Positions 1-35,993 of a stretch of DNA of 35,993 nucleotides are shown here, in pieces. The stretch comes from a virus. The position numbers were made by a program, and so were the translations under genes. The notes beneath the pieces are model-generated. The model did not search any database and had not been told where the DNA came from. It saw only the letters and a list, made by a program, of their open reading frames with translations. Location: positions 1 to 35,993 of the IMG/VR virus record IMGVR_UViG_3300034106_000235; one strand, written 5' to 3'. The number at the start of each line of letters is the position of its first letter. Positions within the stretch are counted from its first letter, which is position 1.

Positions 1-226
1 AGCTGATCTTCGATCCACCCACCGCCACATTGACTTCTGGCAGTCGAATCCATGAATTGATGTTGATTGGTTTTCCAAGCAATGCCCTGACCTTCTCCAT
101 GCCAGCAGCAGCCGTCTTCATGTTCTCCAGTTGCTGTGCGTCTGGCTGGTTGCTTATACCGAGCCTTGTGGCGGTATCAGAGTGCGTTGCCTCTTCAAGA
201 CTAAAGTGCTCACTTAGTTGCATCAT
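1..226 (-). CDS. Endolysin, peptidase M15 family, N-terminal part (cut by window edge)
   Basis: Reverse-strand frame beginning ATGATG, translating MMQLSEHFSLEEATHSD and later VRALLGKPININS and VAVGGSKIS. This is the characteristic N-terminal half of phage M15 (D-Ala-D-Ala carboxypeptidase-like) zinc peptidases that cleave peptidoglycan cross-bridges. The reading frame runs off the window start just before the expected His/Asp zinc-binding segment. The upstream sequence GGGAGAAG is a good ribosome site; ATG at 226 or 223 is possible. It overlaps the end of the 105-aa membrane protein by 17 bases. One oddity: family members usually read SSGYRSP where this protein has NSWIRLP. The matching C-terminal half lies at 35816-35993. 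Confidence 0.88.
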   Translation of the reverse strand, partial: MMQLSEHFSLEEATHSDTATRLGISNQPDAQQLENMKTAAAGMEKVRALLGKPININSWIRLPEVNVAVGGSKIS

Positions 227-527
227 CTTCTCCCACAATGGCTTTTGCAATGGCTGTCGATGCCTTGCGTCCTGAGATACCGCCCATAGTGCCGACACCC
301 ATAAACGCAATGGCTTTCAAGATTTCAAGGAAGATTGCGTCAATCGGTGCGAGTTCAGCGTCTTGCTTCTCGAAGCCAATAAGCCACAAAGTACCAAACG
401 CAATGCCAAGCACCATGATGGTGATCGACTTGACGACGAATGCCCAGACTTGGACTTCGACCTCTTCCACCGTCAGTTGTGGACGATTAGCCCTAGCCAA
501 CATCATTTGCTTTAAGAATTCAATCAT
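210..527 (-). CDS. Small two-TM membrane protein, candidate holin
   Basis: A 105-aa protein directly upstream of the endolysin. It has a short charged N-terminus (MIEFLKQMMLARANRP), a hydrophobic segment at about residues 32-52 (VVKSITIMVLGIAFG), a short acidic stretch, and a second hydrophobic segment at about 65-87 rich in Gly and Met. The tail (GEDDATK) is acidic to mixed. Size, two membrane spans and position between a 3-TM holin-like gene and the endolysin suggest a role in membrane permeabilisation or its regulation (holin or antiholin). I do not recognise the family, so the holin role rests on context. Its start overlaps the previous stop by four bases (ATGA). Confidence 0.7.
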   Translation of the reverse strand: MIEFLKQMMLARANRPQLTVEEVEVQVWAFVVKSITIMVLGIAFGTLWLIGFEKQDAELAPIDAIFLEILKAIAFMGVGTMGGISGRKASTAIAKAIVGEDDATK

Positions 528-1021
528 TTAACACCTTTCATCATCTCTTCAGTTTTAGCCTTGCTACCAGCAGAACTACCGCGATGGAAGTTCACCACCG
601 TACCCGTTAAAGTCCACAACGATCCCAAAGCCGTGAAAGCCATTGACTTGTTTTGCTCTGGTACGCCAACAATAAACACCACAAAGGTCATGGTGAGAGC
701 GCCAGCAATGATTGATGTGTCTATGACATAGGCAATGTTTTTTGCTAACCAAGACGCTGTGGCAGAGTTCTGTATCTCTGAATTCATCTTCCTTGCGTCG
801 GCAGTATTGGCTGCATCAATCTTCGCCATCTCCAGCTCAAGCTCTGCTATCTTCTCAGCAGCTTTTGGATCGCCAGCAATAGCCTTTGCAACGGCATCAA
901 CACTATCAGACACGCCAAACTTACTAGCCAAAGCGGTAACAGCAGAAGCACCCATAGGACCAGCGACAGCCATTGCCAGCGTGGGTGCGACACCCTTGAG
1001 AAGATTGAGTAAGTCATTCAT
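524..1021 (-). CDS. Holin-like protein, GTA/3TM holin type
   Basis: 165 aa. A hydrophobic, alanine-rich N-terminal segment (about 10-35) is followed by an amphipathic charged helix (AAEKIAELELEMAKIDAANTA, about 54-75). Two strong membrane spans follow at about 96-120 (IAYVIDTSIIAGALTMTFVV) and 125-145 (MAFTALGSLWTLTGTVVNF), then a short basic C-terminus. This layout matches the holin-of-3TMs family found in gene transfer agents and many phages, which forms the inner-membrane lesion that lets endolysin out. The start overlaps the stop of the 58-aa gene by ATGA and the stop overlaps the next start the same way. Confidence 0.78.
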   Translation of the reverse strand: MNDLLNLLKGVAPTLAMAVAGPMGASAVTALASKFGVSDSVDAVAKAIAGDPKAAEKIAELELEMAKIDAANTADARKMNSEIQNSATASWLAKNIAYVIDTSIIAGALTMTFVVFIVGVPEQNKSMAFTALGSLWTLTGTVVNFHRGSSAGSKAKTEEMMKGVK

Positions 1022-1194
1022 TTGCTTTCCTTGAGTTCTCGTTTGAGTTTACGCAACTCCTTGATTTCCTGTTTTAACTGCGCTCGCATATACAAAGTCT
1101 CTACATACGCCATTGAGGTTACACCCACAACAATACATAGCATGACGGCAATTAAAACCCACCAGATAAGTTTGACAGTTGCCACATTAGCCAT
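1018..1194 (-). CDS. 58-aa membrane/coiled-coil protein, possible Rz-like (i-spanin-like) protein
   Basis: Translation begins MANVATVKLIWWVLIAVMLC. One N-terminal transmembrane helix (about residues 8-30) is followed by a charged helix (LKQEIKELRKLKRELKESK) with a heptad-like Leu/Lys pattern. A signal-anchor plus coiled coil is the design of inner-membrane spanins such as Rz, although this is much shorter than lambda Rz and no outer-membrane lipoprotein partner was seen. Its stop overlaps the 165-aa holin-like gene (ATGA), and its start lies inside the end of the 243-aa gene. It is unbroken and placed within the lysis block, so it is very likely a real gene; the spanin role is a suggestion only. 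Confidence 0.68.
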   Translation of the reverse strand: MANVATVKLIWWVLIAVMLCIVVGVTSMAYVETLYMRAQLKQEIKELRKLKRELKESK

Positions 1195-1883
1195 CCAAAG
1201 ATCAATGAAATAAACATAACAGCAACCAACCCACTCATCTTCTCAATCTGGCGAATCTCCTCTTCTTCTTGTTTCCACCGTGCAAGCCTAGCCCTGCGAA
1301 TCATCTCAGACCTAGCCCACGCTTGCTCCTGTTCAATCCGTCCGTACATTACTAAAAATCTACTATACAGATTCTTCAACTCTGCTGGCGCGTACACCAT
1401 CGCCTCTCTGGTCTGCTCTAGCAACTTTTCCATTTGCAACTCAACCAGTACACGCTCGATTGCTTTCTTGCTGGTGTTCTGACTTGGGTCATAGTTAGTC
1501 TTGCTTGTCTCTTCCAGTTCTATGTAGTAGTTGTTAATCTGCTGTTGTGTGTCAAAGAGCAACCCAAGATTTTCACCAATGTCCTTGATTAGATTTAGTT
1601 CTAGTTGTTCGTAGGATTGTGTGGCTGGTTTTGCTTTGGCTGCTGGCTTGGCTGGCGCTTTCGCCACAGGCTTTGCCGTATCGTTGACAGTCTTTTCTTT
1701 AGGTGCGAATAGTCCGATGAACCAACTAAAAATATTCTTGATTGCCTTAACATCGTCCAAGACTCCCTCGGCAGTCTTCTTAGCAGACTCAAGCTGAATA
1801 CGACCTTGGTGTAGAAAGTCGCACCCCTGCTTGATAGCGCTGACAGCGCTTTGTGCCAATAAGAGGAGGCTGAAAGGGTCAAT
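1152..1883 (-). CDS. Phage protein with C-terminal TM and central helical region, likely AUU start
   Basis: The frame encodes about 243 aa. The N-terminus (IDPFSLLLLAQSAVSAIKQG) is followed by a helical segment, an Ala/Pro/Lys linker at about 72-88 (KAPAKPAAKAKPA), a long helical region rich in Glu, Gln and Arg, and one C-terminal membrane span (SGLVAVMFISLIFGWLMW). No ATG lies near the beginning. TTG at 1859 has no Shine-Dalgarno site. ATT at 1883 follows AGAGGTG at ideal spacing, overlaps the holin stop (ATTGA), and gives the xDPF-type N-terminus usual for such phage proteins. I therefore chose ATT. The protein may be a lysis or tail-associated membrane protein; I do not know its function. 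Confidence 0.75.
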   Translation of the reverse strand: MDPFSLLLLAQSAVSAIKQGCDFLHQGRIQLESAKKTAEGVLDDVKAIKNIFSWFIGLFAPKEKTVNDTAKPVAKAPAKPAAKAKPATQSYEQLELNLIKDIGENLGLLFDTQQQINNYYIELEETSKTNYDPSQNTSKKAIERVLVELQMEKLLEQTREAMVYAPAELKNLYSRFLVMYGRIEQEQAWARSEMIRRARLARWKQEEEEIRQIEKMSGLVAVMFISLIFGWLMWQLSNLSGGF

Positions 1884-2067
1884 GCTTCACCTCTTTATAA
1901 ATCTGGTAACACTTGTGGCAAATCATCAAGACCGTGTAGATCAAGGTAGCCCAGATCAATACCTCGCTGACCTGATAGCCAGCGACAGTTGCAAGGGATA
2001 CAGTAACTGGAGGTGCTGCCTTGGCAATTAGCGCAGCAGCGCCTTCGGTTGTGTGCTCTGAGGTCAT
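1879..2067 (-). CDS. Class II holin, T7 gp17.5-like
   Basis: 62 aa: MTSEHTTEGAAALIAKAAPP, then a hydrophobic segment (VTVSLATVAGYQVSEVL), then a second span (LIWATLIYTVLMICHKCYQIY) and a short charged end. The N-terminal Ala-rich stretch with an AAPP motif and the LIYTVLMICHK segment closely fit the T7-family holin pattern. The product would open the inner membrane at lysis. It overlaps the 88-aa gene upstream (ATGA), and its stop overlaps the ATT start of the next gene. A second, different holin-like gene lies 0.9 kb further on, so this phage carries more than one membrane-lysis protein. Confidence 0.85.
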   Translation of the reverse strand: MTSEHTTEGAAALIAKAAPPVTVSLATVAGYQVSEVLIWATLIYTVLMICHKCYQIYKEVKH

Positions 2068-2330
2068 GCAATACCCAAAGCAGTTTTAAGTTTTGCTAAC
2101 TCTGTTGGGCTTTCCAAAATCATATCGGTCAATGATTTAACTTCTATTTCTGTTTGCGTAGGAGGATTAGGGTCAGTAAATTCACCATTTGCATATACCC
2201 ATCCAATGCTTACCCTATCTGCTTGAATAGTTACATGACCTTCATCAAATCCAGCAGGAGGTGTAGAAGGTTGTTCTTCATATTCAACAACATTGACAAC
2301 CACACCATCTTTAATAATTGCGTATTTCAT
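2064..2330 (-). CDS. Small tail-fibre-associated protein (unknown function)
   Basis: 88 aa from the ATG at 2330 (MKYAIIKDGVVVNVVEYEE). The frame stays open upstream, but that stretch overlaps the fibre gene in another frame. N-terminal beta-strand-like residues and the motif VSIGWVYANGEFTDPNPP resemble short XkdW-like or tail-fibre accessory proteins that often follow phage fibre genes; the family link is tentative. The C-terminal helix (LTDMILESPTELAKLKTALG) is amphipathic. It starts immediately after the fibre gene stop and overlaps the holin start by four bases. The DNA is visibly AT-richer than its neighbours, suggesting exchange together with the host-range module. Confidence 0.7.
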   Translation of the reverse strand: MKYAIIKDGVVVNVVEYEEQPSTPPAGFDEGHVTIQADRVSIGWVYANGEFTDPNPPTQTEIEVKSLTDMILESPTELAKLKTALGIA

Positions 2331-2331
2331 A

Positions 2332-3228
2332 TCAATAAAACTCCTGAACAATAATAATTCCAGCCGCACCCGCACTTGAGCCAGCGCCAATAGTGCTTGT
2401 TCCAGCCGCACCGCCAGCACCAACAGCGTAAGAATATGTAGCACTTGGTGAAGTTATTAATTTTCTAACATATCCACCAGCAGAACCACCGCCACCCATA
2501 ACCCCAGAACTAGATGTACCTGCGCTTGCGCCTCCACTACCGCTATTTGCTGCTGGTGTTGGACCTGCCTGACCATCACCTCCAGCTCCTACTCCACCGC
2601 CAAAAAATCCAGCGCCACCAGAATTGCCGACTGCTCCTCCAGATTGGGAAACTGAACTTCCGCCTATTGCTCCTGTAATATTTACATCGCCACCAGAAGC
2701 CGTGCCACCAGCAGGGGGAACTGCACTTACAGTTCCTCCAGCTCCACCGCCTCCTGTTAGTGAACCAAATGTAGTATTTCCACCAGCCGTCCCTGTTGCG
2801 CCACTTACGTTGTAACCTGAGTTATTACCACCAGCACCACCACCAGCGCCTATCAACTCTACAAGAATTGCTTTGCACCCAGTAGGAGTTGTGTATGTAC
2901 CAGAACCAGAAGTAAATACTTGAACAGTTCTAGTTGTTAAAGCGATCGTGCCTGTTAATGCAGGTAAAGTTAAGACGCTAGTTCCAGCAACCGCATTTGC
3001 TGCGACTGTTGTAGTGCCTGATGTTGAACCAACAAATTTTGTCGTTCCAGCAAGATTCAATGTCTTACCGCTACCGATATTAAGACCGACCGATGTTCCA
3101 GTTCCTGCTGCTGCAAAGACTGCATCTACCGAGTCCAAGTCGGTATTGATCTTTGTGCCCCAAGTGTCTGTACTCGCCCCAACTTCGGGTTTAGTTAGTA
3201 ATAGATTGGTTGTTGTGGTATCTGCCAT
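2332..3228 (-). CDS. Tail fibre protein with glycine-rich C-terminal adhesin domain
   Basis: 298 aa. The N-terminus ([19 protein letters not shown], then [12 protein letters not shown]) is the attachment motif of many phage tail fibres. A beta-rich repeat region follows ([32 protein letters not shown]). From about residue 125 the protein is almost entirely Gly, Ala, Ser and Thr, with GAGGGAGG and GGGGAGG blocks, ending [11 protein letters not shown]. This resembles the polyglycine receptor-binding domains seen at fibre tips (T4-like gp38 adhesins and related glycine-rich domains). It should bind the host surface. It lies downstream of the repeat protein and immediately upstream of the lysis genes, a common place for host-range genes. 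Confidence 0.85.
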
Positions 3229-3237
3229 AGTTCACCT

Positions 3238-5226
3238 TCATGCTGGGACTTGCGTCCATGTTTCTGAATTGTCCGATATTTCTGACCAATTTTCCGATGT
3301 GTCTGAGATGGGACTCCAACTCTCCGATGTATCCGCGACTGGTGTCCAATCTTCCGATGTGTCAGATTGTGCTGTCCAAGTCTCTGGCGTGTCGTCTTGT
3401 CTGTCCCAATAAAAGTACCCAACATTGCCAACAGCGCCAGCAATGATTTCCCCAATTATCTCAAGAGTTCTAGCATTCTGTGCGCTACCAATAGCAGTTG
3501 CTGAAGATACGCCAGATATATCAACCACTACAAAAGTCTCGGCAATTACAGTTCCAACATCACAAGTAGACGAATTACCAGAGATGGAAACCGATAAGCT
3601 GTTGACTACTGAGTCAACCGCACCAGTTGACTGGTTGCCATCAATGCCAAACGCCTTGCCGACAGTACCGACTGTTGCGGTTGAGGAGACCCCAGAGATG
3701 GATATCGTGACAGATAAGCCGACAGACCCGACATTACCTGTGCCGACTACGCCATCCTCTTGCTCAGACAGATTGACTAATACAGTTCCAACGGCAGTCG
3801 TTGACGCATTACCTGTCAACGCAATAGATGTAGCGCCACGGCTTACAGAGCCTACGGCAGCCGTTGACGCATTACCCGTCACCGATGCGGAGATTCCTTC
3901 TGCAACGCTGCCTACGGCTGTTGTGGAGGCATTGCCAGTCAGAGCAAAGGATGTTGCGCCACGGGTTACGCTACCGACGGCAGTCGTTGATGAATTTCCA
4001 GTTATGGCAAAGGATGTTGCTCCGCGAGTAACCGATCCAACCGCAGTTGTGGATGCGTTGCCTGTAACTGCAATTAGTGGGGTTGCAACCACAGAGCCAA
4101 CCGACAAGGTTGACGCATTACCAGTCAACGCAAAGGATGTTGCGCCTCTGGTAACGCTTCCGACAGCAGTAGTTGATGCGTTGCCTGTGATCGCTGTTGA
4201 TCTGCTTACGCCAACAGAGTCAACCGCAGTCGTAGAAGAATTACCAGTTACAGCGTGAGTGCGCTCCTCTGCAACACTACCAACCGCAGTAGTCGAAGAA
4301 TTACCAGTTAGAGCAAAGGATGTAGCCCCGCGAGTTACAGAGCCAACGGCAGTAGTTGACGAGTTACCCGTTACTGCAATAGACCTTTCGCTAGTAACGC
4401 TACCAACATTACCAGTCGCTACCGTTCCATCTTCTTGAATTGATATTGATTCTTGTACGCTACCGACGGCAGTAGTGGATGCGTTACCTGTAACGGCAAG
4501 TGATGTAGCGCCTCGACTTACTGAGCCAACGCTAGTAGTTGATGCGTTACCAGTAATTGCTATTGATGTAGCGCCACGACTGACAGAGCCAACAGCAGTA
4601 GTTGACGAATTACCTGTAATGGTTGTCGATACTGCTGCGACAACAGTACCAACATTTCCTGTTGCTACTGTCCCATCTTCTTGAACTGATGTTGACTCTT
4701 GTACGATGCCAACGCTAGTAGTCGATGCGTTTCCTGTAACGGCAAAGGATGTTGCGCCTCGACTAACCGATCCAACGGCAGTAGTTGATGCGTTACCTGT
4801 AACGGCAAAGGATGTAGCGCCTCGACTTACTGAGCCAACGGCAGTCGTTGATGCGTTACCAGTTATTGCGTGTGTTCTTACTTCTTCAACACTACCAACC
4901 GCAGTAGTTGAAGAGTTACCTGTAATGGCTGCCGATACTGCTGCGATAACAGTACCAACATTGCCAGTTGCTACCGTTCCATCTTCTTGAATGGAAATTG
5001 TTTCTGTAACGCTACCAACGGCAGTCGTTGATGCGTTTCCAGATATTGCTACGGTCTTGACTGGTACGACAGAGCCAACATTACCAGTAGCTGCGTTACC
5101 GTTAGCTGTGGTAACGCCTACGCCATAAGCGCCTTGTCCATAGTTAGCGCCACCATATACGCCATAAGGGTATATGGTGCTTGCGTAATTACCTGAGCCG
5201 TAATTACCAGAGCCATAAGCAGCCAT
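3238..5226 (-). CDS. Large repeat tail protein (about 27 TGNASTTAVGSV-type units)
   Basis: 662 aa. The Gly/Tyr-rich N-terminus (GSGNYGSGNYAS, YGGANYGQGAYG) is followed by about 27 tandem units of 15-25 residues from about residue 61 to 605. The consensus is TGNASTTAVGSVSRGATSFA, with variants carrying the insertion QEDGTVATGNVG. The C-terminus (about 608-662) switches to five 10-residue units of the form SDTSExWTPV with Trp exactly every ten residues. The strict G-N/V-G-S periodicity suggests a beta-solenoid or an extended fibrous stalk. It sits between a virion protein gene and the fibre gene, so a virion-surface or tail-fibre role is likely. No enzymatic motif is seen. Confidence 0.8.
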   Translation of the reverse strand: MAAYGSGNYGSGNYASTIYPYGVYGGANYGQGAYGVGVTTANGNAATGNVGSVVPVKTVAISGNASTTAVGSVTETISIQEDGTVATGNVGTVIAAVSAAITGNSSTTAVGSVEEVRTHAITGNASTTAVGSVSRGATSFAVTGNASTTAVGSVSRGATSFAVTGNASTTSVGIVQESTSVQEDGTVATGNVGTVVAAVSTTITGNSSTTAVGSVSRGATSIAITGNASTTSVGSVSRGATSLAVTGNASTTAVGSVQESISIQEDGTVATGNVGSVTSERSIAVTGNSSTTAVGSVTRGATSFALTGNSSTTAVGSVAEERTHAVTGNSSTTAVDSVGVSRSTAITGNASTTAVGSVTRGATSFALTGNASTLSVGSVVATPLIAVTGNASTTAVGSVTRGATSFAITGNSSTTAVGSVTRGATSFALTGNASTTAVGSVAEGISASVTGNASTAAVGSVSRGATSIALTGNASTTAVGTVLVNLSEQEDGVVGTGNVGSVGLSVTISISGVSSTATVGTVGKAFGIDGNQSTGAVDSVVNSLSVSISGNSSTCDVGTVIAETFVVVDISGVSSATAIGSAQNARTLEIIGEIIAGAVGNVGYFYWDRQDDTPETWTAQSDTSEDWTPVADTSESWSPISDTSENWSEISDNSETWTQVPA
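3241..3405 (-). repeat. Five 30-bp coding repeats (SDTSExWTPV decapeptides)
   Basis: The last part of the 662-aa gene contains five approximately 30-bp units, each coding a decapeptide with the invariant pattern D-x-x-E/S-x-W. Trp spacing is exactly ten residues (about positions 617, 627, 637, 647 and 657). The DNA shows repeated TCCGATGTGTC-like blocks on the plus strand. Confidence 0.8.
3456..5043 (-). repeat. Degenerate 60-75-bp coding repeats in the 662-aa tail protein
   Basis: Successive DNA units coding TGN(A/S)STTAVGSV followed by a variable segment (SRGATSFAV, EERTHAV, QEDGTVA). Units are conserved in protein more than in DNA: third positions vary widely between copies, so the array is old or under protein-level selection. 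A few neighbouring units are nearly identical in protein, indicating more recent duplication. The repeat also creates long open frames on the opposite strand. Confidence 0.85.
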
Positions 5227-5243
5227 GTTGCTGCCCCTTAAAT

Positions 5244-5699
5244 TTAAGCGAGTCTGATCAAGCCTGTGCTTGCGTCATTCGTCGGCATGGTGAGTGTAAA
5301 AGTACCAGCCGTTACGGTCTGAGAACCGAAGGTGTGGACGCTAACTGCCTTGTTGCTTTGTGTGCTGTTATACAAGAGCACCGCATCAAATGCAGTAGAT
5401 AGAGTCACATTGGAGTATGTGATGCTGGCACTTGGTGTCACAAATGCAGTAGTACCGCTTGTGCTTGGCGCTGTGCCAAATGTCACCGCTTGACCGCCAG
5501 CCACATAATTAGTTCCAGAGACTTCGTTGGTTGCTGAGTATGCGGTAGTCGATGCGTTAACCGTTGCAGATGCCAAGTACAAGGCAGCCTTAAACGAGTC
5601 GGTAGCAGTAGAGCCACGAGTAACACCAGTACCAAAGTTGTGATGACCTACAAGTAATTCGCCCTTGAACGAAGTACACATTGCTTGAGTATTTGCGAT
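5244..5699 (-). CDS. Phage virion-associated protein (MCTSFK family), likely AUC start
   Basis: The frame reads ANTQAMCTSFKGELLVGHHNF and continues with Ser/Thr/Ala-rich beta-type sequence to LTMPTNDASTGLIRLA. Known relatives have a short leader of the type MAxxxAMCTSFK before this motif, so translation should begin upstream of the internal ATG at 5681. The only codon at the right place is ATC at 5699. It is preceded by AAAGGA at a six-base gap, whereas ATG 5681 has its nearest ribosome site 24 bases away. From ATC the product is 151 aa; from ATG it is 145. It is probably a tail or head accessory protein. An HNH gene separates it from the 65-aa gene. Confidence 0.8.
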   Translation of the reverse strand: MANTQAMCTSFKGELLVGHHNFGTGVTRGSTATDSFKAALYLASATVNASTTAYSATNEVSGTNYVAGGQAVTFGTAPSTSGTTAFVTPSASITYSNVTLSTAFDAVLLYNSTQSNKAVSVHTFGSQTVTAGTFTLTMPTNDASTGLIRLA

Positions 5700-5717
5700 G
5701 ATAGTTCCTTTCTTGGG

Positions 5718-6185
5718 TTATACCCAATTAACGCTTTTATTTTGCCACTTACTGCCTATTTTAAGACAGCTCACATGAGACTGAGAAATTCCAAACTCTA
5801 ATGCAATGTCTTTTTGAAACTTATCTGATTTCTTTATCAAATCGACTTGTTGATTAGTTAACTTTGATCTTCCATGTCTTTCTCCAAAACACACTCTACC
5901 TTTTGCTTTTGCATCTTGCATATTTTCTAATCTTGTACCAAGACTTAAATGCTCTGGATTCACGCAATTACGAACATCGCATTTGTGCATTACATCTCTG
6001 TTATCTAGTAATCCATTAAACAGTCTGTATGCAACTCTATGCGCAAGATCATGTTTTTTTGGATTTCTGAATAATCCATATCCATTTTTCATGCAGTATG
6101 CAGACCAAATCCAACAACCAGAATCATCTTTATGCACATGAGACATAAATCTTTCTAGCTCCGAAATTCTTGGTCTACCTGCCAT
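5718..6185 (-). CDS. HNH endonuclease (free-standing homing type)
   Basis: 155 aa from ATG 6185 (AGG site at proper spacing; a TTG at 6191 would add two residues). The N-terminus MAGRPRISELERF is followed by an aromatic, Cys-containing segment (GCWIWSAYCMKNGYG). The HNH_3-like core follows: AHRVAYRLFNG at 48-58, VMHKCDVRNCVNPEHL at 65-80 with His67, Cys69, Cys74 and His79, then a NUMOD-like KAKGR. A C-terminal helix-turn-helix (LTNQQVDLIKKSD, IALEFGISQSHVSCLK) should help choose the DNA target. The gene is clearly AT-richer than its neighbours and sits between two virion genes, the typical signature of a recently inserted mobile endonuclease. Confidence 0.93.
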   Translation of the reverse strand: MAGRPRISELERFMSHVHKDDSGCWIWSAYCMKNGYGLFRNPKKHDLAHRVAYRLFNGLLDNRDVMHKCDVRNCVNPEHLSLGTRLENMQDAKAKGRVCFGERHGRSKLTNQQVDLIKKSDKFQKDIALEFGISQSHVSCLKIGSKWQNKSVNWV

Positions 6186-6187
6186 CT

Positions 6188-6385
6188 TCAACCTAAAGAT
6201 TGAGCGACTGCTTCACCAGTCACGGTCATGCGTTTTAATTTCATATCGACTGAACGATGCACAAGCTCGCCTTCTAGCCAATACTCAACCCATTGAGTTG
6301 TCTCATTGTCATTGTCAATTATCCCCTCTTTTTTCTCAAGAAGAGAGTCGTCCATTTCGCCTTTTGTTGTAGTAACAATAGCCAT
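6188..6385 (-). CDS. Conserved small phage protein, unknown function
   Basis: 65 aa: MAIVTTTKGEMDDSLLEKKEG, then DNDNETTQWVEYWLEGELVHRSVDMKLKR. It has an acidic middle and a predicted beta hairpin (WVEYWLEGELVHRSV). I recognise this as a type of small protein that follows the adaptor gene in SU10-like and related podophages, but its function is not known to me. It begins ten bases after the adaptor stop with an AGGAG-type site (CTAGGAGAAAAAAATG), and its stop lies just upstream of the HNH start. The HNH gene appears to have been inserted immediately behind it. Confidence 0.78.
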   Translation of the reverse strand: MAIVTTTKGEMDDSLLEKKEGIIDNDNETTQWVEYWLEGELVHRSVDMKLKRMTVTGEAVAQSLG

Positions 6386-6394
6386 TTTTTTCTC

Positions 6395-7012
6395 CTAGCC
6401 TAAAGTTCTTGCGCGAGTTATCAGCACACCAGATGTTGACCCACGGTCATCAGCCTCTTTTAACTCTGACAGACCCGTCTTGTAGAGCGATGCCCATACC
6501 GTGATTCTCGCATCATCTTGCAGGTAAGGAGCTGCTTGCAGCAATGCACCGTATAAGTAAACATCAGGAGAAGAAGTCAGTAACCAGTTGGTTGTGTTGG
6601 CAGTTGATAACTTACTCAACTTTGCGTAATAGATCAACTCACCCGTGTAAGTAGTGTCTGGTTCTGGGACAAAGCGAAACTGCTCACCCACAACGCTAAA
6701 GTACAACGGCTTACTTGCTGCGCTGTTTAATCTTTGCAAATCGTTCATTGCGCTGATAGTCTCAAACTGCAATGGGGTGACGGGGTTAGTGTCTAAGACA
6801 AAAGATTTTGTCTCTAGAAAATCAGTTGGAGTGGCAGCGTACTCAGTATTGATCGATGCTGTGGATCGCACGATCATCTGTCTGGTGCGCAGATTACGCT
6901 CGATCTGAGCCTCTGCCAAACTAATAAAGTCAGGAATAGCAGTAGTCAGGTCTGAGCGATTAAGCCAGTCCCCGACAGAAGTCTTCAGCTCGTTATAAGT
7001 GGTTAACGCCAT
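6395..7012 (-). CDS. Head-tail adaptor protein (SU10-type)
   Basis: 205 aa. The N-terminus MALTTYNELKTSVGDWLNR, then IPDFISLAEAQIERNLR, is the conserved start of the podophage adaptor family (SU10 adaptor). These proteins form a ring below the portal and connect it to the tail. The rest is mixed alpha/beta with PTDFLETKSFVL, FRFVPEPDTTYTGELIYYAKL and a helical C-terminus (YLYGALLQAAPYLQDDARI), as in that family. It overlaps the end of the glycosyltransferase gene by 20 bases and is followed by the 65-aa small protein. The length is normal for the family. Confidence 0.87.
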   Translation of the reverse strand: MALTTYNELKTSVGDWLNRSDLTTAIPDFISLAEAQIERNLRTRQMIVRSTASINTEYAATPTDFLETKSFVLDTNPVTPLQFETISAMNDLQRLNSAASKPLYFSVVGEQFRFVPEPDTTYTGELIYYAKLSKLSTANTTNWLLTSSPDVYLYGALLQAAPYLQDDARITVWASLYKTGLSELKEADDRGSTSGVLITRARTLG

Positions 7013-7673
7013 CTTCAGCCTTTTCTGCTTTCTCCAAGTCGCGCATCACCCAAGTGTGATCGTGCTTGAATTCAAATGTCCCAATGTGTCCGATCTCTTT
7101 GGACACATCATGGTCTATGTAGATTTTAAAGCCAGCCGACTGTGCTTTACGACAGAAGAAAACATCCTCGCCAACATACCCGCGCTTGTCATTGCGCCAA
7201 GGAGTCTCAAACCAAGGTTCTGTTAAAGCCTCGAAGACCTTGCGTTTGATGAGCATCACGCCCATGCCGATAGAGCCGACTTCCTCAATCCCTGTGGAGT
7301 CTGGCATTGTGTAGACGAGCACGCGCTCACCGTTCTCGTCATAGCGCTGGGCAGTTGGTCCTGTCGGCATCCTGCGCCTTGCGCAGTTTGTTGCCACGAC
7401 ATCCAAGTCATGCGCCAAGAGTCTCTCAATCATGTCCTGCGGGAAGGTCATGTCTGAGTCAACAAACAAGATATGGGTACAACCCTCAGCCATTGCGTCT
7501 AGGCACAGATCAGCACGCTGGGTCTGGATAAGTGTTCCTTGCATAATCTTCAAGGACACCGCATCAGTCGTGTTGATAGTGTGGTGCGCCACCATGTTCA
7601 CCATACAGAAGGTGAAATTAGCGTGAACCATGTCACGCGCTGGTGTGCAGACTGCAATGTAGTTTGGGGTCAT
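6993..7673 (-). CDS. Glycosyltransferase-like protein, GT-A fold
   Basis: 226 aa. The N-terminal beta strand (MTPNYIAVCTPARDMVHANF) is followed by a conserved Q/R segment (TLIQTQRADLCLDAM), a DXD-type metal/sugar-nucleotide site (ILFVDSDMTFP, Asp72-Asp74), and a late acidic motif GYVGEDVFFCRKAQSAGFKI (Glu169-Asp170) typical of GT2-like enzymes. It should transfer a sugar from a nucleotide donor; the acceptor is unknown and could be virion protein, DNA base or cell surface. It lies between the 104-aa protein and the adaptor inside the head module. It differs clearly from the two tandem transferases at 13-14 kb. Confidence 0.85.
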   Translation of the reverse strand: MTPNYIAVCTPARDMVHANFTFCMVNMVAHHTINTTDAVSLKIMQGTLIQTQRADLCLDAMAEGCTHILFVDSDMTFPQDMIERLLAHDLDVVATNCARRRMPTGPTAQRYDENGERVLVYTMPDSTGIEEVGSIGMGVMLIKRKVFEALTEPWFETPWRNDKRGYVGEDVFFCRKAQSAGFKIYIDHDVSKEIGHIGTFEFKHDHTWVMRDLEKAEKAEDGVNHL

Positions 7674-7984
7674 AGTTGTCCTGATCTAGTTCTGAAATAC
7701 TTGTTTTCTGGGTCATTAAGCCAACGCTTCATGTAGGCTTCGTCTTCTAGCTTGCCTTCAGCCTTGAGCTGAAAGTAGATAGACATCGGGATGCTGGCGA
7801 CTCTGCTCCACTCGCCCCACCGAGCACGCTCATCAACCTGTGCGTACTCTTGCTTATTCTCTTCAATGATCGCAGTCACATCTTGTTGTGTGTGAATCGT
7901 TGCCTGATTCGTTTCATCGTCAAATTCAAATGTGCGCGTGATCCCCTGATCAGCGTCTGTACTAAATAATCTTTTTTCAATCAT
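7670..7984 (-). CDS. Conserved phage protein downstream of capsid gene
   Basis: 104 aa from ATG 7984 (MIEKRLFSTDADQGITRTFEF). The frame also has an ATG at 8020, inside the capsid terminator hairpin, which would add MKGLGKLRPFFY. N-terminal beta strands (FEFDDETNQATIHTQQDVTA) are followed by a helical part (ARWGEWSRVASIPMSIYFQLK) and a C-terminus ending KYFRTRSGQL. Similar small proteins occur in SU10-like head modules, but the function is unknown. No Shine-Dalgarno site precedes either start, and the T-run of the terminator reaches almost to ATG 7984. Production therefore probably depends on read-through of the capsid terminator. It overlaps the glycosyltransferase start by four bases. Confidence 0.75.
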   Translation of the reverse strand: MIEKRLFSTDADQGITRTFEFDDETNQATIHTQQDVTAIIEENKQEYAQVDERARWGEWSRVASIPMSIYFQLKAEGKLEDEAYMKRWLNDPENKYFRTRSGQL

Positions 7985-7986
7985 GT

Positions 7987-8015
7987 AAAAAAAGGGTCTG
8001 AGTTTCCCCAGACCC
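7987..8015 (-). terminator. Rho-independent terminator after the capsid gene
   Basis: On the minus strand a perfect 7-bp stem (GGGTCTG at 8015-8009 pairing with CAGACCC at 8000-7994) with an 8-base loop is followed directly by seven T. It lies 14 bases after the capsid stop. It would reduce transcription into the downstream genes relative to the abundant capsid. Confidence 0.9.
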
Positions 8016-8028
8016 TTCATTAGTTCAA

Positions 8029-8991
8029 TTAAGAAGTAACCAAGTCAGCAGCAATGCCGTGGGCATTTTCTGCATATACCTTGTGTCCATATTCAACGAT
8101 TAGCATACGCTTCTCAGCGTCGCCAGTCTTTGCCAACTCGATTTGTTGGTATGGGCGCAAAGTTACAACACCTGCGTATTCTGGATCAATCACAAATGCG
8201 TCACGCTCGCGTTGGAAGCGATTAGGCACGACTTGCACATTGCCGAAGTCAGACACATAAATGTCTGCTGCGCCAATGATGGTTGCAGGACGAGCACCGC
8301 CATCAATGTTGAAGCGTGAAGATGCGATACCAGAGAAGCCAGAAACGCGCTGCTTGTTGACTGGACCAGTCATCAAGATTTTTGGTGTACCGCCAGAAGT
8401 CCAAACTTGTTGAATAACATTCTTCAAGATGGTTTCTGTAAAGGTACGCACATTGCCGTCACTACGAGCGCCAGTAGGCACAGTCGTGTAAGTGGGGTTA
8501 GCACCGTTCGTCTGCATATCGTAGTTAGTCTTGATGAAGGCTTGCAATGAAGCAGTACCGCGAGCTGTTGTGGTGTTACCAGCAGCAGCCACAGCGCCAT
8601 TAAGCATTGTGAATTCTTGATCACGCTTTAACTCAGCGCTACGCTTGGCAATTTGATATGCCAATTCAGATTTTCTTCCTGCCTTGTTGACAGTCTCTTC
8701 AGTTGCAGACAAGACGATAGTCTTACGGCTAATCTGAGCATAGTTTTGTAAACGCACAGTAGCAGTAACGCTATCGAAAGAAGTCACATCGTCGCCTTCG
8801 AGCTGCTTGTTAGCGGCTGCTGCTGCGAGTGTGTCTGTCTGCCATTCAAACAAAGAGTTGCTGATCGACTCCTTGCGAATGTTGCTCATGTAAGGAGTCT
8901 CTTCGGGAGCGATGTTAGTGATGATGTTGGATAAGTCCTCGCGGATACCCTTCGCATCGAATGTGGTGAATGTGTTGGTTACGATTGCCAT
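8029..8991 (-). CDS. Major capsid protein (DUF5309 / SU10-like, HK97 fold)
   Basis: 320 aa. The N-terminus (VTNTFTTFDAKGIREDLSN, then IAPEETPYMSNIRKESI) is typical of the DUF5309 family of major capsid proteins, including that of phage SU10. Further family features are FEWQTDTLAAA, AQISRKTIVLSATEETV, GRKSELAYQIAKRSAELKRD and the C-terminal IVEYGHKVYAENAHG. It forms the icosahedral shell. It is preceded by the scaffold gene and followed by a strong terminator, both usual for a capsid gene. Length is normal. Confidence 0.94.
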   Translation of the reverse strand: MAIVTNTFTTFDAKGIREDLSNIITNIAPEETPYMSNIRKESISNSLFEWQTDTLAAAAANKQLEGDDVTSFDSVTATVRLQNYAQISRKTIVLSATEETVNKAGRKSELAYQIAKRSAELKRDQEFTMLNGAVAAAGNTTTARGTASLQAFIKTNYDMQTNGANPTYTTVPTGARSDGNVRTFTETILKNVIQQVWTSGGTPKILMTGPVNKQRVSGFSGIASSRFNIDGGARPATIIGAADIYVSDFGNVQVVPNRFQRERDAFVIDPEYAGVVTLRPYQQIELAKTGDAEKRMLIVEYGHKVYAENAHGIAADLVTS

Positions 8992-9000
8992 TTGAGTGTC

Positions 9001-9984
9001 CTATTTCAAAAGAAGTTCTATTGCGGAGGCAGCGTCATTGACGCGACCTGACTTTGCAAGACGCTGTTTTGCGCGTGTACTTTCAGTTGTTGTGGAGACG
9101 CGACCTGCTGCACTAGGCTTGGCGGGGCGAGGACCGTTGTTGACGACTGGCTTGATCTGCCCACGCTTGGACATCATCTGGTCATAGAGCGCTGCTTTAC
9201 GCAACGCAATGACAGCTCTGTGGTCATAGACATTCTTGAGTTCTTCGTCGCTGAATCCGATCTTTTTGCCGAATTCGACGAGTAGAGCCTTTTCAGCCTG
9301 TGCCTTCTTGGAATCTTTCCACTCAGGTACGGCTTGGATCAGGGCTTCTTGCTGTGACGCAAGGTGAGCTTGCATTTCCTGTGCTCTTTGTTGCGCTGTA
9401 AGTTGCGACAGTCGCTGCTGCTCAGACTGAATAGCTGCGAGTTTGTCTTGCTTTTGGCGCATCACTTCTGACTGTCTCACCCACTCGATTGGATCTTCGT
9501 TATAGAGTCGATCCATATCGACAGGTGCTTCAGTTGACTCAAGTTGCTGTTTCAACGCTCCCAACAATTGGGCGTACTGTTCACGCTCGGCACGAATCGC
9601 ACTAGCCTCTGCCTCAACAGCCTTACGGGTCTCGGCAATTTGCTGTGTCTTTCGTGTGTAATCCTGAGTTCGAGAATATCCTTTTTGAAGTTCGTCTAGC
9701 GTGACATCGATCTCTTTACCGTCAACTTTGACGGTGTAGACCTCTGTGGGCTTTTCTTCTTCGTCGGTTTCTTCATCTAACTCTGATTGTTCCTCTGTCG
9801 TTTCGTCACTCAATTCGTCGTCTTGCACATCGAGTTCTTCATCAACAGAGACCGCGACCTCGGAGTTATCCTCGGTCAAACGCGCCTTGTCAGTTTTCTG
9901 CTGTTCTCCGTCTAACGGCAACATTAATTGATCAAGAGCACTGGCTGCATCAGCCACGGTCATAGGGGTTTGGGTTATTTCCAT
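9001..9984 (-). CDS. Capsid scaffolding protein
   Basis: 327 aa. The very acidic N-terminal third (DEELDVQDDELSDETTEEQS, about 48-67) leads into a YTVKVDGKEIDVTLDELQKG motif at about 84-104. Such a motif precedes the coiled coil in many podophage scaffolds. A long coiled coil follows (about 115-225), rich in Glu, Gln, Arg and Ala. The basic C-terminus (STRAKQRLAKSGRVNDAAS) is the usual capsid-binding end. It directly precedes the capsid gene, as expected. The scaffold guides procapsid assembly and is then released or cleaved. Confidence 0.88.
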   Translation of the reverse strand: MEITQTPMTVADAASALDQLMLPLDGEQQKTDKARLTEDNSEVAVSVDEELDVQDDELSDETTEEQSELDEETDEEEKPTEVYTVKVDGKEIDVTLDELQKGYSRTQDYTRKTQQIAETRKAVEAEASAIRAEREQYAQLLGALKQQLESTEAPVDMDRLYNEDPIEWVRQSEVMRQKQDKLAAIQSEQQRLSQLTAQQRAQEMQAHLASQQEALIQAVPEWKDSKKAQAEKALLVEFGKKIGFSDEELKNVYDHRAVIALRKAALYDQMMSKRGQIKPVVNNGPRPAKPSAAGRVSTTTESTRAKQRLAKSGRVNDAASAIELLLK

Positions 9985-9996
9985 TTCCTACTTCCT

Positions 9997-10263
9997 TTAC
10001 ACCAACGACTTTTGTTCACGCTCAATCTGGCGCTGTGCGACTTTCCCGTTATCCATGATCTTTGAAATCTCGGTTCGGAAGTTGTCAATCGCACGCAACA
10101 TATGCCAAGCGTGTTCTCTTTTCACGGTGTCCTCTGGCTTCGTATCTTTCCAAAACCAGACGGCATCGTTCTCCATTTTTAGTAAAGCAGTTGAAAAAGC
10201 CTCGTCAGCGATTAGCGACTCAGCCTTCTTGCCTTTTCTTACATCTTCTTCTTGTTTGCTCAC
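9997..10263 (-). CDS. Small conserved head-module protein
   Basis: 88 aa beginning with a GTG codon at 10263, with AAGGA nine bases upstream and the portal stop TAA immediately before it. It is charged and mostly helical: SKQEEDVRKGKKAESLIADE, then WFWKDTKPEDTVKREHAWHMLRA, then a basic helix. Small helical proteins in this position between portal and scaffold are common in T7-like and SU10-like phages, but I cannot assign a function. It could help scaffold or portal assembly. It reads without interruption and fits the tight gene packing, so it is likely real. Confidence 0.75.
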   Translation of the reverse strand: MSKQEEDVRKGKKAESLIADEAFSTALLKMENDAVWFWKDTKPEDTVKREHAWHMLRAIDNFRTEISKIMDNGKVAQRQIEREQKSLV

Positions 10264-12456
10264 TTAGACCATTCCTTGTGGGTTGATGGGTTGCATTGGT
10301 GCTGGCTGGGCTTGCGCCATCGCCTGTTGTACCAACGCGCCTTGCTCTCGAATAACCTCGCGGTTGACATTCTGCTCCGCAACAATTTGTGCGGTATTCA
10401 GTTGTGTGTTGTACTTTAACTCAAGTTCCATTTGTTTAAGTAGTCTATCTTGACTCATTTGATCGCGTCTAAAGTCGTCGTCCATGATCATCTTCTGGCG
10501 CTGTAACTCCAAGTCGGCAGCCTTTTTCTGGATGTCTGCACGAATAGACTCGGCTTGCACCTGAGCCAAAACCTCTTCTGGGCTTGGTTTTGGCGGTGCT
10601 TGTGGGGGCTTGTAGCCCTCTGGTATGTCGTTGAAGTAGCTCGATGCGTCTTTGATTCCTGACATCTCGACGATCTTCTTTAAGGTGTTGACATACATCT
10701 GCGGAGTCACCACCACATTCTCTAAGCCAAACTGAGTCAAGATGGATTCTTGCTTGGCGAGTACCTGCATGAGCTGCATCTGGCGCTCATTTGCATCGCC
10801 ATTGCCCAGACCGATATTGATGTTGACATCCATCGTCGCGTCCCATCCGCGTGGGTCAATCTGCACAAACTTATTGCGCAATCGGATCATGCGGGGTTTG
10901 TCTTGGTGAGTGGTAACCAAAAACAGGATTGTCTTAAACAGCTCCTTCATGCCCTCAGCCATGAGACGCGCAGTCAGCTCGATGCGTCCTTGGCTGGCGC
11001 TTACTGTGGCAGCCACGGCAGCCTTAGTTGAAGACTGCAACGCATCTGGGTTGAGACCCATAGATGCCTTAGACATTCCTGTGCGACCTTCCTTGATCTC
11101 GTCCAAGTAGTTGAGCACAGGGAAAGCAGCCTGTCCGACAAATGGGGTTACCAACGGCTGCACCATATTCGGAGCACGCGCACGAATGATCGCGCCCGTC
11201 TCGTTGTTCAAGGCATCGTCAATGTTGACCTGACCCTCAACGATCACGGTGCGGGGATGGATCGACTGCGCCAGAGAGTCGAGCGTATTGCGCATGACTT
11301 CTGACTTGATCTCTTGTAAGTCGCGTGTAATGTCAAAGATCGACATCGCCTCAAGTGGTGATGTGTGGGGTTCTGGGTCACAAGGGAATTCAACGAATGG
11401 GATGTATGACGCTGGCAGGTTTCTAACCATCTTGTAGCCAGACCCCATAAAGCACATCTTCCTCAACTCAGGAATGCCGTCGCCATCAAAGTCAACCTTG
11501 GCGTATCCCTCGATGTACAAAACTCTTTGCATCATCGGGTTCGCGCTCTCGTTTAAGAACTGAGAGTTGCTAAGTGGCTGGCGTGCAAGAGCCTCTTCGT
11601 TGTCGTACAAGTCGGACGAGCCAACATAGTCCATAACTTCGTCTTCGTCGTAGCCCATGCCGACCAACTCAGCAACCGTTGCCATCTTGCGGTGACCGAT
11701 AAAAGGTGAGTCCTTGAAGGACATCGCTTGGCGAGACAGTAGCAATTCTTCTGGCGGTAAACACGCCACATGGATACGCTTGTCAACGATCTTTCTTTTG
11801 ACCTGCACATCGTGCATCATGGCTGGGGGTAGTGGCATTCCAGTCATCGGATCGATCTGCATCGCTCCTTGCATACTCTCGTCTGGATAACTCGCAACGA
11901 TCTGCACATCTGCGTCTCCCTCTTGCATGACGACCTGCAAGGTCTGGTCATCTAGACCTGAATATTCCTCAATTCGCACCGACTCCGAGTCCTCAATGTA
12001 GACCTTGACAATGCCACACTTCCTGACAAGAGCGTCTTTAAATGTGGCGTATGCCACCATAAAACCGTTGTTGTCGTTGTTAAAAACATAGTTGCAGTAG
12101 TCTGTGGCTTGCTGTGCGCTGTCTACATCCTCTGGACCACGCGGGACAAACTCGACCGTGTTCTCGCTGCTAAAAAACACCTTCATCAAGGACGGCAGCA
12201 TGGCAGACACGGTGTCTCTCACCTCCATCGCCACTACTTGTGAGCGACCCTCTTCCTCGTTACCAAAGGGATCACCACGGTAGTACTCAGTACCGCGAGC
12301 GCGGATAGGAGAGAGGTCAGAGTCGATGTAGCTCACAGCGTCTGTGATCTCTTGACCCATGATCGCTTCTAAGTCGGTGTCTGTCATAGGGGTGAGCGTC
12401 GGGTCAATCTGTGACGCGATGTCGGTGCTCAATCCCAGCTCGTTAGTAATATTCAT
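10264..12456 (-). CDS. Portal protein
   Basis: 730 aa. The N-terminal helical region contains a segment typical of podophage portals (LSPIRARGTEYYRGDPFGNE, then VVAMEVRDTVSAMLPSLMKVFF). The middle holds IRARAPNMVQPLVTPFVGQA and YLDEIKEGRTGMSKASMGLN, the stem/crown signature of P22/SU10-type portals. The C-terminal 130 residues are helical and coiled-coil, Gln/Met-rich (ADLELQRQKMIMDDDFRRDQ), a barrel-type extension. The protein forms the dodecameric ring through which DNA is packaged and ejected. It is long, as expected for portals with a barrel. It overlaps the methyltransferase stop by four bases and precedes the small head protein and scaffold. Confidence 0.93.
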   Translation of the reverse strand: MNITNELGLSTDIASQIDPTLTPMTDTDLEAIMGQEITDAVSYIDSDLSPIRARGTEYYRGDPFGNEEEGRSQVVAMEVRDTVSAMLPSLMKVFFSSENTVEFVPRGPEDVDSAQQATDYCNYVFNNDNNGFMVAYATFKDALVRKCGIVKVYIEDSESVRIEEYSGLDDQTLQVVMQEGDADVQIVASYPDESMQGAMQIDPMTGMPLPPAMMHDVQVKRKIVDKRIHVACLPPEELLLSRQAMSFKDSPFIGHRKMATVAELVGMGYDEDEVMDYVGSSDLYDNEEALARQPLSNSQFLNESANPMMQRVLYIEGYAKVDFDGDGIPELRKMCFMGSGYKMVRNLPASYIPFVEFPCDPEPHTSPLEAMSIFDITRDLQEIKSEVMRNTLDSLAQSIHPRTVIVEGQVNIDDALNNETGAIIRARAPNMVQPLVTPFVGQAAFPVLNYLDEIKEGRTGMSKASMGLNPDALQSSTKAAVAATVSASQGRIELTARLMAEGMKELFKTILFLVTTHQDKPRMIRLRNKFVQIDPRGWDATMDVNINIGLGNGDANERQMQLMQVLAKQESILTQFGLENVVVTPQMYVNTLKKIVEMSGIKDASSYFNDIPEGYKPPQAPPKPSPEEVLAQVQAESIRADIQKKAADLELQRQKMIMDDDFRRDQMSQDRLLKQMELELKYNTQLNTAQIVAEQNVNREVIREQGALVQQAMAQAQPAPMQPINPQGMV

Positions 12457-12986
12457 TTTTTACCCTTAGTCAATACGACATACATGGAGTCCACAGCTCG
12501 CGGAGTCCTTAACAGTTCTTCTTGCGTCAATTTTAGGTCTTGTGCGATGGGATTTAACCTAAATTCCAAGCTCGTCATGTAAAACCGATCTTCCCAGCCA
12601 AGATACCAATGCCAGTCGGTGTAATAAAGCCACGACTTTTCGTTGAATGCGCGAAGGTGAGTCGGGTCTTGCCACGCGCCATAACTCAAGTCATACGGCA
12701 CATGGATGCGCATCTCGCCACCAACCTTCAGCAACTTCTTGCAGCTCGTCATTGCACCCACCAGATCGGGCAGATGTTCGAGCACATCGTTTGCCAGTAT
12801 TGCGTCAAACATCTCTGGCTGGATGTCAAAGTCTCCGAGTCGTGTGGAGATCGCGTCGCCCCACGGCACATTGCAGATGTCGAGCAACCAGTCGTGCTTG
12901 ACGCGCAGTTGAATGTCTGCGTTGATGCAGTCTTCTCGAAAGTCCTTGCCAGAGCCTAAGTTAAGTACCAAAGAAGTGTTCGACAT
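12453..12986 (-). CDS. SAM-dependent methyltransferase, class I
   Basis: 177 aa. Motif I is VLNLGSGKDF (residues 7-16) for SAM binding. A second acidic residue lies in INADIQ, and motif IV/post-II is FDAILANDVLEHLPD (60-74), typical of small class-I methyltransferases of the type found in glycan-modification clusters. Further conserved pieces are GGEMRIHVPYDL and DPTHLRAFNEKSW. The substrate is unknown. It directly follows two glycosyltransferase genes (overlapping the first by 26 bases), so it may methylate a sugar those enzymes add. It overlaps the portal start by four bases. Confidence 0.87.
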   Translation of the reverse strand: MSNTSLVLNLGSGKDFREDCINADIQLRVKHDWLLDICNVPWGDAISTRLGDFDIQPEMFDAILANDVLEHLPDLVGAMTSCKKLLKVGGEMRIHVPYDLSYGAWQDPTHLRAFNEKSWLYYTDWHWYLGWEDRFYMTSLEFRLNPIAQDLKLTQEELLRTPRAVDSMYVVLTKGKK

Positions 12987-13650
12987 ACTGTGGGCGGTTC
13001 TCTTTTATCCAAGGCAAAGCCTCGGCAACAAGTTGTTGTCCGTTATCTCCAATGGTTTGACTTCCAACATGATGGACATAGGCGCTTGAAACAAAGTGCC
13101 GATAACCCTGATTGGTGAGGTCTGCGCAGCTCACATCGTCTGAGTACCAGTTGAGTGGTCCAAACCTGCCGTGATGCCATGCGTCTCTAGAGATGTACGC
13201 GAAGATTGGTGACACATTGTCAGTCTCACGAATAAACTGCTCTGACTTAAAGCGGTTCATGTGGAGAGGATCACCGTCTGGGTTGTAGCGAATATTCTGT
13301 GAAGGTCTCGCGCAATCGCTTCTTGCACCCACCCAGCCGACATTGACCTCCAGCTCGCGGATCACCTGCACATCTTCCAATAGTCGCTGGTAGCTTGTCG
13401 GTGTCAGCACCACATCGTCGTTGCAGACGATGCAAGCCTGTGCGTACTTCAATGCGTCGTCGATTACTTCGTTGTAATCGTCGCCAAAGTTACGGGGTTC
13501 GCCAAAGATAAGCCTTGCGTTCTTGTAACCAGAGATAACGCGCTCAGTACCGCGAAGGTAGACAAATGCCTCTGGTGCGTATTGCTTGATTGACTCAAGC
13601 AGAACTGGCAAACCTTTGCCGTTAACCGTCGATATGCAGATGGGGATCAC
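12961..13650 (-). CDS. Glycosyltransferase-like protein (tandem copy 1)
   Basis: 229 aa from GTG 13650, which overlaps the previous stop (GTGA). The GT-A-like N-terminus (MIPICISTVNGKGLPVLLES) is followed by an acidic metal site CNDDVVLTPTSY (Asp78-Asp79) and a second acidic motif LNWYSDDVSCADL (171-172), then SSAYVHHVGSQTIG near the C-terminus. The same arrangement occurs in the gene immediately upstream (start motif LPVLL.SI, DDVVL.P..Y, W.SDD, AY.HHVGSQT.G), showing tandem duplication followed by deep divergence. It likely transfers a sugar to an unknown acceptor, perhaps virion surface protein, or it may modify the host envelope. Confidence 0.82.
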   Translation of the reverse strand: MIPICISTVNGKGLPVLLESIKQYAPEAFVYLRGTERVISGYKNARLIFGEPRNFGDDYNEVIDDALKYAQACIVCNDDVVLTPTSYQRLLEDVQVIRELEVNVGWVGARSDCARPSQNIRYNPDGDPLHMNRFKSEQFIRETDNVSPIFAYISRDAWHHGRFGPLNWYSDDVSCADLTNQGYRHFVSSAYVHHVGSQTIGDNGQQLVAEALPWIKENRPQYVEHFFGT

Positions 13651-14333
13651 TTTTTATCCCCAAAGTATTTTGCGTGCATATCTGGTCTGTTTTCGCGCAA
13701 CCAGCCCTCTGAGTTTTCTTTGCACTTGGCAAAGTCAGTTCCAAATGTTTGCGACCCAACATGATGGAAATATGCGCGGGATACAAACAATCTGCAATCG
13801 TTTTTTATGAATTCATTGCATTGCAAGTCGTCTGAAAACCAGTCTATTGGGGCAATATCAATCCAAGTCGATTTCTGACACCAAGCGACGATCCCTGCCA
13901 AATAATCTGTCTCAACAATCTGGCTTTCACTCTCATACCCAAGTGAATACAGCTTTCCTTCTCCCGTACGAATATTCTGAAAGCCCTTTGCGTAGTTCGT
14001 CCTTCCAGCCACAATGCCAAGTTTGAAGCCCATTGACTTGAGTTGATTGACATCATCAATCAATACGCTGTATGTGTTTGGGTTTAAAACCACATCGTCG
14101 TCAATAGAGACAAAACTGTCGTGCGTCTCAAATATCTTGTGAGCCATGAAGTTGTGCGCAGCACCGCCAGTCTCGTATGTATGCACAAAGTGATGCACTT
14201 TATGCCTTGGCAAAGACTGTATGTTTGGACTGGTTATAAAAATCTCAACATCCTCTGGGACATATAGCTCAATAGATTTAAGAAGTACGGGTAAGCACTT
14301 CTCATTTTTTGAGCATATTCCAATAGGTGTCAC
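13647..14333 (-). CDS. Glycosyltransferase-like protein (tandem copy 2)
   Basis: 228 aa from a GTG start overlapping the upstream stop. It is a paralogue of the next gene: MTPIGICSKNEKCLPVLLKS, acidic site SIDDDVVLNPNTY (Asp78-80), DWFSDDLQCNEF, and AYFHHVGSQTFG near the C-terminus. The middle differs (RHKVHHFVHTYETGG). The DNA is somewhat AT-richer than copy 1, which hints that this copy was acquired or exchanged separately and not produced by recent duplication. The ribosome site is weak and translation is probably coupled to the preceding gene. The acceptor is unknown. Confidence 0.82.
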   Translation of the reverse strand: MTPIGICSKNEKCLPVLLKSIELYVPEDVEIFITSPNIQSLPRHKVHHFVHTYETGGAAHNFMAHKIFETHDSFVSIDDDVVLNPNTYSVLIDDVNQLKSMGFKLGIVAGRTNYAKGFQNIRTGEGKLYSLGYESESQIVETDYLAGIVAWCQKSTWIDIAPIDWFSDDLQCNEFIKNDCRLFVSRAYFHHVGSQTFGTDFAKCKENSEGWLRENRPDMHAKYFGDKK

Positions 14334-14623
14334 TTCTTAGCCTTATTCCTAGAGCTGATAGCCTTTGCTTTCGCCTTAGCATCTGCCTTTGAGCTTGCGC
14401 CCCATGCGTTTAGACTCAGAAGGAGACGGGTCTTTTCACCGTCCTTGTACTCTGGTCCAGCGTTACCCGCCATGCGTGCAAGAAAGCTCGCTCGTCTGGG
14501 GTTGTCTCCTGACTTGACAGGGGGCTTCAAGTTCATGCCTTCAGCCTTAGCCGAGGCACGACCTTTAGCATTCAAGCCACCAGTTGGTGACTTGCCCTCT
14601 TTCCTCTGCCAAGCTGCACTCAC
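14330..14623 (-). CDS. Basic small protein, DUF6321-like
   Basis: 97 aa from GTG 14623 (overlapping the previous TGA). It is very basic and Ala/Gly/Lys-rich: MSAAWQRKEGKSPTGGLNAK, SGDNPRRASFLARMAGN, and a C-terminal LNAWGASSKADAKAKAKAIS. I recognise the WQRKEGK...GGLNAKGR...NPRRASFLARM pattern as the DUF6321 family, found beside terminase and portal genes in many podophages. Its function is unknown; the charge suggests DNA binding. It is one of four small genes here with the same basic or Cys-rich character. Confidence 0.8.
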   Translation of the reverse strand: MSAAWQRKEGKSPTGGLNAKGRASAKAEGMNLKPPVKSGDNPRRASFLARMAGNAGPEYKDGEKTRLLLSLNAWGASSKADAKAKAKAISSRNKAKK

Positions 14624-14778
14624 TTCTTAGCCTTCGGCTTCTTGGCGGTCTTGGCAGCAGCCTTGAAGTCGGCAGCACTTGGAGCAGCCTTAGAGCCGAC
14701 CTTGTTCATCTTCTCGCCTGAGCCAGCAGCGATGCGTGCTCTCTTTGCCTGAATATTTGAATAGAGTCCAGTCTTCAT
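14620..14778 (-). CDS. 52-aa basic phage protein
   Basis: Translation MKTGLYSNIQAKRARIAAGS, then GEKMNKVGSKAAPSAADFK and a Lys/Ala-rich tail. Short proteins with the MKxGLYxNIxAKRxRIAAGSGEKM pattern are widespread in podophages near the terminase. The function is not known to me; the high positive charge and lack of hydrophobic core suggest nucleic-acid binding or a disordered accessory protein. ATGA overlaps at both ends tie it to the Cys-rich protein upstream and the DUF6321-like gene downstream. Confidence 0.8.
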   Translation of the reverse strand: MKTGLYSNIQAKRARIAAGSGEKMNKVGSKAAPSAADFKAAAKTAKKPKAKK

Positions 14779-15257
14779 TTCTCGTCCTCCATCTCGCCTT
14801 CGCTCATGTCTTCGCCTTCGTCCTTGGCTTCGCCAGTATTAGGACCGCCAACGACCCAAGCATCACAGGTTCTGGACGCTGCGCACTTGAAGTCGAATAT
14901 CTCGCAATATCCAAGGTCTGCGAGTTTGATAGTTCCCCACGGGTCTGCTTCGTTTCCGATGCCCTGTGCAATGCACTCTTTGATGCTGTCGGAGACATTA
15001 AACGCTGCACAGTTTCCGCAAAGGGATTGCTTGGCATCGTCCACAGTCACATCCCATGCGTCTGCCTTCTTTGCCCAGAATGGCGTGTTAGGTAGTGCTG
15101 GGTTCTCAGGACCGTACTTCGCAGCCGTGATCGCCTTGGCGCGGTTCTTCAGATTAAGGGTGATGTCTTGCGTGGGGAGTGGACACTCGCTGGTGTCGCT
15201 GTCAGACATCATCTGATCCATTGCGCCTTGCAAGCTCTTGGGGTATGAGGTAGCCAT
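14775..15257 (-). CDS. Cysteine-rich metal-binding-like phage protein
   Basis: 160 aa. Six cysteines cluster between residues 80 and 131 (Cys80, 83, 95, 118, 125, 131): QSLCGNCAAFNVSD, IKECIAQG, DLGYCEIFDFKCAASRTCDAW. This resembles phage proteins with small Fe-S or zinc modules (some are labelled HiPIP-like); I cannot tell which metal. The last 20 residues are strongly acidic (EAKDEGEDMSEGEMEDEK). The gene lies in the operon between two small basic proteins. The role is unknown: a virion, redox or assembly function is possible. Confidence 0.78.
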   Translation of the reverse strand: MATSYPKSLQGAMDQMMSDSDTSECPLPTQDITLNLKNRAKAITAAKYGPENPALPNTPFWAKKADAWDVTVDDAKQSLCGNCAAFNVSDSIKECIAQGIGNEADPWGTIKLADLGYCEIFDFKCAASRTCDAWVVGGPNTGEAKDEGEDMSEGEMEDEK

Positions 15258-15427
15258 TATTTGCCCTTCTTCATCGGCATCTTCTTGCCAGCCTCGGACA
15301 TTGCTATCGCAATGGCTTGTTTAGGGTTCTTTACAACCTTGCCAGTTCCACCGCTATGCAGTTTCCCCGACTTGTACTCGCCCATTACTTTGCTAATTTT
15401 CTTAGCAGCCTTGTCGTACTTCATCAT
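15257..15427 (-). CDS. 56-aa basic protein, DUF6496-like
   Basis: Translation MMKYDKAAKKISKVMGEYKS, then GKLHSGGTGKVVKNPKQAIA and AMSEAGKKMPMKKGK. The core GKLxSG.....V.NPKQAIAIAMSEAGK matches the DUF6496 family of small phage proteins, whose function is unknown. AGGAG lies eight bases before ATG 15427, so I chose that start over the next ATG. The stop overlaps the start of the Cys-rich gene by one base. It is the first gene after the terminase and may act as a small DNA-binding or packaging accessory, which is only a guess. Confidence 0.82.
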   Translation of the reverse strand: MMKYDKAAKKISKVMGEYKSGKLHSGGTGKVVKNPKQAIAIAMSEAGKKMPMKKGK

Positions 15428-15457
15428 GTCAATGACTCCTTGATTGGGATACCCGAA

Positions 15458-16957
15458 TTATGCAACCCTTGACAGGTTTCTTTTCAACGGTTGAGACCAC
15501 TTCTGACTCGTATTCGCACCAAACATCGAGACGGCAGCGTCGCTTGCGAAGGTCAACACAAAGCTGTCAGCCTTGTCGGGAGACTTCAAGCCACGCTTTC
15601 TAATGTCGTCCTTGCCCTCAACCTGCATCTTTCCTGAGCTGCTAAAGAAGTACCTCACAGTCGCCAGTTCAGCAACCAGCTCCTCGTCATTGGGGATACG
15701 GCAGTCACGCGCCTCGAACCACGCCTTTGCCTTGTACCAAAGCTCTGCCCGAAGATTCCTGTAAGTCGTACCCATCGCGGGAGACTCGGAGACATTGATA
15801 CCGCGAGCTGGCAACCCAAGTTCTCGCAGACGGTCAACGACACCAGCGCCAAGACCAATCGAGTCCACCATGATCTCGTGGGGTCTTTGGCTTGGCGGTA
15901 GGGCTTCCCACTCTGCGACGACAGCGCCTGTGAGTTGCATCAAGTCCAGATTCTTCCAAGTCTTTGTGGGTTCTATAAGCGCGTTGCCCTGTCTCTTTGA
16001 GAGTGCCGACCTGTCCCCACCAAAGCGTGCGACATCCAAGCCCCAGATCAGCTTGGCGTGCTGGGAGGTCTCGACATCCCTGTGCTTTGCAAGTTCTAGT
16101 AACTCCATCGGGATGATCGTGTCGTCGTCTGACCTTGGGAATTCACCTAGTACCCTTATTCGGTATGCGTTGGACTCTTCCCCGTACCTAGCCTTCATCT
16201 CTTCGACATAGGCATCGCTGACCCTTGGCGAGTCCACGCAAGAGACTTTCATCGTCACCCAATCATTTGCGAGTCGGTTCTGGGTGTCGTAGAAGAATCC
16301 GCTAGAGCGTACGGGATTGCCCAGCAGAAGGGTGACGGCATTGTGGCCAGACATCGAGCCAGCAGCAGCCTCGAAGACAGCCTCTGGGATGCCAGATGCC
16401 TCGTCAGCCACCAGCATCACATTCTCTGAGTGGACACCTTGCAGGGCTTCGGGTTGCTCTGCCCTCGATGTCCTTGCGGAGACAAAAGCCTCGGACGCTG
16501 CTTCCTTGACCTCGATCCTGTCCTGCTTGACTTCGAGCATATCCCTCAAGGTCTCTGGCAGTTCCTTCACCCAGCGCTTTAGTTCCGCAAAGAGCGCGTC
16601 GTATAGCTGGCTGGATGTGGGGGCTGTTACCACCACCTTGACGGGATACCGCAAGAGTAAGTACCAGATGATCGCCCAGCTTGCTGCTGTGGACTTGCCT
16701 ACGCCATGACCAGACCTTACCGATATTCTGCGGTTGCCCTTTGCGATGTGCATTAGGAATGTCTCTTGCCAAGTGTCGGGGTTCGCCTTTAAGACTTCCT
16801 TGACGAAGAGCACGGGGTTGTTCTTGTAGCGGATGGTGAACGCAACAAAGGGATTCTTGGAGAGTTCGTCTTGTTGTCTGTCTTGGATGCGGTCTATCTT
16901 TGCCACCACATCGGGGTGTAGTTTCTTTTTTTCTGGTGCAGTTGATTCTGTCGTCAT
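15458..16957 (-). CDS. terL: Terminase large subunit (ATPase/nuclease)
   Basis: 499 aa. The N-terminal ATPase has Walker A SGHGVGKST (82-90), Walker B VMLVADEA (180-187) with catalytic Glu186, and coupling motif LLLGNP (210-215). The C-terminal RNase-H-like nuclease has the acidic set Asp308 (WGLDVARFGGDRSA), Asp365 (IMVDSIGLGAG) and Asp464 (SPDKADSFV). The protein pumps DNA into the procapsid and cuts concatemers. The length is normal. A 337-bp non-coding block separates it from terS, which is unusual because these genes are normally adjacent. The ribosome site is weak, so an own promoter or a processed leader in that block is possible. Confidence 0.96.
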   Translation of the reverse strand: MTTESTAPEKKKLHPDVVAKIDRIQDRQQDELSKNPFVAFTIRYKNNPVLFVKEVLKANPDTWQETFLMHIAKGNRRISVRSGHGVGKSTAASWAIIWYLLLRYPVKVVVTAPTSSQLYDALFAELKRWVKELPETLRDMLEVKQDRIEVKEAASEAFVSARTSRAEQPEALQGVHSENVMLVADEASGIPEAVFEAAAGSMSGHNAVTLLLGNPVRSSGFFYDTQNRLANDWVTMKVSCVDSPRVSDAYVEEMKARYGEESNAYRIRVLGEFPRSDDDTIIPMELLELAKHRDVETSQHAKLIWGLDVARFGGDRSALSKRQGNALIEPTKTWKNLDLMQLTGAVVAEWEALPPSQRPHEIMVDSIGLGAGVVDRLRELGLPARGINVSESPAMGTTYRNLRAELWYKAKAWFEARDCRIPNDEELVAELATVRYFFSSSGKMQVEGKDDIRKRGLKSPDKADSFVLTFASDAAVSMFGANTSQKWSQPLKRNLSRVA

Positions 16958-16992
16958 GTCAGGATTGTGCCTTGATTTTTTTTATTTTTTTA

Positions 16993-17031
16993 GGGGAGAG
17001 TGGGGGTGTGGGGAGGGGTAGTGGGGGGGGG
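16993..17031 (+). other. G-quadruplex-type G-tract cluster
   Basis: Five runs of four or more G on the plus strand (16993-16996, 17002-17006, 17010-17013, 17015-17018 and nine G at 17023-17031) separated by 1-5 bases. This meets the usual four-tract quadruplex rule with short loops. A further run of eight G lies at 17089-17096. The cluster is in the non-coding block just before terL; the late transcript carries the C-rich strand. It could stall polymerases or act in packaging or replication. Confidence 0.75.
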
Positions 17032-17129
17032 TGTTAAGTCGATAACTGTCGGGGTGCAGTTTCAGCCCGCCCCGTCGCGCAGATCGAAGGGGGGGGTAAA
17101 CCCGAATCAGTCAGGCAGAATCGGTTAGT

Positions 17130-17141
17130 GAGTGACCACTC
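17130..17141. promoter_or_regulatory. Short perfect palindrome GAGTGACCACTC
   Basis: Five-base arms around AC, with partly matching flanks (TAG before, CTA after). It lies in the terS-terL non-coding block. It may be a protein-binding site, for example for terminase or a regulator; no direct evidence beyond symmetry. Confidence 0.35.
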
Positions 17142-17193
17142 TCCTAGCAGAGCGCATGAAACCTACACATTCGCATATCGTCGTATCTGTCTG

Positions 17194-17219
17194 CTTTACA
17201 CTATGTTCATTATGTAAAG
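17194..17219. promoter_or_regulatory. 26-bp operator-like dyad CTTTACA...TGTAAAG
   Basis: Perfect 7-base arms (CTTTACA at 17194-17200, TGTAAAG at 17213-17219) plus an inner ATG/CAT pair, giving an almost continuous 26-bp palindrome with two mismatched dinucleotides. It lies 12 bases before the first DnaA box in an AT-rich stretch. Its size and symmetry fit a dimeric repressor or initiator site. Confidence 0.5.
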
Positions 17220-17230
17220 TTATTTTGCTG

Positions 17231-17327
17231 TTATCCACAGGTTTGTAAGCATAAATGTGGATAACTCTGCCAGTTTCCACGCAACTGTGGATAACTAGGA
17301 TAACTTTGCGCTGTTTTCTGTGGATAT
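17231..17327. promoter_or_regulatory. Cluster of DnaA boxes, candidate replication origin
   Basis: Three perfect DnaA boxes: TTATCCACA at 17231-17239 and its reverse complement TGTGGATAA at 17256-17264 and 17286-17294. A one-mismatch copy, TGTGGATAT, lies at 17319-17327 inside the end of terS. The sequence just before the first box is AT-rich and carries a strong dyad. The 9-mer is expected less than once by chance in the whole window, so three in 64 bases is significant. As the phage has no DNA polymerase gene, recruitment of host DnaA and its replisome is a natural reading. An alternative is DnaA-controlled transcription. Confidence 0.7.
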
Positions 17328-17735
17328 GTCCTCGACCACCTCAATGCGTCGCAATGCGTCCAACCTCATGCCAGACAGGTTCACTTGCACGCTAGGCATC
17401 TTATTCTGGGCATATGAGGCAGGATTCCAGCGCTCTGCTACCCATTGCCTCGTCTGGACGCGCAGACGCGCCTTCTGCACCTCTTCCACATCGGTTTCGT
17501 CAGCGATCAGGATGCTCTCTGCGACCATGTCATCTGCTGCCTTCGCGCGCGCACGCGAGGCAAGACCTTCATTATCGGGTGAATTCAGCCATTCTTCAAG
17601 TGCAACACGCCCAACACCAAGCGCGTAACAGATGCGAGCAATCGGTTGTCCAGCCTCAAGCATCGAGACGATATGTTCGCGTGGCATCAAGTCAAGCGTT
17701 GCCATGTCTGCTTTTCGTTTTGGTCTTCCAGCCAT
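17295..17735 (-). CDS. terS: Terminase small subunit
   Basis: 146 aa. The basic N-terminus (MAGRPKRKADMATLDLMPRE) is followed by a helix-turn-helix (VSMLEAGQPIARICYALGVG, then VALEEWLNS). Next comes the conserved helical hairpin AKAADDMVAESILIADE...VQKARLRVQTRQWVAERWNP typical of phage terminase small subunits, then a short C-terminal beta part (VQVNLSGMRLDALRRIEVVE). It recognises the packaging site and feeds DNA to TerL. It is the first gene of the late block. The stop region overlaps the DnaA-box cluster: the third box ends one base before the stop codon. Confidence 0.87.
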   Translation of the reverse strand: MAGRPKRKADMATLDLMPREHIVSMLEAGQPIARICYALGVGRVALEEWLNSPDNEGLASRARAKAADDMVAESILIADETDVEEVQKARLRVQTRQWVAERWNPASYAQNKMPSVQVNLSGMRLDALRRIEVVEDISTENSAKLS

Positions 17736-17792
17736 TTAAAAGCCCTCCAAGCGATCAAAACCACTTACCCACCACAAAGTATCAACTCGCAT

Positions 17793-18482
17793 CTAAATCT
17801 CCTCCAAAGCCCTGTTAGCCGTATTTTTGCGCATCTTGCTGGTATCGAACACCTTTGGCAACGACGAAGCCTCCAGCTCGTCCGACTTGACATCATCAAA
17901 GCCTGTCGCACCGCCAAATGGAAACTCCTTCGCATCCTTGTCCAGTCTGACCATCGCAGCACACGGCATCAGCGCTTTAATTTTCATCGTGTCCTTGATG
18001 ACTGGCGAGTCCATGATCAACTCTAGTTCCTCCATCGTCCAGATGTGACGATTGGCAACATCGGGTCTGAACTGCTGATACAGCGTCGCGTCGTGATGTG
18101 TACCAACGACCACCATCACCGACCCGTCTTGCATCTCATGTTCGACTGCAACTATCGCTGGCATCTCAGGCACACCGTTCTCGACCGCCCACGCTTCCAA
18201 CGCTGCATAAGCCTTAACCATGCCATTGACCGCACGATCCAACTTCATCTCGTCCCTTGACTTCGACGCATCGAACACTCTCTCTGCTTGTGTCCAGAAC
18301 TTAATCCGAAACTCTGAGTCCACCAACTCGATCAACCTGTTGATACCCCAACGCTTTTCGTGCTCCCTCTTCACCACAGACAGCTCAACTAACCTCGAAT
18401 TCATAAATACCTCAAAAGTATTCATAGGGAAATCTGGTTGTTTTAGACCACCAACAACTTTCTTCAAACTCTTCTTAACCAT
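17793..18482 (-). CDS. Hypothetical early protein, 229 aa
   Basis: I do not recognise this protein. The N-terminus is basic (MVKKSLKKVVGGLKQP), followed by mostly helical sequence (VELSVVKREHEKRWGINRLI, LDRAVNGMVKAYAALEAWAV). A beta-rich middle (AIVAVEHEMQDGSVMVVVG, THHDATLYQQF) and helical C-terminal sequence follow. No catalytic motif or membrane segment is evident. AGGAGAAGG before ATG 18482 is a strong ribosome site. It lies after the repeat-rich region behind the primase-helicase and before terS, so it may be the last replication-module gene. 57 non-coding bases separate it from terS. Confidence 0.78.
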   Translation of the reverse strand: MVKKSLKKVVGGLKQPDFPMNTFEVFMNSRLVELSVVKREHEKRWGINRLIELVDSEFRIKFWTQAERVFDASKSRDEMKLDRAVNGMVKAYAALEAWAVENGVPEMPAIVAVEHEMQDGSVMVVVGTHHDATLYQQFRPDVANRHIWTMEELELIMDSPVIKDTMKIKALMPCAAMVRLDKDAKEFPFGGATGFDDVKSDELEASSLPKVFDTSKMRKNTANRALEEI

Positions 18483-18529
18483 TACCTTCTCCTTTTTTTA
18501 ACTTTTCCAAATCGGACGCATTGCCACAA

Positions 18530-18573
18530 TGGACAGATGGTGTGTATACATACACACACCATCCATCTGTCCA
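18530..18573. repeat. Large imperfect dyad around TGTGTATACA
   Basis: The left arm is TGGACAGATGG (18530-18540) followed by TGTGTAT. The right arm is ATACACAC then CCATC and ATCTGTCCA (18562-18573). The right arm contains an extra ATGG and one extra TG; otherwise the arms pair well over about 18 bases. It lies in the 161-base non-coding gap between the primase-helicase gene and the 229-aa gene. It could be an RNA hairpin, a protein-binding site or part of an origin. Confidence 0.7.
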
Positions 18574-18587
18574 TCGTTTTGGCATAG

Positions 18588-18640
18588 ACAAATGGATTTT
18601 TCGTTGTCCATCGTTTGTCCTCCATTTGTCCATTTGTCCA
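18588..18640 (+). repeat. Iteron-like cluster of TTGTCC(AT) repeats
   Basis: TTGTCC occurs at 18604, 18615, 18626 and 18634 (spacings 11, 11 and 8 bases), mostly in the context TTTGTCCAT. Inverted or variant copies occur at 18588-18597 (GACAAATGGA), in the dyad arm (ATCTGTCCATC) and at 18531 (GGACAGATGG), about seven copies in 110 bases. The near-helical spacing and mixed orientation resemble initiator or regulator binding arrays. No gene explains this interval. Confidence 0.65.
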
Positions 18641-18643
18641 TCA

Positions 18644-20692
18644 TCATTTCTTGATCGATACGACCACCGAATTGGCTGTTTTTGCGTCGTCATCTTCCGC
18701 ATAAACCGCCCAGCACATATCACCATAAATTACTACTTTCTTGAAATCAACAAGGTCTGCTTTGACGCGATACCAAGCCTTATTGAAGCTCGCCAACTGC
18801 ACATCGCTGCCCATCCGAGCCTTGAATTCGTCCCTCCAAAGGTCTAGCTTTATGCACTTATTGCGTTTGTCGTCGATCACCTTCATCTCGCCAAACTTCT
18901 TAATTGAGTCGTGCAGACAGTTCAAAGCGAGTCTCTGGTTCATTCCCTTGCCTGTCTTATCTGGCGGTTTGATGGACTTTCTTTCGGTGTCCATCTCCTC
19001 GTCTGCCTCGACCGCCAGACTGGATGCACCTTCAAAGTCAATCACTCCAGACGATCCAGTCGTGACCTCGACCATCTTGAAGCCTATGCGTTGACCGTCT
19101 TCCCCGTCCTTTTGCTTGGAGATGTGGAGTATTCCCTTTGGCGGTTGAGCGCCTTCGATCCTGATAATCTCCAGCTCGGTATCTACTGCTCCAAGCAATG
19201 AAGAGTGACCCCTAAGTCCCTTGGTAGCGTCCTTACCAGCGTGATGCACCACCAAGAGAGAGCACTCATACTTGCCTTGTATAGCGCCAGCAGCCGTAAT
19301 GAATGCACCCATGTCTTCGCTTGCGTTCTCATTGCCACCGCCAAACGCTCTGGCTAAGGTATCGATGATGATCATCTCAAAGTGAATCTCATGGATTGCT
19401 TTGAGTTCGTCAATGGCTTGCACCAAGTCCTTGAGGTCTGTCTGACTGCTTCTGAGGTTGACTTGCCGTCTCAGGAAATAGACTGGTGTTCCTTCTGGCG
19501 TGCCGTGGTGAATCTTCAGCGCCTTGATCCTTGTGCCGATACCGCCATGACCTTCACCCGCGATGTACAGGACTGCACCTTGCTTGGCTATCTGGTTGCC
19601 GAGGAATGGTCTGCCTGTGGCGATGCACTCTGCAATATCGAGCGCCACAAAGGACTTGAAACTCGCTGGCGGTGCATATAAAGCGACGAAGGAGCGTTGC
19701 GGTATGACTCCTTGTACCAGCCACTCGACAGGTTCATCCTCGATGTCGTCCCACGCTTCGAGCTTGAATCCTTCGCGTTGTAGTGGTGCTTGTGGCAGCT
19801 CCAACTCTTGAATTTCTTGCGTCTCAACAGAATTATTCAATCTTGCAGGAGTCGTTACATCTAGTTCACTTACGACTGCTTGAGTGGCTTTTGTCAGGTC
19901 AACCAGCCGATCCTTGTCCCCGCCATACTTGTAAACAAACTCGTATGCGTCTTCCTTGATCTCGTCGAGTCCAAGGTCTACCACTCGGATACTTTTTGTA
20001 ACCGACTTGAGAGCTGCAACTGCCTTTCTTGCGTACTCCCAGCCCACCGTGTCGTTGTCAGGGACTATTGCGATGGTGAGTCCGACTAGGTGCTTGACTA
20101 CATCTTCGGGGAAGCTGCTTGCGCCTTGGTGCGTACAGGTTGCCACCACACCTAAAGACTTGAGAGCGTCGGCTGCCTTCTCGCCTTCGCACAAGAAGAC
20201 TGTGCGTCCTGTTTTGCGTGCAAAGTCCACCTCTGGCAAGTTGTAAGGAACAATGTTCGCACCCGTCATAGATGCGTGCCGTCTGCCGTTCTCGTCGACC
20301 CTGTACTGCTTGTATGTCTTTCCTTTGGAGTCAAAGGTCTTGTAGCGTTGTTTTATGTGCTGTACGACCCCATCCTCATCTGTATAGTGCCACTCCTGCT
20401 CTAAGACAGGTTCTTGAGGTTTCGGTAACGGCTTGATCTGGGTGAGGAAGTCAGTCGGATTGGGTAAGTCTGGCAGCAGACCATAGTCCTTGACCGCATT
20501 GAAGACCGACTCCTGAGAGCACCCACTAAAGCATTTGAAGAGTGGCTTGCCTTCGTCTGTCTCGCTGACGCAAAGACTTGGATTCCTGTCCCCGTTACCC
20601 TGCCCGTGTGAGCTTACAGGACAGCTCGCCATCCATTGCCCGTTAACCTTCTTTGCGTTGCCAAGCGCTTGCGCTATTTGTTCGGCTTGCAT
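18644..20692 (-). CDS. Bifunctional DNA primase-helicase
   Basis: 682 aa from ATG 20692 (AAGGA five bases upstream; the longer frame to 20770 lacks an RBS). An N-terminal zinc finger contains Cys24, His29, Cys54 and Cys58 (CPVSSHGQG, KCFSGCSQE). TOPRIM-type primase motifs follow: VFLCEGEKAADAL (166-178) and IVPDNDTVGWEYA (209-221). The helicase is a RepA/AAA_25-type RecA-like domain with P-loop-like YAPPASFKSFVAL (339-351), Walker B MIIIDTLARAFGGG (440-453) and VVHHAGKDATKGLRGHSSLL (481-500). The Walker A is atypical (ASFKS in place of GxGKS), as is common in this helicase class. The C-terminus is winged-helix-like. It primes and unwinds DNA at the phage fork. Confidence 0.92.
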   Translation of the reverse strand: MQAEQIAQALGNAKKVNGQWMASCPVSSHGQGNGDRNPSLCVSETDEGKPLFKCFSGCSQESVFNAVKDYGLLPDLPNPTDFLTQIKPLPKPQEPVLEQEWHYTDEDGVVQHIKQRYKTFDSKGKTYKQYRVDENGRRHASMTGANIVPYNLPEVDFARKTGRTVFLCEGEKAADALKSLGVVATCTHQGASSFPEDVVKHLVGLTIAIVPDNDTVGWEYARKAVAALKSVTKSIRVVDLGLDEIKEDAYEFVYKYGGDKDRLVDLTKATQAVVSELDVTTPARLNNSVETQEIQELELPQAPLQREGFKLEAWDDIEDEPVEWLVQGVIPQRSFVALYAPPASFKSFVALDIAECIATGRPFLGNQIAKQGAVLYIAGEGHGGIGTRIKALKIHHGTPEGTPVYFLRRQVNLRSSQTDLKDLVQAIDELKAIHEIHFEMIIIDTLARAFGGGNENASEDMGAFITAAGAIQGKYECSLLVVHHAGKDATKGLRGHSSLLGAVDTELEIIRIEGAQPPKGILHISKQKDGEDGQRIGFKMVEVTTGSSGVIDFEGASSLAVEADEEMDTERKSIKPPDKTGKGMNQRLALNCLHDSIKKFGEMKVIDDKRNKCIKLDLWRDEFKARMGSDVQLASFNKAWYRVKADLVDFKKVVIYGDMCWAVYAEDDDAKTANSVVVSIKK

Positions 20693-20790
20693 TCTTGTCC
20701 TTCTAATAGTTCTAATCTCTGTTCCAGTTCGTAGACCCGTTGAGCCAACGCAATAAGAAGCAGCATCCAAAATTCTTGTGTGTTTTCCAT
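20674..20790 (-). CDS. Short hydrophobic/coiled-coil ORF before the primase gene
   Basis: 38 aa: MENTQEFWMLLLIALAQRVY, then ELEQRLELLEGQECKPNK. A hydrophobic stretch is followed by a Leu/Glu heptad. It overlaps the primase-helicase start by 19 bases in another frame and contains that gene's ribosome site, so it could be a leader peptide that couples translation. It begins just behind the T-run of the preceding terminator and has no Shine-Dalgarno site itself, so it may be translated weakly or not at all. Confidence 0.4.
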   Translation of the reverse strand: MENTQEFWMLLLIALAQRVYELEQRLELLEGQECKPNK

Positions 20791-20795
20791 AGAGG

Positions 20796-20830
20796 AAAAA
20801 AAACGGGACTGACCTTTCAGCCAGCCCCGT
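20796..20830 (-). terminator. Rho-independent terminator after the SSB-like gene
   Basis: On the minus strand ACGGGGCTG (20830-20822) pairs with CAGTCCCGT (20811-20803) with one G-T pair and a 10-base loop, followed by eight T. It begins 13 bases after the SSB-like stop and would lower transcription into the primase-helicase gene. Confidence 0.88.
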
Positions 20831-20842
20831 TCTTCCTAAGAG

Positions 20843-21448
20843 TTAAAACATCTCGTCGTCGTCAATCGCACTAGCCATAGCAGTCTTAGGCGCTGCTTTA
20901 GGTTGCGGTGCTGGAGCTGGTGCTCCCATCGTGATCTTGCCGTCACTATCAAATGATTGCGTGCCGTCGTCCACAGCGTCCATGCCAGCAGGTCTCTCGA
21001 TCCACGACACCACATCAAAGTTAGGAATGCGTGTAGTGCCTTTGCCGATCTTTTCTAGCGTGCTTCCTTTGTACTCAATGACGGGTAACTTACCAGCATT
21101 GGCTGCTTGACCCGCCTCGATTGCTTTCCAGAGTTTCTCCAAGCCCATGTTAGGACCTGTGCCGTTAGCTGACCACTCAGCGAGTCCCATTTCTTTGTTG
21201 TAGAACTTGATGGAGAAACCACGCTTATGGTCTGGTGACGGTTGAGCACCCTTCTTTCCAAGACTTGCGTCTGGTTGCCAGTCGCGCACACCTTCTCCGA
21301 GGTGCATCCAACCAGTCTGCAACGAGTCAGTATCCACAACCATTTTCTTTGGTGTGAATTCTTCCTTGTTTGAGTTGAGCCATGCGTTAGCAGATGGCAT
21401 AAAGCGGATGTAGTTTCCACCGCCAGATGATGATGAAAGATTAAGCAT
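20843..21448 (-). CDS. Single-stranded DNA-binding-like protein
   Basis: 201 aa. Beta-rich N-terminal half (NYIRFMPSANAWLNSNKEEF, VVDTDSLQTGWMHLGEGVRDW), then HKRGFSIKFYNKEMGLAEWSANGTG, a helical part (LEKLWKAIEAGQAANAGKLP) and PNFDVVSWIERPAG. A disordered Pro/Ala linker (APAPAPQPKAAPK) leads to a very acidic tip ending DDDEMF. The acidic tip with terminal Phe imitates bacterial SSB (DDDIPF), which recruits host repair and replication partners. Related phage proteins from the same operon position are annotated as ssDNA-binding. AAAGG precedes the ATG. It is followed by a strong terminator, consistent with high expression. Confidence 0.75.
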   Translation of the reverse strand: MLNLSSSSGGGNYIRFMPSANAWLNSNKEEFTPKKMVVDTDSLQTGWMHLGEGVRDWQPDASLGKKGAQPSPDHKRGFSIKFYNKEMGLAEWSANGTGPNMGLEKLWKAIEAGQAANAGKLPVIEYKGSTLEKIGKGTTRIPNFDVVSWIERPAGMDAVDDGTQSFDSDGKITMGAPAPAPQPKAAPKTAMASAIDDDEMF

Positions 21449-21498
21449 TTGAGCCTTTCGAGTTTATGTTGCACAAGGCAACGGTTTGGGGGAATGGA

Positions 21499-22599
21499 TT
21501 ATTGACCTAAAGAATAGTCACGCGCAAGAGTTAAACCACTACTCTCTTTGCGTGTGAGCGTGTCAATGAGGTCTTTAGATTCTTTGGGCAATAGCTTTGC
21601 TGCTTCAGATGGACTAATTAGTTCGCTAGTAACCAACTTATCCGCAGGGATACCAGCGTCGTGTAATTGATTCTTTGCGTCGTTCTCGTCAATCCACTTG
21701 CGGTACGCACGCTTAGGTTGCATCTGCCATCCCTTAATCACCTCACCAGCCTCAATGCGAGTGACAGCGTGAGCACGCACAGCGTCGATGAACTTCTCAA
21801 CGAGTGGAGCGCGTTCTAATAGGTCTGCAATAACTTCTGGCGCGAGAGCTGTAAGAGCAGCGTTAACACCTTCTTTGTTTAGGTGCTCAATGCTTGGGTA
21901 TGCAGCAATGACTTCGAACCCTTTACGCTGTGCAGGACACACCGCCTTCGCTGGACACCATTGGCATCCATCCTCTGTTGGCGTGGGTTCGGTGTCACCC
22001 TTCTTGATCGCTTGGATCGCTGGAGTTAACCTCGTCGCTGCCCAATCGTTCAACTCTTTGAATGTGATCTTGTGAGTGCGAGGTTCACCGTGGTGAGGCT
22101 GAATGATCGACAGCTCGATGTTGCTGAACTCTGTCTTTGCGTGACGCATCGCACCGATGGCGTATATCTTCATCTGGTCTGAGTCAGCGTCCACATAGCC
22201 ACGACCAGTCTTCAAGTCTGCAATGACTAGGGTTGACTTCTCGTCGTTCCATGCCACCACATCGGCAGTACCGCCAAGTTCAATGTCCTTGTCCTTGTAC
22301 ACGGTTACATACTGCTCGACCTTTAGCGTTCCAAGACGCAACTCCAAGTCCCTGATGTGGTTCACATGAGCCATTGCAAAGTCAGCGTTCTGCTCTGTGA
22401 TCACAATGTCTTTGACGGTCTGACCGATCCAGTCGTAGGGGCTTGCGTTGGTGAGGTATGCAGTCTCAGCCACCTCATGTATCGCAGTACCGATCTGCGC
22501 AGCTTCACCTGCTGGCTGGTAAGGGATGTCGGCACAAAGCCTGACAGATGCAGGACAAGAGAGCCAGCGTGTTGCTGCCGATGGGCGTAGTTTGATCAT
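21499..22599 (-). CDS. Cas4/RecB-like PD-(D/E)XK nuclease (DUF2800)
   Basis: 366 aa. The N-terminal LRPSAATRWLSCPASVRLC contributes Cys15. Next come a conserved GTAIHEVAETA segment with His41, the nuclease core LGGTADVVAWN (Asp113) and LVIADLKTGRG (Asp128, Lys130), and the downstream motif DSDQMKIYAIGAMR with Gln142 and Tyr146. Three cysteines, CQWCPAKAVC (212, 215, 221), complete the four-Cys iron-sulphur site typical of Cas4/AddB-type nucleases. This fits DUF2800. It should degrade or process DNA ends in recombination or replication, or act on host DNA. It overlaps the small coiled-coil gene by ATGA. Confidence 0.9.
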   Translation of the reverse strand: MIKLRPSAATRWLSCPASVRLCADIPYQPAGEAAQIGTAIHEVAETAYLTNASPYDWIGQTVKDIVITEQNADFAMAHVNHIRDLELRLGTLKVEQYVTVYKDKDIELGGTADVVAWNDEKSTLVIADLKTGRGYVDADSDQMKIYAIGAMRHAKTEFSNIELSIIQPHHGEPRTHKITFKELNDWAATRLTPAIQAIKKGDTEPTPTEDGCQWCPAKAVCPAQRKGFEVIAAYPSIEHLNKEGVNAALTALAPEVIADLLERAPLVEKFIDAVRAHAVTRIEAGEVIKGWQMQPKRAYRKWIDENDAKNQLHDAGIPADKLVTSELISPSEAAKLLPKESKDLIDTLTRKESSGLTLARDYSLGQ

Positions 22600-22796
22600 T
22601 TATTGTTTTCCTGTAAATACAAAATTGTGTAGATGCGACCGCGCACTTCATTGGTGACTGCGTGACCGAGCTGCTCTGGATCGAGCAACTCAGAGAGCAA
22701 CTCGTCCCTAATCTTGAGTTTGGTTCTGGTGTCCTCCAGCTCCTTCGTCAGCCAGACAATGTGCTCGCGCATAGTGTTGCGTTCTTCGTCGTTCAT
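22596..22796 (-). CDS. Small coiled-coil protein
   Basis: 66 aa from ATG 22796 (MNDEERNTMREHIVWLTKEL), overlapping the resolvase stop by ATGA; a GTG at 22814 would add six residues but is unnecessary. A long N-terminal helix with heptad spacing (IVWLTKELEDTRTKLKIRDE) is followed by LLSELLDPEQLGHAVTNEVR. The function is unknown; it could be a dimeric partner for one of the neighbouring nucleases. Its stop overlaps the DUF2800 start, so translation is coupled within the recombination module. Confidence 0.72.
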   Translation of the reverse strand: MNDEERNTMREHIVWLTKELEDTRTKLKIRDELLSELLDPEQLGHAVTNEVRGRIYTILYLQENNK

Positions 22797-23263
22797 AACT
22801 GCTTCAACCCCCACATAGCAATGAGCACAGCCTCTGCGCGACCGTCGTGCTTAACCAACTTAAACCAGTCTTGTTTGTCTGGAAATAACTCCATTGCGCG
22901 GTGTCTGGATGCGTCCTTGCCGTAGCCCTTATTCATAGTCCTCGCCCAGACTGCTGGCTGGACATAAGTCACAGGCACTTGTAGCGCTGCCAGAACACCC
23001 TCAATGACCCCAGCAGAGCGTCCAAACGCAAAGGTAGAACTCACACCTTGGTTTGGCATTGAGCCGACCTTCTCGACTGCTGCATGAGTCGGGTTCATCT
23101 CCTTGATGATGCCCACCAAGGCTTGCGCAGACACTTGGCGCTTTGTCGTCTTACCGCGCTTAATCTCAACGATTGGCATATCGACTACCGACACCAGCAC
23201 GCCATCGACGATTAGAGCAAAAGCTCCGTTATTCCCGACATCACAGCCCATGCATCTAATCAT
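22793..23263 (-). CDS. RuvC-like Holliday junction resolvase
   Basis: 156 aa RNase-H-fold enzyme. Catalytic residues visible: Asp8 in IRCMGCDVGNNGAFAL, Glu64 in HAAVEKVGSMPNQG, and the C-terminal pair Asp140 and Glu144 in VKHDGRAEAVLIAMWG. The motif SSTFAFGRSAGVIEGVLAA and the segment VTYVQPAVWARTMNKGYGKD are also typical of RuvC-like phage resolvases. It should cut four-way junctions and resolve replication or recombination intermediates before packaging. The start overlaps the end of the HTH gene by eight bases. Confidence 0.9.
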   Translation of the reverse strand: MIRCMGCDVGNNGAFALIVDGVLVSVVDMPIVEIKRGKTTKRQVSAQALVGIIKEMNPTHAAVEKVGSMPNQGVSSTFAFGRSAGVIEGVLAALQVPVTYVQPAVWARTMNKGYGKDASRHRAMELFPDKQDWFKLVKHDGRAEAVLIAMWGLKQL

Positions 23264-23468
23264 TCTTGACCCCTAAAGACGCAATGCGTCCAGCGATCAA
23301 GCGATCTGTTGCGGTTCTGAGCTTCTCGATGGAGGAGACCAAAGGCACAGTATGCCCAGCCACCCATCGAGACATCTGGGCTTGGTCTATGCCAGCCTCA
23401 CGGCATATATCTGCCATCTTGAACCCCGCCTTTTCAGCGCGTTCTATTATTTCGGTTATGTAGTTCAT
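23256..23468 (-). CDS. Small HTH regulator (XRE/Cro-like), probably leaderless mRNA
   Basis: 70 aa: MNYITEIIERAEKAGFKMAD, then ICREAGIDQAQMSRWVAGHT, then VSSIEKLRTATDRLIA. A helix-turn-helix of the Cro/CI type (residues about 17-36) is followed by a short dimerisation-like helix. It is the first minus-strand gene and lies beside a 35-bp dyad, so autoregulation is likely. No Shine-Dalgarno site precedes ATG 23468. A -35-like TTGAGT (23502-23497) and a -10-like CATACT (18-base spacer) end only four bases before the ATG. The mRNA would then begin at or near the start codon, as for lambda cI from PRM. It should control the switch between the leftward and rightward early operons. Confidence 0.8.
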   Translation of the reverse strand: MNYITEIIERAEKAGFKMADICREAGIDQAQMSRWVAGHTVPLVSSIEKLRTATDRLIAGRIASLGVKND

Positions 23469-23503
23469 GTTGAGTATGTTAACCTAGAATTGATTAACTC
23501 AAC
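23469..23503. promoter_or_regulatory. Operator-like dyad overlapping the HTH-gene promoter
   Basis: GTTGAG (23469-23474) and CTCAAC (23498-23503) are perfect inverted arms, with inner TTAA copies offset by three bases. The dyad starts directly at the HTH gene's ATG and covers its probable -35 and -10, a natural site for autorepression. Confidence 0.55.
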
Positions 23504-23512
23504 AAGGCAGAC

Positions 23513-23549
23513 AAAAAAAGGGAGGCTAAGTCCTGTCACCTAGCCCCCC
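23513..23549 (-). terminator. Terminator hairpin reading leftward, upstream of the HTH gene
   Basis: On the minus strand GGGGGGCTA (23549-23541) pairs with TAGCCTCCC (23528-23520) with one G-T pair and a 12-base loop, followed by seven T. It is intrinsic-terminator-like but has no gene in front of it within 170 bases. It either ends a short leftward RNA started in the divergent region or is an attenuator for transcription entering the HTH/replication operon. Confidence 0.75.
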
Positions 23550-23592
23550 TGTTAAGGCAACTGCACCTCTTGCGGAGACATAAGGCACAGCC

Positions 23593-23614
23593 GACAGGGA
23601 AACTACACCCTGTC
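23593..23614. other. Perfect 7-bp hairpin GACAGGG/CCCTGTC
   Basis: GACAGGG (23593-23599) and CCCTGTC (23608-23614) with an 8-base loop, in the divergent early region. Together with the leftward terminator at 23513-23549 it could form the 5' structure of a roughly 100-130-base RNA. Confidence 0.45.
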
Positions 23615-23639
23615 ACTATGTATTTTATGGCGGTAATAG

Positions 23640-23674
23640 TTGACTAAACCATAGGGTATTGATTACTTAGTCAA
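23640..23674. promoter_or_regulatory. Operator-like dyad TTGACTAA...TTAGTCAA
   Basis: Perfect 8-base arms (23640-23647 and 23667-23674). The right arm lies between the -35 and -10 of the rightward promoter and the left arm lies upstream of it, well placed for repression. It differs in sequence from the GTTGAG dyad at 23469. Confidence 0.55.
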
Positions 23675-23686
23675 TTCATGTATGAT
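23659..23686 (+). promoter_or_regulatory. Sigma70-like promoter of the rightward early operon
   Basis: -35 TTGATT (23659-23664), 16-base spacer, -10 TATGAT (23681-23686). Transcription would start near 23693, giving a leader of about 27 bases that carries AAGGAG in front of ATG 23720. It is overlapped by a dyad and is probably controlled by the HTH regulator or a host factor. Confidence 0.65.
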
Positions 23687-23719
23687 TGGCATATCAACAA
23701 CCGAAGCTAAGGAGCAAAC

Positions 23720-23899
23720 ATGAAAGTCGTAGAAGTTTATTGCCAAGAGGAAAAATTCAATTCTCGCCTTAATTGCACCGTATCAGGTGCATGGATTGCT
23801 GTTTACGACAATGGCATTGAACTCGCCATCTGCCGTGACTATGAGGCATCAAGCGCTAAAGAAGCATTAGCCATCTTGAATAATGAGGTGACAGCATGA
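23720..23899 (+). CDS. Small early protein, 59 aa
   Basis: Translation MKVVEVYCQEEKFNSRLNCT, then VSGAWIAVYDNGIELAICRD and YEASSAKEALAILNNEVTA. Beta strands are followed by a C-terminal helix; no known motif was recognised. It is the first gene of the rightward operon, preceded by AAGGAG seven bases before the ATG and by a good promoter. Its end carries the sequence GAGGTGACAGCATGA, coding EVTA-stop and overlapping the next start; the same cassette occurs at the end of the next gene. Such small first-in-operon proteins often act against host functions, but nothing here shows a target. Confidence 0.78.
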   Translation: MKVVEVYCQEEKFNSRLNCTVSGAWIAVYDNGIELAICRDYEASSAKEALAILNNEVTA

Positions 23900-24347
23900 G
23901 AGTAATGCACTTAAACAAATACGGTTCTGGCATGACATCCAGAACTGCTTGCGGTAGAAACATACTGCGCACACCAATGTCAGGTAACTGGTCTGAGTTC
24001 AAGGCAGATCAGTATCAATGCGCGAAGTGCGCAGCCAGCAAACAAGCAGATTTTTTCACACGCATCGACGCAAAGAAAGAGGTGACAGCATGAATTCATC
24101 AACACAAACTCTTAATGTTGGAGTTATTGGAAGTTCTCCACAAGGTTTAGTTTTGCGTTTTCCTTATGGCTTTTACAGCTTTAAAAAAGTGCTTCAGCGT
24201 TGGAGTTCTGCCAAATACATCCCACCATTTTTAGACATGGATGGAAACCAGTTAATGCAAGCCATCATTCCTTGGGAAGTTGCTCGCACAGAAAACATTT
24301 CTCTTTCACAACCTTATCAATGGATTATTGATGAGGTGACAGTATGG
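23884..24347 (+). repeat. Three copies of the TGAGGTGACAGCATGA start/stop cassette
   Basis: Copies at 23884-23899 (TGAGGTGACAGCATGA), 24079-24093 (GAGGTGACAGCATGA) and 24332-24347 (TGAGGTGACAGTATGG). The first two form a gene end (EVTA-stop), a Shine-Dalgarno site and the next gene start in one piece. The third has one change in the core and TGG in place of TGA, so the frame reads through. Confidence 0.85.
23896..24093 (+). CDS. Small zinc-ribbon-like early protein, 65 aa
   Basis: MRVMHLNKYGSGMTSRTACG, later YQCAKCAASKQADFFTR. His5 or a nearby residue, Cys19, Cys42 and Cys45 (CAKC) form the H/C...CxxC pattern of small phage zinc ribbons. Overlap with the gene before is ATGA. It ends with the same EVTA-stop cassette as its predecessor. 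The function is unknown; DNA, RNA or protein binding through a zinc knuckle is plausible. Confidence 0.78.
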   Translation: MRVMHLNKYGSGMTSRTACGRNILRTPMSGNWSEFKADQYQCAKCAASKQADFFTRIDAKKEVTA

Positions 24348-24416
24348 AATCACAACGCACCCTACAACCCTCAATTCCTTGGCGCACAACCCGCACGCGC
24401 TGGTGAAGATTATTAA
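24090..24416 (+). CDS. Early protein, 108 aa, with apparent stop-codon loss
   Basis: MNSSTQTLNVGVIGSSPQGL, then VLRFPYGFYSFKKVLQRWSS and WEVARTENISLSQPYQWIID. A beta-rich protein without recognised motif. It starts at ATG 24090 inside cassette 2. At 24332-24347 the frame crosses cassette 3, where TGA has become TGG, and continues for another 23 residues (WNHNAPYNPQFLGAQPARAG) to 24416. That tail is read from DNA which in another frame encodes a possible 20-aa peptide. The ancestral end was probably DEVTA-stop. The start frame upstream of 24090 also stays open but lies over the previous gene. Confidence 0.75.
   Translation: MNSSTQTLNVGVIGSSPQGLVLRFPYGFYSFKKVLQRWSSAKYIPPFLDMDGNQLMQAIIPWEVARTENISLSQPYQWIIDEVTVWNHNAPYNPQFLGAQPARAGEDY
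24344..24406 (+). CDS. Possible 20-aa overlapping ORF or relic
   Basis: ATG 24344 follows the cassette GAGGTGACAGT and translates MESQRTLQPSIPWRTTRTRW to TGA 24404-24406. It lies out of frame inside the 3' end of the 108-aa gene. The Shine-Dalgarno site is as good as in cassettes 1 and 2. It may be a relic of a gene that once followed, or a very short peptide; the evidence is only the cassette. Confidence 0.3.
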   Translation: MESQRTLQPSIPWRTTRTRW

Positions 24417-24429
24417 AGGAGAAAACAAA

Positions 24430-24663
24430 ATGCTAGAAGACCTATTCAGATTCAAGTGTGAGGTAGAAGGGGTAACTCTCGTCTGCTTCCTAGAACACGA
24501 ACCCGAAGAACTTAACCACGGGGAAGCGCCAGACTTCCCTGAGTGCATGAATCTTGTCAATGCCTTTTGCGAGAAGATTGACATCGCCCATCTGCTTACG
24601 CAGTCCATCGTGGATCACATCTGCGAAGAAGCCCTCACACAACTTAACTCTGAAAGCGAATAA
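24430..24663 (+). CDS. Early acidic protein, 77 aa
   Basis: MLEDLFRFKCEVEGVTLVCF, then LEHEPEELNHGEAPDFPECM and NLVNAFCEKIDIAHLLTQSI. The start is ATG 24430 after AAAGGAG; the open frame further upstream has no ribosome site. It is acidic, with a beta N-terminus and a helical C-terminus, and contains four cysteines in no recognised pattern. Function unknown; the net negative charge would allow a DNA-mimic or inhibitor role, which is speculation. It is followed directly by the 47-aa membrane gene (one-base overlap). Confidence 0.75.
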   Translation: MLEDLFRFKCEVEGVTLVCFLEHEPEELNHGEAPDFPECMNLVNAFCEKIDIAHLLTQSIVDHICEEALTQLNSESE

Positions 24664-24806
24664 TGAAACATCAAAACTACACCGAAAATTTTGAAGTCGA
24701 TGGACCTTACCAAGACAACAAAATCAGCCTTGTGGATTGCGTCTTTATCTTCCTTGCTGGCGTAACCGTCGGTGTCATTGCATTTATTTTGATCACAGGA
24801 AACTAA
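24663..24806 (+). CDS. Single-TM early protein, 47 aa
   Basis: MKHQNYTENFEVDGPYQDNK, then one membrane span (LVDCVFIFLAGVTVGVIAFI) and a short end LITGN. The stop/start arrangement TAATG at its beginning and TAATATG at its end shows tight coupling. The C-terminal location of the span suggests a tail-anchored or N-in protein. Function unknown. Confidence 0.7.
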   Translation: MKHQNYTENFEVDGPYQDNKISLVDCVFIFLAGVTVGVIAFILITGN

Positions 24807-24807
24807 T

Positions 24808-25068
24808 ATGTCAGTAGAAAAGAAAATCAAAGAGATGGTCTTAAAGTACATCCTTGCTGCCGAAGGCAAAGCCAGAATCATGTCGCCACAAGACATCGGT
24901 AAACTGGTAAGCGAAGCAGCTCACAAAGGTGCAATGATGGGTTACGACGCTGGAATGCAGATGGCACGACGCGCTCACGGCAACGAGTTGGAGATCGCAG
25001 AGCTGACCGTCAAGGAGTTGACCGAGCGCGTCAAAGAGTTAGAGATGCAAATGATTGCGCAGCAATGA
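24808..25068 (+). CDS. Early helical protein, 86 aa
   Basis: MSVEKKIKEMVLKYILAAEG, then KARIMSPQDIGKLVSEAAHK and a coiled-coil end (LEIAELTVKELTERVKELEM). The body is helical; the last 30 residues have clear heptad Leu/Glu spacing, so it probably dimerises. No enzyme motif. It begins one base after the TAA of the membrane protein and ends with ATGA overlapping the 48-aa gene. Confidence 0.75.
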   Translation: MSVEKKIKEMVLKYILAAEGKARIMSPQDIGKLVSEAAHKGAMMGYDAGMQMARRAHGNELEIAELTVKELTERVKELEMQMIAQQ

Positions 25069-25211
25069 CTGAGGTCAAAACAAAGTGGGTAACACCGCCA
25101 CCGTGGGTAACGCTACGCACCAAGTGCGAGACCCTTGGCGTGTGTCAGTCCAAGGAAAAAGTGTTCTGCATAAACTGCCCAAGGTTAAAACGCAATGCGA
25201 AAAAGAAGTAA
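25065..25211 (+). CDS. 48-aa four-cysteine zinc-finger-like protein
   Basis: MTEVKTKWVTPPPWVTLRTK, then CETLGVCQSKEKVFCINCPR and a basic tail (LKRNAKKK). Cys21, 27, 35 and 38 in the pattern C-x5-C-x7-C-x2-C should bind zinc. The basic tail fits nucleic-acid binding. It starts on an ATGA overlap and overlaps the next gene by 17 bases. Confidence 0.75.
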   Translation: MTEVKTKWVTPPPWVTLRTKCETLGVCQSKEKVFCINCPRLKRNAKKK

Positions 25212-25671
25212 ATACAAACCCAAAGGAGTCAGACTAGATGTCGCCACTTGGGTGATCAATGGCTTTAAGCCAGTCTCCGCTACTGGCAGCGCGGTACTCG
25301 ATCTAAAGATAAAGAACCATAGTGCCTTGGAAGCGCTCAGGACGGGTCATGCAAAGCGTTATGACATCGACTCCATCATCTCTGCCCTCAATGTCTCCGA
25401 AGCCCTCTCAAGGCTTGGCATTGGGCATGAATACAAAGACGAGATAAAAGAAGGTCAAGACGCATTGCTGGAGTTGTCTCGCAGAGGTATCAATCGTCAA
25501 GACAGGTTTGTGGCGAAGGCATCGGAGTTGATGGCAATAAATTACGGCATGGAGCTGCACGACGCACAGCTCGACATCACCACCATCGCCCAGCTAGAGA
25601 AGGCGCTCGATATTGTTACCAATGAGATAAAGTCGCGTAGAGCCAGAGTCATTGAGGAGAAGACGGTATGA
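25195..25671 (+). CDS. Conserved phage protein, 158 aa
   Basis: The basic N-terminus (MRKRSKYKPKGVRLDVATWV) is followed by IKNHSALEALRTGHAKRYDI, a helical core (IISALNVSEALSRLGIG) and EIKEGQDALLELSRRGINRQ. The C-terminal helices include MELHDAQLDITTIAQLEKAL. I recognise similar proteins in early regions of proteobacterial phages; none has a function known to me. The mainly helical fold with a basic N-terminal tail could bind nucleic acid. It is the largest gene of the rightward operon. Confidence 0.8.
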   Translation: MRKRSKYKPKGVRLDVATWVINGFKPVSATGSAVLDLKIKNHSALEALRTGHAKRYDIDSIISALNVSEALSRLGIGHEYKDEIKEGQDALLELSRRGINRQDRFVAKASELMAINYGMELHDAQLDITTIAQLEKALDIVTNEIKSRRARVIEEKTV

Positions 25672-25862
25672 GGAAACCAATAAACATCTCAGTCCCGCAA
25701 CGCAATGTAGGGGGCGAGGAAATTAAACCCAGAAAAAAGCCTTGGATTGGATTGTCTGAGACAGACATCAACGCACTTAAACACAGTCTTCCTGATCTCT
25801 ACTATTGGGTTGATGTGGTCAGGGCAACAGAAAGAATATTGAAAGAGAAAAACAATGCGTAA
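25668..25862 (+). CDS. Small early protein, 64 aa, paralogue of the next gene
   Basis: MRKPINISVPQRNVGGEEIK, then PRKKPWIGLSETDINALKHS and LPDLYYWVDVVRATERILKE. The motif KKPWIGLSETDIN is shared with the following gene (KKPWVSLTEEQIH), so both carry a small related helical module. Function unknown. ATGA overlap at its start, 8-base overlap at its end. Confidence 0.75.
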   Translation: MRKPINISVPQRNVGGEEIKPRKKPWIGLSETDINALKHSLPDLYYWVDVVRATERILKEKNNA

Positions 25863-26025
25863 AGAATCAGAAGACGACGACGACATCCAAAGCTACAAAA
25901 AGCCGTGGGTATCCCTCACCGAAGAGCAGATACACGAGTGTATCCATTACGCCAAAGGAGGTTGCGAGATCGAGCAGACCGCGAGGAATATCGAGTTGAA
26001 ATTAAAGGGGCTTAACTATGATTGA
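25855..26025 (+). CDS. Small early protein, 56 aa
   Basis: MRKESEDDDDIQSYKKPWVS, then LTEEQIHECIHYAKGGCEIE and QTARNIELKLKGLNYD. The acidic N-terminus is followed by the KKPWVSLTEEQI helix-turn motif also present in the gene before it. The second part is a short helical hairpin. The start lies inside the end of the previous gene and its own end overlaps the membrane gene by eight bases. Function unknown. Confidence 0.72.
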   Translation: MRKESEDDDDIQSYKKPWVSLTEEQIHECIHYAKGGCEIEQTARNIELKLKGLNYD

Positions 26026-26134
26026 AGTACTACACAGTATCTTGACCTTATTTGTTTTGCTGTTTACTGGCGCTTGCATAGGCGTGGCAGTTATCTTTGC
26101 AGTTTTATACATGAGTCTGGACAAGGACAAATGA
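26018..26134 (+). CDS. Single-TM early protein, 38 aa
   Basis: MIEVLHSILTLFVLLFTGAC, then IGVAVIFAVLYMSLDKDK. Almost entirely one long hydrophobic helix (residues 5-31) with a charged C-terminal end. AAAGGGG lies a short distance upstream. The stop overlaps the start of the winged-helix-like gene (ATGA). Function unknown. Confidence 0.68.
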   Translation: MIEVLHSILTLFVLLFTGACIGVAVIFAVLYMSLDKDK

Positions 26135-26502
26135 AGTCCACCAGAATGCCTAAGCTGGTCAACCTGATCACTCAGAAGGGTTACACCGCGGTTGAGCTTT
26201 GCGAGTTATTGCATTGCACGATTAGGTCTAGCAGAGACATGATCCAAAGACTCAGAGCAGAAGGCAATGTCCACATTCAGTCGTGGCGTAAGACGAGTGT
26301 GACGCAATGGTCTGCTGTTTATAGGTACGGCATTGGAGTCGATGCAGAGAAACCTGAGCCTGTGAGCAGCAGCTCTCGGTTGCGTAAGCACCGATCCAAA
26401 GAAGATGCCGACACAAAGGAAAGAAGACTAGCCAAGCAGAGACAGCTCAAGCGTAAGGTCAAGCGCGACCCGTTGACTGCTGCCTTTTATGGGGATGTGT
26501 GA
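26131..26502 (+). CDS. Winged-helix-like DNA-binding protein, 123 aa
   Basis: From ATG 26131 (MKSTRMPKLVNLITQKGYTA). An N-terminal HTH (GYTAVELCELLHCTIRSSRD) and recognition helix (MIQRLRAEGNVHIQSWRK) continue into a beta wing (SAVYRYGIG), a common phage regulator fold. The last 45 residues are strongly basic and Ser/Arg/Lys-rich (SSRLRKHRSKEDADTKERRL). Possibly the regulator that starts late transcription. It is the last gene of the rightward operon and ends one base before the stop of the opposing 791-aa gene; no terminator is visible between them. Confidence 0.78.
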   Translation: MKSTRMPKLVNLITQKGYTAVELCELLHCTIRSSRDMIQRLRAEGNVHIQSWRKTSVTQWSAVYRYGIGVDAEKPEPVSSSSRLRKHRSKEDADTKERRLAKQRQLKRKVKRDPLTAAFYGDV

Positions 26503-28878
26503 CTACGCCAGTAAGCCAGTCATGCCTTCGACAGCAGCCAAAGGTTGACCCTTCTGTACCGCCTTCTTCATCTCTGGTGTGATGTCTAGGTAGCGTACAG
26601 TTTCTTTTTGAGTTGGAGTTTTCCTAAATTTTTCAAACTCTTTTACATATTTATTATTTGAGCCTTGCTCCCAATTAGATAAAGCCGTATTGCTACCTCC
26701 AACATTGCTATGATTTTCCGCAAACCAATCTCTAAAATATGCCCATGAACTTGAGGTTTTTTGAGGCAAACCAATTTCTGTTTCACCGACCTGCGCACCA
26801 TACTTCTTGCCGTACTTGTTTAAGAAGTTTGGATATATCTCGTCGTAATACTTCTTCATGCCTTCGCCACCGACTTTAAGGTCAATGCCAGATAGCTCTG
26901 TCATGTATTTTTTGTTTGAGGTCATTGAAGCAGGATCATATTCCCCAGCAACTTCTGTTTGTTTACCAGTTCCTTTGGACATTTTTTCAGCAATTTCTTT
27001 TCCAACATAATCAGATAATTTTGATTCTGGTATTGCTTCTCCAATCATTTGCCCACGACCTTGTACTTGTGCGCTAACACGATAAGTTCCATCTGCATTT
27101 TTACTATATAACAAATTATCAACTTGCTTACTCAAGTCATATCTTGCTGCTTGTTGCGCACCAGTAGTCAGACCGATTCTGTCATATCCCTTGTCTACGG
27201 CTTCTTTGATTGCTCTCTTGAGTGCTAACTGATACCAAGTATCTTTGAATGGTGCGTCTGGTACGCCTTCAATAGAAGTTCTACCAAGTCTGTTTTGCTC
27301 AGTTTGTAGATTTTGCAACCTATTAGACACGATGCTCCATTGATCTATTATGTTTGCTGGAGCATCTTTTCCAATGCTTGTAAATGGTTTTGCCAATTCT
27401 TCAAGTCTTTGCTGCTCATCAAGTAATCTACTGCGCTCTGCTAATAAATTATTTAATGCTGTTTCCTTTGCCATTCTTCTTTCTGGCGTGTCATAACCCT
27501 TCTCACGCCCAGCTTGATGCCAGTCTGATTGAACTTCCTCAATCAATAGCATCTTTTTGCCTTCAGCATCGACGCGATCATTAACGCGCATATGAGCTAA
27601 CGGGTTTTTAATATCAGGAAAATGAGAAGATTTATATGGGTCTAGTTCTTCTGTTGCATAAAACTTATCAAGCCTTGCTCTTTCAATATCAGTTAAAGGC
27701 AGATTATCAAATCCACCTTGACCATACTTATCCCTTAGAGTTTTTACATACTTGTTATATTCGCTCATGTTTTCTGGCAAAGTAAAAACCAACTCTCGAT
27801 AGTTTTCACCGCCAGCAAGTTGGTATTGCCCAAATTTAGGAGCTTCACCTTGGAAAGATGATAATGATTCTTCAATACCAGTTCTTTCTTTTGAAATGTC
27901 GCTCATTGTTTTTCTTAATTCGCTATATGGAATACCACCCTCTTCATATCTTAGTTTTGCTGTTTCAATTTGATCGGTTAATTGTCTGTATCTATTGTTG
28001 AGTAAATCTTTTTGCGCTTGATCTTCTGGAGTCAGAGCGCCATATCTAACCTCTTGCACATCAACTCGATTGTTAGCAATAAAATCCTGCACCTCTTGGC
28101 GCGTCACATTTGGCTTGCCTTTGAGGTAGGTATCTAAGCCCATAGCCTCAATCTCGTACTTCTTGACATCCTGACCTTTGAGAAGATCATTCAAGAAGGA
28201 CTCACCAGTTCCTTGCTTTCTAGGAATCTTGAGTGCTTGCTGTTCAACTGCTGAGTAAAACCCTAGAGGAGACACTTCGGCTTGCAATAGACCGCTAGTC
28301 ATTGCTTGCTCTGCTGGGTTCACCGCAAACATTGCTGTCTGAGGTTCAGCCAATAAACTAGGCAATATAGGTCTGCCAGTATTGAGTCTCGTTGCCATCT
28401 CCTCACCAAGCAGACCGCCTAGTTTCTGCACACCTCTGACTGCTGGCATTGGATTGATTGGAGCGAAACTAGCAACTCTGCCAGCCACATCACCGACTGG
28501 TGTGTCTGACTTCAATGGCATAGTGTCTAAATAATATTCAGTATCAGGATACTTTTGTTGACCTGTAAGCGCTTGGCTTAAAAGTTGTAGTGGTCTGATC
28601 ATTGGTATCGGCTGGTTCACCACATCGCCAAATAAGCCCCGTGTGCCAGCAATACGACCCCTCACCACATCGACAGGCACATTAGCGCTTGCCGTAATGT
28701 CTTGCTGAGACCGATACGGTTGCATCTGCGGAAATACGCCAAAGGCAGGACTCTGAGCTGCTGCCATGCGTTCTATCTCTTGCGGAGTTAACTGCAATAA
28801 GCCTTTTGACTTTTGCGGTGAACCAAAATAATCAACCCCGCCAAACAGTAAACCAAGTGGGTCTGAATAGTCTGCCAT
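26503..28878 (-). CDS. Large polyvalent-type internal/ejection protein, 791 aa
   Basis: The N-terminus (MADYSDPLGLLFGGVDYFGS) shares the xxLLFGG motif with the 511-aa gene nearby. After about 220 residues of low-complexity and helical sequence comes a conserved module at about 360-640. Its marks are REKGYDTPERRM, LLIEEVQSDWHQAGREKGY, APFKDTWYQLALKRAIKEAV and GYDRIGLTTGAQQAARYDL, a region widespread in large phage polyvalent proteins. It continues to YYDEIYPNFLNKYGKKYG. The protein is probably packaged and ejected with DNA; the activity of the conserved module is unknown to me. The central DNA (about 26.6-28.1 kb) is AT-rich relative to the flanks, so this module may have been acquired horizontally. 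Confidence 0.8.
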   Translation of the reverse strand: MADYSDPLGLLFGGVDYFGSPQKSKGLLQLTPQEIERMAAAQSPAFGVFPQMQPYRSQQDITASANVPVDVVRGRIAGTRGLFGDVVNQPIPMIRPLQLLSQALTGQQKYPDTEYYLDTMPLKSDTPVGDVAGRVASFAPINPMPAVRGVQKLGGLLGEEMATRLNTGRPILPSLLAEPQTAMFAVNPAEQAMTSGLLQAEVSPLGFYSAVEQQALKIPRKQGTGESFLNDLLKGQDVKKYEIEAMGLDTYLKGKPNVTRQEVQDFIANNRVDVQEVRYGALTPEDQAQKDLLNNRYRQLTDQIETAKLRYEEGGIPYSELRKTMSDISKERTGIEESLSSFQGEAPKFGQYQLAGGENYRELVFTLPENMSEYNKYVKTLRDKYGQGGFDNLPLTDIERARLDKFYATEELDPYKSSHFPDIKNPLAHMRVNDRVDAEGKKMLLIEEVQSDWHQAGREKGYDTPERRMAKETALNNLLAERSRLLDEQQRLEELAKPFTSIGKDAPANIIDQWSIVSNRLQNLQTEQNRLGRTSIEGVPDAPFKDTWYQLALKRAIKEAVDKGYDRIGLTTGAQQAARYDLSKQVDNLLYSKNADGTYRVSAQVQGRGQMIGEAIPESKLSDYVGKEIAEKMSKGTGKQTEVAGEYDPASMTSNKKYMTELSGIDLKVGGEGMKKYYDEIYPNFLNKYGKKYGAQVGETEIGLPQKTSSSWAYFRDWFAENHSNVGGSNTALSNWEQGSNNKYVKEFEKFRKTPTQKETVRYLDITPEMKKAVQKGQPLAAVEGMTGLLA

Positions 28879-28882
28879 ATCT

Positions 28883-30664
28883 TTACGGTCCTAAAAGTCC
28901 ACCGAGTCCAAGACCACCAGTAATTGGAAGTGCTCTCTTTAATGACTCTACTTGTGCTTGCTCTAGTGCGTTTGGCATCAAGCCAGTACCGCCAACAGTT
29001 CTGGTCAATACCGATGACGCTGGCGCTGATGTGTAAGCCCTTGCAGCCAAGTTTGTTGGCATCGACAAAAGCATATTCAATGGCGAGTATTCCATCGAAC
29101 GAGTCGCAGTTCCAGAGTCACCGACGATTGGTCTAAATGCCTGTGCAAACCTTGCAGCCTCATACATTGGTGTCTGGTTAGAGCCAAACACAAAACCTTG
29201 TGGGTCTTTGCGTGTCAGGGCAGACGCTAGATTCAAACCAGATACATTGCCTGATGACGGGTTGACAACGCCAGACGCTGTGCGAATGGTCATTAGGTTG
29301 CGGTAGTTGTTGCGAGCTGTAGCAAACGCCTCTTGCTCTGCCTTGCTGAGTCCAGCAGATAGAGCGTCGTCGACCATCTCCTTTAACTGGAATAAGGCAG
29401 AGCCTAACTCACGGTCACCCATTGCGGTAGTCATCTCATTCTTGGCACGCTTGCCGATCTTAGAAGACAGGTTTTGCAGTTGTACGCCACTAGCCTCACC
29501 CTTTAGAGCCAAGTCCTGTAACTGCTTGACGAGGACATTAGTCTTTAACGGCTGAGTGGTAAGACCTTCAAAGGCATTGTCCACAAGGTCAATGTTGTTC
29601 ATAAAGGTCATGCCGTCTACTTTGCGTACATCTGGTGTTGCCACCTTCTTGTAGACATCGCTGATCTGACGCTGTGCTTGAGCCAATACTGGATTGCTCA
29701 ACTCGTCAGAGTTCACGCCAATGGCTTGAGCTGTGGCGCGGTTTAATACCTTCTGGTTTTCAGCCTTGATGGTGTTAAACGGTGCAGAAGTGAATGGACT
29801 TGACTCCATTCGAGCTTCCATCTGGAGGAGTGAGCGTGAGCCTGTCTCTTGTGCTGGCGTAGTCTTGAAACCCATAGCCTTGCCACGCTCTAAGATAGCC
29901 TTTTGAGCAGCAGTAAGGGCAGCGCCAGACTCAGGTGCAACAGCGCCTAAGTTGACACCACCACCAGTAACTTGAGCAGTTGGTGTGGCGCTCACAGTTG
30001 CCTGAGCAGAACTAGGAGCACCAGCACCGCCAACGGCAGGAGCTGCACCACGACCAAATAAAAGGTTAGCGATCTTGTCTCCAAGATACCCGCCACCAGC
30101 ACCAAGCAAACCACTTAATCCAACTTGCGTAGCCTTTTGCGCACCAAATGAATCTTGTGGTTCAAGGACTGGCTGTAAGCCACCTCCAATAACACCAGAG
30201 ACAGCGCCAGCACGCACAGGTGCAGTTGTTAGTCCAAGAGCCTTCACAGCCGTTGTAGCGGGGATTGCGGTAGCAGCAACACCACCAACAGCGCGACCAA
30301 CATCAAACTCGTCAGGTCTCATCTGACCCATGCGCCAGTCTTGTTGGTAGGCGCGTTCAGCCTCGCGGTTTATGTCTTCAACTCGTTTGCGCTCTGCTTG
30401 CATGAACTTCTCCATGCTAGAGCCAGCAGGTGCAACGGCTTCTAAGCCTCGCGTCAACAGTTGTGCGCCAGCGTCTGGAATGTCACGCAAGCCACGAATA
30501 ACACCGCCAACAGGAGAAGCCAAGACCTTCTCTGTAACCGTCTTAGGTTGTCTAGGTGCTTGCACGCCTTGCATTGATTGCAAAGCCTTAACAATGTCTT
30601 GAGGACTCATTGAGTCTGGAAACTCAATAACTCCTATGTCTGGTACTGTTACTTTTTGAACCAT
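28883..30664 (-). CDS. Internal virion / ejection-type protein, 593 aa
   Basis: The N-terminus (MVQKVTVPDIGVIEFPDSMS, then IVKALQSMQG) is the short beta/helix motif that opens many podophage internal proteins. A hydrophobic, Ala/Gly/Val-rich middle follows (VGGVAATAIPATTAVKALGL, VGLSGLLGAGGGYLGDKIAN) with several candidate membrane-interacting helices, then long helical sequence (LALKGEASGVQLQNLSSKIG). Such proteins are carried in the head and form part of the DNA-injection channel through the envelope. It sits between two other proteins of similar kind in one operon. The assignment is based on composition and context, not on a named family. Confidence 0.75.
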   Translation of the reverse strand: MVQKVTVPDIGVIEFPDSMSPQDIVKALQSMQGVQAPRQPKTVTEKVLASPVGGVIRGLRDIPDAGAQLLTRGLEAVAPAGSSMEKFMQAERKRVEDINREAERAYQQDWRMGQMRPDEFDVGRAVGGVAATAIPATTAVKALGLTTAPVRAGAVSGVIGGGLQPVLEPQDSFGAQKATQVGLSGLLGAGGGYLGDKIANLLFGRGAAPAVGGAGAPSSAQATVSATPTAQVTGGGVNLGAVAPESGAALTAAQKAILERGKAMGFKTTPAQETGSRSLLQMEARMESSPFTSAPFNTIKAENQKVLNRATAQAIGVNSDELSNPVLAQAQRQISDVYKKVATPDVRKVDGMTFMNNIDLVDNAFEGLTTQPLKTNVLVKQLQDLALKGEASGVQLQNLSSKIGKRAKNEMTTAMGDRELGSALFQLKEMVDDALSAGLSKAEQEAFATARNNYRNLMTIRTASGVVNPSSGNVSGLNLASALTRKDPQGFVFGSNQTPMYEAARFAQAFRPIVGDSGTATRSMEYSPLNMLLSMPTNLAARAYTSAPASSVLTRTVGGTGLMPNALEQAQVESLKRALPITGGLGLGGLLGP

Positions 30665-30673
30665 GATAGAACC

Positions 30674-32209
30674 TTACTTTTGCTCAAGTTGACCAGTTGC
30701 AGGGTTATATGTAAAAACCTTTTGCGTTGTGGCTGCTGCTGGCATAGATTGCTTGTATGAGGAAGACAGATTCTTGTCTGCGCGATCCAACATATCCTCC
30801 AGCACCTTAACCTGAGCATTCATTGCGTTCTTGCTTGTCAGCAAACCAGTCCATGAAGATGGGTTAGTTAACTGACGCTCAATGATTGACATATCAGGAC
30901 CAGTCAAAGCACCTAACTCATACAGATTCTTAACGCCCATCAATAACGAGTTGTACTTACCAGCAACCCTTGCACTATCCTGACCGATAGGCATAGGTAT
31001 GCCAGAGTCAGTAAACGGGATAGGAATGTTTTTAGGTACAACCCACACGCCAGATTTAAGCTCCATTTTGTAGTCATCAATAGCACCACGAAGGTCATTA
31101 AGTTGGCGTGATGCCTTCATAAACGCTTCTGGTGCTTTTGGTTGTAATGGAATGATTGGAGTTAATGGTTGCATTCCAGTAGGCGCTGCTTGAGGTGTGC
31201 CAGCACCACCAGTAGGAGCGCCAGCAGGAGCTGGAGCGCCAGCAGGACGAGGTGCGCCACCTACACCGCCACCGCCACCGCCACCAATTTGGAAGTAACC
31301 GCCAGCCTCTGCACCGCCAACTACTTGAGGTGCAAGTGTCTTACCAAGACTTGTACCTGCTGGCACTTTGTCTTTATCCACAAATGTAATTACGCCACCC
31401 CTGTCAACTTGGATGAGTTCTCTTGCTGGTCCAAATCCTTGAACAGTTCTAAATGTGCCGTCACTCATTTGATTGACTAGTATTTGCTTACCTTCAGAGT
31501 CAGTAACCTTGATTGGCGCTCCCATTGGTTTCTCTATTGGAGCAAACTGTCCAGAGACAGGGATAAATTGACCACTCTTTGTACGCTGCACATACTCGCC
31601 AGATGCGGTTTTAAAGATATCTCCAGTAACTTCTTCTCTTGGCTTAATCTTTAGGGCTGACTCTAAATACTTTGCTGCAATGTCTGGATATCCTGATCTT
31701 TCAGCAATCATGTATTTATTCATTGCGTCTTGATACAACATATCTTGCTGAGACATTCTTTGCGTAGGCGCTTGCACTTGCTGACCTATTAAGTTTGCAC
31801 GCGCAACGGTAGGACCAGCAGGTAGACCCTCCATAGATATGGCTTGATCTGGCGTGATCGTCGTGACTTCACCACCACCACCCATTTGCGGTTGCATTTG
31901 TTGCGTTTGCAACGCCTTGCGGAAGTCTTCCATACGCTTGGCTTCCATTAGTTTCTGTCTTGTCAACAAACTCTGCACAGCACCTTGCTGTGCTTGCTGG
32001 TAACCCTGAGCACCTGCTTGCAAAGCACCGCCAAGTGCTTGACCTAAAGAGATAGGGGTACGGCTTGGACCGCCAGCCTGTAAGAGCGCTGCTGCTGCTT
32101 GCAGCAACGCTTGGTTTCTAATTCCACTTTGCTGGTCAGCGCTTAGATAGTCTTCTAGACCAGTACCGCCACCGCCAAAGAGTAAACCACCAAAGTCTTG
32201 TATTGCCAT
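30674..32209 (-). CDS. Internal virion / ejection-type protein, 511 aa
   Basis: The N-terminus (MAIQDFGGLLFGGGGTGLED) is followed by a helical, Ala/Gln-rich stretch (ALLQAAAALLQAGGPSRTPI, ALQAGAQGYQQAQQGAVQSL), then Gln/Met-rich and Gly/Pro-rich segments (GGGGGGVGGAPRPAGAPAPA at about 314-333). The C-terminal part is helical (MKASRQLNDLRGAIDDYKME, LLMGVKNLYELGALTGPDMS). The LLFGG opening is shared with the 791-aa protein. Its place in the block and its composition fit an ejected internal protein. No catalytic motif was seen. Confidence 0.75.
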   Translation of the reverse strand: MAIQDFGGLLFGGGGTGLEDYLSADQQSGIRNQALLQAAAALLQAGGPSRTPISLGQALGGALQAGAQGYQQAQQGAVQSLLTRQKLMEAKRMEDFRKALQTQQMQPQMGGGGEVTTITPDQAISMEGLPAGPTVARANLIGQQVQAPTQRMSQQDMLYQDAMNKYMIAERSGYPDIAAKYLESALKIKPREEVTGDIFKTASGEYVQRTKSGQFIPVSGQFAPIEKPMGAPIKVTDSEGKQILVNQMSDGTFRTVQGFGPARELIQVDRGGVITFVDKDKVPAGTSLGKTLAPQVVGGAEAGGYFQIGGGGGGGVGGAPRPAGAPAPAGAPTGGAGTPQAAPTGMQPLTPIIPLQPKAPEAFMKASRQLNDLRGAIDDYKMELKSGVWVVPKNIPIPFTDSGIPMPIGQDSARVAGKYNSLLMGVKNLYELGALTGPDMSIIERQLTNPSSWTGLLTSKNAMNAQVKVLEDMLDRADKNLSSSYKQSMPAAATTQKVFTYNPATGQLEQK

Positions 32210-32219
32210 GATCTACCCC

Positions 32220-33347
32220 TTAACCTAAGAATCCAAGCAGACCGCCTAGACCAGCACCGTAGCCAGCGTACTCGCTACCAAACTCTTTGCCACCAATCAA
32301 TGATCCAAGTTGAGCGCCACCTAAAGCACCGCCAAACGCTGATGCAGATGGGTTTCGATAGATTGGTGTTGAGGTGCTTTCACCGATTCTTGCTGGTTGC
32401 AAACTTAGTGCTCCTTGAGCCACATTCAAGCGCTCTAGACCTAAGTTGCGAGCTGCATCGAGTCTTTGTTGCTCGTACTGCTGCATCATTTGTTGCTGCG
32501 ATAGACCTAAGTTCTGAGCCTGTGCAAAGCCAGTCTGACGAAGTTGTGCAACGGCATTAGTTGCATTGCGTAACGCTGCCTCATCAACCAGCGATCTGGT
32601 TACGCCTTGGCGTGTACCGCCAAAGGCTTTGGCTGCTGTGGCTGCTGCGCCTTCAGCAGATATTTGACCTTGGCGAGCACGCTCAATGTCACCCAAAGTT
32701 CCTTGGATAACTTGTTGCTCATAGGGGTTCATGTACTTCTGAACCATACCAAGGTTGTACTCAGCATAAGGAGCAAACTGTCTAGTGCCTAAGCCAGCAG
32801 CCGTTGCTCTGGCTTCCTCTAGGTTGCGTAGATATGCAGCCTTCACATCTGGATCAATGCTAGTCGTTGCGGTGCTTGATGTTGGTGTGCTTCCACCCAA
32901 AGCCTTTGCAGCCGTTAAGCCAAGACTTGCTGCTTGTAGTGCATTTGCTGGATTAGCCGTAGCCCAATTAAGAGCACCGCCAATTAAACTTGGTTGAGTA
33001 GCATTGACTGCTGCCTGAGCTGCTGCTGCGCCTGTTGCACCGCCTATACCGCCAGCAGTTAAACCACCTCCAGCACCAGTAGCAGCCATATCGCCTAATG
33101 CTGTACCAAAACCAGCATCTGTAACGGCAGACGCTGGGACTGTGCTACCAGCAGCATTCATATATGCACCAATCTCTGGTGCGTAGTAGTAACCGCCAGC
33201 AAGTAATGCTGCCGTAGTCCAACCATTAGGACCAAGCGTATCGCGCACGCCCTGATCGATGCTCACGCCAATATCGCTCACGGTGTCAATAGCACCCTGA
33301 CCAATATCACCAATACTGCTAACTACATCTCCAACGACTCCACCCAT
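32220..33347 (-). CDS. Internal virion-type protein, 375 aa
   Basis: From ATG 33347 (GGGAG five bases upstream; a longer frame to 33467 overlaps the previous gene and lacks an RBS). It begins MGGVVGDVVSSIGDIGQGAI and continues with Ala/Gly-rich sequence (AAGSTVPASAVTDAGFGTAL, TGAGGGLTAGGIGGATGAAA). The helical second half is Gln- and Arg-rich (QQMMQQYEQQRLDAARNLGL), and it ends GLGGLLGFLG. Similar Ala/Gly-rich proteins with a YNLGMVQKYMNPYEQQVI type motif are found after the nozzle gene in podophages and are virion internal proteins. The role in DNA ejection is inferred. Confidence 0.77.
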   Translation of the reverse strand: MGGVVGDVVSSIGDIGQGAIDTVSDIGVSIDQGVRDTLGPNGWTTAALLAGGYYYAPEIGAYMNAAGSTVPASAVTDAGFGTALGDMAATGAGGGLTAGGIGGATGAAAAQAAVNATQPSLIGGALNWATANPANALQAASLGLTAAKALGGSTPTSSTATTSIDPDVKAAYLRNLEEARATAAGLGTRQFAPYAEYNLGMVQKYMNPYEQQVIQGTLGDIERARQGQISAEGAAATAAKAFGGTRQGVTRSLVDEAALRNATNAVAQLRQTGFAQAQNLGLSQQQMMQQYEQQRLDAARNLGLERLNVAQGALSLQPARIGESTSTPIYRNPSASAFGGALGGAQLGSLIGGKEFGSEYAGYGAGLGGLLGFLG

Positions 33348-33360
33348 ATCATCTCCCTTG

Positions 33361-33720
33361 TCACACCTTGTTGGTGTAGATAAAAGCCTTCGATCCGTCC
33401 AATAGTGATATTTGACATTTCTCAGACCAGCCAAATGACTTGGCAAATCTTGCAAGTTTGATGTCATCTTCGCGTATTAGCGCGTAGATAGGCTTCCCAA
33501 TTAAATCCTCCACAAGAGCAAAGTCCCTATGACAACCTCTTTTGACTTCAGCCGACCACTTCTTTATGTCGATATGAAACCATAAAAGACCCTCAAAGAA
33601 CTCCAAGTAAAAGGTGTAATCCTCTCGGATACACACAGGTACTTTCCCCGCCCTTAATTCTTGATCCAATTCTAAGTCACCGTTTGCCCATTGCGACAAC
33701 ATCAAATCGGTTAACGCCAA
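33361..33720 (-). CDS. Small conserved phage protein, possibly acetyltransferase-fold (T7 gp13-like position)
   Basis: 119 aa reading MALTDLMLSQWANGDLELDQ, then YLEFFEGLLWFHIDIKKWSA, then LIREDDIKLARFAKSFGWSE. Alternating strands and helices and the end motif RFAKSFGWSEK...FIYTNK recall GNAT-like internal proteins located near podophage nozzle genes, but the acetyl-CoA loop is not visible, so this is tentative. The start is either TTG 33720 (GAGGA about eight bases upstream) or ATG 33702 (no clear site). It overlaps the nozzle-protein gene by up to 44 bases. Confidence 0.7.
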   Translation of the reverse strand: MALTDLMLSQWANGDLELDQELRAGKVPVCIREDYTFYLEFFEGLLWFHIDIKKWSAEVKRGCHRDFALVEDLIGKPIYALIREDDIKLARFAKSFGWSEKCQISLLDGSKAFIYTNKV

Positions 33721-35158
33721 CGCGCCAGTCCTCTAAGACATTGCCCGTGTACCTGACCTTGACCTGTCTGGCAGCGAACCTCACATCTGTGGGTTGAGCT
33801 GCTGCATACGGTCCATAAGTCGTCTCAGTCGCCATCGGATACATCCGAGTCTTGAAGGACACAACGACCTCGCCTAGCGTTTGCTCGTCTGGGATAACCC
33901 GACGCACAGACATGATGTTGTCGCCAGCACCAATCTCGTAAGGACCAGACTCAGCGAAGGGGACAGCGCTGTCATAGGCGTAGCCGACTTCGTGCTCGTA
34001 GATGTAGCCGTCAGTTGAAATCATCAAAGGATTGGTGAATACGCCTCTGTCAGTTCCAGCAGTACGAGCCAAACTACCAATAGCCCAATGCCCTTCGCGG
34101 TAGTTGTAGACGACATAGGAGTCGTTTTCATTGCTGGCGCTAGACGGGTAAAACCAGATGATCTCGCCATATTTACTATTGTGGACAGCGTAGACCTTGC
34201 TTGACTGGTTGTAGTTGATGTTCTGGAAGATGTAGTCGCCAACATCCGACACCAAGGGCTTGACATATCCGTCGTACACCCAGAAGCCTGACTTAGACAT
34301 CCAGATGGCTGCGGTATCAATGGCTGCGACAGCCTGTGATGAGATCACGCCACAACCTGATCCTGCCTTCTCAAAGGAGTAGACATAAGGCAGACCAATG
34401 TATGTCGCCACATGGACATCGACATCGGTAAACAAAAGATTGATACCCCTGACGCGCTTACCGCACTTCAGAGAGCCGACAGAGTTGATCTCAAAGCTAC
34501 CTGCCTGATTCGTTGCGGATGGTGTCCAGACGGTATTGTTTTCTTGATCGCACCACGCCACAAGTCTAGGATTACCAGAAGCACCAAGTCCAAAGACAAA
34601 GCGCTCTGCCGTCGTCATCACAGCCTCGCAACCAGTTGGCGCGTTAGTAATCGCCACCGCCAATGTTGGCGTGGTAAAGCCTAACTGCCACTCAAGGAGC
34701 TGACCATCTGAACTTGAGCACGCAACCAAATACTCGCCCCATGAGTCCATTGACCAAGTTGTCGCTGGGATTATTCCTCCCAAGTCTGGACGCGCCACAC
34801 CGTAAGCGAAGTCCCCATAAGTACCGTAGCCGTAACCAGTCTTTAGCGTTGCGTCTGTAATGCCGTTTGTGAAGGTTGTAGGCGTGATGTCTTTCAAGAC
34901 TCCAGCCTCGCTCATTGCGTATAGTTTTGTTGGAGTTCCAGCAGCAATATAACGAGTATCGGAATTAGTACGCCAAGTCAACATCCCACGACTGACACCA
35001 GTCATTTGTGAGGTTGAGCGCTTACGCCACCCACCCCAAGGTCTCAATGTGTTCTCAAACCAACGCACAAGGTTTGAGTCGTACCAGCGCCCCGCAGACT
35101 GGTACTCAGTACCGTTGCGGTAAACGCCAGCAGGGATTTTGATTGGTACGAGTGCCAT
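33677..35158 (-). CDS. Tail nozzle / P22 gp10-like tail protein
   Basis: 493 aa. The N-terminus (VPIKIPAGVYRNGTEYQSAG, then RWYDSNLVRWFENTLRPWGG, WRKRS) is the characteristic start of podophage tail proteins of the nozzle/gp10 type. It continues as beta-propeller-like sequence with repeated aromatic-Gly strands (TGYGYGTYGDFAYGVARP, SWGEYLVACSSSDGQLLEWQ, FVFGLGASGNPRLVAWCDQE). It should form the tube continuing the adaptor ring. Gene order (endolysin, C1q-like tail protein, nozzle, internal proteins) supports a tail role. Confidence 0.84.
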   Translation of the reverse strand: MALVPIKIPAGVYRNGTEYQSAGRWYDSNLVRWFENTLRPWGGWRKRSTSQMTGVSRGMLTWRTNSDTRYIAAGTPTKLYAMSEAGVLKDITPTTFTNGITDATLKTGYGYGTYGDFAYGVARPDLGGIIPATTWSMDSWGEYLVACSSSDGQLLEWQLGFTTPTLAVAITNAPTGCEAVMTTAERFVFGLGASGNPRLVAWCDQENNTVWTPSATNQAGSFEINSVGSLKCGKRVRGINLLFTDVDVHVATYIGLPYVYSFEKAGSGCGVISSQAVAAIDTAAIWMSKSGFWVYDGYVKPLVSDVGDYIFQNINYNQSSKVYAVHNSKYGEIIWFYPSSASNENDSYVVYNYREGHWAIGSLARTAGTDRGVFTNPLMISTDGYIYEHEVGYAYDSAVPFAESGPYEIGAGDNIMSVRRVIPDEQTLGEVVVSFKTRMYPMATETTYGPYAAAQPTDVRFAARQVKVRYTGNVLEDWRVGVNRFDVVAMGKR

Positions 35159-35165
35159 AGGTCAA

Positions 35166-35819
35166 TTATGCTGAAAGATTGGACACAAAGGTAACCGTCG
35201 CAATGACAGACGGTATAGATGGTCTTGTTGGCGTGGAGCTGGCAGCGTAGTGCTCAATGTATGCACCAACATCTGAGGTGTGCCACATGAGTTCAACATA
35301 GTCGTTTGTGTCAAGACTTACAAAGAAATTCATTGCACCGATAAGGTGAAATGGGTTTCCCGCACTCTTTCGTGGTGCTAGTCCAAAGCGTGAATTCGAC
35401 TTGTCGATGTTTGTGCCGTTCTTGCGAAACCAGATGTCAATATCATTCGACGCACTCGTCGTGTTTACTAACTGCACGCTGAACTGAATGTTATAAATTC
35501 CAGACTGAGACACATTGAGTCTTGACGAGTTAGACAAGGTTACGCCATTGTTGAAGTCAGTTGTGTCGAAGGTTATGGCATAGGCAGTCGTCGTATTGGC
35601 TGCCGTTTGGTCTGTGCCGTCTTGGAATGCCCCGTAAGGCATATTGATAAACCTCCCACCCCGTGGTGACGCAAGGGACTGCAAGGCATTTGTCAACTTC
35701 AAGAAGAAGGTGCGCAAAGCACCATTCGTCTGCGCAACAGTCAGACGGTCATACCGATCCTGCGGATTAGGCAGATCGGGTACGGCTGGAGTCTGGAGTT
35801 GCTGGTAGAAGTTCGTCAT
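35166..35819 (-). CDS. Tail protein with jelly-roll/C1q-like C-terminal domain
   Basis: 217 aa. The helical N-terminus (MTNFYQQLQTPAVPDLPNPQ, DRYDRLTVAQTNGALRTFFL) is followed by a beta-sandwich-like C-terminal part (YAITFDTTDFNNGVTLSNSS, GIYNIQFSVQLVNTTSASND, IDIWFRKNGTNI, LDTNDYVELMW). This strand pattern resembles C1q/TNF-like trimeric domains used in phage tail and receptor-binding proteins. It lies between the endolysin end (overlap ATGA) and the nozzle gene. It is probably a small trimeric tail knob or attachment protein. Confidence 0.8.
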   Translation of the reverse strand: MTNFYQQLQTPAVPDLPNPQDRYDRLTVAQTNGALRTFFLKLTNALQSLASPRGGRFINMPYGAFQDGTDQTAANTTTAYAITFDTTDFNNGVTLSNSSRLNVSQSGIYNIQFSVQLVNTTSASNDIDIWFRKNGTNIDKSNSRFGLAPRKSAGNPFHLIGAMNFFVSLDTNDYVELMWHTSDVGAYIEHYAASSTPTRPSIPSVIATVTFVSNLSA

Positions 35820-35993
35820 AGAGCCTTGTTGTATTCGTCTTGCGTGAGTAAGCCAATGGCGTATTTGTTTTGAGGTCTGAAGATGGTCAGTTTCTGCTGA
35901 CGCATTGCTGGCGCAAAGGAGATGTGAGTCCAGCCCTTATCGCCAAACTCATGGATCATCTGGTCAAACTTGATACCTGCTGCGTCAATAGCC
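35816..35993 (-). CDS. Endolysin, peptidase M15 family, C-terminal part (cut by window edge)
   Basis: The complete frame at the end encodes AIDAAGIKFDQMIHEFGDKG, WTHISFAPAMRQQKLTIFRP and QNKYAIGLLTQDEYNKAL to TGA 35816-35818. FDQMIHEFGD...WTHISFAP is the catalytic Glu plus third zinc ligand (His in W-x-H) segment of M15 peptidases. It complements the N-terminal half at 1-226 without overlap. About 25 codons carrying the expected first zinc-ligand motif (H-x6-D type) are missing between the two. For an intact frame the missing bases must number 3n+1. Its stop overlaps the next start (ATGA). Confidence 0.9.
   Translation of the reverse strand, partial: AIDAAGIKFDQMIHEFGDKGWTHISFAPAMRQQKLTIFRPQNKYAIGLLTQDEYNKAL

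Follow-up and report, generated by a model that had tools for sequence, protein, structure and literature searches.

Contig ends inside an intact M15 endolysin gene of an uncultivated tailed phage with a circular genome map

The window analysed here, a stretch of 35,993 bases, is an entire IMG/VR virus record, and its edges are therefore contig ends. At the first of these lies the N-terminal part of an M15 endolysin gene (1..226, minus strand), which comprises 75 codons and one further base and is cut by the window edge. The 75 residues, MMQLSEHF...VAVGGSKIS, are encoded by positions 226-2, and the frame is open to the edge. Membership of the Peptidase_M15_3 family (PF08291) was defined as a profile match above the curated cut-off of 23.2 bits; this N half (P0001) alone scores 35.8 bits (E 9.7e-9) over profile positions 2-64 of 108, and it also matches PHROG 894, ‘endolysin’. 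The C-terminal part of the same gene occupies the opposite end (35816..35993, minus strand) with 58 codons and a stop, plus one base at the edge. Its 58 residues, AIDAAGIKFDQ...YNKAL*, are encoded by 35992-35816 with an open 5′ end, and the GWTHIS motif within them is likely to supply the last zinc ligand. There is thus one spare base beyond the endolysin codons at each window edge, and the frame changes when the ends are joined directly, as the original prediction had stated.

The two halves had also been noted not to overlap, and a search for direct overlaps of 5 to 299 nt between the window ends found none. Terminal repeats, which had been raised as a further possibility, were sought at the window ends without success, and neither end has a second copy inside the window. 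CheckV recognizes a closed genome by the direct-terminal-repeat criterion, which requires a repeat of 20 bp or more at each contig end (PMC8116208); the window carries no such repeat.

The genes on either side of the split endolysin run in the same direction. Just upstream, and overlapping the endolysin start, is a 105-amino acid ORF (210..527, minus) with no family match, which is a putative holin because Caudoviricetes sp. isolate ctjtQ328 (MW202879.1) has its annotated holin at this position. Further upstream is a 165-amino acid ORF (524..1021, minus) that matches PHROG 1544, of unknown function, and is a probable member of the lysis cassette. Directly downstream, a 217-amino acid ORF (35166..35819, minus) without a family match has a start that overlaps the endolysin stop. 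It is followed by a virion structural protein (33677..35158, minus; PHROG 3287) with 65% identity to the ‘phage stabilization protein’ that lies downstream of the M15 gene in MW202879. An M15_3 metallopeptidase adjoining probable lysis genes is, as far as its sequence allows it to be judged, a standard phage endolysin. Its family and its place in the lysis cassette suggest that it would cleave peptidoglycan peptides in a Zn-dependent manner at lysis.

The remainder of the map, all on the minus strand, includes the major capsid protein (8029..8991; PHROG 1328), the scaffolding protein (9001..9984; PHROG 3927), the portal protein of the SU10_portal family (10264..12456; PF23899, E 1e-198; PHROG 1216) and the terminase large subunit, TerL (15458..16957; PHROG 2, E 9.7e-44). 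A primase/helicase (AAA_25) is found at 18644..20692 and, like its counterparts in relatives, starts at the ATG near 20692. A 662-amino acid ORF (3238-5226, minus) gave no PHROG or Pfam match and contains many imperfect repeats of ~60-63 nt between ~3550 and 5100, with 9-11 copies per family and mostly 60-80% identity; it is probably a repetitive tail-fibre protein. Residues 411-703 of a 791-amino acid protein (26503-28878, minus) match PHROG 7348, ‘endolysin’. This protein is large for an endolysin and may be a virion-associated lytic protein, which would give the phage another enzyme against the cell wall in addition to the M15 peptidase.

A megablast of window positions 1-12,000 against annotated phages returned no match. 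At the protein level, homologous TerL, portal, scaffold and capsid in conserved order place the window with the phiM5/MW202879-like Caudoviricetes. MW202879, named Myoviridae sp. by its depositors, was deposited as a circular sequence of 36,472 bp. It carries the portal, scaffold, capsid, holin, M15 peptidase and stabilization protein in the order of the window, with 62-69% amino acid identity for the portal, TerL (69%), capsid and stabilization protein. Its M15 gene lies intact between the holin and stabilization genes, but the encoded protein is shorter (138 amino acids) and ~40% identical, and many accessory genes are unlike those of the window. Sinorhizobium phage phiM5 (MF074189.1) also has the conserved structural order, with amino acid identities of 55% for TerL, 43% for the portal and 54% for the capsid. 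It differs in its size of 44 kb, in having 357-bp direct terminal repeats and in encoding a DNA polymerase A of its own, and its endolysin gave no match with either half of the window endolysin. The sequenced phage is an uncultivated member of the Caudoviricetes with an SU10-type portal and belongs to a kind that is already known.

The junction is spanned by contigs of the same phage. An independently deposited contig of 5,659 nt (IMGVR_UViG_3300042905_000126; L088, the same as L002) carries an intact endolysin gene over the window’s junction. It corresponds to window positions 640-1 and then 35993-31042 at 100% identity (640 + 4,952 nt, zero mismatches or gaps), such that all 5,592 common bases are identical. 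Between these two stretches lie exactly 67 bases that the window is without; the contig is also just 5.7 kb long. The same 67 bases are present in L086 (3300042392_000162), which matches the window at 100% over 184 nt and 99.35% over 4,781 nt. As 67 equals 3 x 22 + 1, the endolysin frame is restored, and the intact gene in L088 is a single frame of 156 amino acids that takes in both halves. The original prediction of a short insert of 3n+1 bases was correct in its form, whereas the suggested length of ~76 was not, with 67 nt in L088, L086 and the relatives of 28-36 kb.

The 156-residue product matches Peptidase_M15_3 more strongly than the N half (E 3.9e-14, 53.1 bits). The 67-nt stretch of both contigs encodes SHMDGWAIDF, an H-x6-D motif, and so contains the first zinc-binding motif where it had been expected. 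Together, SHMDGWAID and the later histidine of GWTHIS in the C half of the window would make up the zinc ligands of the family. A search of solved structures with the last 133 codons of the intact endolysin found nothing at E 0.001. From the identity of these contigs, we infer that the window’s own molecule would close in the same manner.

The same arrangement extends to more distant contigs. Scans with each endolysin half recovered 144 relative loci, with several loci per contig, and both halves are present in 139. In 134 of the 139 loci the halves are 69 nt apart, which corresponds to the 67 bases plus one spare base at each edge; in four, the distance is 66 nt. The single odd locus (L013) has a deletion further on. 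In this contig (3300008107_003180, positions 4021-4450), the C half is without ~35 nt and its frame is shifted, which may reflect either a genuine mutation or a fault of assembly. Five relatives of 34-36 kb (G001-G005) and one of 28 kb (G008) are each colinear across the junction with a spacing of 67 nt, measured between window bases 1 and 35993. They are largely colinear with the window elsewhere, at 84-88% identity over the aligned parts. L088 and this spacing exclude both a junction flanked by unrelated sequences and a long gap with further genes.

The five larger relatives (3300023184_000308, 3300027963_000014, 3300042485_000012, 3300042154_000151 and 3300012665_000077) have intact endolysins, circular maps and a mean nucleotide identity of 84-88% over 24-26 kb. 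They differ from the window in modules swapped in the tail-fibre and early regions and in the position of their breaks. In window coordinates, these lie near 20690 (G001), beyond 26495 in a poorly conserved part (G002), at 17039-17215 (G003), at 8734-8893 (G004) and at about 2069-3047 (G005). The ends overlap exactly in G002 (127 nt) and G005 (55 nt), and with one difference each in G003 (187 nt) and G004 (160 nt). At least G003 has an extra gene adjoining the primase: its contig (L150) encodes, at 3630-4397 and upstream of the primase, a 255-amino acid product resembling a DNA cytosine methyltransferase in its motifs, for which the window has no counterpart (20690-20842). At the same site, G005 has ~0.7 kb extra, and the G001 contig also ends there.

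The differently broken relatives are circular permutations of one gene order, and all cross the window’s junction. Since they cross it and four of them have end overlaps, and since MW202879 is circular with a matching order, the map is circular at ~36,060 nt. The gene order around this circle agrees with that of the five larger relatives, and its conserved core also with that of MW202879. “Circular” describes the genome map as read from assembled sequences and would not extend to the form of the packaged DNA. With 67 of ~36,060 nt missing, the window is effectively 99.8% complete, which bears out the proposal of a nearly complete phage genome with a short gap.

The reading that we favour, at a probability of roughly 0.97, is that the window is a contig of an uncultivated tailed phage with a circular map, in which assembly stopped 67 nt short inside an intact endolysin gene. 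The metagenome assembly would have gone once round the circle and halted just before meeting itself, within an ordinary M15 metallopeptidase gene. The split endolysin is thus an assembly artefact, and the gene, already present intact in a public collection from this phage, has nothing unusual in it.

As to why assembly halted at this point, assembly on a de Bruijn graph breaks at points that offer more than one path (PMC10914622), and a stop could therefore be caused by strains of this phage group occurring together. Among 87 aligned relatives, identical 31-mers peak at the stretch encoding SKISSHMDGWAID, at the break (0.156 versus mostly 0.02-0.05), and identical 55-mers are also highest in the gene around this stretch (0.048 versus mostly 0.01-0.02). 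Assembly-graph ambiguity would then have arisen in the part of the gene most often common to relatives, a cause that is plausible but unproven; a local loss of coverage may have acted instead.

The position of other contig ends bears on whether the break could be physical, with the window ends being those of a packaged linear genome (cos or terminal-repeat) within the endolysin gene. A few other contigs do stop within ~60 nt of the break, with six relatives’ ends against 1.9 expected in 120 nt (P ~0.013, a post hoc value from non-independent contigs). However, these ends are scattered over ~85 nt and share no single base, the sequence continues unbroken in two contigs of the same phage and in 139 relative loci, the relatives’ ends fall at many other places, and the window ends carry no repeat. 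Enrichment is stronger 0-850 nt upstream, with 19 ends against six expected. This upstream cluster reaches window 1021/1022, where homology stops and the relatives begin to diverge, and is for that reason better explained by strain variation than by a physical terminus. At about 1015-1030, the edge of conserved homology, five contigs (L019, L023, L024, L026 and L033) end at most 15 nt apart, ~800 nt upstream of the endolysin start; some of them probably represent one population that was sampled twice.

Among the isolates compared, the nearest one for which ends are annotated also argues against a terminus in the lysis cassette, as the fixed 357-bp repeats of phiM5 lie just upstream of terL. 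The terS-terL intergenic region upstream of terL in the window (16958-17294), which contains G-runs, is a candidate packaging-end site because the phiM5 repeats and the 187-nt redundancy of G003 sit at the equivalent place. Physical ends within the endolysin gene are considered very improbable. The same slight probability is given to a physical cut at this locus in part of the population, as a site of secondary packaging or nicking; if true, this would explain why several relatives’ contigs end within ~60 nt.

Self-splicing elements often occupy conserved active-site codons, and an intron, homing endonuclease or other insertion at the zinc motif could have led the assembly to break there. Against this, no relative contains an insert, 138 of 139 loci show a spacing of 69 or 66 nt while the odd one has a deletion further on, and both contigs of the window’s own phage have an intact frame, leaving such an insertion even harder to credit than a physical end. 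The idea that two different phages, or a chimeric contig, supplied complementary halves by chance found no points in its favour and can practically be dismissed, as L088 joins both sides at 100% identity and the gene order round the circle matches G001-G005 and the MW202879 core.

With assembly arrest inside an intact gene as the preferred reading, the record is effectively a complete genome, though its ends lack the terminal repeat that would mark it as closed. The two apparently truncated genes at its ends are to be annotated as one intact endolysin. More broadly, the genes found at the two ends of a contig can reveal near-complete circular phages that are missed by repeat-based tests.

Follow-up and report, generated by a model that had tools for sequence, protein, structure and literature searches.

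The window analysed here is a 35,993-nucleotide stretch of viral DNA (positions 1 to 35,993 of IMG/VR record IMGVR_UViG_3300034106_000235). Its reverse strand carries a gene for a repeat protein of 662 residues plus stop (3238–5226), preceded by an AAGGGG that is likely the ribosome-binding site (5234–5239, same strand). The ORF list and the translation bear out these limits and this length, which an earlier note, made from the sequence alone, had given. The protein is built of three parts, all on the reverse strand: a Gly/Tyr-rich N-terminal part (YGSGNYG..., residues 1–40, 5107–5226), a tandem array (residues 41–602, 3421–5106), and a C-terminal part with six Trp at a spacing of 10 (residues 603–662, 3241–3420). 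The N-terminal start MAAYGSG or MAAYGTG is found in nearly all relatives listed. Thr and Ser together make up 32% of the window protein, Lys 0.3%, and Arg 2.3%.

Repeat array and Trp element

The array comprises 28 units when relaxed cores are allowed, in good agreement with the earlier count of about 27. The unit table has 27 rows, of which one of 42 residues (548–589) was split by eye into units of 22 and 20 residues. Units are of 20 (17 units), 21 (nine), 18 (one), and 22 residues (one), the end of the final 20-residue unit having been set at 20 by script. Each consists of a core of 13 residues (consensus ITGNASTTAVGSV) followed by a seven- or eight-residue linker. The literal sequence TGNASTTAVGSV occurs six times and TGN[AS]STTAVGSV 11 times. 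The segment types that had been described as shuffled inserts are variants of the linker, apart from one that is a variant of the core. The supposed insert QEDGTVATGNVG belongs to this variant core, EDGTVATGNVGTV, which stands in for ITGNASTTAVGSV at the 13-residue core position, has the usual seven-residue linker after it, and keeps the same register. Such EDG-type units are located, on the reverse strand, at residues 81–100 (4927–4986), 183–202 (4621–4680), 265–284 (4375–4434), and 490–509 (3700–3759).

Self-comparison of the window protein gives a top lag of 20 residues, far above chance (z 13.6 vs. shuffles). The control set was 84 mechanically derived, greedily chosen, non-overlapping ORFs of at least 180 residues from four phage genomes, including the window gene and two counterparts; only these three reach z ≥ 5 with a top lag of 19–22, while a top lag of 19–21 at any z is seen in 10 of the 84. 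Of 16 family members and counterparts tested, 14 have their strongest period at lag 20–22.

The C-terminal Trp residues of the window protein are at positions 607, 617, 627, 637, 647, and 657, and the five decapeptides claimed for this end are real in the sense of six Trp delimiting five intervals. Within the repeat protein, the Trp part ranks with the better conserved regions. Among the 91 distinct complete proteins listed, the longest chain of aromatic residues at exact spacing 10 is six in 77, four in 12, and one in two (L030 and L032, where the spacing is not strict); chains of three or five do not occur, and 89 of the 91 have four or six. With strict spacing the aromatic count is thus four or six and never odd, so the element changes by two decapeptides, or 20 residues, which is the same step as that of the array. 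On the upstream-region tree at least nine changes between four and six are counted, a number that recombination and weak branches may inflate. The element is periodic, as the earlier note had it, but its independence from the array is doubtful. An alternation of two decapeptide types was considered and is unsupported overall, identity at lag 10 (0.576) exceeding that at lag 20 (0.529).

Searches of Pfam, NCBIfam, and PHROGs returned no significant family for the repeat protein (phrog_14658 only at E 0.0082), and no chain among PDB sequences matched the repeat proteins. No relatives were present among the 100 pattern matches listed for GTDB genome contigs. In tblastn searches of phage records, the short form L036 had no match and the window protein one weak match. 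The papers listed for phage tandem repeats, β-solenoids, and Trp in tails include none on the family, and a search for the fiber–tail adaptor yielded no paper.

AlphaFold2 models show regular strands, two per unit, with mean pLDDT values of 56.6 for the window protein and 40.7 for L036, and low values at both ends. In the fold search, no match to the PDB reached an E value of 0.001. VIA-align returns chains of solenoid-like shape; the best Z score is 15.4 at an RMSD of 19.9, and a Z score of 13.2 is obtained at 3.1 Å over 206 residues of an SRRP. In a viral fold library, a protein of an uncultured Caudovirales phage (A0A6J5Q5Q3; E 3e-9, 26% identity) is likely a relative, and the herpesvirus protein A7KPX4 (E 1e-4, TM 0.10) was taken as a chance match. 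AlphaFold2 is described, in the available text of PMC11795689, as over-predicting β-solenoids from repeat sequences. Because of this tendency the β-solenoid proposed in the earlier note is kept as a hypothesis of low confidence: two strands per unit and the VIA-align matches would fit it, but the low pLDDT and the lack of a PDB match leave it weak.

Genes around the repeat gene

The repeat gene is separated by 17 nt from its upstream neighbor, which encodes a 145-residue protein of phrog_644 (unknown function), minor-tail-type by position (5244–5681, reverse strand), and by 9 nt from its downstream neighbor, a tail-fibre-type gene (2332–3228, reverse strand) that matches phrog_863 and has a Gly-rich C-terminal half. 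Further upstream, the protein encoded at 6395–7012 (reverse strand) matches phrog_2941 (virion structural protein) and is, by position, what relatives have as tail tubular protein A, the order being as in Sinorhizobium phage phiM5. Among the loci listed, a phrog_644-type gene is directly upstream in all 117 whose contig leaves 600 nt or more for it; of 115 loci, 108 have a fibre N-terminus no more than 400 nt downstream. In five of the seven exceptions the fibre N-terminus is about 520–540 nt away, and in two (L030 and L032) another gene is found there. The repeat gene is thus encoded within the tail-fibre gene cluster, and it is this position that supports the term tail protein used in the earlier note.

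A relation of the upstream protein to gp80 of Ralstonia podophage GP4 was considered and rejected. The first match, to chain a of PDB entry 8JOU, came from a mixed profile, and separate profiles give no support. The 145-residue protein has no Pfam match to PF23140 (Podophage GP4 fiber I protein gp80) up to E 10, its profile–profile probability against the gp80-like profile is 1.1, and an HMM search performed no better than shuffles. The gp80 link therefore holds for relatives only, where the upstream neighbors match PF23140 above the curated cut-off (phiM5 gp17, 1.5e-43; MW202879, 1.7e-43; Burkholderia phage BcepIL02 gp55, 2.2e-33).

Judged by its head and tail genes, the phage sits among the LUZ24-like podophages; its major capsid protein is 68% identical to that of MW202879 and 54% to that of phiM5, a phage that the available text of PMC10386132 relates to LUZ24. 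Several other genes of the window are worth recording. An HNH_3 endonuclease gene (5718–6191, E 2e-11), perhaps encoding a homing endonuclease, lies between the tail tubular and phrog_644 genes. A glycosyltransferase-like gene (Anp1, E 5e-9; 6993–7673) and a methyltransferase-like gene (12453–12986) are found among the head and tail genes, and in MW202711 and MW202496, too, a gene with the annotation glycosyltransferase separates the capsid genes from the tail genes. Two adjoining ORFs of 229 and 228 residues (12961–14333) have similar starts (MIPICISTVNGKGLPVLL and MTPIGICSKNEKCLPVLL) and match nothing in Pfam at E 0.01 or lower. A 217-residue protein (35166–35819), weakly matching BclA_C (E 9e-4, under the curated cut-off), is possibly a trimeric tail-fibre head. 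Contig L002 matches window positions 27624–35128 in reverse complement (99.99%) and continues over the window ends (1/35993) into matches of 84–90%. This makes the record look like a nearly complete genome that is circularly permuted; the fall in identity points to recombination or to a chimeric contig.

Relatives, array length, and counterparts

Two scans of viral contigs yielded at least 121 loci with relatives of the repeat gene (44 in the first and 77 new ones in the second), a few of them on one contig. The second scan contributed the best 80 of 539 confirmed stretches, from at least 599 stretches; the family is therefore larger, and the sample is skewed to the query, a short form. Length range and neighborhood counts refer to loci from the scans (L045–L050 come from outside them), and Trp, length-pair, decapeptide, and tree counts to complete genes (leaving out L023, L044, and L033). 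Complete relatives among the loci listed range from 213 to 662 residues, so that the comparison of repeat number among related phages proposed in the earlier note does reveal variation. The short forms listed mostly come in a few lengths (213, 233, or 234 residues), and a quick upstream-region tree (2 changes, 90 rows, many weak branches) separates the forms of at least 400 residues into two groups.

Among long-clade pairs with upstream identities of 80–97% (bins 80–85, 85–89, 89–92, 92–95, and 95–97), which are not independent of one another, length differs in 124 of 124–125; it also differs in the single pair at 97–99% and in six of 15 at 99–100%. The gap between L003 and the window, L001, and L002 is one residue only. 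L003 and L004 differ by pS 0.07 in the upstream gene and 0.36 in the repeat gene, a sign of allele exchange at the repeat locus, the gene itself being also exchanged. The L015 and L018 genes differ by one exact 180-nt (three-unit) indel at a 103-nt exact repeat, plus one base. The long form is present in three contigs and the short form in two; with a 103-nt repeat at this place, collapse of the short contigs in assembly is conceivable. Two copies of the repeat gene (L052 and L053; 233 and 229 residues) are found on one 53-kb contig (IMGVR_UViG_3300043409_000116), which may be a chimera or two joined related genomes.

The repeat gene is under purifying selection in its frame, with pN/pS values of 0.25–0.34 for the window against L003, L004, and L009, and 0.25–0.36 across eight pairs of relatives with enough change; the upstream gene is tighter (0.06–0.16). 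Comparison between units gives pS 0.56–0.65 and pN 0.09–0.15 for RGATS-linker units and canonical cores, and pN 0.28 for all cores. The array units are old copies kept by selection on the protein. Since synonymous differences between them are about 0.6 and the longest exact DNA repeat within the window gene is 30 nt, collapse in assembly is unlikely. L001 (99.5%) and L002 (99.99% DNA identity to the window) carry the same 662-residue array without gaps, and the misassembly feared in the earlier note thus appears improbable. Its proposal of unit duplication and recombination is supported by the 180-nt indel and by an array within the array (period 306 nt or about five units, 1.9 copies, 82% matches). 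Growth at the N-terminal side only, the last eight units corresponding to a whole short protein, was rejected: short proteins match best at unit 11, 2, or 16, in a scan in which a start at unit 22 was impossible.

Counterparts occur in named phages. The three-part build is found at or near the same place in phiM5 gp18, MW202879 (24365–25045), MW202462 ('serine-rich adhesin'), Octadecabacter DB virus 2 gp11, and DSL-LC04, and, less directly, in MW202496 and Methylophilales phage Venkman gp51 ('HERC6'), which stand further from the gp80-like gene. In a profile comparison, the Trp part of the family matches Venkman gp51, MW202462, MW202879, and phiM5 gp18 jointly (probability 98.6, E 6.3e-16, 68 columns), with an E value that may be flattering because the region is short and periodic. 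Like the window protein, phiM5 gp18 is encoded between a tail gene (gp17, GP4 gp80 family) and a fibre gene (gp19), and its YG-rich start and terminal Trp spaced by 10 are shared with MW202879; at 198 residues, however, it shows only a weak 20-residue period (z 3.3). Venkman gp51 and MW202462 resemble the window protein in having 20-residue units (lag 20, z 11), a distinct (aromatic/Gly-rich or other) N-terminus, and a Trp-x9 C-terminus, but their units are fewer and more diverged and sequence identity is low. Unlike in the window, Venkman gp51 lies apart from the gp80-like gp59, and in MW202462 a stabilization protein comes next. The aromatic chain numbers six in MW202462, MW202496, and DB virus 2, four in Venkman, four in phiM5 if a Tyr counts, and three in MW202879, whose protein ends early. 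Venkman gp55 (L048 25361–27553, FhaB-like) has a 17-residue period (z 22), a repeat of another type in the same tail cluster.

A more distant likeness is seen in the Bcep22 group. BcepIL02 gp56 and JC1 gp54 (phrog_19041) directly follow a gp80-family gene and have periods of 20 (z 7.6) and 22 (z 4.8), respectively. Of six genes of this group picked by position alone, five have a top lag of 20 or 22, the exception being Itty13. In contrast to the window protein, none of the six counterparts has a Trp part, and profile similarity is lacking: the family and the Bcep22-group counterpart align with probability 0.1, phrog_19041 does not match the window protein, and a profile link to BcepIL02 gp56 was sought and not found. 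In BcepIL02 the gene downstream of the counterpart belongs to the GP4 gp77 fiber–tail adaptor family, so that homologs of two solved tail-fibre proteins of GP4 (gp80 and gp77, PDB entry 8JOU), neither of which is the repeat protein, flank the repeat-type gene. Chain g of 8JOU is assigned by the LSH1 authors, in the available text of PMC13243795, to a fibril between adhesin and nozzle collar of GP4. The neighborhood lacks a repeat gene in MW202711, MJing1, DL54, HTVC023P, CRP-207, CRP-902, and MW202675, and the gene is therefore optional.

Proposed role and its alternatives

We put at roughly 55% the probability that the repeat protein is a virion component of the tail region, namely an elongated, β-rich spacer or stalk beside the minor tail protein and the fibre. 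Repeat number varying among close relatives suggests a stalk of adjustable length. Such a stalk would be made with, and placed beside, the upstream-encoded minor tail protein and the downstream-encoded fibre; the Gly/Tyr-rich N-terminus and the Trp decapeptides would serve as its two attachment ends, and the intervening 20-residue units would determine how long it is. In favor of this reading are the conserved gene order, the counterparts of like build, the shared period and Trp part, purifying selection, and the virion annotation of BcepIL02 gp56. Against it stand the two proteomes described below, the poor fold model, the failure to tie the upstream protein to gp80 or the family to the Bcep22-group counterpart, and the relatives that have the neighborhood and no repeat gene.

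Ranked next, although we give it rather little credence, is an assembly factor that helps to fold or attach the downstream-encoded fibre and is absent, or nearly so, from the finished virion. This would fit a gene that has, at the loci listed, a tail gene on one side and a fibre gene on the other, as well as two proteomes that, in their available parts, show both neighbors of a counterpart and do not list the counterpart itself: the phage record marks phiM5 gp17 and gp19, and not gp18, as 'detected in phage particle proteome', and the rows seen in Table 6 of the JC1 virion proteome (PMC9144972) include gp53, gp55, and gp56 and not gp54. However, small proteins as poor in Lys and Arg as the window protein are easily missed by trypsin mass spectrometry, and BcepIL02 gp56 is annotated as virion-associated and matches phrog_19041 as 'virion structural protein'. 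To our knowledge, chaperones also rarely contain long regular arrays, which here reach 28 units. The high Thr and Ser content and the Trp spaced by 10 would suit a host or surface adhesin instead, with a possibly glycosylated or sugar-binding array and a Trp ladder binding glycans, as would the Anp1 gene in the structural cluster and its likes in MW202711 and MW202496. We consider this less probable still, as family searches matched no carbohydrate-binding family to the repeat protein, and receptor tips usually diversify, whereas the Trp part is among the better conserved parts.

The readiness with which length changes, in nearly all long-clade pairs at 80–97% upstream identity and by three units between L015 and L018, whose genes otherwise differ by a single base, raises the question of whether the array is largely neutral, its length drifting by recombination and mattering little while the ends are kept; counterparts with few or poor units (phiM5 and Itty13) point the same way. 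Yet the units are strongly constrained (pN about 0.09–0.15 vs. pS about 0.6), the register of 20–21 residues is strict, and most short forms have one of a few lengths, which makes neutrality an unlikely explanation, below the adhesin. Least probable by far is an assembly error or a spurious ORF. Repeats often collapse, and the opposite strand of the repeat gene region also holds long ORFs; nevertheless, the 30-nt limit on exact repeats, the same array in two other contigs, purifying selection on the frame, and at least 121 loci with relatives all argue against an artefact.

Within the preferred reading of a spacer or stalk, it is tempting to speculate that array units and paired Trp decapeptides form the same coil, so that the whole is one spacer with a 20-residue quantum and fibre reach is tuned by recombination of whole coils (8–28 units), faster than by point mutation. 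This extension is doubtful, and we rate it no higher than the assembly factor.

As a tail-cluster repeat protein the protein is of an ordinary kind; what sets it apart is an unusually long array, a natural length series, and the even-only Trp element. The last of these offers a structural hint that can be put to the test and is independent of predicted structures. Proteins so far labelled hypothetical, 'ribonuclease E', 'HERC6', or 'serine-rich adhesin' also receive a name and a layout from the family. If the protein is a stalk, its forms from 213 to 662 residues would constitute a natural length series in otherwise similar phages, and the effect of fibre reach on adsorption would thus be directly testable.
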